Positions 1 to 64,000 of a stretch of 64,000 nucleotides of DNA are shown piece after piece (positions within the stretch are counted from its first letter, which is position 1; each line of letters opens with the position of its first letter). Where the stretch lies: the NCBI GenBank assembly GCA_038363925.1, contig JAQQWL010000001.1, positions 2,842,024 through 2,906,023 of the forward strand, given 5' to 3'. The position numbers were made by a program, and so were the translations under genes. This DNA comes from Apiospora phragmitis. Taxonomy: Eukaryota; Ascomycota; Sordariomycetes; Amphisphaeriales; Apiosporaceae. The notes beneath the pieces are model-generated. The model was not told the DNA's origin, did no database searches, and saw only the letters and a program-made list of their open reading frames with translations.

Positions 1-1149
1 ACGCGCCGTTGACGTCGCATTTTTACCACTTAAACAAAAACAAGAACAAGGGGGCCCCCTAGTCCCGTTTCTCCTCCTGCCTCCACCTACCGTGCCACTT
101 GCGCTGCCATAGGCAGGGGTGCTTCGTTCTCATCTCAGCAACCTAAGCTTATTAGGCGCGAACTACTACGGAGTTAAGTATCCTCAAACGACATGCTAAG
201 ATCAGGCTGAGTGAGTGCTGAGCCCTTCTAGGTTCTTTCTCCTCTCGTCCAAAATGCCTTGAGTATATGATGGATGTTTGAATTGTGAATGAGATAAGCG
301 CCATGCAACTGTAATCAACCTCTACCGTGCATGTGCGTGGAAATACTACCAACTTCCACGGATGCTCACGATAACTCGCCTACCTTCTAATCAATCATGC
401 CTGACCGAAGTAGGCGCACACACCCAATCCAGGTAAGGCCTGATAAGCCAGGTCATGCAATGGGAAGTCAAGCATGCAGTTCCGTCCTACCAAATGACGC
501 CTGCCATCTCCGTTAACCATGGAGAAAAGCAAGGCACAAAGGGATGCACATCTACCGGGCGAATCAAAAATATCCCCCGGCTCCTACATGGCTGGCGTCG
601 GACGTGGCACTGCATGTTGTCGCATGCGTTGCACCAATCACATCCCCGTCGCAATCGTAACTTGCATTTCCCGTCTTTTTCTTGAATACACAAGAGGTGA
701 GCAACCAGAGCTATATAAATATCACAGACATGTACGTAACTGTGCACCTGATCTACACGCAAGGGGACGGACTACACAGCGAGAGAGCCCTGCCAAGTAT
801 GCCATGTGTGGAAATCGGGAATCAGGTCCCCGCTCCGGGAATGCTTCCATGCTTCTCCTATCTTTGGCACCCCGTGTCAGGCTTGACCGCTTTCCTACTA
901 TCCCGGGAGATGGACAACTTTCCAAGGTCAAGAATGCGTACTCGTAAAAGTTCTCGTGTTGCATGCAGCATGTTACCTAACCTATACTAGTGTACATACC
1001 GCAAAACAACTTTGTGCTTCGTACCACTGACTCATCATCGTACACGTATATTGCCATGCCATCGTGCGTGGCGATGAAAGCCCAGGCCCGACAGATGCAA
1101 TGTTTTGGTACTATATGTACCTGTATGAACTGTATATGTACTAGGTATT
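1..1149. other. No gene recognised; region downstream of IML1
   Basis: I see no open reading frame with recognisable protein character here. The sequence has ordinary mixed composition. It lies downstream of the IML1 stop codon and probably holds its 3' UTR. A GAT trinucleotide run at about 1159-1178, just inside the gene, encodes the histidine run at the IML1 C-terminus. Confidence 0.5.
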
Positions 1150-4100
1150 TCATAACTGATGATGATGATGATGATGCTGTACACTGCCACGTCGAAGCAA
1201 CGACGCCCCCGCCACACTGTTGGGCATTCCCACCCGGAGACTGGGCGGCCCCCCACCACCACCAAGACCAAGCCCACCAAACTCCCGATCCCCCAGGACG
1301 CCGGGAGGCAGCCCCAGCGAGGGGATGGCCGCGTCGGAAACCACCGATTCGCCCCCACCCCCACCCCCACCTGACACTGACGACACCGAAGCCGCCGCCC
1401 CGAACCCGGGCGTGCTGACCGCCGCCCCCTTCTCGAGCGTCTCCCGGTAAAACGCCTCGAGCGCCTCCTCGTCGGCGCAGAAGCTCATCAGCGCCTCCCG
1501 CAGTATCTCCGGGTCCCCGTGCGACGCAATCATGCCGGGCCGCCCCGCCATCGAGCCCAGCCTGGGCGATGATACGGGTGGTGGGTCTCGGACCGACTGC
1601 TGCTGCTGTTGGTGTTGGGAGGACGAGGAGGAAAACAGCACTGGCCTGAACAAGGGCGACGAGATGGGTGTTGGCTCTGCTAAACTGTGCCCGCCATGGG
1701 CGCTGGTAGCCAGCAGACGCGAGATGCGGTCATTAGGCGCGACCGGCTCGGCCGTGGTGCGCGGCGGCCCCTGCTGGAACGCGGCGGCCCGGTTGCTGTA
1801 CAGCCGGTTCGCCAGCAGCAAGAAGTCCCCGTCGTCGCGTATCTCCACAATCACCATGCCCGACCGGTGGATGTACTGCGAATACTTGAAGTCCGGCTGG
1901 CCCCACGAATACGAGACGTCGACGTTGCTGGGGAAGTTGGAGGCAGCCTCCATGTCGAGCACAAAGTCGAACTTCCGCAGGAGCGCCTTCTGGTAGTAGT
2001 GCTGCCCCGGCTGGCTCTGGGGCGTAAATGAATTAGGATCGTAGTACGTCACCGGCCGTTTGGTCGGCGGGGAAGTGAGAGCTCGATGTGGTACGGCTTC
2101 CGGAAGGGATTGACGTCGGTGATGGCACAGGCTTCGGCGATGGGCACTTCGACCAGGCGGAGACCGTGCTGCGCGGCAATGGCGGCCCAACTCTTGACGG
2201 CGTCCTCGATGAGCTTGGCCGTCACGTTCATCCAGTCGATGCGAATGTGGTAGCAGTTGTCCGGGTTGTGCAGGCGATCATAATGCAAATTAATTCGCTC
2301 GGGCCGGTACGACTTGCGGCGGGGATCGACGTCGTATTTCATCATCTTGCTGAGAACCACCTTGGCCCTCTTGCCGCCGCCGGGTACGGATGCGGTCGGC
2401 GTGGTAGCGCCCGAGATGGGCGACGTCTCCTCGTGCAGGGACGATGGGCGGGACGCTCCGCTCAGACCGGTACGGGGTGAGTCTCTCGGGGTCTGCTCGG
2501 TGAGGGGCGTCGACGGGACGGACGGGATATTAGTATTAGTCTTCCGCATATTGAGCCAGCCGGCGGGATGGGGCTTGGCGAGTTCGGTGGCGATCTGGTA
2601 AAAGTACTGTCCGTCGCGGAACGGATGCCGCCGCTCCACGTGCACGAAGATGCCGCGGCTGCGCTCCTTTTGGGGATCCCGGGAGCTGCCGTCCTTGGGC
2701 CGCTCGTCGTCGTAGACCATCAGCGCGTTCCCCAGCTCCACTGCCTCGTCCCGGCTCTCGAGGTCCTCGAAGTTGTCCAGGAGCCAAGTCGTCATGTCGG
2801 AGCCGATGAAACAGTTGTAATGCAGCCGAAGATGCCACCGCCGGTTCTGCATGCGCACCCCGCCGTTTTCGACGGGCTGCTGGATGGCTTCGGCCAAGGT
2901 GGAGATGTTGAAGTTGGACTTGGAGAAGCGCTCGCGGTTGGAGACGAGCTGGCTCCGCCGGGACGTCGACTCGACACTCTCGAAGAGCGGCAGGGTCTCC
3001 ATCTCGGCGGCAATTACCACGGACGAGTCTTCCGTCTTGTAGACAATGTCCAGCGGATTGGGATCCCTCGACTTCTTCTGCCCAGCGCTTTGAAACTGCC
3101 GCTCCGACGGGGGCATGTAGCGGTTCTTCTGCCACGTCTGGGCCAGGCGCTTGATTCCTTCGAGGCGGATCTCCTCGTCGTTGTCCATGTGGTGCGACTT
3201 GGACGTGGAATAGGGGCGCGAACTCATGGGGATCAGGACGAACCGAGCGCGCCAAAACCGGAGGTTTTCCGTCATCTCGTCCGTGTGCCCGGCCAGGTAA
3301 GAATCGATGTTGTTCCAGTTCTTCTCGGGCCTTGGAGTGAGGATGTCGATCTCGCAGTTTTCGTATTTCGGCTCGATGTAGGTGCGGATGGCCGGCTTGT
3401 ACGCCTTGTAGGGCTGGTCCGCGGGTAGAGACGGCTCAGTCGGCTTCCTCACGAAGATGTTCACCTCTACTTCCGTGCCATTGACACAAGAGAGCTGATG
3501 GATCGTGTTTCCAACGCCCATGAACAGGCTGGTCCCGTCCTCGACCATGTGGTCGCGGGAAAAGACGTCGGCGATTTTCATGAGCTTCTGGCCAAACGCC
3601 TTGGCCACATTCGGCCCCACCACCACCTGGAACCCATGGGCGAAGCGGGCGCTGATGAGCTCTCGCAAGAAATCCTCCCGCAGCTTCGGCTCTTCTGTGA
3701 GGTCGTCTTCCAAGTTCTGTGCGATATTGTACGGCTGCCGCTGGAATTCCGTGTCGAGTTGCGCCTTCGTGGGGAAGTATTCGGTGGTCAAGGGCACGGA
3801 AGCAGGGGCCGACAGGGATTTCCACTGCATGACTCTCATCTCGCTCGGCCTGGGGAAGACGTGCTGCCACCTGCTGAACAGAATGGTATCATTGACCTTG
3901 TTGATATCGGGGTTGGAGGGATTCAGTACCACGAGCCAAGGTGCCATGGCGGTAGTGGGGGATAGCGTGATCGGGAGTTCTGGCATGGCCCCGGCCAACA
4001 GTTTGTTGATGCTCATCTTCTGGTGGTCATCTTGCCGAAGCGCCTTGGAGAACATGACATCGCGATCATCATCAAGTCGCGACGACCGACCTCCTGGCGC

Positions 4101-6910
4101 TGCCATGATAGACCCAGATGCGAGATGGGAACCAGATCGGAGTTGGCTGCCCGAATCCGTGCCGGTGCCCGACTTTATCAGGATAGGCCGACTCGGCGCG
4201 TTCTGGGTTAGTTCCTGGAGGTGATCAGCCAAAGATGCATTCGACGAGGACCGCTCAATAAGACGCGACACGCTGTCTTTGGGTGCGATCCGAGGCGAGC
4301 TTATCTGGATCGATGGTCTGCCGGGCGTCGTCGGCGTTATTACCCTGGCCGGGGTGGGTGTTTTGGGGCCCGGCTGCTGAGCACTGACGTGCTCGGTGCG
4401 TACTTCGGCCAGGGTCGTCTTGGGCGCGGCAATGCCGAAGCCTTTGTGCCCTAGACTGATCTGTCTCATGAATTTAGGGGTCTTGGCGGGCTGCAATTTG
4501 GAGTTTGATGATGCAGTCGCCGTCGACTCAGGCCGCCGTTCGGAGATAGTACTCTGGGTAGCAGATGATCCCGGGCGAGCTGTTGTTGTGGAGCTAAAAC
4601 TGGAGGGGAACCCAGGTAACGAGGCATCGTTCTTCTTGTCGCCAACAGAAGTCCCGAACAAGCTTGTTGTATCTTCCACCAGCTGTCTCCGGGTGGGCTC
4701 TTCGAGGTGGAGGTCGTGCGTGGGCTTCGGTAACTGTGGAAATCCCCGCGTCGGAGGGAGTCGGGCGCGAGACTCGTCGAAGGCCTGCAGTTCTTTCCAT
4801 AACGACTTCTCACCCGACTTGGTCAGCCGCTCGGGCACAAATCTTTGCAGCCCGTACACGTGATCGGTCAGACCGTCCGTGGGCTTTCGATGGTGTGACG
4901 ATGTCGAGGTTGGGTGCAACGTGCTCGACGAGTGTCCAACGCCGCTGGTGAACCTAGACGGGTCGGGGTACTTGGGATCGTTATGGAGCGGAGGCGTCTC
5001 GATCTCGTTGGTCTCCAGCACGCTTCTCATCTGCAAATCATAGAGCCGGCACCGGATGGTAAACTCCTCCTCTTCCATGTCCTTGGCTGCATGCTCTGGG
5101 GCGAACAGCGTGATTCCATGGTACGACAGAGCATCTTCGGACTTGCCCGTCCAATAGGAGACATGCAGCCACTGGGGTAGCGCAAAGGCCCACTCGTCGT
5201 TGCGAAGCCTCGAGAGCGGCGCCAACCTACCAGTCTCTTCTACCAGCCGAGACGGCGACATGGACTCGTGCACGGTGCTGCTGTAGCTGCCAACCAGAGG
5301 CGTAGGCTGTTTCGGGGTACTGTCGCGGCTTCTCGTACTTCTCGCCCCCGCAGCTGGTTGGCGCCCAGATAGTGAGGGTTCCGGTAGCGAAATAGCGGGA
5401 CGGAATGAAGGGGGATCTTGGGAATGCAGATCAGGTCGATACCGATGCCGTTGCCCACCATGGCCTCGGTTGTGCGTCGCAGGTTCTCGTACTCTACTTC
5501 GAACACGCCGGAGCCGGGGCTGATGACGGCAATGGAGATGCCCGTGCGCAGCAGGTCGCGGTCGATGTAGTCGGTGGCATACTGGGACGAGGCCATGGTG
5601 ATGGCCTCGAGGAAGTTGCCGTACATGGCGAGGGACGAATGTGCCTTGATTCGGGATGCTGCGCCGGCTTTGGAGTCCTCCGAGTCGACGGGGGTGTCGG
5701 CCCTCGCCTCGAGGTGGAAGAGGCTGATGTCCTTGCGAAATATGTTGAACTCTCGCTTCAGCTGATGCAGTATCGTTGTCCATTCGCCGCTAGCCATCTC
5801 GCTGACAACAACACGATAGAAGTCCTTGTAAGGCCGGCGGTCCCCGAACGTCTGGTAGCCGGTGTAGAAATCATCCTCCAGCGTGTCATTGGCGAGGTTG
5901 GTGTTGATGCCCGTGTCGTACTCGACTCGGGCGAAGAGGACGATGGTGACGAGGTGTTTTACCTGCAGCATGGCCCACTTCTTGAAGAGGGCGGGCAGGA
6001 AGCCATTGACGACCTTGTAGAACATGATCTCGCCGGACCCGTCCGAGTCGAAATCCCACATCTCGCGGGCCATCTGGATGAAGAGCACGTACCTAGCGGA
6101 CTCGCTTCGGAAGATGGGCCGGGTATGGCGGCCAAAGAAGGCGGACGGGGCCTTGTGGCCGTCGACGTAGACGGTGGCGACGGTGGCCTTGATGGTGCCC
6201 ATAAAGAAGACGATCTGGCCCTTGTAGACGGTCCGGTCGGCCAGGTCGGAGACGGCCAGCCTCCACATGTCGGCCCTCGAGAGGTACATATCCTTGAAGG
6301 TCAACTCGACGTGGGAGGCCTCGCGGGCGGGCGCCAGCTCGTCGACGGGCGCCAGCGTGACCTGGGTGCCCTTCCTCATGCCGAAGGCATCGCCGACGTG
6401 CTTGGCGACCAGGATCTCCATGGTGGGGTTCCTCGCACGCGCCTCCTTGGACATGTCCTTGACAACAAAGACGTAGCGCTTGTGGGCATTGGGGTCCTTG
6501 GATGGATCGTCAGAGGTGCCACCGCCGCCGGTATTGGTGCGATGGAGCAGGGAGGCCTTGGTCGAGCCATAGTTGGAGCTGGCGGTTCGGTCTTGTTCGC
6601 CCTTGGCAGGTACTATGGACATCAGACTGCCCGGCTTGATTTCGCCGCCCAGCAGCTCCAGGTTGAGGAGGACCTCGTCGCGGGTGGGAATGAGCGACTC
6701 GTTGATGGAGACGGTGCATGTTCGCGGGGCGATGCGCTTGGGGCCATTGCGGACGGTCGAGTTGCTCGAGACGGTGTCGGGGGAGCGCGGGGCGCCGAAA
6801 GAGACCTTGTCGAAGCTGGTTCTGCTCAGCTGGCGCAGATGCGACAAAGGCCCGCGCCGTGACGAGGTCGGCGAGGTGGTGCTGTTGTTGCAGGTGTTGC
6901 TGTGCGACAT
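1150..6910 (-). CDS. IML1: Iml1/DEPDC5, vacuolar membrane GATOR1 (SEACIT) subunit
   Basis: Iml1 is the catalytic subunit of GATOR1/SEACIT, the Gtr1 GTPase-activating complex that restrains TORC1 at the vacuole when amino acids are scarce. The start chosen is the ATG at 6908-6910, opening [10 protein letters not shown]. The N-terminal domain (about 6700-5300) carries family signatures such as [21 protein letters not shown] conserved middle follows, with SYWTGKS and [18 protein letters not shown]. The DEP domain is at about 2870-2570, with [16 protein letters not shown]. The C-terminal block [23 protein letters not shown] lies at about 1980-1900. The total of roughly 1,900 residues is normal for the family. 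The frame shifts by one base at about 5335-5375 and again near 2065. Conserved sequence runs straight through both points, so ordinary introns do not explain them. Sequencing indels are likelier than loss of this core gene. Confidence 0.95.
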
Positions 6911-7392
6911 TGGAATATTCTTGACTAACCCAAGTCGATGGCGGATGGACTCTTCATGGTGATGCAACGGCCGCTCGTATTCTTCGTGGGGCTCGCACTC
7001 GAGGCTCGTCGTCAGGGCTTGGAATGTCTTGGAAACATAGATGCAATCATCCCCGAGGAAACTATGGAAAAGCGCCTTGAGCTGGGATGGGAGGTAGGTA
7101 GGCGTCGCGAAAGCTCAATTGTCCAGTTGGAGGTGAGTCGAGGGTCAACCTCTTATCAGCGATAAGACGTCCTAATCGGCGGGCAGAAGGTCCACTGCCG
7201 GCCATTTTTAGGTGCATTTACTCCGCATTGCTCAGCGTTCTAGCGACCTCGGCATCTTACTTGGCTGCTAAGATTCGTGCCAACGATTGGAAGGCTCACA
7301 ACTCGCAACACTTATACAAATAAAAGAAGGCATTGCATGAGAAGGAAATACAATTCATCATCTAATTGATTTACATAGAGATACATATTAAC
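6911..7392. other. Intergenic: IML1 upstream region and 3' flank of the dehydrogenase
   Basis: Both flanking genes run leftward, so this 480-base gap holds the IML1 promoter and leader and the 3' end of the short-chain dehydrogenase gene. The part near 7310-7390 is AT-rich, as expected for a 3' UTR with polyadenylation signals. No further gene is visible. Confidence 0.5.
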
Positions 7393-8381
7393 TTAGTGCG
7401 ACAAGTCGACAGGACATCCTTGGTCAACAGAGTCCTTCTTTGTCTTCTCCACCACCGTCTTCCGGGTCAACTCCATCAGCCTGTCGGCGAGCGCATCGTC
7501 CTGCGCCAGGCTGTTCCCGGTCTCAGGCACCGCCGGCGGGCAGATGTACTGGCCGCCCTTCTCCGTCTTGGTGGCTGCGAACATGCTCGAGACGCAGCCC
7601 TCGAACTGGGACTTCTTGAAGGGTTCCATGATCGTCGACACGCCATAGCCAAGAATGGGGAAGGGCTCGTGGATGTGCTCCTTGCTCTGCCGGGTCGACA
7701 CGAGGCCGGGTGCACCGAATTCATGAGCACTTTCGGGTGGCCGGCCTCAGTCACCTTGCGGGTGAAGTAGCGGGCGTACAGGATGGCCGCCAGCTTGGAC
7801 CGCCCATACTGCGGGTTCGGCCCGAGGTCCTGGTTCAGCTCCTCGAGGGACTCGAATTTGGTGTCGCTGGGCGCTCCTTGGTGGGCGTTGCTAGCCAGGT
7901 TGACGATGCGCACCGTGTCGCCCTTCTCGGCGGTCGACTTCAAGAGGGGAAGCAGGTGCGAGGTGAGTACGACGTGGCCCATGTGGTTCACGGCCATGTG
8001 CCTATCCACGCCGTAATCAGTGAGTTCATAAGTCATGATGCCCCGGCCGGCATTGTTAATAAGTATGTCGATCCGGTCGGTATCTTTCTTGATCTCCTCG
8101 GCCACTTCCTTAACGTGTTTCCAGTCAGCCAGATCGCACGTGTACCACTTCGTCTTGCTGACAGCTTCCTCGCCCAAGTCCTTGGCGATGGCTCCCTTGG
8201 CGCCCTTGATGACCTCGGGGTCAACTGACAAAACGTAGACCTTGGAGATGTTGTGGTCGAGCAGTGTGTGGATGGAACCATATCCAATGCCTTCGCTGCC
8301 ACCTGTGACGACGGCGACCTTGCCAGTCAGGTCCGGGACATCAGATAGCTGGAACTGATGTGTGGAGAGGTCCTGCGCCAT
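7393..8381 (-). CDS. Short-chain dehydrogenase/reductase (SDR)
   Basis: This is a classical-type NAD(P)-dependent SDR, probably an oxidoreductase of the retinol-dehydrogenase/WWOX-like group; the substrate cannot be read from sequence. The N-terminal Rossmann fold has TGGSEGIGYG as the cofactor loop (about residues 25-34). It is followed by the NNAG motif (about residue 108) and the active-site YGRSK (YxxxK, about residue 195) with an upstream catalytic Ser region (NLAS). The start is the ATG at 8379-8381. One base appears to be missing near 7710, just after NSVHP. The C-terminal part, beginning STRQSKEHIHEP and ending at the TAA at 7393-7395, therefore lies in another frame. The full length of about 330 residues is typical. 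It is transcribed away from the zinc transporter gene, with a shared upstream region. Confidence 0.88.
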
Positions 8382-9862
8382 ACCGCCGAAGTTCTCGCCA
8401 ATTGTGTTCTCCGACAGAGTCAGTCTCGAGGTAGGTGATGGCTGCAGAGGTCAAGATAGTCTTACCTTGATGACGTCCATTGCGGGCAGATGCCGATGCA
8501 GATGCTGTAGAATAACTAGAAGTACTGTTGGACGGGTAAGTGCCTGAGGGCTTCCTTTGGCCAGGCGTTGATACTGGGAAATTGGATAGTCTTGCACAGG
8601 TACAGCGTAGACTGGGCGAGATATAACAGAACGCATGTTTGCTTGGCCTACAAGGTTGAGCCCACGTTGGATAGAAGAAGTCATTGCGTCACAAGAATGC
8701 AATGCAATACTACGGAACGGAGTACATCTTGGTCACGTATGGCTGAGATCGTGGGACCTTATACCAAGCACAAATGCCTGATTGGAGCATGGGGCGGTCA
8801 CCAATATTTGACGATGAAGTCTACGACGCTGGTGATGACGGCTTGACTCTGGGAGGGCTTGGCTAGTGGCGCATGGAGCTTGACTGGAGGAGCCACCCTC
8901 CTGAGCAAACCAAACCCACCCTCGCTTGTGGAGGGAGGCCGATCAATTGATACGGGAGTATTATATTCTAAATATGGTTGATTTTCTTCCGTCTCTTTAT
9001 ATTCGGTGCGCGCAATTGGTGGATCTCCAGATCTCGTTACTATTTCGGGCGCATGTCAAGGAAGTTCAGATGGGTCAATGGGAGCCCCTCCTCATTGAGA
9101 TTGACTGCGGCCCACTGGCCACCCCGCTGTAGCCAATTAACAGTGGGAGGTCGTGAAGCAATTCGCTTCCTGCACTAGTTAACCTACAGAGAGCTTCAAG
9201 TGCTTGACATGGACATCTCAGAGGCTGCATCTTGCTTGCTTGATCTCGATTATTCGCGTTCCACACATGCGCGAGGTGGACATGTCATCTCATATCCTGC
9301 AACATGCCGCTTACAAAGAAAGAAACGGCATGCGGCATTGAACCTGTCGTGTCGTGTCGTGTCGTGTCGTGTGTCGTGTCGTGTCGTGTCGTGTGTCGTG
9401 TCGTGTCGTGTCGAGTCGTGTCGTGTCAGAGTAAGCACATAGTTCGTTGTCGCGGCCAAGTCTCGCATACTCGCTGAGGTGCAAACCAGCCGACATTGGC
9501 ATACTGCAGATATATCTGGCTGTCTGCATTAGCTGAGAAGAACCTTAGGTACGTCGCGCTTTGGAGAGGTAGGTGTATCCCATAGTAAATAAGTCATGTA
9601 AATAGCAACAAGAGCAGCTCCTATCACCAGACCACCTGAATTGTTGACTTGACTCGCTTCGGTTGCATTTCTCTCCCGTAGCCCATGATTGCTGATTGTT
9701 AGTTCGTCCAGTGTTACCATACAAACCTGTGCTTGCTGGCAAACACACCCATCTTTGTTCTTGTAAAAGCCGCGTCTCTCGTGTGTTTGGTGCTTCTCTG
9801 CAATATCTTCATCCCATTGATTCCGATCTCCCCCTGACGGTTGGGTCAGTACAAGCATTTCA
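8382..9862. other. Divergent intergenic region between the SDR and zinc transporter genes
   Basis: About 1.5 kb separates the starts of two divergent genes. It should hold both promoters and leaders. Apart from the GTCGT pentanucleotide array at about 9345-9427, I see no coding sequence and no clear TATA box. Confidence 0.5.
9345..9427. repeat. GTCGT-type tandem repeat (microsatellite)
   Basis: About 80 bases are made of tandem GTCGT units, with two phase slips where an extra GT dinucleotide is inserted and one GTCGA variant near the end. It lies in the divergent region about 430 bases upstream of the zinc transporter start. Each unit contains a CpG and none contains CpA, so it offers no RIP target on this strand. 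Confidence 0.9.
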
Positions 9863-11082
9863 ATGGCTGGTCTCAGACTCACTCCCAAGCAGAAGCTCAT
9901 CGGAACCATTGTGATTACGTTCTCCTTCTTTGTTGCCGAAATCGTTGGTATGTTCCTCTTTGTCATGATCCCAAATGCTCCAAGTCGCTGACTGATCGGA
10001 CGTATGTATCCTGCAGTGGCCTTTATGACTGGCTCGTTGGCGTTACTTGCCGATGCCTTCCACTATGTAAGCCCATCGGAGACGGGAGAGACGTTGGCGA
10101 GGCTCATCTCCATCTAACTTTTGTTTCTTGGTCGCAGTTGAATGATCTCATCGGCTTCGTTGTCGCACTCGTTGCTGTCATCGTAAGTGCCAACCCCTTT
10201 AGCTCACTCAAACATCGACACGCAACTGATTACCCCCTCTAGATCTCCCAAGATGCAGATTCGCCGCAGGACTTGTCCTTTGGGTGGGCGCGCGCCTCTC
10301 TGCTGGGTGCATTCTTCAACGGTGTCTTCCTCCTGGCCCTGGGCGTTTCCATTTTCCTGCAGTCCATCGAGCGGTTCATCTCCCTGAAGAGTAAGGCATA
10401 CCCCCAATCCATGCTCTGGTATAGTGTGTGTGTATGTATGTTCTCACTAACTGCTATCTACAGAGATCGAGAATCCGAAGCTGGTGCTGATCATGGGCTG
10501 TGTTGGCCTCACCCTGAACATACTGAGCGCGACACTTCTACATGAGCACCATGGCCACCATCATCACAGTGATTCGGGTCATCATCATGCTCATCACAGC
10601 GACGGTATAGCTCCCGATGGGCTCGGATCTCCTACTACAGATAGCTCCGGAACCCTGACGGTAGGCATACACTCTCCTGTACTCGATTATTAAGTCAACA
10701 GCTGCGAGACTAATAATGATCCCCTTTGACAGCCCCTCAGCACCCACGCCGACCACCGTCATACCGCCGCCAAGTTGCAATCCTCATCCTCCTCGGGAGG
10801 CCGAGACCTCGGCATGCTCGGCGCCCTCACCCACGTCCTCAGCGACGCCCTGAACAACGTCGGCGTCATCATCGCGGCCCTCGTCGTCTGGGTCACACGC
10901 TACGACGCCCGCTTCTACGCCGACCCCGGCGTGAGCATGGGCATCGCCGTCATGATCCTTCTGTCGTCGCTGCCCCTCGTCAAGAACAGTGGCCGGATCC
11001 TGCTCCAGAGCGCTCCGCGCGGCGCCACTTGGACGATGTGAAGCATGATCTTGAAAAGGCATCTCTCTCTTTCTCTCTTTCT

Positions 11083-11127
<45 letters not shown>

Positions 11128-11526
11128 GTCTGATTCTCAAATTTGGGCTGCCAAGCTAACCTACTTACACCTCGACAGATTCCTGGCATCAACTCGGTGC
11201 ACGAGCTACACATCTGGCGCCTAGATCAGACAAAAGCGGTGGCCTCGGCCCATGTGGTTGTTGGAGAGAACGACACTGTTGCCGACTTCATGGAGCGTGC
11301 CCGGACGGTCAATGAGTGCCTACACGCGTACGGCATTCACTCCACGACCTTGCAGCCGGAAGTCTCGGCCGCGACACCCCCTACATCGACCACCAGTACC
11401 CTCGTGTCACCCTCTCCAGCCCCGACGATCAAAACAGGGCATGTAGACGAAACGGCTTGTCAGATGGTGGTCTGTGGCGAGTTTTGCAAAGCTCTCAAGT
11501 GCTGTGCAGGCTCGACGCCTCTGTAA
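9863..11526 (+). CDS. ZRC1: Vacuolar zinc/cadmium transporter, cation diffusion facilitator (ZRC1/COT1 type)
   Basis: This Zn2+/H+ antiporter of the CDF family is expected in the vacuolar membrane, where it gives zinc (and cobalt or cadmium) tolerance. Six membrane segments are predicted. The metal-site motifs are HYLND in segment 2 and HVLSD in segment 5 (both HxxxD). Between segments 4 and 5 is a histidine-rich loop, HEHHGHHHHSDSGHHHAHH, at about 10542-10598. The C-terminal cytosolic domain includes NSVHELHIWRLDQTK. At least six introns are visible; the first begins at 9948 after EIV. The last, 11059-11178, appears to use a GC donor and contains a long CT tract. One base seems to be missing near 11025, where the SAPRG segment passes into LDDVKHDLEK. 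The protein ends at the TAA at 11524-11526. Confidence 0.93.
11061..11133. repeat. CT-rich low-complexity tract within the last ZRC1 intron
   Basis: A nearly pure pyrimidine stretch of TTTCTC and CT repeats sits inside the 120-bp intron between LDDVKHDLEK and IPGINSVHEL. The long polypyrimidine run could aid acceptor recognition, given the apparent GC donor. It is also a likely site of length polymorphism. Confidence 0.85.
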
Positions 11527-12350
11527 ATGGTCAAACGGACAGATTACTCGAATTCCATTGAGTAGCGTGTGATTGATGCAACCCGAGCCAGTCCGCTGGC
11601 TCGATCTTGCTCTCTATACCAATACATAATAATCAAGTCGAGTTTGCCAAATGAGCAATGCTACATATATTACACACAATATTCTTCCTGTCTCCTAGAG
11701 GTTGGGAACCTCTCGGAGTATTCCCTCTTGATGTTTGTATGTAGTCAATTGCCTTCCCTGGGAATGATGGTGAGGGTAGCACTCCACATACCACCTGACG
11801 TTTCCGGGTGTTTGGTTCTGATTAAAACAGGACGCGAATCCTGCACGCAAACCATTCCAGTACGCCGATATCGGGCTGGTAATGTAATCACCAGGTTCTC
11901 ATGGTGACTTTGTACAATTTCAATCTCAGCATTAGAAAGAATTAACCTTCACGCATAAATGACGCCAAGTTACCTGGAATGTGCATTCCATGTCAGGTCA
12001 AGTCAATCAAGTTCAATTCAACATAAAATCAATCAATCCCTTCTAACTTGGTTCTATACATGTTGACTCCTCAAAAACAAAACCCTGCCAAACGCCATGC
12101 TGTGCGAAAACCAAAACTGCTTCCGAGCAACCTTGCTTCGACCGACGAAGAAAACCAGCAGCTGGCTGTGAAAAGTAAAAACCAAATATTTCTTTGGGGG
12201 TATCTCAATGCATATAAATGATTGGCCTCTCCATGCGAGGACTTGGTGGTGGTGGTACAACAAGGTGCCAGTGTGCACCTGCTTTGCTTTGATTGGTGGA
12301 ACGGGACGAGAATTCGTCAACTGGCGGCAGGTCACAGCACGTTTAGCTCC
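11527..12350. other. Convergent intergenic region, no gene seen
   Basis: About 820 bases lie between the stop codons of the zinc transporter (rightward) and the FNIP-type gene (leftward). Composition becomes AT-richer at 11900-12200, as expected for two facing 3' UTRs. I found nothing with protein character. Confidence 0.5.
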
Positions 12351-15300
12351 TTATGCATCTCCAAGTTCGACTGTGTCAAGCCAACCCCGTATGGCCGTCC
12401 GCAGAACGCTCTCCTTGGCCCTCTGCGGCGCGTACCGGACGCGAGACGACGGCGAATGGCCCTCCTTCTCCCGCTGGTCGACCACGTCCTGGACGATGCC
12501 CTCCAAAGTCCCCAGCACGACCGCCTTACACTCGGCGCGGGGTACTTCCACTTGGACGTCCGTCGTGGGCGCGGCCGCGGTAGCAGCAGCAGCAGCCGTC
12601 GGCTCGGCATGGCTTTGCTCAGAGAGCTCGCTGTCTCGCCGGTCTCGATGTTTGCTGGCAGACCGTGAGGACGTGGCCGAGCTCTCCTTGGAAGAATGAT
12701 CACTTGGCAGAGCAACCACCCTTTCGATGGCCTCGATCAGGGTCTCGTCAAGCGTGACGAGGACTTCCTCCTCGATCTTCTCGTTCAGCGGCTGCTCGTA
12801 GGGAGATAGCGCCGGCGTCATCAGCGACGAGCTGAAGGGGTAGCAGGTGCTGCTGGAAAGATGCGTCGTCCCGCTACCCCGGTCCGCAGGCAGAGAATTT
12901 AGGCCGGAACAGGCGCTTGTAGGACAGGCGCTTGATGGTGAAATTGGTCGTATCCGCGATGATGGCACTGCTGACATCCACCCAATGCTCAGCAGGCCAC
13001 TCGGACGGCAGCTGCTGGAGATGGATGGGGGGCGTGGGTTCCGCCATGAGAGACTCGCGGACTTTATTCAGCAAGTCAGCCTGCGGCGCAATGGCCTGCA
13101 GAGCAAAGTCCCGGTGGTACTGCTGCAGCCAGCCGGCCACATTCAGGGGCGCATCGCCGTCAATGGCAATACGGGACAACTGCCCAAAGCTGTCCATGGC
13201 ACTGCCGAGTCCGGGTGTCGAAAGGTAGCCGCTGCTGGAGGGAGAGCTGACGGCCGAGTCGAGCGTGGCCAGGTAGTCGGGAAACTGGATATCGACGTCG
13301 ATGACGCCGTCGTCGGAATTGATGGTGGTCTTGACAGGAGACTCGAACGCCCCCATGGGATCCGGGATCCGCCTGACGGAGGAATCGGAACGGTCCACCT
13401 TGTTCTTAGGTGTTTCTGGCTGATCCGTCGAGGACTTGGACGAGTTCGTTTCCAGCTCAGGCTGGCTTTGGCTGGGAGACTCGACCCTCGGCGCCTCTTC
13501 CGCCATCTCGGCCAACCCCTCTTTCCTCGGAGTAGGCATGCGGGGAGAGGTGAGCGGACTCGGTCTACCGCTGGGCAAGTCCAGGGTCGTCTGGGTGATG
13601 GAAGCCGTGGAGCCCTTTCGTCTCGCGTTCCACAGCGTACTAATGACGCTGCCCCAATTCGAGCCTCTCCTGCTCGATTCGGCGGTGCCTTCGCTTATAC
13701 TGTCTCCCCGCCGGAGAGTTCGCTTCAGGTCATCGGCCGCTGTGCTCCCACTGCTGCCGGGGCGGTTGCTGCGGCGCGTGTCGGCGCGGTGCAGCGACGA
13801 GAAGTGGGGGACCGCAGCATCCGGCGTGATGGTGTTGGTGGTGGCAGCGCTGCTCTTGCGAGTGTTCAGATCGTTGCCCGGCATGGGGAGCGTCGTGTGT
13901 TTGAAGGTGGCATCCGACATGCGTCTTCCATGCTGCGTGTCCAGACTCAAATGCGCTAATTGTGCGGGTATTCCCGTGGCAGATCGTGTAGTGGCCTGAG
14001 ACTGGATGCTAAAGCTGCGGCCGTGCGAAGGCCCTCTGGGCGCACCATGTGGTTTGCGGTTAAGCTTCCGGCGCAAAACTTCTTCTTTGAGTATTGGTAC
14101 AACGACGGGAGGCGAATGGGAGAAGGAAGCAGATGTGGTTGGCCGGAACGCTCGCACCGATGGCAGCTGCTGGTTTGTAGGCAGAAACGCCGAGAGCAAG
14201 AAGATGAGCCGACGGGCGACCATCTTGTCGTTGGAGACGATGATTGTCCGGCAAGGTAGCGAGGTGTCTTCCTCCCGCGACCTTTCTGCTGCTGGTAGTA
14301 GCGCCGGCGATACCAGACGGGACTGAGAGCCTGAAGCCAGTCGTTATGTGTCGCCAGGAATCCAGTCAGCAGGGTGAAGAAGAAGAAGCCTTGTTCTTTG
14401 CCCCCCGCCCATTTGGCCACCCATCTGGCTTCGTCACGCCAGGGACCCCAACGACCCTGGCCAGTAATGACTCGGGTAGCACGCAGACCCGTCACGATCC
14501 TAATCCGAGCCGCGTCCACTTCACGACCCAATACCGTTTCCTGCATTAAGCAGTTCGCGGGCAGCGTCACCAGCTTGGCGTTGGTCTTGGGCGGCTTCAT
14601 CTGAGAGGCCGTGGAGCCCCGCCTGTGGGTATTCACCGACGAGGTTCGAGCGACTTGCGCCGGGAGATTCGGATGAAAGGGTTCGGGGACGAATAGTCTA
14701 CCGCCTTGAGCATGGGGAAAATTATCGTGGCCACGACGGACTGCAGGTGCGTGAGGGCCCTCATGATGATGTCCCAGTGCTGAGTGATGGCGTCCATGTC
14801 ATCTTCGCCGTCGTTGCTGTAGGCCGTGTCGAAAGATTCGGCGCCTGAGGCCGGAACCCGTCATGGACCAGCCGGAGCGGCGGGTCGAGTTGAAAGAAGA
14901 CGGGAACGAGTCGTTCTCCGAATAGGAGCCTGGGCCTTTGAATACGGACTTGGTGGGAGCCGATCCTATGGCCGGGGTGCTCGGTGGCAAGTGCAGCACC
15001 AAGGCTACCGCGTACATGGGCGTCCTCTTCTGCTTGGGCTGCGGCTTCTTCTTCTTGGGGCCAGACTCGTCGGGTGATATGGGGAAGGGGAAGCCGCCGT
15101 CCTCGGAGTGGCGGCTGAGGGGAGTAGGCCCCGAGGCCGGGGTTTCCATGTCGTCGTTGGGAAGATTGACGGGGAAAAGGCGGGTAATCAAGACCTTCCT
15201 GCGTTCCAACGGCCGCAGGGACGGGCTGGGCGCCTCAAAAGCAGCCGACGCAGACTCGGACGTGGAGGACTGGGCCAGTTTGCTGGACCGCATGCTGGCG

Positions 15301-16013
15301 CGGCCCATGGATCCCCTCCCATCGCCCGCGTAGGAACTCGAGATGTCCGACTTGGACTCGGTGGGGACGATGTGGACTTTGGTGGAAGTGCCCTTGTAGG
15401 ACATGACTTCGGAGTTGGCGAAGATGCAGCTCGTGAAGTTGGCAATCTCCTCGCGGTACTCCCGAGACGCCCGCTGGATCTCTGACTCGACATAGGTGTA
15501 ATGCCGGGACTGGACCGACGGCCTTCGATCAAAGGCTCCCTGGCGGGGCTGGGGACTCTCGGGCGGGATCACGGTGGGCCGGGAATAGCTGATGCTGGTT
15601 TTCCGGGGCGAAGTAGGGTTCCGGCGGTCCTGCACCGAACCCTGAGGATATCCCTGGCCGGTGGGCGGCCTGTCGCCCACCGTTGGGCCCGGGTGGCTAT
15701 CGTAGATGAGGGCCGGGTTCACAGCGCCCAGACTGTCCTGCATGACGACGACGCGGACATCGCGGACGTCCAGGTCGATCTCTCCGTCATAATCGAAACT
15801 GCTCGGGGAGCTCAGCGGCAGGGCGGAGGCGGCTGGCAGGGGAAAAACCTGATCTTGGCGGTAGTGAAGGGCCTGTGTGTCCGGAAACAGCAGACTGCGG
15901 GTGTGGATTTCCTCTTGGACCGACTCGGGTGATGGCGATGGAGGCACTTGAGATGCCGGTGAAGGGTTGGTGGTACTTGTAGAGGACGTCAAGTTGAACA
16001 GTTTGCCCAACAT
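12351..16013 (-). CDS. Folliculin-interacting protein homologue (FNIP/Lst4 type)
   Basis: FNIP/Lst4 proteins pair with folliculin/Lst7 through longin-DENN domains. They act as a GAP for the Rag/Gtr GTPases at the vacuole, promoting amino-acid-dependent TORC1 activity. The start MLGKLFNLTSS (ATG at 16011-16013) is the usual fungal form. The FNIP N-terminal domain shows DLDVRDVRVVVMQDSLGAVN and later KRTPMYAVALVLHLP. The central part carries IIVSNDKMVARRLIFLLSAF. A long Ser-rich disordered region (about 14000-13350) follows. The C-terminal domain includes SEWPAEHWVDVSSAIIADT. The reading frame breaks by one base at about 14845, 14645, 14270 and 12890. The conserved domains are otherwise complete, so these are probably sequence errors, although a true pseudogene cannot be excluded. 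The protein ends near ...LDTVELGDA at 12351. Confidence 0.85.
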
Positions 16014-18693
16014 GATGAGGTAGCAGGTGTTGAGCGCCACTCGCCTCGCTGTGACAATGCGGGTGTTGGTTGGGCGAGGGTGAGAAGGAATGTAAGTAGG
16101 GCAAGTAGAGCAAGTAGCAGCTCGCTCCTTGGTGAGTCCAGTTCAGTAAGGTCAAAGTTGGGTCAGACAGGGGTGACGATGCGCCGGCAGGTTTAGCGCT
16201 CCTCTACCATGGCAGTAGGGAAACCCATAGTTGAACCCATCTCGGATATTTTGTTGCAGATGGCCTGGTATCCAGAGGGTGCGGAGGTGAGAGCGGGTTT
16301 GGACGAGCCAAGGGCTGCTCTGCTCTGCTGGGGCGGTGCCTGGCGCTGGCGTCTCGGTCGTTTGCACGGCTGTGGCGGGCAAAGCGAAATGGGATTTGAC
16401 GTAAGCGGTGGCCGAAAGGAAGGCTAAGGATCCGAGTTTCTTGCGCTGCAAAGGTACAGTATGCCTTGCAAGGAGCTGCCAGTCCCAGTGGGTTGGAGAA
16501 AGTGACGGGAAAGGACCGAAGATGAGAATTGCTAGGACTGCCGTTGAAGAAAGATGCAGCAAGCAATACCCGCAAAAGAAGGGTTGGTGATCCACCGGGG
16601 GAATATTCTGTTTGACTAGTCGGGGGCGGGAGGGGGAGTTGAAATACAGTATGTAGGTACTTTTTTTCTTAGTGTCGGAGAGGGTCGCGACAGCCGTTGC
16701 GATTTGCGATGGGGTATTTGCTGTGCGTATGTGTGTGTGTGTGTGTGTGACTTGCAGCGCGATGCGACGCGAGGTGATGACGACAGAATGCAAGTGGGTG
16801 ACTTGCTGAGATGCAGGTATGTATGTAGAGAGAAGATGACAGAGCGACCCGAGAGGACGGATGAGATGAGCAGATCAATCAATTAATCCAACCCAACCAG
16901 GCAATCGCTGAATCCGGGCGACTGTCGTCTGTCTGACTACCGCCTGACGTCTGTCGGCCTGGCAGTTGCTGGGTTAATTACGGGCTGTCCAGACTTCCTG
17001 GGACCCTGCTCTTTTCGAGATGTGATGGTCAGATGGGCGAGTCGGTCGTCAGACGCAGATCAACAAAATAGACAGATGCGGGCGGGTATTAAAAGAGGAA
17101 TATGTGGGATGTGGCTCCAGGATGATTTTAAGTAATCAAATCATCAATCACGGATCGACCGCAAGCAAGGTGGGATCCGATGTCGAGGGGAGTGGTGGAG
17201 AGATAGATGGTGAGGAGGAAGAAGGAAGGTGGGGTGGGGGGGGGGGGGGCTGTTTTCGGTGGACAATCAGTCTGCCTCTTTAGTTATTAGTGCCAGTAGG
17301 TAAATAGCAGCAGCAGCAAGTGCAAATGTCAGTGCCAGCGCCAGTGCCTGTGTGTGCCTGTACTTAATTGACCAAGACAAGACAAGACGAGACCAAAGAC
17401 TAGACGGCAGCAGCCTTGACGATTCACGTCTGGTCTGATCTGGCACTGGACGCGTCTGATTTATATGTCAAGTTGCGCATGCCGCGTGTGTCTGCTCATA
17501 CGATTTCCTACCGTCCTGCCGAATCGATTGACCGATCTGCACCTCCGGCTTCCAGACCTGATGCCCTTCCAGTCGCTTTCTTCTCTTTTTTCCCTCGCGC
17601 ATACCCCTCCATGCAACGGTGTTTCGTCCTTTTTTTGTCGCTCGATAGCACTGCCTCCAAGCCCCCTAGTGCCTCCATGGTGCACATGCGTAGAGGGGAA
17701 ATTGGCCAGAGGGAAACTTGCGGTGAGCAGGCAGAGAGAGAGAGGGTATGATGGCCTTATGGGGTTCCTTGGAACTTCGATGGGCTCGATGGGCCAGCGC
17801 TTAACAGCTTACAGTCTGCTGCGATGCACACACAAGCAAAAGACGCATGTGCTCTCCGGCACTAGGCCCAGTTGGCGAGTCCAGGTAACCTCGTCCTTAC
17901 ACCAACCGTTTGAACCCCCCGCCCACGCCTAAGACATGACATGGATGCCATCCCCAGATCCTGGCGCACGCCGCACGCCTCACGCTCACGCCGCATGCGC
18001 GCGATCCAGCCTTTCCCTTCTGGACCTCGTCCAGAAAGCCTCGAAGATGAGCAGGTAAGCAGTAGCAGTAGCCAAGGGACGGGTCTCAATCCAGAACGTC
18101 TCGCCTTCTTGCCAGCAGCCAAGCCAAGCCACGATAAGCTGTCCAGATTCTAGCTGGAGCTATCACTGAGACATTATGATTATTGCCATTCCCACCAGTG
18201 TGATAGGTGATCAAGATGACTCTAGCGAAGCGCCTAGGCTAGGTCGGGTCCATTGGGCTCCAACTCGCCATGTGGAAAAGTTCCGGCCCAACTCGGGCTT
18301 GACCAAATCCATCCACTCCTGCTTTTTTGGCACGAAAGTCCCCCAACAAGCGTCCCTTGGGCAGAACTGGGGGGGTACCGAATTGCTTGCCTACGTCCAG
18401 TTCATCACTAATTTGAAGCTTATAAGTAGCGCTGGCTTGCCCTGATGGCCGAGCCAGTGTGTCCTATTCCAAACAAGTCAGGGACAGCCCGTGTAGTGTT
18501 GGACGCTTTCTCTAGGCCCCTAGGGCAGAATCCCACGGATCCATCTAGCGTCCGGTTTGGTCGCGTGCCTGGGGATGCCACATCAAGACTGGCACTGCCA
18601 AAGTTGTACTTGGTGTGGTCGTGGGTCAAGACCATATGTTGAGATATATCAATTAGGAAGCGACGAACAGTAAGATTTGTCTGTCAGTTAACA
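16014..18693. other. Long region upstream of the FNIP gene with microsatellites; no gene
   Basis: This 2.7-kb stretch should include the FNIP promoter and a long leader. It holds a GT dinucleotide run at about 16728-16749, a poly-G run at about 17236-17249 and a CAG-rich patch near 17308-17320. Short open frames here lack codon bias or recognisable motifs. Composition turns AT-rich abruptly at the transposon border near 18694. Confidence 0.5.
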
Positions 18694-20548
18694 TATCCCA
18701 CAAGCGAATGTCCCACATAAGCGAATGTCCCACTTTCACAAATTTCCTCATAGCTTTAACCTTTTTTTATATTCTTTTACGTCCGAAAATGCTATAACTT
18801 TAAAAAGAGAGTAATATAATTCTAACGTTTTAAACACTTTAAGAAGATTTAATTTTAAGCGTATAAAAAGCTTTATTAATTTATTACATCTTATTAAAAA
18901 CTTTATAATATAAACGAAATAGTTAACTTATACGATACGAAATATTTACGAATTTTTAAAAGTTTTTAAATTTTAAAGAAGATACGATTATTTAATATAT
19001 TATTAATTTAAATACGCGATCGTTTTTCTCTTAATTAAGTAATATAAAAGATATAGCGAATCGATTATTTAATTTATACGACGCGGGACGCGTCGGCGTT
19101 AATTAAGCTTTTAATTTTATATGATAATAACTAGACCTCCGGACGCGTTTTAACCGAAGAATTAATTATTAAAAAGTTTTTTATAAAAATCTCGACGCGT
19201 ATCGCGCGTAATTTACTTTTATATAAAATATAATTTATAAGTATAAGATTTTAAAAAGAGGATATTTATAATTTTAATAAGACCGGCTTTTTTATAAATT
19301 AAATCTCGTTCGAAATAGTTATAACTACTTTTAATTAATACGGAAAGCTTAGGGTAATATAATAAAGGAACCGGGAATAGGTTATAATTATTTAAGGCGT
19401 CGAATTACACGGTTACGCTATCCTTCTATATATTATCTTTACCGGGAAAACGTACTTCTTTTTTTAATACGAAAACAGCTTATTGCCGAAGGATTAAGTG
19501 ATCGTAGTTATTAAAAATAGCTAAATTATAAATAAAAGAGGCGAGGACTAGATTCGATATTTTAATTAATATATTAGGTTTTATACGAAGGGTTATTATT
19601 GCCTCTTAATCTTAAATAGTTACGAAAGCCACTATTCGATAACTTTCGAGCTCTATTATAAAAAGAACTCGATTATTATACTCTATATACTTTCTTATTT
19701 ATTATATAAGTTTTAGTTTTTTAATATCGGCTATTTTTATATATTAAAAAAAGCGTACGGGAAAGAAATTAAATATTTTATGCGGGCGTATATTATTTAT
19801 ATTTTAAAGGAGGACTTCTTATTAGCGTTTTTAAAAGTGTTCTAAGCGATTTTTATCGTTTTAAATATATAAGGAGGCTTTTAAAAAATAGGACTCGTTT
19901 TATATAATCCGGAATATATTATTTTATTATTAGATATAAAGCTACGTATTTTAATACTTTTAAGGACGTTTTTCGGCTTATTTATTTTTTAAGAATTAAA
20001 AACTTTAAATAACTCGATTAAGGCTTAATTTTAAACCGAATATGTTCGAAACCGTATTATATAGTATTAAAATAACTTTTTAATATTTATTTTAATTAGT
20101 TTTAATTAGATTATAAAGATTATAATATATATTATATACCGAGTTACTTTTTTAAAAGGTGAGAACGCGATATTTCGAAAAGTAAATAAAATGTTTAGCC
20201 GGCGCCGCCGTATAAAAAAGAAACGGCTATAAAATAGAGGATTATTTCGTATGTAAGTTAAGAAAACTTATAGTTTTAAAGGGATATTAATAAATAGTTA
20301 TAAAACGAATCGCGTTAAAAGAGTGATCGTATGAGAACGTTTAAGACACGCTTATAGCGCTATAGAATCTACGGAAAGCACGGGTATAATACGCGTACTT
20401 ATTAAAATAATATAAAAGTATTTAGAAATAAAAATTCCGATTATTTTTAATATATTAAATGTGTTATGGTGAAATTAACTTATATTTTATTAGAAGGGGT
20501 GTAAAAAAATAGGACATTCGCTTGTGTGGGACATTCGCTTGTGGGATA
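18694..20548 (+). mobile_element. RIP-mutated pogo/Fot1-like DNA transposon (Tc1/mariner superfamily), copy 1
   Basis: A 1.85-kb AT-rich element is bounded by TA dinucleotides (18694-18695 and 20547-20548), as expected for Tc1/mariner target duplications. Its terminal inverted repeats begin TCCCACAAGCGAATGTCCCA. Each TIR contains two direct copies of AAGCGAATGTCC separated by a few bases. Between them is a transposase full of TAA and TAG stops. Around 19600-19790 the decayed reading in the + direction still tracks the pogo/DDE_1 signature region, ending with a recognisable KKAYGKEI. C and G survive mainly in CpG context and CpA is depleted, the mark of repeat-induced point mutation. The transposase is inactive. 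A second, inverted copy is at 56411-57351. Confidence 0.85.
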
Positions 20549-23500
20549 CGTTATAGTTCTAATCAGCTCATGAACTTTCGCTTTCGGGCAGCACGGCCTA
20601 TTGGCGAATTATTCAGTTATGAAAAGGCGGCCCCCTGCACTGAGCTGTTTAACTTTTTGAGAACTCGAAAAGTTCGAAGCATTCAAGTTCAATCCCCAGC
20701 AAAAGCAGTACGTGGATTTCTTTTCTTTCTCTGTATAAAGGAATGTATGCACTACTCTCATGCTCGTTTCTGCCACCAGGAGACCCTACGGACAGCCGAG
20801 ATAGCCACTGTGCAATTTACATGGGTATGTACATATGATGCAGTGCTCTTGATCCCGCCATCAGCAACATCGATGCTGTATGTAAGTGACATGAGGTAGT
20901 GGTAGGATAACTGTCACCCGGAGCCAGTCTCTGCCGCTCGGGCTGCCCTATGCATAGTGTCTGTCTTGAAGCCTCAAGCTAGAGCGCAATCCCACCTTAT
21001 CTAGTAAACTGAGCAGAACGCGTGCCTCGACTCGCGGCTCGCCAATCGGCTCGGCTGCTATTTGATTGAATCAATTGGTTTGTGATTGGGCCTTTCTACG
21101 TCGGACTTTATCCGCGCCAAGCCGGCACCTATGCTCTGACAAGTCTTAGCCTCGTCTCTTGTCGGAAATGTGAATGCATCACGCAATGGTCGAGCTTCTA
21201 GCCTCTCGCCTTGAGTCGGCATTAGCAAGCTCGATATACACGTGATGATTGTTCATCAGCCTGGAACTGGACTCCATGCATGTCTTGTATGCGCAAGTGA
21301 CCCGTCGATATGGACGGGCCGCTCCTTTTAGCCAGGACCCTGGAACTTCCTGCCATCACGCTTTGGGTCTGTTTCCCCAGCTCTCATGATCTATCCGAGG
21401 ATGATGGAAGGTCAAATCAGTTCGGGGCGACCGGTGTGAGAAAAATGAAAGGACTGGCTGATTCAGCAGTCCAGCTCAGCTCAGCGCAGGTCATGTTACG
21501 GTCTCATCTCTGTATCCCCCTCGTGTTGCCTGCCCATACCAGAACCCATACATGCTCTTTGCCGGCGGCCAGCACGCGCAAAGTGAAGCTCGACTTTACT
21601 TTGAATGTCTCTATGCATGTAGATCATAAACTACTTGGTAGGTAAGCCGCCCCCAAGGAAGCCTTTCCGCTGCCGCTGTGCCGCTGCTCTTCCTCCGACG
21701 TGTCACATCTACCTCAGCTCCCTTCAGTGTCCTCCAGCTATGACGTACACACCTGCCGCCTGCTCGCTTCACCCGTTCCGTGTGTTCGTCGATCATAATC
21801 AATGCGAGCCTGCAGCGAAGCGTCTCGAACGCCATTCCAGTCGTCAGCACTCTTGCTTCCCCGCCTCTCTCATCGCACATGACCAGAGGGAGGAGTCTCT
21901 ACTGGGTTTCCATAGCTTCTTCCAAGGTTCGCACAGTACAGCAGCCATGGAGCCACTGTCACGTTACAGCGACGCGCATTGCTTTTTGTCAAGTTGGGGT
22001 CTGTTTTTTGACTCTTATGCGTGAAGGGTCTAGGGGTCTGGAGGGGTAGTGGGTGAGGGGTGAGGGGTTGTCTAGAAATGGCCGACCCCCACACCCGCGC
22101 CAAGCCGCATCCGGGAACAGATCTTCGAGGCTTCGACACCCTTCCATCCAGTCGAGCGTCGAGTGGACGGATCCGTGGCGTCGGGCTGGTCTCGTGATCT
22201 TATCTGATTCCCAAATTACAACACATGTCATTGGCTTGCCTCCGATTATCTGCGAAGCTGTGTGCATCATTTGAGGAGGTATGGATGTCGTGGTCGCATT
22301 ACTCACCGCCATCGTCGCCCTCCTTCCCCTTGATGTAAATGACGCATCTTGAACCCCGTATGATGAGTAGGTAGGCTTCAAGCGTCCGATGCCGGCCTCT
22401 CTCTCCTCCATTTGTAATGCTCCTTTGCAGGCCAGCGCCAGCCCTGCTTCCGGCTTACCGTCCTCTGGATTGGCCCGACGCTGCTGATTGCCGCACCACA
22501 TAGGATGACTGCATTATCTATCACGCTTGTGAACCACCCTTCCGACACACTGGTAATGAATGACGGGGGTTGATGCGCCACGGCTGATCAGTATGTAACC
22601 GATTGCTCTGCGGGTGTGCGTGTCAGCAAAAGTAGAACAAAAGTAAAGCAAAAGTATCAGCGTGGGACTCTGGACGCCATCAAGCAAGTGTTGGCATCCA
22701 GCCTGGGGTATGAGGAATAGGATATCGCAACTAGAGAACTTGAATAACCCGCAGGTATGCATTTGATTATTTCGTCCAATTAACGACGTCAAAGTTTGCG
22801 CAGCTTCTTCATCTTACTTTGCTAACATGACAGAAGCGATCTGTGCTGGGATTCTGGAAGTTCATCGTTCCTTGCGCATCTCTATTGCAGTCTCAGTAAA
22901 AGTCCCAAATCCTTGACACCGTTGCTGTCTGCAGAGACAGTGGTGAAGAAGAGGGAGATGAGGTGAGCGGGGCACCGGGCACCCAGCCTTACTCGAACCG
23001 GGTGAGCGCCTCTCTCGAGCATACCGACTGCGCACAGGTGGAGAGCCGGGTTGCCGTTGCGGCCATTGTCTTGCCAACATCTTTCAGCCTCAATGCCGGT
23101 CATAGGAATATGGTGGAGGAGAGGAGGAGGAGTGAAGGGGCAGCCGTGGAGGACCATGCGCCCCACCTCAAGCCGTCTTGTTCGTTCGCCTTGTTGCTAT
23201 GTCAACATCGAAGCCTAGGAGCCGCTCAATGTATGTAGGCCCCGGGAAAGTCCTTCACTACTTGCTCCTTGATAAGCGGCTGCGGCCTCTGACTGGCTGT
23301 CTCCCTTCCCGATACCGCCCATCGGGACCAAACCGAAGGGATCAACCAAGCAGCAGGCGGCGGAGACTCTCACTCGCAGCAAAAGGGGGACCAGACATGC
23401 CAGACTAGGCAAAATACGGCAGCTCGAACCTAGTCGGCTCTGGTCCGGCCGGCGGCCCACCGCCCACCGCTCCTTCAGAATTCTCATTCTCGATTCCTCT

Positions 23501-23668
23501 GGAACCGTAAGAGTTTATTTTGTTTTTCTTTTTACGTCGTTTCTTGCTGCCAAGGTTTGTTGTTGGTTTGTCGATTTAGTTGTGTCGCTGGCGCGCCTGA
23601 GTGTAGATCTTTTGGCTCCGAGGTTTCCTTCCCCCTCCCACCCCACCTACTTTTCCACACGCCCAGCC
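20549..23668. other. Gene-free stretch of 3.1 kb
   Basis: Composition returns to normal immediately after the transposon's right TIR. I found no conserved protein, RNA gene or repeat in this stretch. The last few hundred bases (from about 23480) are probably the promoter and leader of the MFS transporter gene. Confidence 0.45.
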
Positions 23669-25808
23669 ATGACGGCCGCCGACGAGCGGAGCCCGCTGCT
23701 TCCGGACGCCAAGCAGAAGAAGGAGAAGAAGAACAACGCCGCGTCCAAGCTATGGTCGCGGGTCTGGAGCACGCCCAACCGGGTCGTCTTCGCCGGCTTC
23801 CTGATTACCTTGTCCTTCTCCGTCACCCAGGTCCCGTATGTGCTTGCTTGTTGTGCCAATGACATATATGACAGTTGGCAGTCCAACCCTGCGCATCCCC
23901 AGCCATGGAAGCTATGGATTGCACTGTCGTGAACACCCACGTACTAACTGTGACGATGTAGTCTGTTCTACATGTTCCACATAATGGAATGTGATGTGTT
24001 CTATAGCAAGCACCCACCCTTCCAGGGCATCGGCGACCGCTGCAGCCGCAACGAGATCGCCGCCGGCACCGCCACCCAGTTCTCCATCCTGGGTATGAGC
24101 ACCACCTTCTGCGGCACTCTGAACCTGTTCGTCTCGGGCTGGATGGTGAAGCGGTACGGCCCCCGGCTGGCCCTGATGCTGCAGACCACCATCCCCGCCA
24201 TCCGCGTCCTGCTGCAGATCCTGGGCGTCCAGGCGGGCGGCGAGGCCGGCATCATGATCATCCAGACGACGCAGCTGGTCACCATCCTCGGGGGGCCGGC
24301 GGGTTACATGTGAGTACTTGCATGCATGCGCCGGGGTTGGTTAATTGGTCAGGGACTGACTTATGGTCTCTCTATCTAGTCTGGTGGTTAATACCATCGC
24401 CGGCGAGGTCGTGGAGCCGCTGCAGCGGACTGCTCTCTTCGGCAAGCTGCAAGGAATGATCATGCTGGGGATGAGTCTCGGCCTCTGGGGTAAGTTGCTT
24501 AGGCCACTATCAGTCTTTGGTGGTACATGAGATTACATGAGATGGGACCTGACGAACTAACACAAACTACAACAGTCGGAGGCATGATCGGTGACCGGTT
24601 CGGCATCCAAAGCCCGTTCCTTGCGGCTTTCTGCCTGTTTTGCTGCGCCAGCGTCTACGCACGCGTGGCCTTGCCCTATATCTCGCCCGAGTCTCTGACG
24701 GACGGCAAAAAGACCGGCACTAAGGGCGTGGCGGGCTTTCTCGCACCTCTCAAGGTACTGGCGCCCCAGCGGTTGCAACTTCACAGTGGACAAATCAGAA
24801 AGCACTATGGTGTCTTCTTCCTTTGCTGCGGTATCTTTTTGGGTGTCGTGAGTATACATCTTCGCTTCCAGGTCTTTACCTCTCGTCTGTAGCAGTAGAG
24901 CTGACCATAGCAGGTTGCGACGGGCTATGCGCCTATACTGATCCAGATGTACGCGACGGCCGAGTTTGGCTTCACGCAGGCCGACAACGGATACTTGATG
25001 GCCGGAAACGCTCTGATGCGTGCCTTCTTCCTGATTGTGATTTTCCCTCGGATCATCGCGGCCGGGAGGAAGTGGTTCGCCCGTAGTGCAACCCAAAACC
25101 TGGGCCAGAGTGACCCCGAAACACCGCCAGCCGAGATTCCCACCGATCCGCGGCAGTTCGAAGCAACGTCGGCAGGCCAGGGGGAGGAAGAGCCGATGGT
25201 GACCGAGATTCCCGACCCGGCGATTGAAAAGCTGGCCTCGCAGTTTGACTTGCTTTTCCTGAGATGGAGTCTCGTCGTGGATGGGCTGCTGACGGCCGTC
25301 ACTGCGTTCGCCACTCAGGGGTGGCACGTGTATATGGGTAAGTAAAAAGTCTTGCTAGCTTCTGATGAGGCATCTGACATGACATGAGTTCTTGGAACTG
25401 ACCATCATCAGCTGCTTTTATCCTACCATTCGGGTCTGGATCGGCTCCCGCCGCCAAGGGCGTCATCACCGAGATGTGTCCCAAGTCACAAAGGGCCGAC
25501 GCGCTCAATGCCGTGACGCTCGTGGAGAACATTGCCCGCCTCGCCACCCTGGGGTTGTTCGGCTTCATCTTCGCTGCCCTGTCCGAGATTGGAAAGTCGT
25601 ATCTGACGTTTTTCTGCAACGCGGTAAGCATGCCTGCCTGACTGACTGACAAACAACATGGGGACTAGCTTTCACTGACACCGCAAATTTTCTTCAGGGT
25701 ATCGCCGTCCTTGGGATGGGGGTTCTTTTGTTTTCCCACTTCCCGCCAAACGATAGTACGCTGGTCGAAGAAGAGCATGTGAGTGGGAACAGCGAGGCGG
25801 CAGCATAA
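23669..25808 (+). CDS. Major facilitator superfamily transporter, probably vacuolar
   Basis: This MFS permease resembles the tetracycline-resistance/hippocampus-abundant-transcript-like fungal group; the substrate is unknown. The start MTAADERSPLLPD (ATG at 23669) includes an acidic dileucine-type signal (ERSPLL), common in vacuolar membrane proteins. Exon 1 ends at 23835. Further introns follow TILGGPAGYM (near 24310), GMSLGLWG (near 24490), CGIFLGV (near 24848), TQGWHVYM (near 25337) and LTFFCNA (near 25623). Visible membrane segments include VVFAGFLITLSFSV, LVVNTIAGEVVEP and SLVVDGLLTAVTAF. GGMIGDRFG resembles MFS motif A. A charged cytosolic loop (about 25090-25220) splits the two halves. 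The reading is intact throughout with no frame break. It ends ...SGNSEAAA at the TAA at 25806-25808. Confidence 0.85.
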
Positions 25809-26578
25809 ACTATAGATCATTCGTTGGCGGTGTATAGACGTCACCAGCATTTTAGCCACGAGCCTAGTGTTGTTGTGATAGATTTCTAGTTCAAAGGCAA
25901 CGTTACTTTGGCGAGGACTGTCGCTGACCTACAAAGCGAAAATAATTCCATAGGGGGTCTAGAATAGCAGCAGCCAAGTCTGTTTGCTATACGGCGTAAC
26001 TATAGCAGCTCAGCCACATCGTACTATGCATTTTCTCTAATCAGGCATAAAACGCTTGCCAAGTTCTCGTCTTACGGCGCGATACAAGGCTAGGAATAGA
26101 TGTGAATATCCATCCAATGACGTGTAGGGATCTGGCATAGGTGGGCTGACACCTGAATTTTACTAGAGGCTTGGTAGCGATGCACACAACGTGGTTCGTC
26201 GATGGGCGTTGAGATCCCGTCAGCACTATGATGCAAGTTAGGCAAGCCATCACACACCATGGGCGTTCCTAAGCCTCGTTCTCAATCTCGTATTTCAGTT
26301 AGCCTCGTAGGGACGTAAGCAGACTTGCAGTAGGACTCAACGTTGCCAATACTCTTCCCCGTATTCAGCTGCTGACTCTGTCAAGTCACGACTGAGTTTA
26401 AGAACCAGACCATCAAATAATACGGAGATTTTGACTATAAAAGGAGATGTCTCACTCTCATCCCCAATGCACTCCAGTCTACGCATCAGCATCCAGTCTA
26501 CAACCAAGATAACACTCTGAGAAGCGCGAAAACATCCAAACTCTTCGCTACCTACCGGGCAGAACACAAATCGTCACA
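25809..26578. other. Intergenic: MFS 3' flank and promoter of the secreted-protein gene
   Basis: About 770 bases without coding character separate two rightward genes. A TATA-like box lies at 26435-26442, about 140 bases before the next start codon. Confidence 0.5.
26435..26442 (+). promoter_or_regulatory. Probable TATA box of the small secreted protein gene
   Basis: TATAAAAG sits 137 bases upstream of the ATG at 26579. This leaves room for a leader of roughly 100 bases. A strong TATA box suits a highly inducible secreted-protein gene. The assignment rests on sequence match and spacing only. Confidence 0.5.
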
Positions 26579-27199
26579 ATGTTTAGCAAGGTGATCGCAT
26601 TGGCCGCCGGCCTCGTCTCCTTCGCCGGCGCCAGCCCCATAGCCCCGGGGACTGGCAATGACCTCTACTGGCCCGTGACCGAGTTCCAAGCATCCAAGCC
26701 GCACCTGAGCACCTATGTGAAGTAAGCATTTCCCGCTCATTCTTCACCAGCATTGCTATCCATCATGAGAGAGTTCTTCGCTGACGCATGGGCCCGCTGC
26801 CACAGCTACCACTTCAAGATCGCGGTCCCGAAGCCGGACTCGCCGGTGCTCGAGTGCCGCCTGAGCCGGGACGCCGGGTCGTCGGGGGCCACGTCCCTGC
26901 CCTACGTGTGGGCCGGCGCGGCGCCCTGCCAGGACGCCGACGGCAACGTGGTCGAGGCCATGACCTGGACGTTCTCGCAGGCGGCGCCCGACAAGGAGAC
27001 GCCGACCGTCAGCAAGGACGCGACGTTCAACGTGACCTACAGCGGCGCGCTGCCCAACACGGTCTACCGCGGCACCTACACGATCCCCGGGTCGCAGGTG
27101 TACGTGTACCTCAACGAGGAGCCGAACCCGTTCGACAACGACGTCGGCTACGGGGGTCCCTCCGAGTTCCGCTTCACCGACATCCAGGTGGCGGTTTAG
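26579..27199 (+). CDS. Small secreted protein, candidate effector
   Basis: This predicted secreted protein has 178 residues and unknown function. It opens with a clear signal peptide, MFSKVIALAAGLVSFAGAS, followed by PIAPGTG. One 84-bp intron (26722-26805) splits the codon after TYV. The mature part is rich in beta-type sequence and has only two cysteines (ECRLS and APCQD), which could form one disulphide. It ends in FRFTDIQVAV. Size, the single intron and the general pattern recall Alt a 1-like/AA1-like secreted proteins, but I cannot demonstrate the family. Codon use is strongly GC-biased at third positions, consistent with good expression. Confidence 0.75.
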
Positions 27200-28564
27200 G
27201 TAGCAGCTTACCTGAGTAAAGCTTGATAGGTACGGATCTACAGCTGGGGATGGCATCACAGTAAGAGCCACGCGTCAGTCGGTTAGTTGGTGTGGAGAAC
27301 GGAGTTGAGCGGGCGGTAGACCTTGCTAGTTGTTGGTTATCAGCTATGTAGATACATGTGGTAAGTAGGTTAATTCAGCATCGCGTGTTTCGAAAAGGCC
27401 AGAACGCCTCTGCTTGAGACCATCATGCCTTCAAATGTGTTATCAATCCGCCCACCGCCCGCCAGCATTATCTGGTCGTTCCATCCGGCGTACCGCATTG
27501 AGTGGTTGCCGACAGGCATTAATGAAAGCTTGGCGCAAGTTGGCAGTTGGTGGGCCCAAGTCTGGGACCGACTCTGACGTAGGGCGCTCTTCTGTGCTTA
27601 CGTGGGATTTGTAGTCTGCAATTCTGTTAGAACTGGACGTTGGACTATGGGATTTTTAGGAAGGATAAAAATAGGCGAGAGTCTTGTATGTCTTGTATGT
27701 GTACGTGAGACTCGGAAGATGGAATACAAATTACGGGAATACGGAAGTTAGATGCATGCAGCCGTTGGTGTTGGTGTCGCCCACCAACAGGCAACAGCTC
27801 AGAAGCAGGTGTTGATGGGGGCCTGTAGAAGTCGACCGTTGTTGGGCTGATGTGGTTTTGCTGTAGTGCACCGCACCAGACGGCTAGGCTAGGCTGGATC
27901 CGGCACAGCCCTGACTGAGAAGGGTCTGAAGGTTCACATGCTCCAAACACTCACCACTCACTCACTGCAATTGTTTCTATGAACATCCGACTTTGAGCAT
28001 CCTCAGCATTATCGCCGTCAATCTTTCCATTTTTATTCAATTCCATCCCCTAGTAGTAGCTCAAGATGGCCTGGATGGACAGGAGCGACATGCTAGCAGC
28101 CGCCATCCCTTGCATTGGGTCTCCACCAAACCCCAAGCAGCCAAGGCAGGCCATAAAAAAAAGGCCTGGGTTTTTGTTCTAGTGCCACCAACAATGGACA
28201 ACCACAGGGCACTGCACTCTGGGCGTAAGCAATAGGCAACTGGCAGCGACAGAGCAACTGGCGATTGGCAGTACAAGTGCAGTTTTGAGCACAGCGCAGG
28301 TGCAGAACGCGCAACAAGACAATCAAACCAGACTCCACCAAATCCCCATTCTTCTGGTGCGTGCTGTGCCGTTTCATCTTGTTTGCCGCAATCCCTCCCT
28401 TCTTTTATTTGGGTAACCCCCAGCCTGCAGCTTGACGTGGGAAAATTAATAACTTGATCATGCTGCTGCTGTCGCTGCCAAGTTTTGCTTGTTCCTGTTT
28501 TTGCTTCTGTACTTAGAGAGAGAGAGAGAGCAGACTCGGACCAGACAAACAACAACCGACCGAT
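27200..28564. other. Intergenic, no gene seen
   Basis: This is 1.4 kb between two rightward genes. A short GA run lies at about 28516-28531 in what should be the leader of the glycosyltransferase gene. No conserved coding sequence is visible. Confidence 0.5.
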
Positions 28565-30020
28565 ATGATGCTTGCGCCGGGCGTCTTGCGGCTGGGCATC
28601 CGACTCGTGCGCCAACTCGCCATCGTCATTCCCGTCCTAGTCTTGCTTTTATGGGTCCTCCTGCCGAACGACCATTTCCTCCGTCTTTGGGCGCGCTTCA
28701 ACCTCAGCACCATCATTGACCCGACCCTGACCACCAGCCAGTTCTACGGCACGCCGTTGCCCTACCCCGTGGATCTGAATCAGGATGTCGCCCTGCTCGT
28801 CAAGTCGGGCTACGGCACCCGCCACCGCCTACGCGGCTGGCTGGACCTCATCCAGCGCGGCCTGCACTTCGACAAGTTCCTCTTTGTCGCCGACTTCGAC
28901 ACCGACGACCTGGCCATGGTCGACGCCAAGGGCGAGCCCGTCATCGTCCACAATGTCGCCAACATGACCATGCACCGTGTCATGAACCAGCTCAATTTCG
29001 AGGCCCAGAAGCGCTACCCACGCATCGAAAAGTACACCACCCTCGAAGGCGCATTGAAGCATGAGTACAACACCATTGCCGAGAAGGTCGCCCTCGAGTT
29101 CGGCTGGGAGATGGACACCATCAAGGTAATTGAACGATTGACCCATGCTGCACTGGGTGCCGCATTGAGTAGTGCATGCTTGCTGACTTTTGAATTGCAG
29201 TTCATCCCGAGTCTGGAACTGGCCTACATCCGGTTCCCCAAGGCCAAGTGGTATCTGCTGGCAGATGACGATACCTATCTCATCCGTCCCTCCCTCGAGC
29301 AGTTCCTGGGCCACCTCGACTCCAGTAAGAGCTTCTACGTCGGCAATGCCGTCGGCGCTTGGAACGGTCGCTTTGCCCACGGCGGATCCACCATCGTGGT
29401 ATCCCGCCCGGCGCTGGCCCAGCTGTTCAACGGCCATCCCGACGTGGTGGAAGAGGCGTACGTGAGGTCCCTCACCGCCTCTCTGGGCGACCATCTCGTG
29501 ACCAAGACTTTCCACCGGATCGGGCTCTACCTGAAGGAGGGTTATAGCCGCTTCTTCAACGGGGAGCCGCCCGCGACCACCAAGATCCGCCACGACCGCA
29601 TGTGCGACCCCATCATCTCCTACCACCACATCAAGACCTCCGAGGCCATGATGTCCGTCCACGACGTCTTCGGCCACGCCACCACCCCCGTCGCGCTGGC
29701 TCGACACCTGGCGCCTTAAGGGAGCGCCGACGTTGCAGCAGCTCGAGAAGCAGCCCATCATCCAGGACTGGGACCATGTCGGCGGCCTGGACGAGTATAC
29801 GCACAGCGTCAAGGCCGACACGGCCGAGGCCTGCCAGTCCAAGTGTACCAGCAAGTGGAGCCCGTGCCTCGCCTGGACCTTCATCCCCGAGACCAAGGTG
29901 TGCAACACGAGCCCGTGGATGATCGTCGGGCAGACAGAAGTAGGGAGGATGACGGGCGTCAACACGCAGCTCGTCCGTAAGCTGGCGAAAGACTGCCTGT
30001 CCTCGATGAATAAAGTATAA
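28565..30020 (+). CDS. Glycosyltransferase family 31-type (Fringe-like) type II membrane protein
   Basis: This is a probable Golgi glycosyltransferase. Residues about 15-35 (VRQLAIVIPVLVLLLWVLL) form an N-terminal signal anchor. The catalytic region carries FPKAKWYLLADDDTYL, whose DDD motif binds the metal and nucleotide sugar, and later HGGSTIVVSRPAL. A 75-bp intron at 29126-29200 contains no stop and keeps frame, so it is easily missed, but its borders are canonical and the conserved sequence is continuous without it. One extra base near 29693 shifts the frame. The C-terminal part (WRLKGAPTLQQLEKQP, then a Cys-containing segment to the TAA at 30018-30020) is in the next frame. That segment, with CQSKCTSK and CLAWTF, looks like a PAN/apple-type module. 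The acceptor sugar is not predictable. Confidence 0.82.
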
Positions 30021-30179
30021 ATAAACAGGCGGAACGATACATGCGTACAAGCCGAAAGGAAATCACCTCCCATGCCTCCACCTGATCCCTGCCAAAGCTT
30101 GTCGCGTTGGCGGCGTCGCCCTTCCCAGAAACCCACTCAATGGGCAAGACGAAAGTCGAGTCGACGACCACCCTGGAGT

Positions 30180-31790
30180 TTTGTGTCCTATGTGTAAGCT
30201 CTCTTCCTCCGTTATGCGCTGTTTGTTCCTCCATATGGAATCGGCTTTAGCTGTGAAGAACAACAAGATGGCGATGGCGTTGATAGCGACCATCGCGCGG
30301 TTGCTACAATGAAGCATTTCCTTCTCCTCGTCCCTATAGATGAAGTTCCTGATGATGTTGCCAGATTGGATTGCCATCTATCTAACTGTGGATTTTTAGT
30401 AGTTGGGACTGGTATGGTAGCGCCTCAAGCAGGCAGGGGATCACGCACACATTGTAGACAGCAGCAGACACGGACCGGGTTCCCACGTTCGAGTTTCAGG
30501 AGGTCCATGCCACCGAGACGGCATTTAGATTCGAGTTAGCCCATGCATAACCCTCGAGTACGACTCGAAACGGCAGGGACGACGTCTCACGGCAGTACGG
30601 ATAAGATAGGAGGATTGTTACCGTACGTCCTCGATAAGGCCAGGCCACCACGCATCGTCCACCAAGCTCGGATGGAAGAGACCAGGCTCCGCTTGTTGAC
30701 GTAATCGGCCAGTGGCGTCAGCAGTAAGAGAGTGACGATGTGAGAGAAACTCTATTAGTGTTTTCACCCCCTGTTAGCCAGTCGTTGAACATGCAGATAC
30801 CCCTTCTTCAGCAATGCGCCCTCGAATTGATCGGTTTTGACCTATAGAGGGGGTTGGTGAGAATGCCGAAGCCCGCCGACTTCAGTATCAACGTGATATG
30901 CTCAGACGGCGGGCTCTGGGGATGCAGACCATCAGCCCTCAAGTCGTAGTCGCACAGCGAGCTCCAGCGGCACCGCGGCGTGATGGCCTGGCGGTTGTGC
31001 ATGTTCGTCCTTAGGTATGTCGTCGCGGAGGACGCATTCACCACGATTGCGACCTCGCGGTCGGTGAACCACCCTCGAGGCTGGAGCCACGTTTCCGTTT
31101 GCACCGCGGTCGCTGGCATCATGAAGGACGCTATGCCGACCTGTGATTGACGATGACAGATGACGCTTGAATCAGTGACTAGCTCATGTTGCGTGCGCGG
31201 GGCTTACGAATAGAGTCGTCAGTAGGGAATACCAAAATTAGGGGAGTATTGGAGTAATTATTTCACCAGCCGCAAAGGTGCACAAGCTAGTAGGGAGGTG
31301 AGGGTGCCAGTGGTCAACAGGGTCGCCCAAAAGTAGCTTGCACATGCCAACAAGGTTCGGTCTGCAGCTGCCCCTCTCCTTTAGTTGAGATCGCCTTAGC
31401 CTGATGGGTAGGTCTCTCAAGGTGTAAATAGTTCAGCCAGAGAGCCACGTCAGGTATGAAGCCACGTTGTAGAATCACTTCTAGTCAGCATCGGAGCTGG
31501 GCGGTCGATCAACCCTGTCAAAATCTGTGTGATATGTAGACCGGAGAATAACCACCTCTAGAGGTTGGGCAGAACCCTGGTGGCCGAAAAGTCTTCTCCC
31601 GCTCAGGGCGCACTGGGAACAGGCAACGACAGAACAGAGGCAGATCTGCATGGGGCTCGAGTGGTCCGGTCCGACCGAGTGCTGGATCGACGAGTGGATG
31701 CCGAGAAACTTTGGCCGGGAGGCCGGTCTGGATCGGCGGGACATTGCTCAGCAGCTCCAAGATGATATTGAATGTTTTTGTTTCTTTAAC
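30180..31790 (-). pseudogene. Decayed Dal5-type permease (anion:cation symporter MFS family)
   Basis: Scattered pieces in all three leftward frames match, in order, the allantoate-permease family. Near 31700-31560 is SVVACSQCALSGR. Near 31330 is YFWATLLTTGTLTSLL. At 31130-31060 are PATAVQTETWL and RGWFTDREVAIVVN. Near 31000-30870 are MHNRQAITPR and HITLILKSAGFG. Near 30760-30640 is ADYVNKRSLVSSIRAWW. Near 30480 is TRSVSAAVYNV. At 30370-30230 is the tail IQSGNIIRNFIYRDEEKE with FFTAKADSIWRNK. Frame breaks, stops and shortened segments are more numerous than in neighbouring genes, so I judge this a true pseudogene. Its GC content is normal, so RIP is not the cause. It lies directly downstream of the glycosyltransferase on the opposite strand. 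Confidence 0.65.
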
Positions 31791-32009
31791 TCATGATTTA
31801 GTGCCTAGTTCTTATAGAAGAACATTTAAGGAAATTGGTTTAAAGGTGATCTCTAGATATTCCACTGGGATATGAAAATATCACGAGAACCATCGAAACT
31901 AGAAAAACAACCTTTACAAGATTTCATGCCATGAAACTATCAGTCAGAAAGTTAATGGATGGGTAGATTCCTGTTGAACTAGCGTAACTGTGAGGGTGTC
32001 GCCCCTAAA

Positions 32010-32376
32010 CTACGCATGCCCCTGAACCCAACGAGGTCGATACGGCTCGTCGAGATAGGCCTCCTCATCGGGCGTCAGAAGCTTGCCCCGCGCCCCCAAG
32101 ATCTCGTCCAGGCGTTCGACCGAGCTGAAGCCGACGAGCGGGGCCGCCACCCGGCGGTTCAGCCAGGCCAGCGCGACGTGGCTCATGGGCCACCCCCGCC
32201 GCCGCGCGATCTCCTCCACGCGCCCCACGATGGCCTGCGACGCCGAGGTGTCCTCGTCGTGGTACAGCTCGCCGTTCTTGTTCACCGTCGACCGCAGACT
32301 GGTCCCGTTCTGGTTCCAGGGGCGGGCGAGCTGGCCCGAGGCCAATGGGGCCCACTGTAGGAGGACAAATGCCCAT

Positions 32377-32407
<31 letters not shown>

Positions 32408-33414
32408 AGGGATAATTCTCTTTCTTCTTCTTCTTCTTTCACCTGTTATTGAATGGATCGGAAGAGAACCTACTGGGATCAGTCCTGCGACGAACTTGGT
32501 ATAGCCGTGCCTGTCGGCTGCTTGCTGCAGCGAAGCCAGCTGGTACGTCCACATCGAGCTTGCGCCGATATACCTCACCTTGCCTGCTTTGACGAGGCAG
32601 TCGAGCGCTTGCATGGTTTCCTCGGGGGGCACTTGTTCGTCGAAGCGGTGGATCTGGAGCAGGTCGATGTACGTCGACCCCAGCCGCTCCAGCGAGGCCT
32701 CGACCGCATTGAAGATGGCGCTCCGCGAAAGGCCTGCCGGCGAAACCATCACTCACAGCTGTCAGCGATCTTCTGATCTCTTCTCAAAAGTTCAACGAGA
32801 AGGGGTGTCTGACCCCATGAGTTCATATAGTCCTTGCTTCTTGCAGCCTCGACGCTGTGCACGGCGACTCCGCTGCCCACTTCGAAGCTCTCATGGTCGC
32901 AGACGACCCGGCAGCATTTGGTCAACAGAACCACCTTGCTCCTGGGGATGCCGTATTTCCAAAGTGCTTTCCCAATGATTCTTTCCGACTCCCCATTGGA
33001 GTAGACGTTGGCTGTATCCCACTGGTCGCAATCAAAAAGTGTGTCAGCTGCACCGAAGGTCCGCGCGCGCATCGAAAGGAAGTGTGTAGTTGTTGCTCAC
33101 CGTGTTGACACCTCTGTCGTAGGCAGCCTTGAGTAGTGGTAGTGCCTTTGGCCGTAACGTTCTAGATCAGCATTCGCACGCAGACTAGCAGATTACACCT
33201 TGACCCCTTCCCTTACCTTTTCCTCGCCCAGCACCCACGGTAGCCACTCGGGGCTGCCAATTTGAAGACACCCCAGTATGGGATTCGACACGCGCAGCCC
33301 GCTCTTCCCGAGCCGGCAGTAATCTACCTTGGTCTTGGCCACGGACACCTGCAGCGACGTGGGGACCCCGGAGAACTTGCTGGCCTTGATGGCTGCATGC
33401 TTCGCTATCGTCAT
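32010..33414 (-). CDS. Aldo-keto reductase with an internal deletion
   Basis: This is an NADPH-dependent TIM-barrel reductase of the fungal AKR (YakC-like) type. The start is [12 protein letters not shown] (ATG at 33412-33414). Exons join at 33217/33145 and 33101/33021, then across introns near 32815-32730 and 32473-32355. Of the catalytic tetrad, Asp and Tyr are in WDTANVYS, Lys is in VVLLTKC and His is in LLQIHRFD. The C-terminal part includes [20 protein letters not shown]. The stretch after GYTKFVA jumps straight to GLIP. Relatives carry about 25 more residues there (the segment around MQN and YREEEREM) that contact the cofactor. The loss is in frame and the rest is open, so the gene may be expressed but is probably impaired. 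A GA-rich microsatellite lies in the last intron. Confidence 0.8.
32381..32412. repeat. GA microsatellite in the last aldo-keto reductase intron
   Basis: A GA dinucleotide run, with a GGGAGAGAGGG interruption at its right edge, forms a CT-rich polypyrimidine stretch on the coding (minus) strand, upstream of the acceptor at 32355. It lies within the intron 32355-32473. Confidence 0.8.
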
Positions 33415-34288
33415 GGTGCTCGAGGACCACGCGGTGGTATGTCCTCAGAAGTCATCTTGGGGCGGGATGAAGGAGAGTAGGGGGGAGATGGGGGATGGCT
33501 CTATCGGGCGCTGAATTCCGTGAAATCGAGCTAAGAGGAAAGTGATCAGTCGATCCTCTTAGACGCTGCGAGCTGAACCTCGCACACTGGTGCCGATCAT
33601 TGTGATACATCGCCATCATGTTTCATCCACGTAGAGGATGTGCCCTGAAGCCGTGTTCGGCCCCGCCATCTTTCTTGGAATGTCTCAATGTCTCACCTAC
33701 AGGAAGCTCGCTTCCATTTGACAGACGGCGTGCCGATCGACAACACGGCTCATTGAGATCTGCAGCTGCATGGAAGATCCGAGTGAGACACGGGCTGCAT
33801 ATCGGGTTCGGCATTGACATACGCCAATGCCAGGAACTAGTCAATGCGGCATATGCGAACTGCTACTGGCGGAAATATCGCCGAACCCATTGCTGCTGGG
33901 CCGTGGCGCAACAGCAGCACTGGCAGAAACCGAGTGGCGTTCTATATTCACCAGAGGAGGTATGCAATATCCCCATCCATTTAACTGAAAAGTAGTGACC
34001 TGTCACACCTATCTCACTCGTGCCGACATGCCTATTAGCTTCAAGTGGTTGCACATATCAGCCACGCTGAGGACTACGGGCCTGCCGGAGGCGAAGGGTT
34101 CTTGATCGACGCCGCCAGGGTTACGGCAGACTGCTCTGGGTTGCTCACTGTGCTGTTCATGGCGGTTTCAAACAGGTCATTGACGTGCGAGGCGTGCTAC
34201 CACACTCTCGAGAAGAAGTTGCTCTTGTCAAGGAACATCGCGAGCTATATGTAAATGAAATATATTGTTACCAAGCAGCACATCCCTG
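33415..34288. other. Intergenic, no gene seen
   Basis: About 870 bases separate the aldo-keto reductase start from the end of the NRPS relic. On the minus strand a few short unrelated open pieces occur near 34240-34050, but none matches a carrier domain that might have belonged to the relic. Confidence 0.45.
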
Positions 34289-36888
34289 CTAGATTACTAC
34301 GACCCCTAATGCTATCGCGGCACATTTCCGACCACGCTGATCTGCCTCGGCGTCACGCGTGGGATCTCCTGCTGGCCGAGCCACTTGGTGATGGACTGCC
34401 TGTCGAGCTTGGACGATGCGGTGAGAAGGCAGCGCTTCTACCGCATACCAGGAACTAGGGACCATGTAGGACGGTAGCTTTGATTCCAAACGGGCCCGGA
34501 TCTGGCCAAGGTGCTGATTCGCGACCGAATGGTGGACCGGGGCGGATCTAGCCAACGGGGATTCGTTTGGCAACAGCATCTTTGAGACCGAGGACGGCCA
34601 CCAGTTGCTTCTCGCCGCCGCCATCGAGCTGCACCGTCGCAAATGCGGCCTGGACAAGGGGTGCGAGCAAAGCGCCTTTTCGACTTCTTCCAGCTCAAAG
34701 CGCTGGCCCGAGATCTTGGCCTGGCTATCACTCCGGCCGACGTACCGTATGCTGCCGTCGGGACAGAATTTGCCCATGGCTCCGGTGCGAAACATGCGAC
34801 GGCTCGTCGTACTTTGACCCGTGGCGGCCTATCGAGGTGCAGCGATGAAAGCGGACGCGGTTTTCTCTCGGTCGTCGAGGTAGTCGCGTGCCACCGAAGA
34901 GCAGGGCTCCAAGGGACTCGAGGAGGCTGGCCCCCCACACGTAGCTGGCAAACTGGAGCATGCGCACGTCGCTTGTCCAGTCGAGTCGCTGGCCAAAGGC
35001 AACCAAAGAAGTGACCAAGCTGTGATGATCCAAAATGACGGCTTTTGGAGCCCCAGTACTGCCACTCGTGAACAAGATGTACGCGGCCTGACGTGGTGAG
35101 ACGTCTTTGGGAGTATCGTCAGCCGGGCACAAGGCCGAGACCGAACTTGCATCAACAGCCAAGACATCAGTCGCTATGCCCGCCAGAGATTCTATCAAGG
35201 CCCGCGAGACTATGGAGTAGCTTGGCTCGGCACCTGGTGATGATGGTTTGTTTCTGAGCCAATGGGTATACGGGATCAATGGGGACACAGGTGCCGCCCG
35301 CTTTCAGGACGGCAATCTGCGACACAGTGGCCCAAACAGATTTCTGAATAAGCAGTGCTACCGCCATCTCGGCCTCAACTCCCCTGGACCGGAGATCCTG
35401 GGCTAAAGCAGAGGAGTGGCTGCGTAGCTGCTCATACGCCAAGGTGCCATCTGGGCCGTCCACTGCTATGGAAGCAGGCTGCCGCCGAGCGACGTCGTCG
35501 ATCTGTTCATGAAGACAAATCTCTAGCGGCTCTGGGATATTCCTATTCCACTCCATCATAGACTCTAGGTCGTGATCACTGACCATCTTGATCTGTTCCA
35601 GCTCCGTGGTCAGCGGTGACTGCATGATGGTGCTCAAGACATGTTCAAATTGCCGCAGAACGCGGTGCACTTGTTCGTCGCACACCACCGACCGGTCGAA
35701 CAAGGTCTCGACCGAAACGCTGTCCCCTCGAAGAAGCAGACCAGGGTCAGGCAGTACGACCCGTGCGGCTTGTACTCGCCGTCGGAACGCATGATGCCCG
35801 AGTAAGAGGCGTCGTCGTTGCCGTCGCCGTCGACCGGTTTCATGGGGCGCACGTCCAGGATAGTGTTGAACTCGGACGCGGCCCGGGCGGCTTCGCTGAC
35901 GGCGCGGATCCTCTGCAGGCCGTACTGTAGCGAGGGGCTCTTGGCGACCTCGCAGCTCTCGCGCTTGCGCTCTTCCAGCAGGTCCCGCAGCGTGGACAGG
36001 GGCTTCAGGTTGACCTGCACGGGGAACGGCGCGGAGGTCGAGGATCCAGGGTAAATGATGGCAGCTGGCCCGCGCACCGCCTCGCCCGGACAGGACGCAG
36101 CCGAAGGTAACGCTGTCCGCCTTGGTGTAGGATGCCAGCGTCAAGGCCAGTGCGAGTTCGATGTACGAGGGGACTTGTGCGATGGCCACCCCGTAGGTCA
36201 GTGGCGTAATAGCAAGAGCTTTGTTGATCTTGACGGTGGCGTCGGCGATGTACCCGGGCTTGGCCGGCGGGAAGACCGCCGACTGTCCACTGAACCTGGA
36301 TGCCCAGAACGAGCGGCCGCCGTCGTCGTCGATGGACAGGTAGTACTCGACGAAGAGCTTGTAGCTGCCTCGCGGTTTTGCTTGAGCTCCATTGTACACA
36401 CAGGCGACGTCTTCCAGGAAGGCTTCCTGCGTTGGGTAATCGGCAAGGGCACGGTGTACTGTGAGCACCAGCTTGCTTTCGACAATGGTTGCCCGAGCCA
36501 GCGTCGCACCGAATCCTATCGGCGTGGATTTCTCCCTGGGGAGGAACTGCCGCAAGCTCTTCGGCGACCGCCCGACATGGAGGAGACCGCACAACCACCT
36601 GAACAGGGCCCAGCTGGCAGTCGACGATGCGAGTCCGCAGGATGGGGGTCGCGGCCACGACTTGACTTATCGCAGCGCAGAGTCTGTCTTGATGGGTCGA
36701 AGGCGCGAGAGAGAAAACCGCCACGTTATTGCACGCTTGCTTCCTCGACTGAGCCATCAGGCCAATCTGGATAGGGATACAGGATAGACATCCTCGATCT
36801 CGCCAAGGCCGATGCTGCAGGGAGTGGCAACCTCGTTCTTGACATCGTCTGGCAAGTCACTGAAGACTGGAATGTTTAACGGCGCCAT
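34289..36888 (-). pseudogene. Collapsed non-ribosomal peptide synthetase (C and partial A domain)
   Basis: The remnant opens at MAPLNIPVFSDLP (ATG at 36886-36888). The condensation-domain start IEDVYPVSLSRLA runs on in another frame with LMAQSRKQACNN. At the condensation active site, where HHxxxDG is expected, the sequence reads HRALADY, so the second His is gone. The adenylation domain has LAYEQLRSHSSALA, GGTCVPIDP and the A3 loop YILFTSGSTGAPK (near 35060), but breaks off after SLLESLGALLFGGTRL (near 34880). It resumes at the A7/A8 region, FRTGAMGKFCPDGSIRYVGR (near 34790). Motifs A4-A6, including the substrate pocket, are missing. No carrier domain follows. Several frame shifts add to the damage. 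This is a dead gene of unknown former product. Confidence 0.85.
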
Positions 36889-37530
36889 GGTGAAGGATAC
36901 TTTCCTGACGATAGGATATGCTTTTGACACGGGAGGCAATCAAGGTGGAATGTAGCTGCATACCTGATACAGCACTCAAGTGTTTCTGCTACACAGCTGC
37001 CATGAAGAGTCTGATCGGGCCACTGTCATCATTCCTATTATTCATGGGGCTCGGGCGACCCAGCGGAGAGACACCCGAGACAGTGAGACATAGTTGGGGT
37101 TCTGAGCAATTTGCGCTTGAAACAGCAGACATCATGGCTGCAGGCAGAGTATCATAACATTTGGCTTCGGGGTATGTAGTATAATGCCGGATTGCCCGGT
37201 CGAGTAGAAGTAGGGGGTGCCTTACCAGAAGACTACTGTTGAGTCGCAGTATGCGCTGTCCAATAGAACTTGATTTCGGAGCCCCGTCCATGCAACAATG
37301 TTGCAGATGCGACCACCGCCTCCGTGTGTCGATCATGGTCAATGTTTTAGATTTAGCATTCGGATCTTGCATCTCAACACGTATGATGACACTGGAACGC
37401 TTGGCCCTTGCCGCATCTCAGAGTGTTCAATGCATCAGCTGGTATCATACTATCAAGAACTGCTTCTTCACTGCTCTAGCTACATAACCCCCACTGAGAT
37501 CCGCCACACGATTGATACCACGGATGGAGA
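36889..37530. other. Intergenic, no gene seen
   Basis: About 640 bases lie between the NRPS relic's start and the stop of the acetyltransferase gene, both on the minus strand. Nothing coding is recognised. Confidence 0.45.
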
Positions 37531-38245
37531 TCACGCCACCAGCGTCTTCTCCAAGACACGGTACTCGGTCGGCCCGCGAGCAGCGCCGCGATCTTGGGAT
37601 ACTCGTCGTGAAACACGCCCAGCCGCACGACCTGATAGCCCAACCTCTCGTACCAGGCCTGCAGCCGGGCCTTGAACGCGTGGTGGAAGCCCGAGGGAAC
37701 GAGCAGTTCCAGGCGCGAGATGGACAGTCCAGCGTCTCCCGGACGTGCCCCTCGGCGAACCGGACCAGCGCCGAGCCCATGCCGCCGCCGTGGTGCGAGG
37801 GCGTGATCGCCATCATGCCCAGCTCGCCCACGTCGCTCGAGACGCGCCGGATGCGGATGCAGCCTATGGCCTTGCGCTGATTTTGCTGCTGCTGCTGCGA
37901 AGAAGTGGATTGATGCTCCGGAGAAGAAAGAAGGTACACCACGGCCAGCTCTCCAGCCTGGATAATACTCCGCACCTCTTGCTCGTCTGTGCGCTGGACG
38001 CCCTCGAGGAAGATGTCGCTCTCGGTGTCAAAGTAGACTTGATTCACAATGCCGGTCAGGGCGGCGACCAGGGCATCATCGTCGGCGTCTGCAGCGATCT
38101 CAATGGTGATGTTGCGGGTTTGCTGCTGCCCTGCGGCGGGGGGCGGCGGTTTGGTGGCCTCAGGCACCGGAGTAACTGTCGAGGCCGGAACTACGGTATC
38201 GGCGGCCAGCTGGGGGACGGTGGAGGGCGGCTGTGGTTGATCCAT
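37531..38245 (-). CDS. GNAT-family N-acetyltransferase
   Basis: This acetyl-CoA-dependent acetyltransferase has an unknown acceptor. The start is MDQPQPPSTVPQ (ATG at 38243-38245). A Pro-rich, presumably disordered N-terminus of about 45 residues precedes the fold. GNAT motif A is GMMAITPSHHGGGMGSALV (about residues 145-165), whose glycine loop binds the pyrophosphate of acetyl-CoA. A glutamine run (QQQQQNQ) sits in a loop just before. One base appears to be lost near 37720, after VRETLDCPS, and another near 37575. The intervening frame carries SRLELLVPSGFHHAFKARL, WYERLGYQVVRLGVF and a short tail ending at the TGA at 37531-37533. Such a tail fits small fungal GNAT proteins of about 235 residues. 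Confidence 0.75.
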
Positions 38246-38932
38246 TTTGCCAACTAGTTTCGCGGAAGCGGAGCAGAGAGCGTGCTTTGAGAAGAGAAGT
38301 GTTTAACCAAATGATCTTGTGGCAAGCAAGCACTCGACTGAATAGAAGCCCTCAGGTTCGCCGTGTGTCACCATCTTCCTAAATCGGCGCGCTAAAACAA
38401 CCGTTGCCTAGAACGAACGCTGCGGTGGGGATCGTCTTTCCCATCCCATCCCCTCGCATTGTTGTCACAAAACCCAGAGACATTGCCATGCTCTCATCAG
38501 ATGCAGTAAGCCACCACCACGCGCGGGAATTACATATGGAGCAGAAGGAAGTGAGACATTGTTCCGAATCACGTGGCGGAATTGAGACAGTCGTGACGTG
38601 ATTGCTGGCAGTATGCAACCTGCTTCTTGATTGAAAATGATTAAAGTAGTGCGTCCAATTAAGGAGGACATGGCGCCAACTAGCAAATATCGACAAGAGA
38701 AGCTGACGGTGTAGATGACGGGTATATAGATTGCAAACCGTTCCGCTGTGACGACTTGGGGCCAATTCCCGGTTTTCGTTTATATCCTGCCCGCGCTCCG
38801 CCCTTGCTGGGGTATCATCAAAGTGAAAAGTATTAACAATGCGCATCGCGTATGCCTCGCGTCTAAAAAAGCCGACCCAATCCAGAAGAAAAATGATTTT
38901 TGTTTTGAGGGTATTTTCGAAGGTAACACATT
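38246..38932. other. Intergenic, no gene seen
   Basis: This 690-base gap lies between two leftward genes and should be the promoter of the acetyltransferase and the 3' flank of the surface-protein gene. Nothing else is seen. Confidence 0.45.
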
Positions 38933-39637
38933 TTACAGAGCGACCACGGCACCCAGGAAACCGGCCGCCGCAAGCACGATGCCGATAACTCCCGCAATGT
39001 GACGGTGCGCGTCGCTCGACTCGGGCTTGTCTGAAGGCGCGGACGCCGCGTTGAACGCATTGTCCGAGTCGCCCTTGCTGCCACCAGCAGCGGCGGACGG
39101 CTTGCTGGGCGCCGCCGCGGTCGCAGTCGGCAATGTCGGCAATGTCGGCAATGTCGGCAATGTCGGCGGTAGGGTGGCGATGGACGAGGACGTGGTGCTG
39201 GTGCTGGTGGTCTTGCAGAAGGGCACGTCGGAGGCCATGTCCATCAGGGCCGGGCACTTGCTGAGGGCGCCCAGGATCTCGGAGCTGTGGGACTTGTACC
39301 AGCCCTCGACCTCGCTCGTGTAAGACGCGTACTGCTCCGAGAGGGTGCCGTTGAACGTCGGGGTCTCACACGGGTCGGTGGGCAGGGGAACGCTGGCGAG
39401 GGCGGGCGGCGGCGTCGGCACCAGCTGGTAGACGGGCATGACATCGTTGAGGGCCTTGGTGCACTTCGCGTCGAGCGCCTCGCGGTGGGCGACGGGGCTG
39501 GGCTTCTCGGTGGGTTTCTCGACGGCTGGCTTAACGTCGGACTGTTCGTCGGACTGTTCGCCGGCGGGCCTCTGGAACCGAGAGTCGGCCACCGCGAGGG
39601 CGACAAAGCAGGCAGTAAGAACAGACGGGGCGTGCAT
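38933..39637 (-). CDS. Secreted, probably GPI-anchored cell-surface protein
   Basis: The 234-residue protein begins with a signal peptide (MHAPSVLTACFVALAVADS, ATG at 39635-39637). It ends in a hydrophobic tail, IAGVIGIVLAAAGFLGAVVAL, preceded by small residues, as in GPI-anchored proteins. The mature part has four cysteines (DAKCTK, DPCETP, SKCPAL and PFCKTT). It then has a Thr/Ser/Ala-rich stalk with four LPT units (TLPTLPTLPTLPT), likely O-glycosylated. The four LPT units come from a 9-bp tandem repeat at about 39131-39170. Its role is unknown; the form suits a cell-wall or infection-stage surface protein. The reading frame is intact. Confidence 0.8.
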   Translation of the reverse strand: MHAPSVLTACFVALAVADSRFQRPAGEQSDEQSDVKPAVEKPTEKPSPVAHREALDAKCTKALNDVMPVYQLVPTPPPALASVPLPTDPCETPTFNGTLSEQYASYTSEVEGWYKSHSSEILGALSKCPALMDMASDVPFCKTTSTSTTSSSIATLPPTLPTLPTLPTLPTATAAAPSKPSAAAGGSKGDSDNAFNAASAPSDKPESSDAHRHIAGVIGIVLAAAGFLGAVVAL

Positions 39638-41458
39638 GTTGGCGGATTGGACTGAGAGAAAGAAAGACAGGGTCGCGTGAATAGGGTGAAACGAATGTAG
39701 GTGTCCTTAGGGTGTAAAGAATACGATGCTATTTCCAGAGCTCTTCAAGAAGGAACGAGGTATATTAGAAAGAGAGACGGTTGATGAAACGGAAAAAAGG
39801 GATGCGCAGGGCCAGCGCGAAGCCGAGGCCATTATGGGGCTTTATCAAATACATCGTCTGTCTGTCCACTTGCAGAGCAGATCTGGGATGAAGCCGGGCC
39901 AAGATGGAGCAGGGCTAAGAGGTTAGAGCTCAGCCCCCTGGCCGTCATGCAAGGTACCAGAAATCCAATGCCGGCAGCACACGGCTCTTTTCTTTCCACC
40001 GGCCACCGCTAACCAACCAAGGAACATGCTTAATTTGGGATGAACGCTGCGCCATTTCAACAGGACTGAAGCTATACACCCGGAAAAGGCCAAAGCGGCC
40101 ATCGGTATTCCAGTAGTTTTCAACACATCCAGTCGACTGACTGATCGGGTGCTACCATCACTGGTCGACGGCGGTGACAGGCAGTTGGGCCTGAACCCGC
40201 AGCCTGCCTGGCGCTTAGACCAAGTACCGAAGCACCGCCCCCAGATTAGCAAAGGAGCGTCAGGTCCTTCTGGATTCCCGCTTTTGGACAAGGATCAAAC
40301 ACCGTCAAGCGTTTCATCCTAACTGGGAGCCCAGCCTTTGTTTGGCGGAACGGTCACCACGCAGACTCCAGAGGAGAGGGAGTCTACCTTCCCCCACCAC
40401 GCATGCAACACCAGGAATGACAGTCTTCACAGGAACGGGAGCTCGGCAAGGCTCGAGAATGTATTCGCTTAAGTCAAACCCATCCAACTTTCTCCCTTCT
40501 TGCTATGCCCTGCTGAAGTCGCTCATCGAATATTTGACTGGCCTGTCAGTGATTTCCAAATTCGCAGTTGGCGATCGGCAAGCAACAAGAACCTTTCATC
40601 TGATGGACAAATCCAGCATCTGTTAAAGCGAAACGCTAGCGGTGATGTGAGCCAGGATTAAAGATGGGCCATCGAGATTAATCTTCAAGCACCATTTCTC
40701 CCTCTCGGCCAACCATCCGCCTGCAACTGCGGCATCAGAAGAAGACCGTTCAGTGTGTAGATGTTATTGATATTATCGCCTGCGATCGCGGTTTCTTTGA
40801 ATACAACCTTGTCATGGACATTCCATCGCAGGACAGGCACTGCTTACCCCGCGTTGCATGGTGCGCCGCATGTCCCTCCATTGTTACCCTCGTCGGTGTT
40901 CGCCCACGTCTGACCGACATGATGCCCGAGGGCCGAACCTATTGTTCGGTGGCGGTGACTGACGCCTTTGAACGGCGGCTTGATTAATGCAGATCACTTT
41001 TTTTTATGCGCGCCTCTGTTTTTCTGTACTGTATCTGAGCATGACCCTTGATACTGGACTTGTGCCATCTCGCCTGGGCCTTCATCTCTTCGTGGTCCGC
41101 AGATTTGAGAGTGTCCACTGGCCGACGCTGTTGGGAAGCCGGACTATGCGGTCAACACCACATCTCCGGGTTTTGCCAGCAACAGAGGCCGGTGGAAATG
41201 ATTTGGCAGCGTTGTTGCTGCGTGTGACGTAATTGACGTATAGCTCGGGTTGTCTCATCGCCCGAGGTCGACGATTCCAGGCTAGTCAGCCATCAGGAGC
41301 TGAACTGCCACGCCAATCAGCCATGGAGATGTCATTGTGCTAAATAGCCCTCATGATGATGGTGTACTTCGTCTTCTCCATGCCTCGTTATCTATATATT
41401 TGCGTGAATCCCATGAGTGTCCGGCTATGTTAGGTCAGGGCTGTTTCTGAGAACCATC
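39638..41458. other. Divergent intergenic region of 1.8 kb, no gene seen
   Basis: This is the shared upstream region of the surface protein (leftward) and the FAD monooxygenase (rightward). A TATA-like TATATAT lies near 41393-41400, about 60 bases before the monooxygenase ATG. No coding sequence is recognised. Confidence 0.45.
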
Positions 41459-42782
41459 ATGTCGCAACCCAAGGTTCTCGTCGTCGGCGCCTCCATCGCA
41501 GGCCCCATGACCGCTTACTGGCTTGCCAAAGCCGGGGCTCGAGTCACCGTCATCGAAAGGTTCCCACAATTGCGGACCAACGGCCAGAACGTCGACATAC
41601 GCACCGTCGGCGTCACGGTGATGCGGAGGATCCCCGGCATGGAGGAAGCGGTGCGGGCCAAGGTCCTTCCCATGAAGGGGATCGGCTTTGTCGACACCAA
41701 AGGTCGGCGCTACGGCACCATTACTGCCACGGGCAACCCTGATCAGCAGTCCCTGGTCTCCGAATACGAGATACTACGGGGTGACCTCTCCAAAATTTTG
41801 GTTGACTTGACCAAGAACAACAAAGACATCAGCTATGTCTTTGGTGAGCAAGTTGCCTCGATGAGATGGCAGCAGCCGCAGCTCCCTCAAAGCTCCCAGG
41901 ACGGCTTGGACAAGGAACAGATCACGGTTGAGTTCATGAACGGCCACCCCACCACTACTTTCGATCTTGTCGTGGCCTGCGACGGTGCCACGTCTCGAAC
42001 CCGGGCGATGGGCCTGGGCTGTGGCGCGCGAGACTATGTCCAGCCCGCCAACGCCTGGGCTGCCTACTACTCCACACCGCCGGGACACGATCTTCTCAAG
42101 GGAGCCAGTGGTGGCATCGGTCATGGATACAATGCCGTCGGCGGACGCATGGTGGGCATCGACGCCCCTGACCCAGCCACTGGGTCCAACCGCCTGACCT
42201 TCTTGAAATTCCACCCGCGCAGCGGCGACCAAGACCGACAGGCTACGCAGACGTTTCGGGACGCCGCCCAGAAAGGAGACGAAGCCCTCCGAGGTTTTGT
42301 CGCGCAACAGTTGACAGGCGCGGGCTGGATATGCGACGACGCTGCCGGCCTGATCGCGGACGCGGATGACTTCTACGCCTCCGAGTTCGTGCAGATGAAA
42401 CTGCCGGAGCTTCTACAAGGGCCGATTCGTCCTCGTCGGCGATGCAGGCTATGCTCCGGGCCCCACCGGTACGGGGACGAGCCTGGCCATGGCGGGGGCG
42501 TACGTGCTGGCCGGCGAGATCCATCGACACCGTGGCGACTTGGGGGCCGGACTCCGGGGGTATGATGACCGGATGCGGCCTATCGTAACAAAACTGCAGA
42601 AGATCCCGCCACTCGTCCACAACTTCATCGCCCCGCAGACGGTTTGGGGCATCTGGCTGCGGAACAACATTTTTGCTTTTATTTGCTGGACGGGGTTCAT
42701 TGACTTTGCCCAGAAGTATCTCAGTGCCGCCTTTGCCGAGACCGACAAGACCGGACTGCCCGACTATTTTGAGGATATATAG
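41459..42782 (+). CDS. FAD-dependent aromatic-type monooxygenase
   Basis: This is a single-component flavoprotein hydroxylase of the PHBH/salicylate-hydroxylase fold, common in secondary metabolism; the substrate is unknown. The start MSQPKVLVVGAS (41459) places the dinucleotide-binding loop at the very N-terminus (VVGASIAGPMTAYWLAKAG), as the family requires. An in-frame upstream ATG at 41417 would add 14 unlikely residues. The DG motif is VVACDGATSRTR (about residue 175). The GD motif, VLVGDAGYAPGPTGTG, lies near 42435-42480 and contacts the FAD ribityl chain. A one-base shift near 42418 separates the two. The C-terminal helical part ends LPDYFEDI. Its stop is 170 bases from the end of the hydrolase gene, which runs toward it. 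Confidence 0.88.
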
Positions 42783-42950
42783 CTACAGAGGCTTGGCTTG
42801 TTTTGATACCCCAGAGCGTGCTTTTACTTTGAAAATTCACATCATCTTCCCACTTGTACCACACATAACTAGGCCAGGAAGTGCCACATGACATGTTGGG
42901 TATCAAAGAGAACCCTCGTGAACTTTAGGTCGCGTATTCAACAGACACCT

Positions 42951-44027
42951 TCACTCTAGAACCATAGAATCGCCGCTATCAATCTGCACAAGGTTGGGCC
43001 GCCTCTTGACCACTGCCTCACCCTTCTCCCCAGCTAATCTCTCCTCTTCTGCAAGCCCCCAGTCCAAGGTCCTCCGTACGTCCCTAACCCGTAGCATGAC
43101 CAGTCCCGAATAACTAAACACCGCATCCGCCGTCCGGACCCAATACTTCGGGCCTTCCAAGGCCCTCTCGACCGCCAGCCCGCCCATGACCCCGTGCACA
43201 GTCTGCCGACCCCACAGGGAACTCTCCTTGAGGGGATGCAGCATGGCCAAGACATGTACCGTTTTAGTGACGTCACGTAGAAATGCCTGCAACGCCGGCG
43301 GGTCCATCCGCATGCCGTGTGGTGACACCCAGAGCGCCTCGTGGGCCGGCTGTACTGGCTCAGCAGCCTCCCCGCGAAAACCTCGCGACCATACGAGCGC
43401 AGTGGCGAAGTTGAGCTCGCCTTTCCCCCTCAGGCGGAACGGGGTCAGCCATGTGGGCAATGGGCCGTTCGGATGCAGGGCTTGCCAGTCCGACCCATCG
43501 TTGCCCATGTCCTTCATGGGGACGACAGTCTGGAAGTAGTCCCACCCCTTCATGGTGGCAGCAGCCTCCGGCGCGGCAATGACGGGGATGCGGCGGTCGA
43601 ACTGGCGCAGCGACGGCTCGTGCAGGTGGTCTGTGTAGTGGAGGCTGATGAGGATAGCATCCACCATCAGCTCCTGAGGATCGTCGGCGTGATCGACCAA
43701 GTCTGCCCTGGCCGCTTTGCTCTCGATCCCCCGCGCGATCTGCTAAATGTCGCCGCCGTTCTGGATGGTCGACGGTGTCGTCTGAGCGACCGAGGCCACC
43801 CAGCTGGCGATGGTGACGGCCACGCCCGACGTCGCGAACCACGGGTCCCAGACAATGTGGTAGTACGCCTTTCGGGGGTTCGGTCTTGTGGCGCCTTCAC
43901 CGGACGGGACCGGGAAGGACATGAGCCAGCTGTTGTCGCCGTTCAGCGACGTCAGGATCGGGCGAAGCTCGGATGGCTCCGACTTTTCCAGGTGAGCGCC
44001 GAGAAGCGCCGAGCGATTGGTAGCCAT
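42951..44027 (-). CDS. Metallo-beta-lactamase-fold hydrolase, interrupted by one in-frame stop
   Basis: The 358-codon frame begins MATNRSALLGAHLEKSEPS (ATG at 44025-44027) and ends DSGDSMVLE. The metal-binding signature is LISLHYTDHLHEPSLRQF (HxxDHxH, near 43630), followed by IPVIAAPEAAATMKGW. Family members with this layout hydrolyse esters, lactones or thioesters; the substrate here is unknown. A TAG codon near 43742 lies between TIQNGGDI and QIARGIESKAARADL in the same frame. A Gln codon CAG changed to TAG would be a RIP-type C-to-T change, but a sequencing error or an unseen intron is also possible. It faces the FAD monooxygenase tail to tail. Confidence 0.75.
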
Positions 44028-45615
44028 CTTGACACTAGCACTCTGAGCCTCTGGCAGAGAAAGTGTACCGAAATTGTTGAGGGGAGTTCAAGGGCAGCAA
44101 AAGAAGTACTGAGATGGTAGCGCAAATGGGAGGTATGGCGTACGTGCCCAAGCAAGGGGTGTCATATGATTCCTTGAGCTGTGCACCGCCTGAGAACGCG
44201 TATACGAACACTGCATTTGAGTTATGTGTAACCATGGACCACAAGATACATGCAAACAACCACAGCGGAAAGTTTCCCAGCTGCGTACCGTAGCAGAGGA
44301 TGCGCTACTCTAGCGCACAGTAAGCACGCCAACACCCAAGCCCCCTTGTGTCATGCTCCCATGCTCTCAACGGTCGCGATCGCGCGGTAATGTAGAGGCA
44401 GATCTGGCTGTCTCGCTTTGAGCGTGTTGAGGCATTACCAAGAGGCTGATGCGCTGGATTGCCTACTGTTCATGTGACAGCTCCTATTCACGCCGCGACG
44501 TGCTTAGTCTTGGCAACACCGAAGCTACAAAGTCGCGGATAATGTCTTCCTCGCTCGCGCATCCTGGTTGACCGACAGGAAAGGCCAACAGCGCTGTATG
44601 GCGCATGCCATTCCACGTCCTCTTGACAGAGTATAAGAAAAGGCGTTAAGGCCACCGGTGCTTCCAACGGCTGTGTCTGGGCGCGAACACTCATCAAGCT
44701 CTTAGCCGACTTGGTCCCATTGCTCCTGAAGGGCATGGCTCCACCGACCCATTGACGATGAAGGCCGGTGTCGATGTTCTGCGTGTCCAAGACGTGGCCG
44801 AAGTGGCCATGGGGAACGACACGATTAGCAATGAAGGGCGTGTTCTCCGTAATTCATTCCCACCACGCAAGCTTCGCCAGAGTTCACCCGGCGCTGTACA
44901 CAGCTATTAATCTCTGCTCATCTTGCTGATGTTATTATGGTTGAACAAGTCTCTGGCAAGCTCGCGCGGGTCACTGTAGGTGTTGGAATGAACTGCTTTG
45001 GAGCTTGAGTCTAGAACGTAGCGCAGCACCAGCCCTGGCAGCTGCTTGTAATGTGTTGACCATCCCTCCGATCATGGGCTATTCACTTTCGTAGAATTTG
45101 CATCGAAGATGGCTGGTATAGAGGGATACATGGCAACAGGGGCTCCTGGGGAAAAGGCCCATCAGTCCCTATGCCAAAGCCGCCAGCAGGTATGTCACAA
45201 GAAATCCTTACCGAAGGCATCTTTGGCCCAGAAGTCCAGGACCTGGATCAGCTTCAACTTGCCAGGCCAATATTTGTGTAAGCATGTGCAACCTATCACC
45301 GTGTATGGATTAAGGAATGACATATGGATTCTGGCACTCAAGGCTCCGACACTGTTGGTCAACTCGGAGTTCAGGTATCTGGTGCCTGTCGGAGGGTTCC
45401 ATGTTGGCCAACAGCAGCTGAATCCGGCCAACGCTACCTCAATAACCCCCACTGGATTTTCTCGCTGCGGGGTGCGGGGCGCGGGGTGCAGGGTACAGTC
45501 CCCTGGAACAGCCCCTCCAGTTTTTAGCACATGTAGCAGTCAACTCAGCGAGTCAGCTCAGAGCTCCAGAGCATCCCCAGGTTTTGCCCTGCGATACGTA
45601 TTCTGCTTCTCCCAT
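44028..45615. other. Intergenic between the hydrolase and the hybrid synthetase, no gene seen
   Basis: This 1.6-kb region lies upstream of the hydrolase and downstream of the hybrid NRPS-PKS. A short GC-rich patch near 45469-45490 repeats GCGGGGTGC-like units. Open frames here and on the opposite strand of the synthetase's end have no family resemblance. Confidence 0.45.
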
Positions 45616-48600
45616 TCAACTCTCAGACTGCGCATCCATGCACTTCATATATATCGCAACAAACTGCTCGTTCATCGCCGGCGCCGCACAGTCACTGCCA
45701 CCGAGAACATGCTCGCCGACAGGCAAGCCCTTGAACATGCCAGCCGCCGTATCGTCGTTGTAGCTGTCCAAGACCGCCGCGATCCGGGCCAGCCGACCTT
45801 TCGGGAACCTCGCCGCATGGTCCAACGCCCGTCGCTTCCAATCCCCGAAACCTACCAACTCTCGCCTGCCACCACGGGTGCCATTGAACAATGCGAAGAA
45901 GTCGTTGCAGCTTGGTGCACCCGCGTTCAGAAAGTCATAGTCCCGACCCCTTCGAGCCTCCTCGAGCGTCACCACGTCTACCATGGTCTTGCTCAGGTAG
46001 TCGACCGGTAGCACGGCCGAAAGGTTCGCCTCCAACCGAGGGAAAGCACCCAGCTCCAGGCTGCCACTAATCAGGTTGTGCAGGAAATCCCCGCCGTCGC
46101 GTCGAAAGTGGCCCGACATGGTCGATGCAGTAACATACGGTAGCCGATACACCGTCGCTTTGGCACCCCGCCAGCGAGCCGCCGCCACGAGGCGCTCCGC
46201 CACGAACTTGGATGTCCCATAGCCGTACTCATGCTCTCCTCGCGCAGGCCCAGTCCCATGTGTAGAGGCAGCGTCGAGATGGTGGACACAAGATGCACCG
46301 ACTTGGCACGCCCCCGCGACGCTAGACGCAGAACCTCATGGGCGCTGACGATATTGGGGCCAACATACTCCTTCAACGGCCGCATCCAGTCTACCAAGGC
46401 GCCCGAGTGACAGATGGCACCAACCCGATCTGTCAGCTCCTCGAACGATTCCTCGCTCAAGCCAAACAAGCGTTGACCCAGATCACCGACCACAGGATGC
46501 ATCATCGACGCAAAACTCGATTTCCAGAGCCCATATCCTTCCAGCGTACTCACCACGCGCCGCCTTGCCACGTCCATACCATTGGCCCGTACAAGGCAAT
46601 ATGTCGTGATCCCGCGCCGCAACAGGTCACCCAGGATGAAGGCACCGACGAAGCCTGTGGCCCCGGTCACAAACACGGCATCTGGGCATCTGCCAAGTGT
46701 CTCGGCATCTCGAGTCACATTGTCAAACGTGAAGGTGCTGTCCAGACAACCTTTCTCAATAGCCTCAACGTCCAATTCGAGAATGTCCGACACGCTTGTG
46801 GCAGTCGTGTCGCTGCACGCCAAAATTTCAGATGATGGTGACGTGTTCATGTCCTGCAGCTGAGATAGCAGGAATCGTGCGAGTGCTGTCAGGTTCGGAT
46901 AGAGGAAGGCGATGTTGACAGAAAGGGTAAGTCCCGTCACCCCTGCTAGATGATTGCGTATTTGCACGGCCGTCAGCGAGTCAATGCCAATGTCTCTGAG
47001 AGGAATGTTGGCATCTCAGGTCTAGGGGTCGCGTAAAACCCAATGCCTTGGCCACTACCTCCCGGACCTTGTCAAGCATCATGTCCTTGCTTTGCCCCGG
47101 CCCAGCTTCCCCCAATGACTTCCGCAAATCCATGGCTCGGGGGGCTTGGGGACCCCGTCGCGTATCTGGCAGAAGTAGTCGAAGCAAGGCGGGGACGCCT
47201 CCCTCTTCATCATAGAAGTCTTGAAGCCGCCTCAAGTCAAGAGCGGCTGCTACTGTTAGGGCACGCCCCTCGCTGACCGCGTCTTGAAGTGATTGCAACC
47301 CATTCCCGGGAGCTAGCGGATCAAGACCGATGAGGGCCAGGTGGGAACGTGTGGTGTTGCTGAGCCGGGAAGCCATGCCGTCGCCTGCCCAGGTGCCATA
47401 TGCCACGGACGAGGCTGGCAAGTGCTGTGCGCGGCGCAGGTGGGCCAAGGCGTCGAGAAATGTATTAGCTGCGGCGTAGTTGGCGACGCCCGACATGCCC
47501 ATGACCCCGGAGATAGAAGAGAACATGACGAACATGTCTAGATCCAAATCACGAGTATACTGGTGCAGAAGCCATGCACCGTGCACTTTTGGCAGAAATG
47601 TTGTGGCACATTGTGCCGGCGTCAACGTAGACAGCACACCCGAGTCGGAGACGCCAGCTGCGTGGATGACACCTCCCAGCGGCCGTTCCTTTCCAAAGAG
47701 CGCCATCATCTTCTTCACACTGCCAGCCTCTGCTACATCCCCAGCAATCACAGTGGCCTTGGTGCCTATTCTGGAAAGCTCATCAACAAAGGTTTGGGCG
47801 CCTGGTGTCTCGCTTCCCTTGCGCGAGCACAGTACCAGATCGCGGATCGAATGTTCTCTGGCCAGCCATTTCGCCACGCGGGCTCCAAGGCCACCAAGAC
47901 CACCCGTTATCAGTACTGCCCCATCATGTCGTAGCAGTGGCTTCGCTGAATTCTTTGGGCTATGGCCAATACGCTGCATCCTAGGGACCAGCGTCTTTCC
48001 GGGACTCACGACACATTCAGGCTCTTCCTGGAGTGCCAGTGTGTACGTCAAAGATGCTGCCGTATTGGCGCCTAGCTCTTCTCCCAAATCAATCAACCGC
48101 AATCGTAGTTCCGGATGCTCACTTCTGGCTGTGCGCATCAGACCCCAGAGCGGTGCCGCCCCGAGCTGGAGGACCTGGTCCCTTGACTCGATTCCAGTGC
48201 CTACTGCACCATGCGTGATCCACACCAGAGAGGGAGTGAACTGCATCTCGGCCGCCTCCTGCAGCTGCTTCAATGCCTTTGCGATGAGATCTTGCGCTTG
48301 AGGTAGGAGGGCGGTATCCGAGTCCCACAGGCAAACCAACCCGTCCAGCATTGTGGCATCCTTGATGTGTTCGATTATGGCCATGCCCAAGCCGGCACAC
48401 GACAGCATAGATTCTACCCGCCTTGTCCAATTTGTGTGTCCAGCCGGCAGCAAGAGCCCCCACGTTCCATGGAGGTCATGGAGACGGTGATTGGTTTCCA
48501 TCTCCACTGCATGCCAAACTATCTCGAACTGATGGCCCTCTGGCAGAGGCCGCCGATCAAGGACAGTTTTCTCCTGTGGGTGAGACTTTTCTACAACACG

Positions 48601-51600
48601 AGCGTGGTAATTCCGTTGAAAAGCGTACGTCGGCAACTCCACCCTCCTGCAGCCGAATGGCTTGAAAAATGCCGACCAATTGATGGATAGGTGCCTGGTA
48701 TGCAAACCGGCGAGGCTGCGGCCAAGAACTGACATGCCGTCTTGACTCCTAATGAGCGAAGGCAGCCAAGTGTGCGATCCGGAATATTGGCTGTTCGCAA
48801 GAGTAGCCACGCCCAAGCCACATAGCACAGGCTGGGGTCCCAGCTCCAGGAAGACCTCGGCACCCTGATCGGACAGTTCCTGGATCCCATCACGGAAGCG
48901 AACTGGCTCGCGCGCCTGTCGAACCCAATAATCGGCTATTTCTAGCTCGCCAGGCTCGGCTAACTTCCCGTATACGCTGCTGACAATGCGCATCCGAGGT
49001 CTCTTGAATTGTATTGTTTCGGCCACATCTCGGAACTCGTCAAGCATGCCATCCATGTGGCGGGAGTGAAACGCATGGCCAGTTGCTAGACTTGTGGTCT
49101 TGCGGCCCAGCCTCGAAAAGTATCCTGCCATCTTCTCGACCGAGGCAGCGTCGCCCGAAACGACTGTCTGTCTGGGCGCATTGTACAGTCCGATGTCCAC
49201 GCTTTGAGCAACTTCTAACTCGCCAATGGCGGCTGTAACCTCGGCCGCGGTAGCTTCCAGCGACATCATCATCGTGTCGCCGGACTGAGCCTGCATTAAT
49301 CGGCCGCGTGCCGCCACCAGTCGACAGCCATCGGTCAAGTTCATGACTCCTCCCACATGGGCTGCCACCAGCTCGCCCAGGCTGTGACCGAGAACAAGTT
49401 CTGGTGTCACCCCCCAGCTCTGCCACAGTCGCCAGAGTGCTACCCCCACGGCGAACAAAGCGGGCTGACCAAAGTCGGTGCGCTTCAGCATCTCCGCCGC
49501 TTGACTAGCAGGTTCTGCCCACATGACATCGAGCAGTGGCCGCTCCAGTTGGGTAAACTTGGCTACGATCTCATCGATGGCCTCACGGAAGATAGGGTGC
49601 GACTCATACAGATCCTTGCCCATACCTGGCCACTGGCTTCCTTGGCCTGTGAAGAGCATAGCCAGCTTGGGTGTTTTGGGAGTCTCCGTGGCATACGACG
49701 CGAGAGAGCTTGGCTGCATGATCGACTTCAACTGGTCTGTGAGCTCGAGTCTGCCTCTGGTCAACAACACCTCTCGCAATCGAAATTGGGTGCGAGTAGT
49801 CGCCAGAGAAAAAGCCACATCCTTGAGGCTCGTGTCATCGTCCAACCCGTCGATATGTCGATAGAGCTTCTCAGCCTGCATCCTCAGCGCTGCTTCGGTG
49901 TGTCCTGTGATGATGAAGGGGAGACTGTCTAGCCTTGGAGCCACTCCGCTTGGCACCTCGGAAACCGGATCTTTGCTCGGCGATTCTTCCACGATCACGT
50001 GAGCATTCGTGCCGCCAATACCAAAAGCGTTGACACCAGCCCGGCGTAATCGATTACCTCGCAAAGGCCACAGTCGTTTGTTCAGCACTGGAGCCATCTT
50101 GGCACGATCCCAGTCTACCGCCGGGGTAGGCTTGGTGACATGTAAGGTTGGCGGCAGTGTGCTATTCTGCATGGACAGTATGACCTTGAGCAATCCCACT
50201 AGCCCAGCAGCCGCTTGCGTGTGGCTGATGTTGGACTTCGCAGAGCCCACCAACAACGGCTCCGAGCTGATGCGGGTTGGACCAAACACCTCGGCAAGCG
50301 CGGTGGCCTCGATGGGATCGCCCAGCTTGGTGCCGGTGCCATGCGCTTCGATATAGTCGATATCGCCCGGTTGCAGCCCGGCCGCACGGAGAGCCGTGTG
50401 GACCAGTCGTTGCTGAGCCGAGCCGCTCGGTGTCGTCAAAGTCGCACTGCGCCCGTCATGATTGACAGCCGTTCCGCGTATCACCGCGTGGACGACATCA
50501 CCATCGCGCTGCGCATCCGACAACCGCTTCAGGACCACAGCGACGCAGCCCTCGGACCACCCTGTACCTTGCGTGTCGGCGGAGAAGGATCGACAGCGCC
50601 CGTCGGGTGAGGTACCATGCAGCCGGCTGAACTCTACATGCAGCCCGGGATTCAACATCAGGCTTACACCTCCCGACACAGCCATGTCACATTCGCCTAG
50701 GCGCAGCGCGTTGCAAGCCAGGTGAGTCGTCACCAGCGACGACGAACATGCGGTGTCGATGGTCATGGCCGGGCCTTCGAGGCCCAGGTGGAAGGAGATG
50801 CGACCGGACATGGTGCCTGCGGACGAGCCGGTGACCGTGTATCCGTCGAGACACGCCAGGTCTTTGACGGCGTTCGGGTTGAGAGCTTGATGGGACAAGA
50901 TGTTGCTGGTGCCAATGAAGACGCCCGTCTGGCTACCCCCTCAGCTGCTCCATCGTGTACCCCGCGCGCTCTAACCCTTCCCAACAAGTCTCCAGCATCA
51001 TGTACTGTGCAGGGTCGAGCGAGCGCGCCTCTCGTGGTGAGATGCCAAAGAACGAGATGTCGAAAGCGTCGATGGAGCGAATGAAACCACCCCGAAGTGA
51101 CGCTTCCGAGGTTGAGTTCTCATGATCAGGCCAGCGGCCCTCCGGCACGTCGGTAATGGCATCGCCGCCGCGTTCCAGCAGATCCCAAAAGCCCTGGGGC
51201 GTCGTAATCTCACCGGGAAGCCGTAATGCCATTGAGACAATGGCGATATCCTCGACAGTTTCGGGAGGGAGTCGGGTCGGATATACGGGGATAGGGCTAT
51301 TTGTTTCAAGCGAACTGCGCAACCATGCCGCCAACGTCTTAATGGTGTAGTGTTCGAACAGCTTGGGAGCCAAAACGCGCCGGCCCAGTAGCGTTTCAAG
51401 CTCGTTTTGGACACGAATGACTCGTACGGAATCACCCCCAACCTCAAAGAAGTTGTCATCAAGCCCGATTCTGTCATGGCCAAGCACTGAAGTCCACACG
51501 GCCAGTATCTGGCCCTCCAACTCCGTAGCGGGCATCACCTCGATGACTGGCTGTGCAGGTGCCACTACCCTGGGAGGGCCATGCGGTCAATCTTGCCATT

Positions 51601-53130
51601 GGCTGTTACCGGCAGAGCCTCCATATTGACGAAGAACGCTGGGACCATGTAGGCTGGCAGTCTCTCTGTCAGCCATTTTCTCAACACGCGGCCAGTTCCT
51701 GTTCTTGCGTCCTGGCTTTTGGTATCGCCGAGTGCTCCCATGGAGGTCACGTAATACGCCACGAGTCGATCTTCGCGACACAGTACTACTGCCGCAGCGA
51801 CATCGTTGTGCGTAGTCAGAGCGGCCTCCACGTCGCCCAGCTCAATCCTGTGGCCCCGGACCTTGACCTGCTGGTCGATCCTGCCCATCACAGACAACTT
51901 CCCCGGATCCACCCATCGAGCAAGATCCCCGGTCCGGTACATCAAGCCGCCATGGAAAGGGTCGCGAAGAAAGCTGGATCGACTCAATTCCTTGTTGTTG
52001 CGATAACCACGGGCCACTACAGACCCTCCAATATACAGCTCGCCGGGATCCCCAGTGGCCACTGGCGACAGGTTGGCGTCCAGTACATAGAGGTGGCCGT
52101 TGGCGATGGGACCACCGATGAGGATCGCCTCCCCGCGGGATACCTTCCAAATGCTTGCATACACGGTCGCCTCGGTCGGGCCATACATGTTCCACAACAC
52201 GCCACTGCACCCCAGCAAGTCATCTGCTAGCGACCTAGACAGCGCTTCCCCGCCGCACAAGACCTTTTCCAGTCGCGGTTGCCCACGCCACCCTGAAGCC
52301 AACATCATCTGCCACATGGCTGGTGTACCCTGCATCATGGTGATTTTATGCTGCTTCATGAGCCCGACCAAGGCCGAGGGATCTTTGACTTCGTGCTTCT
52401 GGGCCAAGACAACTGCGCCGCCGCACACAAGTGGCAAGTACATCTCGAGGACTGCCATGTCGAACGAAACCGTTGTGATGGCGAGGAGACGATCCCTCTC
52501 GCTGCACCCGGGTTGCTGCTGCATCGATAAGAGCAGATTGGAGACACTGCCGTGGCTAATCTCGACGCCCTTGGGCCGCCCCGTAGACCCCGAGGTGTAC
52601 ATGACGTAGGCAAGATCCTGGCTCGAGATTGGCACATCCAGGTTCCCACTATCCAGTTCGGACAGTAACATGGTATTGGCCATCAGGCACACACTACTCC
52701 AAGTCGAGAAGCATCCAGGTGCCGTGGTATCCCCTGCGACGAGCAATTTTGGAGCGGCATCTTCCATCATCTGATTTATCCGCTCTACGGGGAGCGAAGG
52801 GTCAATAGGCACGTACGCGGCCCCCGTCTTCATGACAGCCAGTAATACCGCGACGAGGTCGACCGAGCGGTCCAGCGCCACGCCAACGATATCGCCATGC
52901 TCCACGCCACGGCGTGCGAGCAATCTAGCGAACTGGTTGGCTCGCGCGTTGAGCTCCCCAAAAGCGAGGGTAGCGTCGCCACATATCAGAGCCGCATTGC
53001 CACTGTAGGCATCAGCGGCTCGTTCAAAAAGTTGGTGAAAGCACGGCCTCGGCGTTGCCGCATGGAGCGCACTACTAAATTCGGCCGCTTTCTCATGCTG
53101 AAGGCAATCTTGAGCAATCAAATCCGTCAT
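45616..53130 (-). CDS. swnK: Hybrid NRPS-PKS, SwnK-like (A-T-KS-AT-KR-ACP-reductase)
   Basis: One multidomain enzyme of about 2,500 residues. The adenylation domain comes first with no condensation domain before it (A3 TSGSTGRPKG, A5 NMYGPTEA, A7 YRTGDL). The carrier follows near 51430 (DDNFFEVGGDS). The ketosynthase has its active Cys in DTACSSS (near 50740) and EAHGTGT. The acyltransferase has GHSLGE (near 49380) and the ketoreductase GGLGGLG (near 47890). The second carrier has GIDSL (near 46980), and the terminal thioester reductase TGATGFVG (near 46670). No DH, ER or MT domain is present. In the SWN pathway this architecture loads pipecolate, extends it once with malonyl-CoA and releases it reductively toward an indolizidine. 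The frame breaks by one base near 51570, 50935, 47015 and 46230. All catalytic motifs survive. Assignment rests on domain order plus neighbours; a related non-swainsonine product remains possible. Confidence 0.88.
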
Positions 53131-53804
53131 GTTGGGCGAGTTATGAATGCAACTCCAGTTGTTACTCCTCGTTGCGCGTACGAAAGCTGGACTTGCTGGT
53201 CTTACACGAGGTCTATCACAGGCTGCTACTCGATATTATGATATGCCACGGTGTGCAATATGTACTATGCGAGGCACACTAGTCTTCGACCTATCGAGTT
53301 TTTGTCTTCTCCTTTCTGTGACGAACAAGATCCTACAGCTCTACCGATCATCCATTCGCTTAGCATGGGTGGGCCTAACCATGCCGTGTAGTTTGGACTG
53401 GCTCAGAAACTAGGCAGCAGTTGCTGCGACATACTTTTCGACATTCAGGGGTTTATTGTGGCATGCTGTCAAGGGATATAGCAGACTAGGTTCGTGATCC
53501 TCTGAAGGATAACCTAATGCAGCCTACGTCTATATCATTCCCCGCATCTCCGCTTCGTTCTTGGAGTCGCCTAGTATACGCGGGTTCGGCGATGGGTTAC
53601 ATCTTTGTCAGCAACAGAAAAGGAAAGAGGGGCATTTTCAGGTAGCTACTGCCATCTGCAATAAGTATATCCCAACCCAACGTTTCGGTCGGATCCTCCT
53701 CATCACGACGCGTGCGTCTTCACCGCTTCATACTCCACCCACAAAATTTTTTCACTCTTCAATCCTAAGGCTTGCCCCCTTTCTAGTCTATCCGCATCAC
53801 CGTC
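53131..53804. promoter_or_regulatory. Divergent promoter between the hybrid synthetase and the NmrA reductase
   Basis: A 674-base head-to-head spacer lies between two pathway-type genes and probably drives both. I could not identify a specific activator site by eye. No cluster-specific transcription factor gene is present in the window. Confidence 0.6.
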
Positions 53805-54826
53805 ATGGTAGTGGTTGCAGTCGCCGGAGGCCTCGGCGACTTGGGGAGTTTGATTACCCATGCTCTGCTGGAAACGGGCAAGCATGAGGTCTACGTTCTG
53901 TCCAGAAAGGTTTGGCAAGCTAGTCCTGCCCTCCTATGTCATTGGCTAACTCTTTTTAGACAGCGGAAAATGATCCTGGCCGCATATCACCCTTGACGGG
54001 CGAGCACTACTTTCCCGTCATTCAAACCGACTACTCATCCGAGGATGGGCTGACAGAGAAGCTCCACGAGCAAAATGTGCAAGTCGTCATCTGCGCCTTC
54101 ATCATGGACTCGGAGCCGGTGTCGGACGCCCAGATACGGTTGATCCGCGCAGCCGAGAGGTGCTCTACTGTCCGGCGCTTCGTACCCTCCGAGTTCAACG
54201 TCGAGTACGATGTCGGCGACGACGTGCTCCCCTACTCCCAGAAGCGGTTTCACATGTTGGGTCGGCAGGAGCTGGAGAAGACGCAGACGCTCGAGTACGC
54301 CTACCTGTACCCGGGCATGTTCATGGACTACTTTGGTCTGCCACGAGTACAGAGTGTGCTTCGCCCGCTGTGCTTCTTTATCGACCCGGCCCATGCTCTG
54401 GCCGTCCTGCCCGATGACGGCGAAGCCAAGATGAGCATGTCATTGACCACGGACTGTGCGCGCTACCTGGCGCTGGCGCTCGACCTGCCGACGTGGCCGC
54501 GCGTCTTGTCTACCGTCACCAGCACCGTCACCCTGAATGAGCTAGTCCGGCTCGTGGAAAAGAGCCTCGGACGCCCGCTCCAGGTTCGCTATCAGCCGGT
54601 CGGGGACCTTTTGCAACACGCAGCGGTCGATCTGCCCACCAACATGGAGATTGCCAAGAGCTGGCCCGAGTGGGGAGGCCAGGATACACTGCGTGCATTG
54701 ATTGCCGATCTCGAGGCGAGTGTCGCACTGGGTGCGTACAATTTGACGCAACTGACTGGGCATCTGGATCTCGTGAAGGAATTCGAGGGAAAAGCCCGGC
54801 ACCAAGACGCATCGAGGACGTGCTAG
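53805..54826 (+). CDS. NmrA-like NAD(P)-binding reductase (SwnN/SwnR type)
   Basis: The 323-residue protein belongs to the NmrA/isoflavone-reductase-like atypical SDRs. The N-terminal cofactor loop is AGGLGDLGSLI (residues 7-17). A 50-bp intron (53910-53959) with a canonical branch-like GCTAAC follows VYVLSRK. Other family features are VVICAFIMDS, RRFVPSEFNVEYD and YAYLYPGMFMDYFG. SWN clusters carry two such proteins, SwnN and SwnR, proposed to reduce imine or iminium intermediates. I cannot tell which this one is, so no symbol is given. It is divergent from the hybrid synthetase, 674 bases away, and tandem with the dioxygenase. The frame is intact. Confidence 0.85.
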
Positions 54827-55279
54827 AGGAGGCTTGGAGCCAATAAGTGTCGAGAAATGGGCCATGTAACTATTGTGGGGTTTCCGGGGTCTAAGTGCTT
54901 ACGGCAACATATCGGATGCATTCTTGGTATGCTATGGAACCTGCTATACGGAATCTGCATGCATGAATCACAAAATTGGCTGCGTCTATGCGAGGTACTT
55001 TAACCATCGTGGACGACTAGCTGGGGTAGATAGCTGACAAATACATCAAATATTACAGGCTCCTAGACCTCCCGGGAATAGCTTGCACCATCCTCGTCTC
55101 GGCAAGAACTCACTGGTCCCCGATAGCTGATACTAGGTTCGTGAAATCTCCGTACCAGCGCCTAGGTATTTACTGATTGCTGCTTCTAGTGGTTTCTATC
55201 TCGAATAATCCCGTTTGGTTGACAAAATCTATTTCCGGCAGTCATACATTTTCCCGTAGGCTTTCCCCAAACCGCAAGC
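54827..55279. other. Intergenic between the NmrA reductase and the dioxygenase
   Basis: About 450 bases without coding character, AT-richer than the flanking genes. It should include the reductase 3' UTR and the dioxygenase promoter. No RIP-like composition is apparent here. Confidence 0.45.
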
Positions 55280-56137
55280 ATGGCAAGCGTAGCACCCAAA
55301 TTACAGCAGGTTCAAGCCTCGGCGGGCCGTGACGCCATTCTGCGTGCTGTTCGCGAGGACGGAGCTGTCGTCATCAAATGTCTATTCACCCAAGACCAGG
55401 TCCGCCGGCTCAACGAGGAAGTCCAGCCTTCCGTCGACAAGCTCCATGTGGGATCCAGGCACACGGAAGAGTGGGTGCAAGACTTCCATGGCGACAACAC
55501 CAAGCGCCTGAACAACGTCGTCTCCTTGAGTCCTACCTTTTGCCACGAGATTCTGGAGAGTGACTTGATTCACCAGTGCTGCGAGGCCATCTACCTCGAA
55601 GATGCCGGCGGCTACTGGATGAACTCAGCCCAGGTCATTGACATCGGGCCCGGCAGCCGCGCCCAGCCGTTGCACCGGGATCAGTGGCAATTCCCCATTT
55701 TCACGCGAGCGGGGCCCGACGCCCCCGAGGCTAGCATCAACTTTGTCGTGGCGCTGACCGAGTTCACGGACGCCAACGGGGCCACCCGCGTCATTCCGGG
55801 CAGCCACCGCTGGAAAGACCTCAACGACAACGGGACCCCCGAAGACACCACCCCGGCCGAGATGGACGCCGGAGATGCCTGCTTCATCACCGGCAAGGTG
55901 GTCCACGGAGGCGGCGCCAATATAACGGAAAACGCGACGCGACGGGCTATCACACTGGTCTTTCAGTGTTCCTACCTCACCCCGGAGGAGGCGTATGCCT
56001 TCAATGTGGCCCCGGAGGTTGCGCGTACGCTCAGTCCGAGGGGTCAGCGCATGATCGGATTTCGGTCCCAGTTTCTAAAGAATAGTCCCGGGGTCTGGAA
56101 GCGGGACTACGGTGAACCGGACGAAGTGTACTGTTAG
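55280..56137 (+). CDS. PhyH-family Fe(II)/2-oxoglutarate dioxygenase (SwnH type)
   Basis: The 285-residue, single-exon protein belongs to the phytanoyl-CoA-hydroxylase-like oxygenases of fungal secondary metabolism. The iron ligands are His132 and Asp134 (LHRDQW) and distal His209 (GKVVHGGG). An Arg in ATRRAIT (about 221-222) should bind the 2-oxoglutarate carboxylate. VIPGSHRWKD is a further family signature. SWN clusters contain two such enzymes, SwnH1 and SwnH2, which oxidise the indolizidine ring. Only one is present here and I cannot say which, so no symbol is given. It is the last intact gene before the telomere, about 7.8 kb from the chromosome end, with AT-rich transposon sequence starting within 300 bases of its stop. 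Confidence 0.88.
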   Translation: MASVAPKLQQVQASAGRDAILRAVREDGAVVIKCLFTQDQVRRLNEEVQPSVDKLHVGSRHTEEWVQDFHGDNTKRLNNVVSLSPTFCHEILESDLIHQCCEAIYLEDAGGYWMNSAQVIDIGPGSRAQPLHRDQWQFPIFTRAGPDAPEASINFVVALTEFTDANGATRVIPGSHRWKDLNDNGTPEDTTPAEMDAGDACFITGKVVHGGGANITENATRRAITLVFQCSYLTPEEAYAFNVAPEVARTLSPRGQRMIGFRSQFLKNSPGVWKRDYGEPDEVYC

Positions 56138-56410
56138 TCAGGCAGCCAAGCTTCCTTTGTTATAACGTTGTGTATATAGATAGGGATTATAGCTCGAAAG
56201 ATAAAGTAATTAAGGACGCGGCATTAACTCTTATATATCCCTAGGTATTATTCCGCCGGTTATTCGAGTAGAATAACTTCGCGATTCGATATAACGCACG
56301 GGCTTGCCCCCCTCGGTTCGTAATAAGATAATACGTAATAAGGTAACGCGGTTAATTAACGCGTTATACCGCGCGCTTTTTATTTAAAGTATATCGGGGT
56401 TTATTTAACG
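56138..56410. other. Partly RIP-affected spacer or unidentified repeat relic
   Basis: AT-rich sequence with TpA excess and leftover CpG-rich islands (for example around 56330-56380) begins almost at the dioxygenase stop. It could be a relic of another transposon, or RIP that spread from the neighbouring element. Nothing identifiable remains. Confidence 0.45.
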
Positions 56411-57351
56411 TATCTTATAAGCGAATATCTTATATAAGCGAATATTTTATTCTTTTACACCCTTTTTAATAAAATATAAATTAATTTTACTATAACGTAT
56501 TTAATATATTAAAATTAATCGGAATCCTTATCTTTAGATACTTCTATATTATTCTAATAAGTGCGCGTATTATACCCGGGCTCTCTATAGATTCTATAGC
56601 GTTATAAGCGTGTTTTAAACGTCCTCGTACGGCTACTCCTCCGACGCGATTCGTTTTATAACTATTTATTAATATTTTTTTAAAACTACAGCTCTTTTTT
56701 AACTTATATACGAAATAATCTTTTATTTTATAGCCGGTTTTTTTTATACGGCGGCGCCGGCTCAACATCTTATTTATTTTTTAAAGTGTCGCGTTCTTAT
56801 TTTTTAAAAAAGTAACTCGGTATATAATGTACGTTATAGCTTTTACGATCTAATTAAAACTAATTAAAATAAACGTCGAAAAGTTATTTTAATACCGTAC
56901 GATACGGTTTCGAACGTATTCGGTTTAAGATTAAGCCTTAATCAAGTTATTTAAAGTCTTTAATTCTTAAAGAATAAGTAGGTCGAAAAACGTTCCCAGA
57001 GGTATTAAAGTATATAGCTTTACATCTAACTATGAAATAATATATTCCGGATCGTACGAGACGAGTCTTATTTTTCGAAAGCCTCCTTATATATTCGAAA
57101 CGGTGAAAATCGCTTAGAACGCTTTTAAAAACGCTAGTAGAAAGTATTTAAGATATGGGTAATATACGCCCGTATAAAATATTTAATTTCTTTCTTGTAC
57201 ACCCTTTTTAATATATAAAAACAGCCTATATTAAGAGGTTAGAGCTTATATAACGAATAAGAAAGTATATAAAGTATAATAATCGAGTTTTTTTTATAAT
57301 AAAGCTCGAAAGCTATCGAGTAATAGCTTTCGTAGCCGTTTAAGACTAAGA
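56411..57351 (-). mobile_element. Pogo/Fot1-like DNA transposon, copy 2, inverted and interrupted
   Basis: This is the same element as at 18694-20548, in opposite orientation. The TA and TIR at 56411 read TATCTTATAAGCGAATATC, which is the copy-1 TIR after CpA-to-TpA changes. The next roughly 900 bases follow the transposase 3' half of copy 1 base for base, apart from RIP-type and scattered differences. Copy 2 includes the C-terminal fragment GRLKHAYNAIES on the minus strand (near 56610-56650). Similarity stops abruptly at 57351, where a retrotransposon LTR begins, so the transposase 5' half and the other TIR are missing from the window. Confidence 0.85.
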
Positions 57352-58032
57352 GTGTTACGACTTGACCCAAACAGGCGGCCAAGATCCACCGACCGGCACA
57401 GAGCCAGGATAGCCCGAGGCGCTTACGAAATCCTACACAAAGAGCCAGTCTACGATAACGCCCTACTAACGATAATAGCCCCATTATACCGCTACAAAAT
57501 ATTAATAAATAATAATACGATAATAGTATACCACGACTAGCCGATTAAAGATAAACTATAATAAATAAACGGGAACGGATAAATAGGAATAGACGGATAA
57601 GATAAAGCAAATAACAAAGGATAACCTAAAGTCACGTATAGATAAAATAAAGGGAGCTACCGGATCACGACGCTCCTAGTAATCCAGGAGCGACGGGATC
57701 GCGACGCTCCTAACGACCCAACTCGGATTAATAAAAAAAGGATTAAATATATAACGATAAACGTTCCCTATATATTTTATATAAATACTCTTTATTTTAA
57801 TAATTAATTTAAGTATTAATCTTAACTTATTAATAAGGTAAACAGTTTTAACGAAACTATTATAAATATTTCTAAACCTACGTACCTTAATTATTTTCGT
57901 TTTTACTAGCTATTACTTATTATATTAATAAAAGCGATTTCTATTATATATTTAGATATTCTTTCGTATTACTAATATAAACCCTAGTACGTTTTATTGG
58001 GTTTCTTTTAAAACCTAAATAACGTTCGTTAC
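57352..58032 (+). repeat. Probable 5' LTR of the chromovirus (right border uncertain)
   Basis: The left border is sharp, at the junction with the interrupted DNA transposon. The first 120 bases or so are GC-rich and appear unmutated; the rest is RIP-altered. Around 57655-57710 a short direct repeat (GGATCACGACGCTCCT and GGATCGCGACGCTCCT) is separated by an inverted AGGAGCG. The right border near CGTTACA at about 58026-58032 is a guess, made because it could pair with the TGTTACG start. A primer-binding site is no longer readable. Confidence 0.45.
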
Positions 58033-61000
58033 ATTTTAATCACTTTTATTCTTATAAATTATTACTTAAACCTTTAAATAATAATACTATAAGAATTATA
58101 TTTATACCTAGCCTTAATAACACCGTCCAATAAGGAAAAACTCCTATCGCCACCCTTAATACCTCCTAACGGGACCTTGCTATAGACGTCGATAATAATA
58201 ATAATAATAACAAGCCTATATAATAAATACTAGCTAAGCGAATTAAAAAACTCGAGTAAAAGAGCGCTAACTATTAACATTATTACGTTAAGCTTAAAAA
58301 GGAGCGTAACGAGCTCTTAACTAAGGGTACCTTAAAATAGATACCTTATAATATTAATAAATTACGCGAGGAGGTGCGTCTCTTCCGCATAACTACTAAT
58401 ATTATCCAGACCCTTATTACACCAAAAAAAGTATAAAGATCAGCACGCTAACCCTTTTTAATAAAATAAGCGGAAACCTCCGAGGTTTCTTTATTTAAGT
58501 TAAGGCTTATTAACGGTTTTATAAAAAGATGTTCCAAAACGTTACCCAGCGAGTTATCTACGCCGCCTCGTTCTTTAAAAATAAAGCACTCGCTTAGTTC
58601 AAACCTTACTTAAACGAACTCGTAAAAAACAATTAATAGGTTAAATTATACCGCGCGGAGGCATAGCGTATCTTCGAGAGTTACGACGGCTTTAAATAAG
58701 CTTTTAAGTCACTCTTCTAAAACCCCGATAAAAAACGACAGGCGGAAAAAGAACTTAAAACCTTTAAATAAAAAGGATTAACCGCTTTTTACACAGCCGA
58801 GTTCCGGCGTATTATAACTTGATTAAATTATACCGAAGCTATAAAAATTATAATATATTATTAAAAACTAAAGAACAATATTAAGAACAAACTCAGCCGG
58901 CTTAACGCCCTCAATAACTTCCTCTTATATATAGAACTTATTATTAAAATCGATACTTATATATACGAGTAACGCTATAAAAAATAGGGCGGACCTTAAT
59001 AATAAATTAATTAAACCTAAGCTAACACGGGGCGACTATATTAACATAATTATATACCGCCTAGAAATATTATAACGTATAGCTATTATAATAAACCTAT
59101 AAACCTCGATATTACTAAATATAATAAGCAGGATAGAAAACTACGTAATACTTATTATAACTATTAAAGACTAGAACATTACGCTCGAAAATATCGAGCA
59201 CTAAAAAAAAAACTTCTAACAAGTCTTAAAAAAATAATATATTAACGCTATTATAATAAAGAACACCTTTATAATAATTATTAAAAATAATAACGCTATT
59301 ATTAAACACGGCAGCCTATTTTAAATAACCTATTATAATAATAAATACACTTCTTACTTAGCGGATAAAGAAGGTACCGAATAATTTTTTAAAGCCCCGA
59401 AAAGTAAGGAGGATTATAGCCGAAACGTCGCGATAATATAAAAAGAACAACCTTTCTTTTATAACGAAAATAATAGTTTAATAAATAATATTATAAACTA
59501 GTTAGAATAATTAATAAATTATAAATATTTAATAAATATATTAATAAACGAGCTAATAAGCGAGATCGCTAAATTTAAAAACCTTAGGACCAACGGGTAA
59601 TTAGCTATTCTTAGTATCCTTTATCTCGATTCGAAATACCTACGCTAAGTATTTATTACGGCCGGTTTTAATTAAAAAATCCACGGTAATTACGTAATAA
59701 AGAACGATTTATAAATTTCTTTTACTTATAAAAAACACTTCACGCTTTTATAAATCTCGTATATATACAACGCTTATATAAAACACCTTATAAAAAAACT
59801 TAAATATAAATAGTTTCTTCGAAAGATTAATAAACGACCTATTACGTAACCACACCCGGATTATATTATCAAGAAAATTCGAACATCGATCCTAAACGGG
59901 CGACGCGCGTACTTACTAATATAGGAGGACTTACGGTAACTACGGCAATACTATTTAAAAGGACAAGATTAGAAAGAGTACTTCGAAAACTAATACCTCG
60001 AATACGCCTAAGAAAAATCGCGAGCTTATAAACGTTTAAAAAAAAGCGCCTAACGCTTTTAAAACGTATAAATATATACCTAATAAGAGAACCCCTTTAA
60101 TATATTAAAGAACCTATAAAACGCTTATAAACTACCGCGAACCTAATAAACCTTTAAATTATTAAAAAAACCCGAATTTTAAATATTAAGGATAATATTT
60201 TATATAAAAAAGAGTATAAAAACACCTCCGTTAACGTATTAAAAAATACCTTATAAAGAATAAAGGGAATAATAATAACGATATAAAGATCGATCGCAAA
60301 ATATTATTAATAACTTATAAACGCAGCGTTCGGGAAATAAACGCCGCTTATTATAAAAGAACGATAATAAGCGGACTAAAATAGATCCCTATACTAAATA
60401 ACGGATAATTAAGCTATCCACGAATATATTATACTAATACTAAACGTAAAAAAAATCTATATTAAAGCGCTACTTAATAACGGAGCGTAAAGAAACTATA
60501 TTTCATTATAAATCATTAATTACCTTAAACTCGAATAATAAGAGAAAAACGCCCCATACCGATTCAGGACCGTCGATAAAAGACTTATAACCTATAACGA
60601 TAAAGAAGTACGGAAAGAAATCGCGAACTTTTCGATCAATATCGGAGGACGCTATAAATGAATCACGTGTAACATTACAGACGTCGCAGGATACGATATA
60701 ATTTTAAAGATACCCTAGCTACGGGTAAACAATCCTAAAATTAATTAAAAAATAGGTTAACTTTAATAAAATATATTAAAAAAAGGTTTAATTAATAAGT
60801 AATAATTTAAAAAACGACCCCTTAGTAAACTTAAAGTCTTTAAAATATATATTATTATTAAAAAGCCTAAGCCGAACGTCACAACGACTATACCAAAAAA
60901 GTACCGGTAATTCGAAATACTTTTTAATAAAAAACTAGAAATAAACTTACCGCCTCATATATAATAAAACTATAGAATACTTTTTAAAAATAAGAAAAAA

Positions 61001-63945
61001 CCCTTATTTATACCTATATATAAACTTAACCAGGAGCACGAACAAGCCTTAAAAGAGTATATTATAGAAAATCTCGAGAAAAGAGTTATCCGACCATTCA
61101 CATCACTAGCAGGCTTCCCCATCCTCTTCGTTCTAAAAAAGAATAAAAACGGGAAACCTAAATAGCGTATATATATCGATTATTAAAAACTTAACGAAAT
61201 TATTATTAAAAACCGGTACCCCTTATTTTTAATCGGCGATTTATGAATAGACTATTATAAGCTAAAATCTTTATAATACTCGACTTTTTTAATATATATA
61301 ACTTAATTCGAATTAAAAAAGAAAAAAAGTAGAAAACCGCGTTCCGAACTAAATACGGCTATTTTGAATACTAAGCTATACCGTTTAGCTTAATTAATAT
61401 ACTAGCTAACTTTTAATTTATAATTAACTATATTTTACGAAAATACCTTAATAAGTTCGTTATAATATATCTCGATAATATCCTTATCTACTCCGAGAAT
61501 AACGAGCAGTACCGAAAACATATAAAACTAATATTCTAAAAGCTATAGGACGCTAACTTACTAGTTAACCTAAAAAAGAGCGAATTCCACTAACGATCCG
61601 TCACCTTCATAAGATACGTAATATCCCCGGGCGAAATCTGAATAAAACCTTCGAAAATCTCAGCAATTAAAAAGTGGCCCACGCCCACAAGCGCTACAAA
61701 AGTCAGATCCTTCTTAAAACTAGCCAATTACTACCGGATTTTCGTCCCCGGATTTAACAAGATAGCGACACCCTTAATAAACCTAACAAAAAAGGACGAA
61801 CTATTCTAATAAATAAAAAAAAAAAATAAAGCCTTCCACGATATTAAGGAATAAATCCTTAACGAACTAATACTTCGTATAATAAACCCGTCTAAACCCT
61901 TTAAAATCGAAACCGACGTATTAAACTATGCGATCAGAGGACAGCTTAATTAACGAAATAATAACGGAAAGTCGCACCCCGTCGCATTCTTTTCGAAAAA
62001 GCTTAATAAACTAGAGCTTAATTATTAAATTTATAATAAAGAATTAATAACTATTATTAAAGCTTATAAAGAATAAAGACATTATTTTAATAGAATAATA
62101 AAGCTAGTTAAAATCTATACCGATTATAAAAACCTTATAACGTTCACTACTATTAAAGAGCTAAATAAACGATAAATATAATAATCTAAATTCTTTTTAA
62201 AGTTTAACCTTATCATTATCTACTAGAAAAGTAATAAGAACGGTCGCGCCGACGCGTTAAGCCGATAACCGGACTATTAAGAGGAGGTTCTGTCCGAAAC
62301 GCGAATAATTCTGACTTATAATTAAAACGGTAACCTCGCGCCTTTAAAATAACTAAACGTTACAAACCACGTTTAATATAATAATAATTAAGTTATTAAA
62401 TTTTAATAACTTAACCAAAACCTCGACCCCGTAAATTACCCTAAGGATCACCTCGAAGACTGCGACGGTTTTACCTTTTATTAAAATAAGATCTATATCC
62501 CTAAATAATATCGCGAAAACTTTATCCAAGAAATCCACGAACACCCCGTATACGGACACTAAGGGATATTTAAAACCTAAAAAAAGATCACCAAATAATT
62601 CGACTATAAAAACCTCAAACCAATCGTAACCAAAGTAATCGGCAAATATAACCTCTATAATAAAACCAAAGCCGCCAGACATCGACTATATAGAGAATTA
62701 CAGTCGATCCCACCGCTAAATAAAATATAAAAAACTATTACACTTAACTTCGTTATCAAGCTTCCCCTATTAAAAGAACCCTTAACTAAGGTTAACTATA
62801 ACAGCATCCTAATAATTACGAATAAACTCACGAAATATACCTACTTCCTACCGTATAAAAAATTTAACAATACCAACGACCTAATATACACGTTTCTCCG
62901 GATAATCGTTAGCCAGCACGGGCTACTCGAAACAATTATCTCCGATAGAGATAAACTATTCACCGCTAAATTCTAAAAGTTACTTATAATATAACTTAAA
63001 GTTAAATATAAACTATCCACGGCTTACCACCCCTAAATAAATAAATAAACTAAGTAAATAAACTAAACCCTAAAATAATACCTACGCTGCTACATTAACT
63101 ATAAATAAAACAATTAGGTATAACTATTACTCATAACCTAATTCGTTTATAATAACGTAAAAAACGAAACCACGCGTATCTCACTATTCCGAGCAAACTA
63201 CGGGTACGACCTAGAAATTACCAGAAAACCCTTAAAAAAAGAACTAATACTAATCGCGACCATATAAATCAAAAAACTAAAAAAACTCTAAATTATATTA
63301 TAACAAGACCTTACCTTCCTCTAATAATAAATAAAAAGATACGCCGACTAAATAAAGTTAAAAGGACTAACCTTTAAAAAAGGAGAAAAAGTTTACCTCT
63401 TACGACGAAATATTAAAATAAAACGACTAAGCGATAAATTAAACTTTAAAAAGATAAAACTATTTAAAATCGTAAAAGTTATTTTAAAAACTAATTACTA
63501 ATTATTATTACCTAAAATAATATAGATACACCTTATATTTTATATTTTATTATTTAAACTAATAACTAAGAATACCTCGATCGATATATAACTAGAAGTT
63601 ATAATAAATTAATATGAGTACGAAATCAAAAAAATTATCGATAAAAGAAAAAATAAATAAGGGTACTAATACCTCGTCTAATAAAAAGGTTACCCACTTA
63701 AAAATAACATCTAAAAACCTAAAAAACACCTGGCGAACGCCGCGGAGGAGCTTCGGGAGTTCGAACAGCAGGATCAGCGGAAGGCACCAGGGGGCCCAGA
63801 CCCCCGAAATCAGCTAGACCCAGGGAAGCCCAGTCCACGTTAGGAGGAACGCCTATAAGCTAGAGGTCCCCCACCAAACAACTCTCGTGGCCCTTTAAAA
63901 TAGGGAAAATATCGTCCTCCTTATCCAATTCCTCCATACCACAAC
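57352..63945 (+). mobile_element. RIP-degraded Ty3/gypsy retrotransposon with chromodomain (chromovirus), 3'-truncated
   Basis: The element begins TGTTACGACTTGACCC, an LTR-type start. Reading through RIP stops in the + direction gives a complete chromovirus order. Gag has a decayed zinc knuckle near 59150-59200. Reverse transcriptase follows at about 61080-61560, with IIIKNRYPL and YLDNILIYSEN; the catalytic YLDD is now YLDN. RNase H is at about 61900-62060 (HPVAFFSKKL). The integrase zinc region is at about 62530-62690 (EIHEHPVYGH, NKTKAARH) and its core near 63010 (STAYHP). The integrase C-terminus near 63380 reads GEKVYLLRRNIK. A chromodomain is at about 63610-63760. TAA and TAG interrupt every module. 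The last codons (from about 63730) are GC-rich and unmutated. No 3' LTR is present before the telomere. Confidence 0.9.
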
Positions 63946-64000
63946 TAAGGGTTAGGGTTAGGGTTACTTAGGGTTAGGGTTAGGGTTACTTAGGGTTAGG
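63946..64000 (+). repeat. Telomeric repeat array (TTAGGG with TTAC-interrupted variants)
   Basis: The last 55 bases are TTAGGG repeats oriented toward the window end, so this is a right chromosome end, cut off by the window or the assembly. After a first partial unit, TTAC is inserted between TTAGGG units twice at regular spacing, giving TTACTTAGGG variants. The array directly abuts truncated retrotransposon sequence, with no subtelomeric helicase gene between. Confidence 0.95.

Follow-up and report, generated by a model that had tools for sequence, protein, structure and literature searches.

A three-gene cluster near a chromosome end of Apiospora phragmitis encodes a probable sister lineage of SwnK

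The terminal 64,000 bases of a 2,906,023-bp contig (C1) of Apiospora phragmitis (the whole stretch of DNA analyzed here, hereafter the window; the genome comprises 52.7 Mb in 19 contigs) carry a cluster of three genes at positions 45616–56137, which are the stop-codon ends of the outermost genes, with a telomere approximately 8 kb away. Judging from its relationships, this locus is very probably a sister lineage of SwnK, the synthetase of the swainsonine (SWN) cluster, and not an SWN cluster itself; most likely it is a further member of an already published, uncharacterized SwnK sister family. The original prediction, made from the DNA letters, had interpreted the genes as an SWN cluster. That claim fails, because trees of the KS-AT-KR region put the synthetase outside the SwnK clade (AU p 0.00147); a KS phylogeny with this outcome had been named beforehand as a refutation. 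As far as orthology can be judged from sequence, the swainsonine reading is rejected.

Organization of the locus

The features of the cluster and its surroundings are listed in Table 1. The synthetase (45616–53130, minus strand) and an NmrA-like reductase are arranged head to head, and the reductase is followed by a PhyH dioxygenase, both of these on the plus strand, confirming the gene order first proposed. Also confirmed by Pfam is the domain order of the hybrid synthetase, A-T-KS-AT-KR-T-R: matches with E-values from 1.2e-7 to 2.3e-86 run from AMP-binding and its C-terminal domain through PP-binding, ketoacyl-synt (N- and C-terminal), Acyl_transf_1, KR and PP-binding to NAD_binding_4. The pieces of the synthetase were searched separately and never joined. 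All catalytic motifs examined in piece 3 are present, namely the KS cysteine and two histidines, the AT serine and the KR NADPH motif. The likely start codon is at 53130, since residue 1 of two relatives (P0242, P0243) aligns there.

Table 1. Positions of the cluster genes, the synthetase pieces and the adjoining subtelomere within the window.
Feature	Position	Strand	Evidence
Synthetase piece 1: adenylation (A) domain	51565..53130	-	AMP-binding, E 2.3e-86
Synthetase piece 2: first carrier (T) and N-terminal KS	50933..51586	-	PP-binding, E 1.3e-11; ketoacyl-synt 2-113
Synthetase piece 3: remaining KS, AT (GHSLGE, HAFH), KR	46981..50940	-	Pfam
Synthetase piece 4: second carrier and start of thioester-reductase (R)	46071..47015	-	PP-binding, E 1.2e-7; NAD_binding_4, E 4.3e-38
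Synthetase piece 5: end of R domain	45616..46335	-	NAD_binding_4 170-258, E 4.2e-12
NmrA-like reductase, 323 aa, two exons	53805..54826	+	PF05368, E 8.1e-11; annotated protein P0121
PhyH-family Fe(II)/2-oxoglutarate dioxygenase, 285 aa	55280..56137	+	PF05721, E 2.3e-35
Subtelomere, AT-rich with RIP-type bias	56138..64000	.	GC, RIP index, contig end

The location at a chromosome end is borne out, because the window ends the contig and TTAGGG repeats occupy positions 63952–63985; within 63952–64000, the spacer TTACTTAGGG interrupts the telomere repeats. In 2-kb bins from 56001 to the telomere, GC content is 0.295–0.336 and the composite RIP index ranges from +1.03 to +1.20. At this bin size, the RIP-type AT-rich DNA starts at or shortly past the PhyH stop codon and continues to the telomere. 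Over 44–56 kb the index lies between -0.46 and -1.01, meaning that the cluster itself has no RIP signal. A second AT-rich island, at 18001–20000, has a GC content of 0.35 and a less pronounced RIP signal (index +0.46). The window also contains an NRPS-like gene fragment with an interrupted frame (34438–36666, minus strand; AMP-binding match at 35167–36666) and an FAD-dependent monooxygenase-like gene (41417–42782, plus strand; PF01494) that apparently continues in a second frame.

The NmrA-like gene is divergent from the synthetase, its exons spanning ~53805–53909 and then running from ~53960, and the exon used as query is 100% identical to the annotated A. phragmitis protein (P0121). The solved structures nearest to it are those of plant isoflavone-reductase-like enzymes, which says little about function. 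In P0121 and six other Apiospora records, the NmrA-like protein is annotated as a phosphoserine aminotransferase, which is inconsistent with its Pfam domains.

The dioxygenase has the putative iron ligands H-D-H, which are kept in 120, 120 and 119, respectively, of the best 120 of 2499 relatives. Its closest solved relatives are PrhA, DhiD, AusE and EasH (192–201 bits, PrhA highest at 201), compared with 75 bits for SwnH1 and 66 bits for SwnH2. For an ortholog of SwnH, the top scores should be those against SwnH1 and SwnH2; the enzyme is unlike either. PrhA, AusE and EasH belong to meroterpenoid or ergot-alkaloid pathways. PhyH-family matches number one within the 64-kb window and five further loci elsewhere in the genome; no counterpart of SwnH1 or SwnH2 was found at the locus, where the sole PhyH protein scores far from both. 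No SwnR was recognized in a Pfam scan of 11 of 59 ORFs from 40 kb on.

Phylogeny of the synthetase

A search with the KS-AT-KR piece scored 7980 candidates, 7858 of which passed, and the best 120 of these 7858 were used. By names and identity, 110 were classed as fungal and 10 as bacterial, many being unnamed metagenome proteins. Both trees were built from most of the KS plus the AT and KR, under LG+G4 with no mixture. The first had 118 rows (110 fungal and 7 bacterial sequences in addition to the window piece, after 3 of the 10 bacterial-looking matches were dropped) and, though flagged with a warning of meeting long branches, placed the window piece inside a 68-row clade with an SH-aLRT of 100. 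This clade includes Pestalotiopsis, Seiridium, Biscogniauxia, Madurella, Chaetomium and Stachybotrys; a separate 20-row SwnK clade, also at 100, includes Metarhizium, Xylaria hypoxylon, Rosellinia, Hypomontagnella and Chaetothyriaceae.

A more careful tree, for which 49 of those 118 rows were picked by hand, recovered the window piece in a 22-row clade at 100/100, with the SwnK clade apart and likewise at 100/100. Constraining SwnK to group with the window piece and the two relatives nearest to it, in the same 49 rows, cost 116 log-likelihood units (p-AU 0.00147), the clade to be set against SwnK in this test having been named only after the first tree was seen. Individual residues fall the same way: at 11 of 11 near-fixed differences (at least 95%) between the window clade and SwnK, the window piece carries the residue of its own clade, and at 0 of 11 that of SwnK. 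The AT motif reads GHSLGE in 66/66 members of the window clade vs. GHSVGE in 20/20 SwnK proteins, although GHSVGE, as well as the deletion in the A pocket described below, also occurs in other clades of the family and is unique to no one clade.

SwnK orthologs are reported as >70% identical, and the Slafractonia paralogs as 53–55% (Cook et al., 2017). The window synthetase does not reach the ortholog level: the KS-AT-KR piece shares 54–55% identity with all 20 proteins of the SwnK clade found in the best 120 of 7858 matches, and the A domain averages 54.7% identity to SwnK. When the X. hypoxylon SwnK was used to query the genome, the best match was the window gene (55%), and the others were PKS-like and at most 41% identical. 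A second SwnK closer than the window gene was thereby rejected, none being found among the 19 of 239 first-look candidates that were scored.

Adenylation pocket and proposed product

Pocket codes were read by motif alignment, with positions numbered as in GrsA; the A domain could be scored in all but 6 of 109 relatives. The code of the window synthetase is DMLQLGMVYK, and the commonest SwnK code, found in 15 of 18 SwnK proteins, is DMLQIGV-YK. Seven of ten positions are common to both, including D235, M236, L239, Q278 and Y331, while positions 299, 322 and 330 differ. At 330, all 17 scorable SwnK proteins have a one-residue deletion that is absent from the window pocket; the residue is kept in 63/63 scorable members of the window clade and in 10/10 of the clade of Slafractonia SwnK-like 1, and the deletion recurs in 4/4 scorable members of a Nectriaceae clade and in 4/7 of a mixed set. 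Comparison of the A-domain code with that of SwnK, as originally suggested, therefore gave a divided answer: the code is related (7/10), but the deletion typical of SwnK is lacking. Because position 330 differs from SwnK, the loaded amino acid may differ as well, so that the substrate may be near pipecolate but need not be identical to it.

To our knowledge, no product is known for any member of the window clade, nor was a paper naming one found in the literature searched, which also yielded no publication on the A. phragmitis genome. For this reason the amino acid, the order of steps and the product are what we infer; the domains, motifs, clade, partner genes and the difference of the dioxygenase from SwnH1/SwnH2 were observed directly. 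On the model of the pathway that Cook et al. proposed for swainsonine, the first T domain would receive a pipecolate-like cyclic amino acid from the A domain, KS-AT would add one malonyl unit, and the KR would reduce the beta-keto group. The R domain would then free an amino aldehyde, which would close to a cyclic iminium, to be turned by the NmrA reductase into a 1-hydroxyindolizidine-type base. Finally, this base would undergo one or more oxidations by the single PhyH dioxygenase. By this analogy, the likeliest product would be a hydroxylated N-heterocycle of the indolizidine type, derived from a pipecolate-like amino acid and one malonyl unit. The original prediction had the strain, or an ancestor, making swainsonine or a related indolizidine from pipecolate; on orthology, the swainsonine part is unsupported, and an indolizidine, or another small N-heterocycle built on a pipecolate-like amino acid, may still be made, given a code that is related (7/10) but without the pocket deletion. 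We judge the chances of indolizidine chemistry, argued by analogy, to be about equally divided.

The same assembly logic could also act on an amino acid that is not pipecolate-like, in which case proline would lead to a pyrrolizidine, and a primary-amine amino acid to a monocyclic hydroxypyrroline or pyrrolidine. Such a substrate would fit the absence of the SwnK deletion (17/17 scorable) from the window and all 63 scorable members of its clade, as well as the differences at 299 and 322, but it sits less well with the seven code positions that are as in SwnK, the five named above among them. Moreover, the same pocket length is found in SwnK-like 1 of Slafractonia, an indolizidine-making fungus, the link of this protein to slaframine being only proposed. 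We consider a different amino acid a tentative and rather unlikely explanation. The account that we prefer, a SwnK of a sister lineage that makes an indolizidine-type N-heterocycle with its partner genes, is in our view moderately probable as a whole.

Partner genes across relatives

To see how widely the three genes occur together, genes on contigs of identical size were counted as being on the same contig, using the best 120 of 209 NmrA matches and the best 120 of 2499 PhyH matches and excluding the record of the window gene itself (P0244). Among the matches listed, 42 of the 64 window-clade members whose contig is known are accompanied by NmrA and/or PhyH (19 both, 16 NmrA only, 7 PhyH only, 22 neither). 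The corresponding counts among the matches listed are 0/19 for SwnK, 0/9 for the Slafractonia-like clade, 2/5 for Nectriaceae and 2/8 for others, in lists that are biased against distant clades and in which an unlisted partner is not a proven absence. No NmrA relative among the best 120 of 209 is on a contig of the SwnK clade.

Protein distances co-vary over the 19 complete triads, with r = 0.68 (p = 0.0001) for synthetase and NmrA, r = 0.44 (p = 0.007) for synthetase and PhyH, and r = 0.32 (p = 0.016) for NmrA and PhyH, all p-values being uncorrected. In the three genomes with positional locus tags shown for all three genes, the order is synthetase-NmrA-PhyH: P. fici (07789–07791), Thyridium (010788–010786) and Anthostomella (082070–082090). 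The NmrA and PhyH genes of Madurella fahalii lie two tags from each other. Among the matches listed, the triad was not shown in other Apiospora species: NmrA stands without synthetase or PhyH in A. rasikravindrae, A. aurea, A. hydei and A. saccharicola, a single contig of A. kogelbergensis holds NmrA and PhyH with no synthetase listed, and the three records from A. arundinis are on contigs that differ in size. That the three genes form a self-sufficient alkaloid pathway, conserved together in many Sordariomycetes and leading to an undescribed N-heterocycle other than swainsonine, is in our view about as likely as not.

Frame changes in the synthetase

The reading frame of the synthetase changes four times, dividing it into five overlapping pieces, and none of these changes coincides with a gap of intron size. 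Aligned with three intact relatives of 2500–2504 residues, the pieces follow one another directly, and the sole leftover stretch between two of them is 32 nt, opposite 11 residues of the relative. Introns as the source of the frame changes are ruled out, because the pieces abut in this way. Introns are real elsewhere in the gene family, as a P. fici relative is reported to carry two.

Gapless frame changes are also found in other genes of this assembly. The ACC gene has one (profile positions 1–421 and 404–726 match overlapping DNA in different frames), and so do 3 of ~11 HSP70 loci as read from coordinates, at ~597.5 kb (two changes) and ~1354.4 kb of contig C13 and at ~2615.3 kb of contig C1; the remaining HSP70 loci have one frame or intron-sized gaps. 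Since the ACC gene and these three HSP70 loci show the same gapless breaks, assembly indels are likelier than decay to have produced the frame changes in the synthetase. A dead cluster, in which the four changes are genuine and the product is absent, would agree with the division of the synthetase into five pieces and with subtelomeric surroundings that have a RIP-type bias, yet we find it improbable: besides the indels that the assembly probably holds, in the 49-row tree the window piece evolves no faster (end branch 0.13) than the unbroken protein of A. arundinis (0.19), the KS, AT and KR motifs are intact, the cluster itself has no RIP signal, the PhyH frame is open and of a length typical of the family, and the NmrA exons match the annotated protein. 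Separately, an IML1/DEPDC5-type gene in the window (2049–7114, minus strand; PF12257, PF00610) occupies two overlapping frames, possibly a further sign of assembly indels.

Discussion

Automated annotation can name loci such as this one swainsonine, possibly causing fungi to be misflagged as makers of a livestock toxin. A cluster in Nigrospora musae was labeled swainsonine at 42% similarity in the paper describing it, and a paper on Neoarthrinium names a swainsonine cluster; both calls may rest on the synthetase family found in the window. The AT motif, the length of the A pocket and the type of dioxygenase are features that separate the window clade from SwnK. A 2022 paper counted 502 fungal NRPS-PKS hybrids, five of them with known function, and if a product is found, a large orphan group of such hybrids would gain a chemistry.

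Comparison with known systems

A genuine but reduced SWN cluster producing swainsonine is highly improbable: in its favor, the window has the domain order of SwnK (Kuhnert et al., 2021) and adjoining NmrA and PhyH genes, and reported SWN carriers do include genomes without swnN and swnH1 (Neyaz et al., 2022), but the trees set the synthetase apart from SwnK (AU p 0.00147), the dioxygenase is distant from SwnH1 and SwnH2, the 54–55% identity to the 20 listed SwnK-clade proteins is at the level reported for paralogs (53–55%; Cook et al., 2017), and the reduced carrier Rosellinia necatrix groups inside the SwnK clade, where the window does not. SwnH2 is reported in all of the carriers (Neyaz et al., 2022). 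Xylaria hypoxylon and a Hypomontagnella are described as carrying swn clusters, with swainsonine not detected in the cultures screened in that study (Kuhnert et al., 2021).

The window shares with the SWN cluster (SwnK, SwnH1, SwnH2, SwnN and SwnR; Cook et al., 2017) the order of synthetase domains, an NmrA-like reductase, a PhyH-family dioxygenase and a related A code. The SWN cluster differs in having a synthetase of another clade, a deletion in the A pocket, and the dioxygenases SwnH1 and SwnH2, as opposed to the single, unlike enzyme of the window. SwnK-like protein 1 of Slafractonia leguminicola is 56% identical to the window piece and has the same A-pocket length. However, it belongs to a clade other than that of the window, its code is DILQLGMVWK, and 0/9 members of its clade have an NmrA or PhyH partner among the matches listed. 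Slafractonia makes the indolizidines swainsonine and slaframine (Cook et al., 2017), and a paper on expression in this fungus considers a role in slaframine synthesis possible for its two SwnK paralogs.

The closest counterpart by description is the SwnK-like1 group of Cheng et al. (2021; PMC7864672), which has the domain order of SwnK, is separate from SwnK, and is flanked by genes that the authors call SwnN and SwnH, with no criterion for these names stated in their text; their account of the group names no product and gives no experimentally supported member, and the alignment is cited there as TreeBASE S27543. The same domain order is found in the window, likewise outside the SwnK clade, and the synthetase is flanked by NmrA and PhyH genes (53805–56137), a resemblance at the level of family only, the dioxygenase of the window being far from SwnH1 and SwnH2. 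Matched by description only, the window locus is most likely a member of this uncharacterized SwnK-like1 group.
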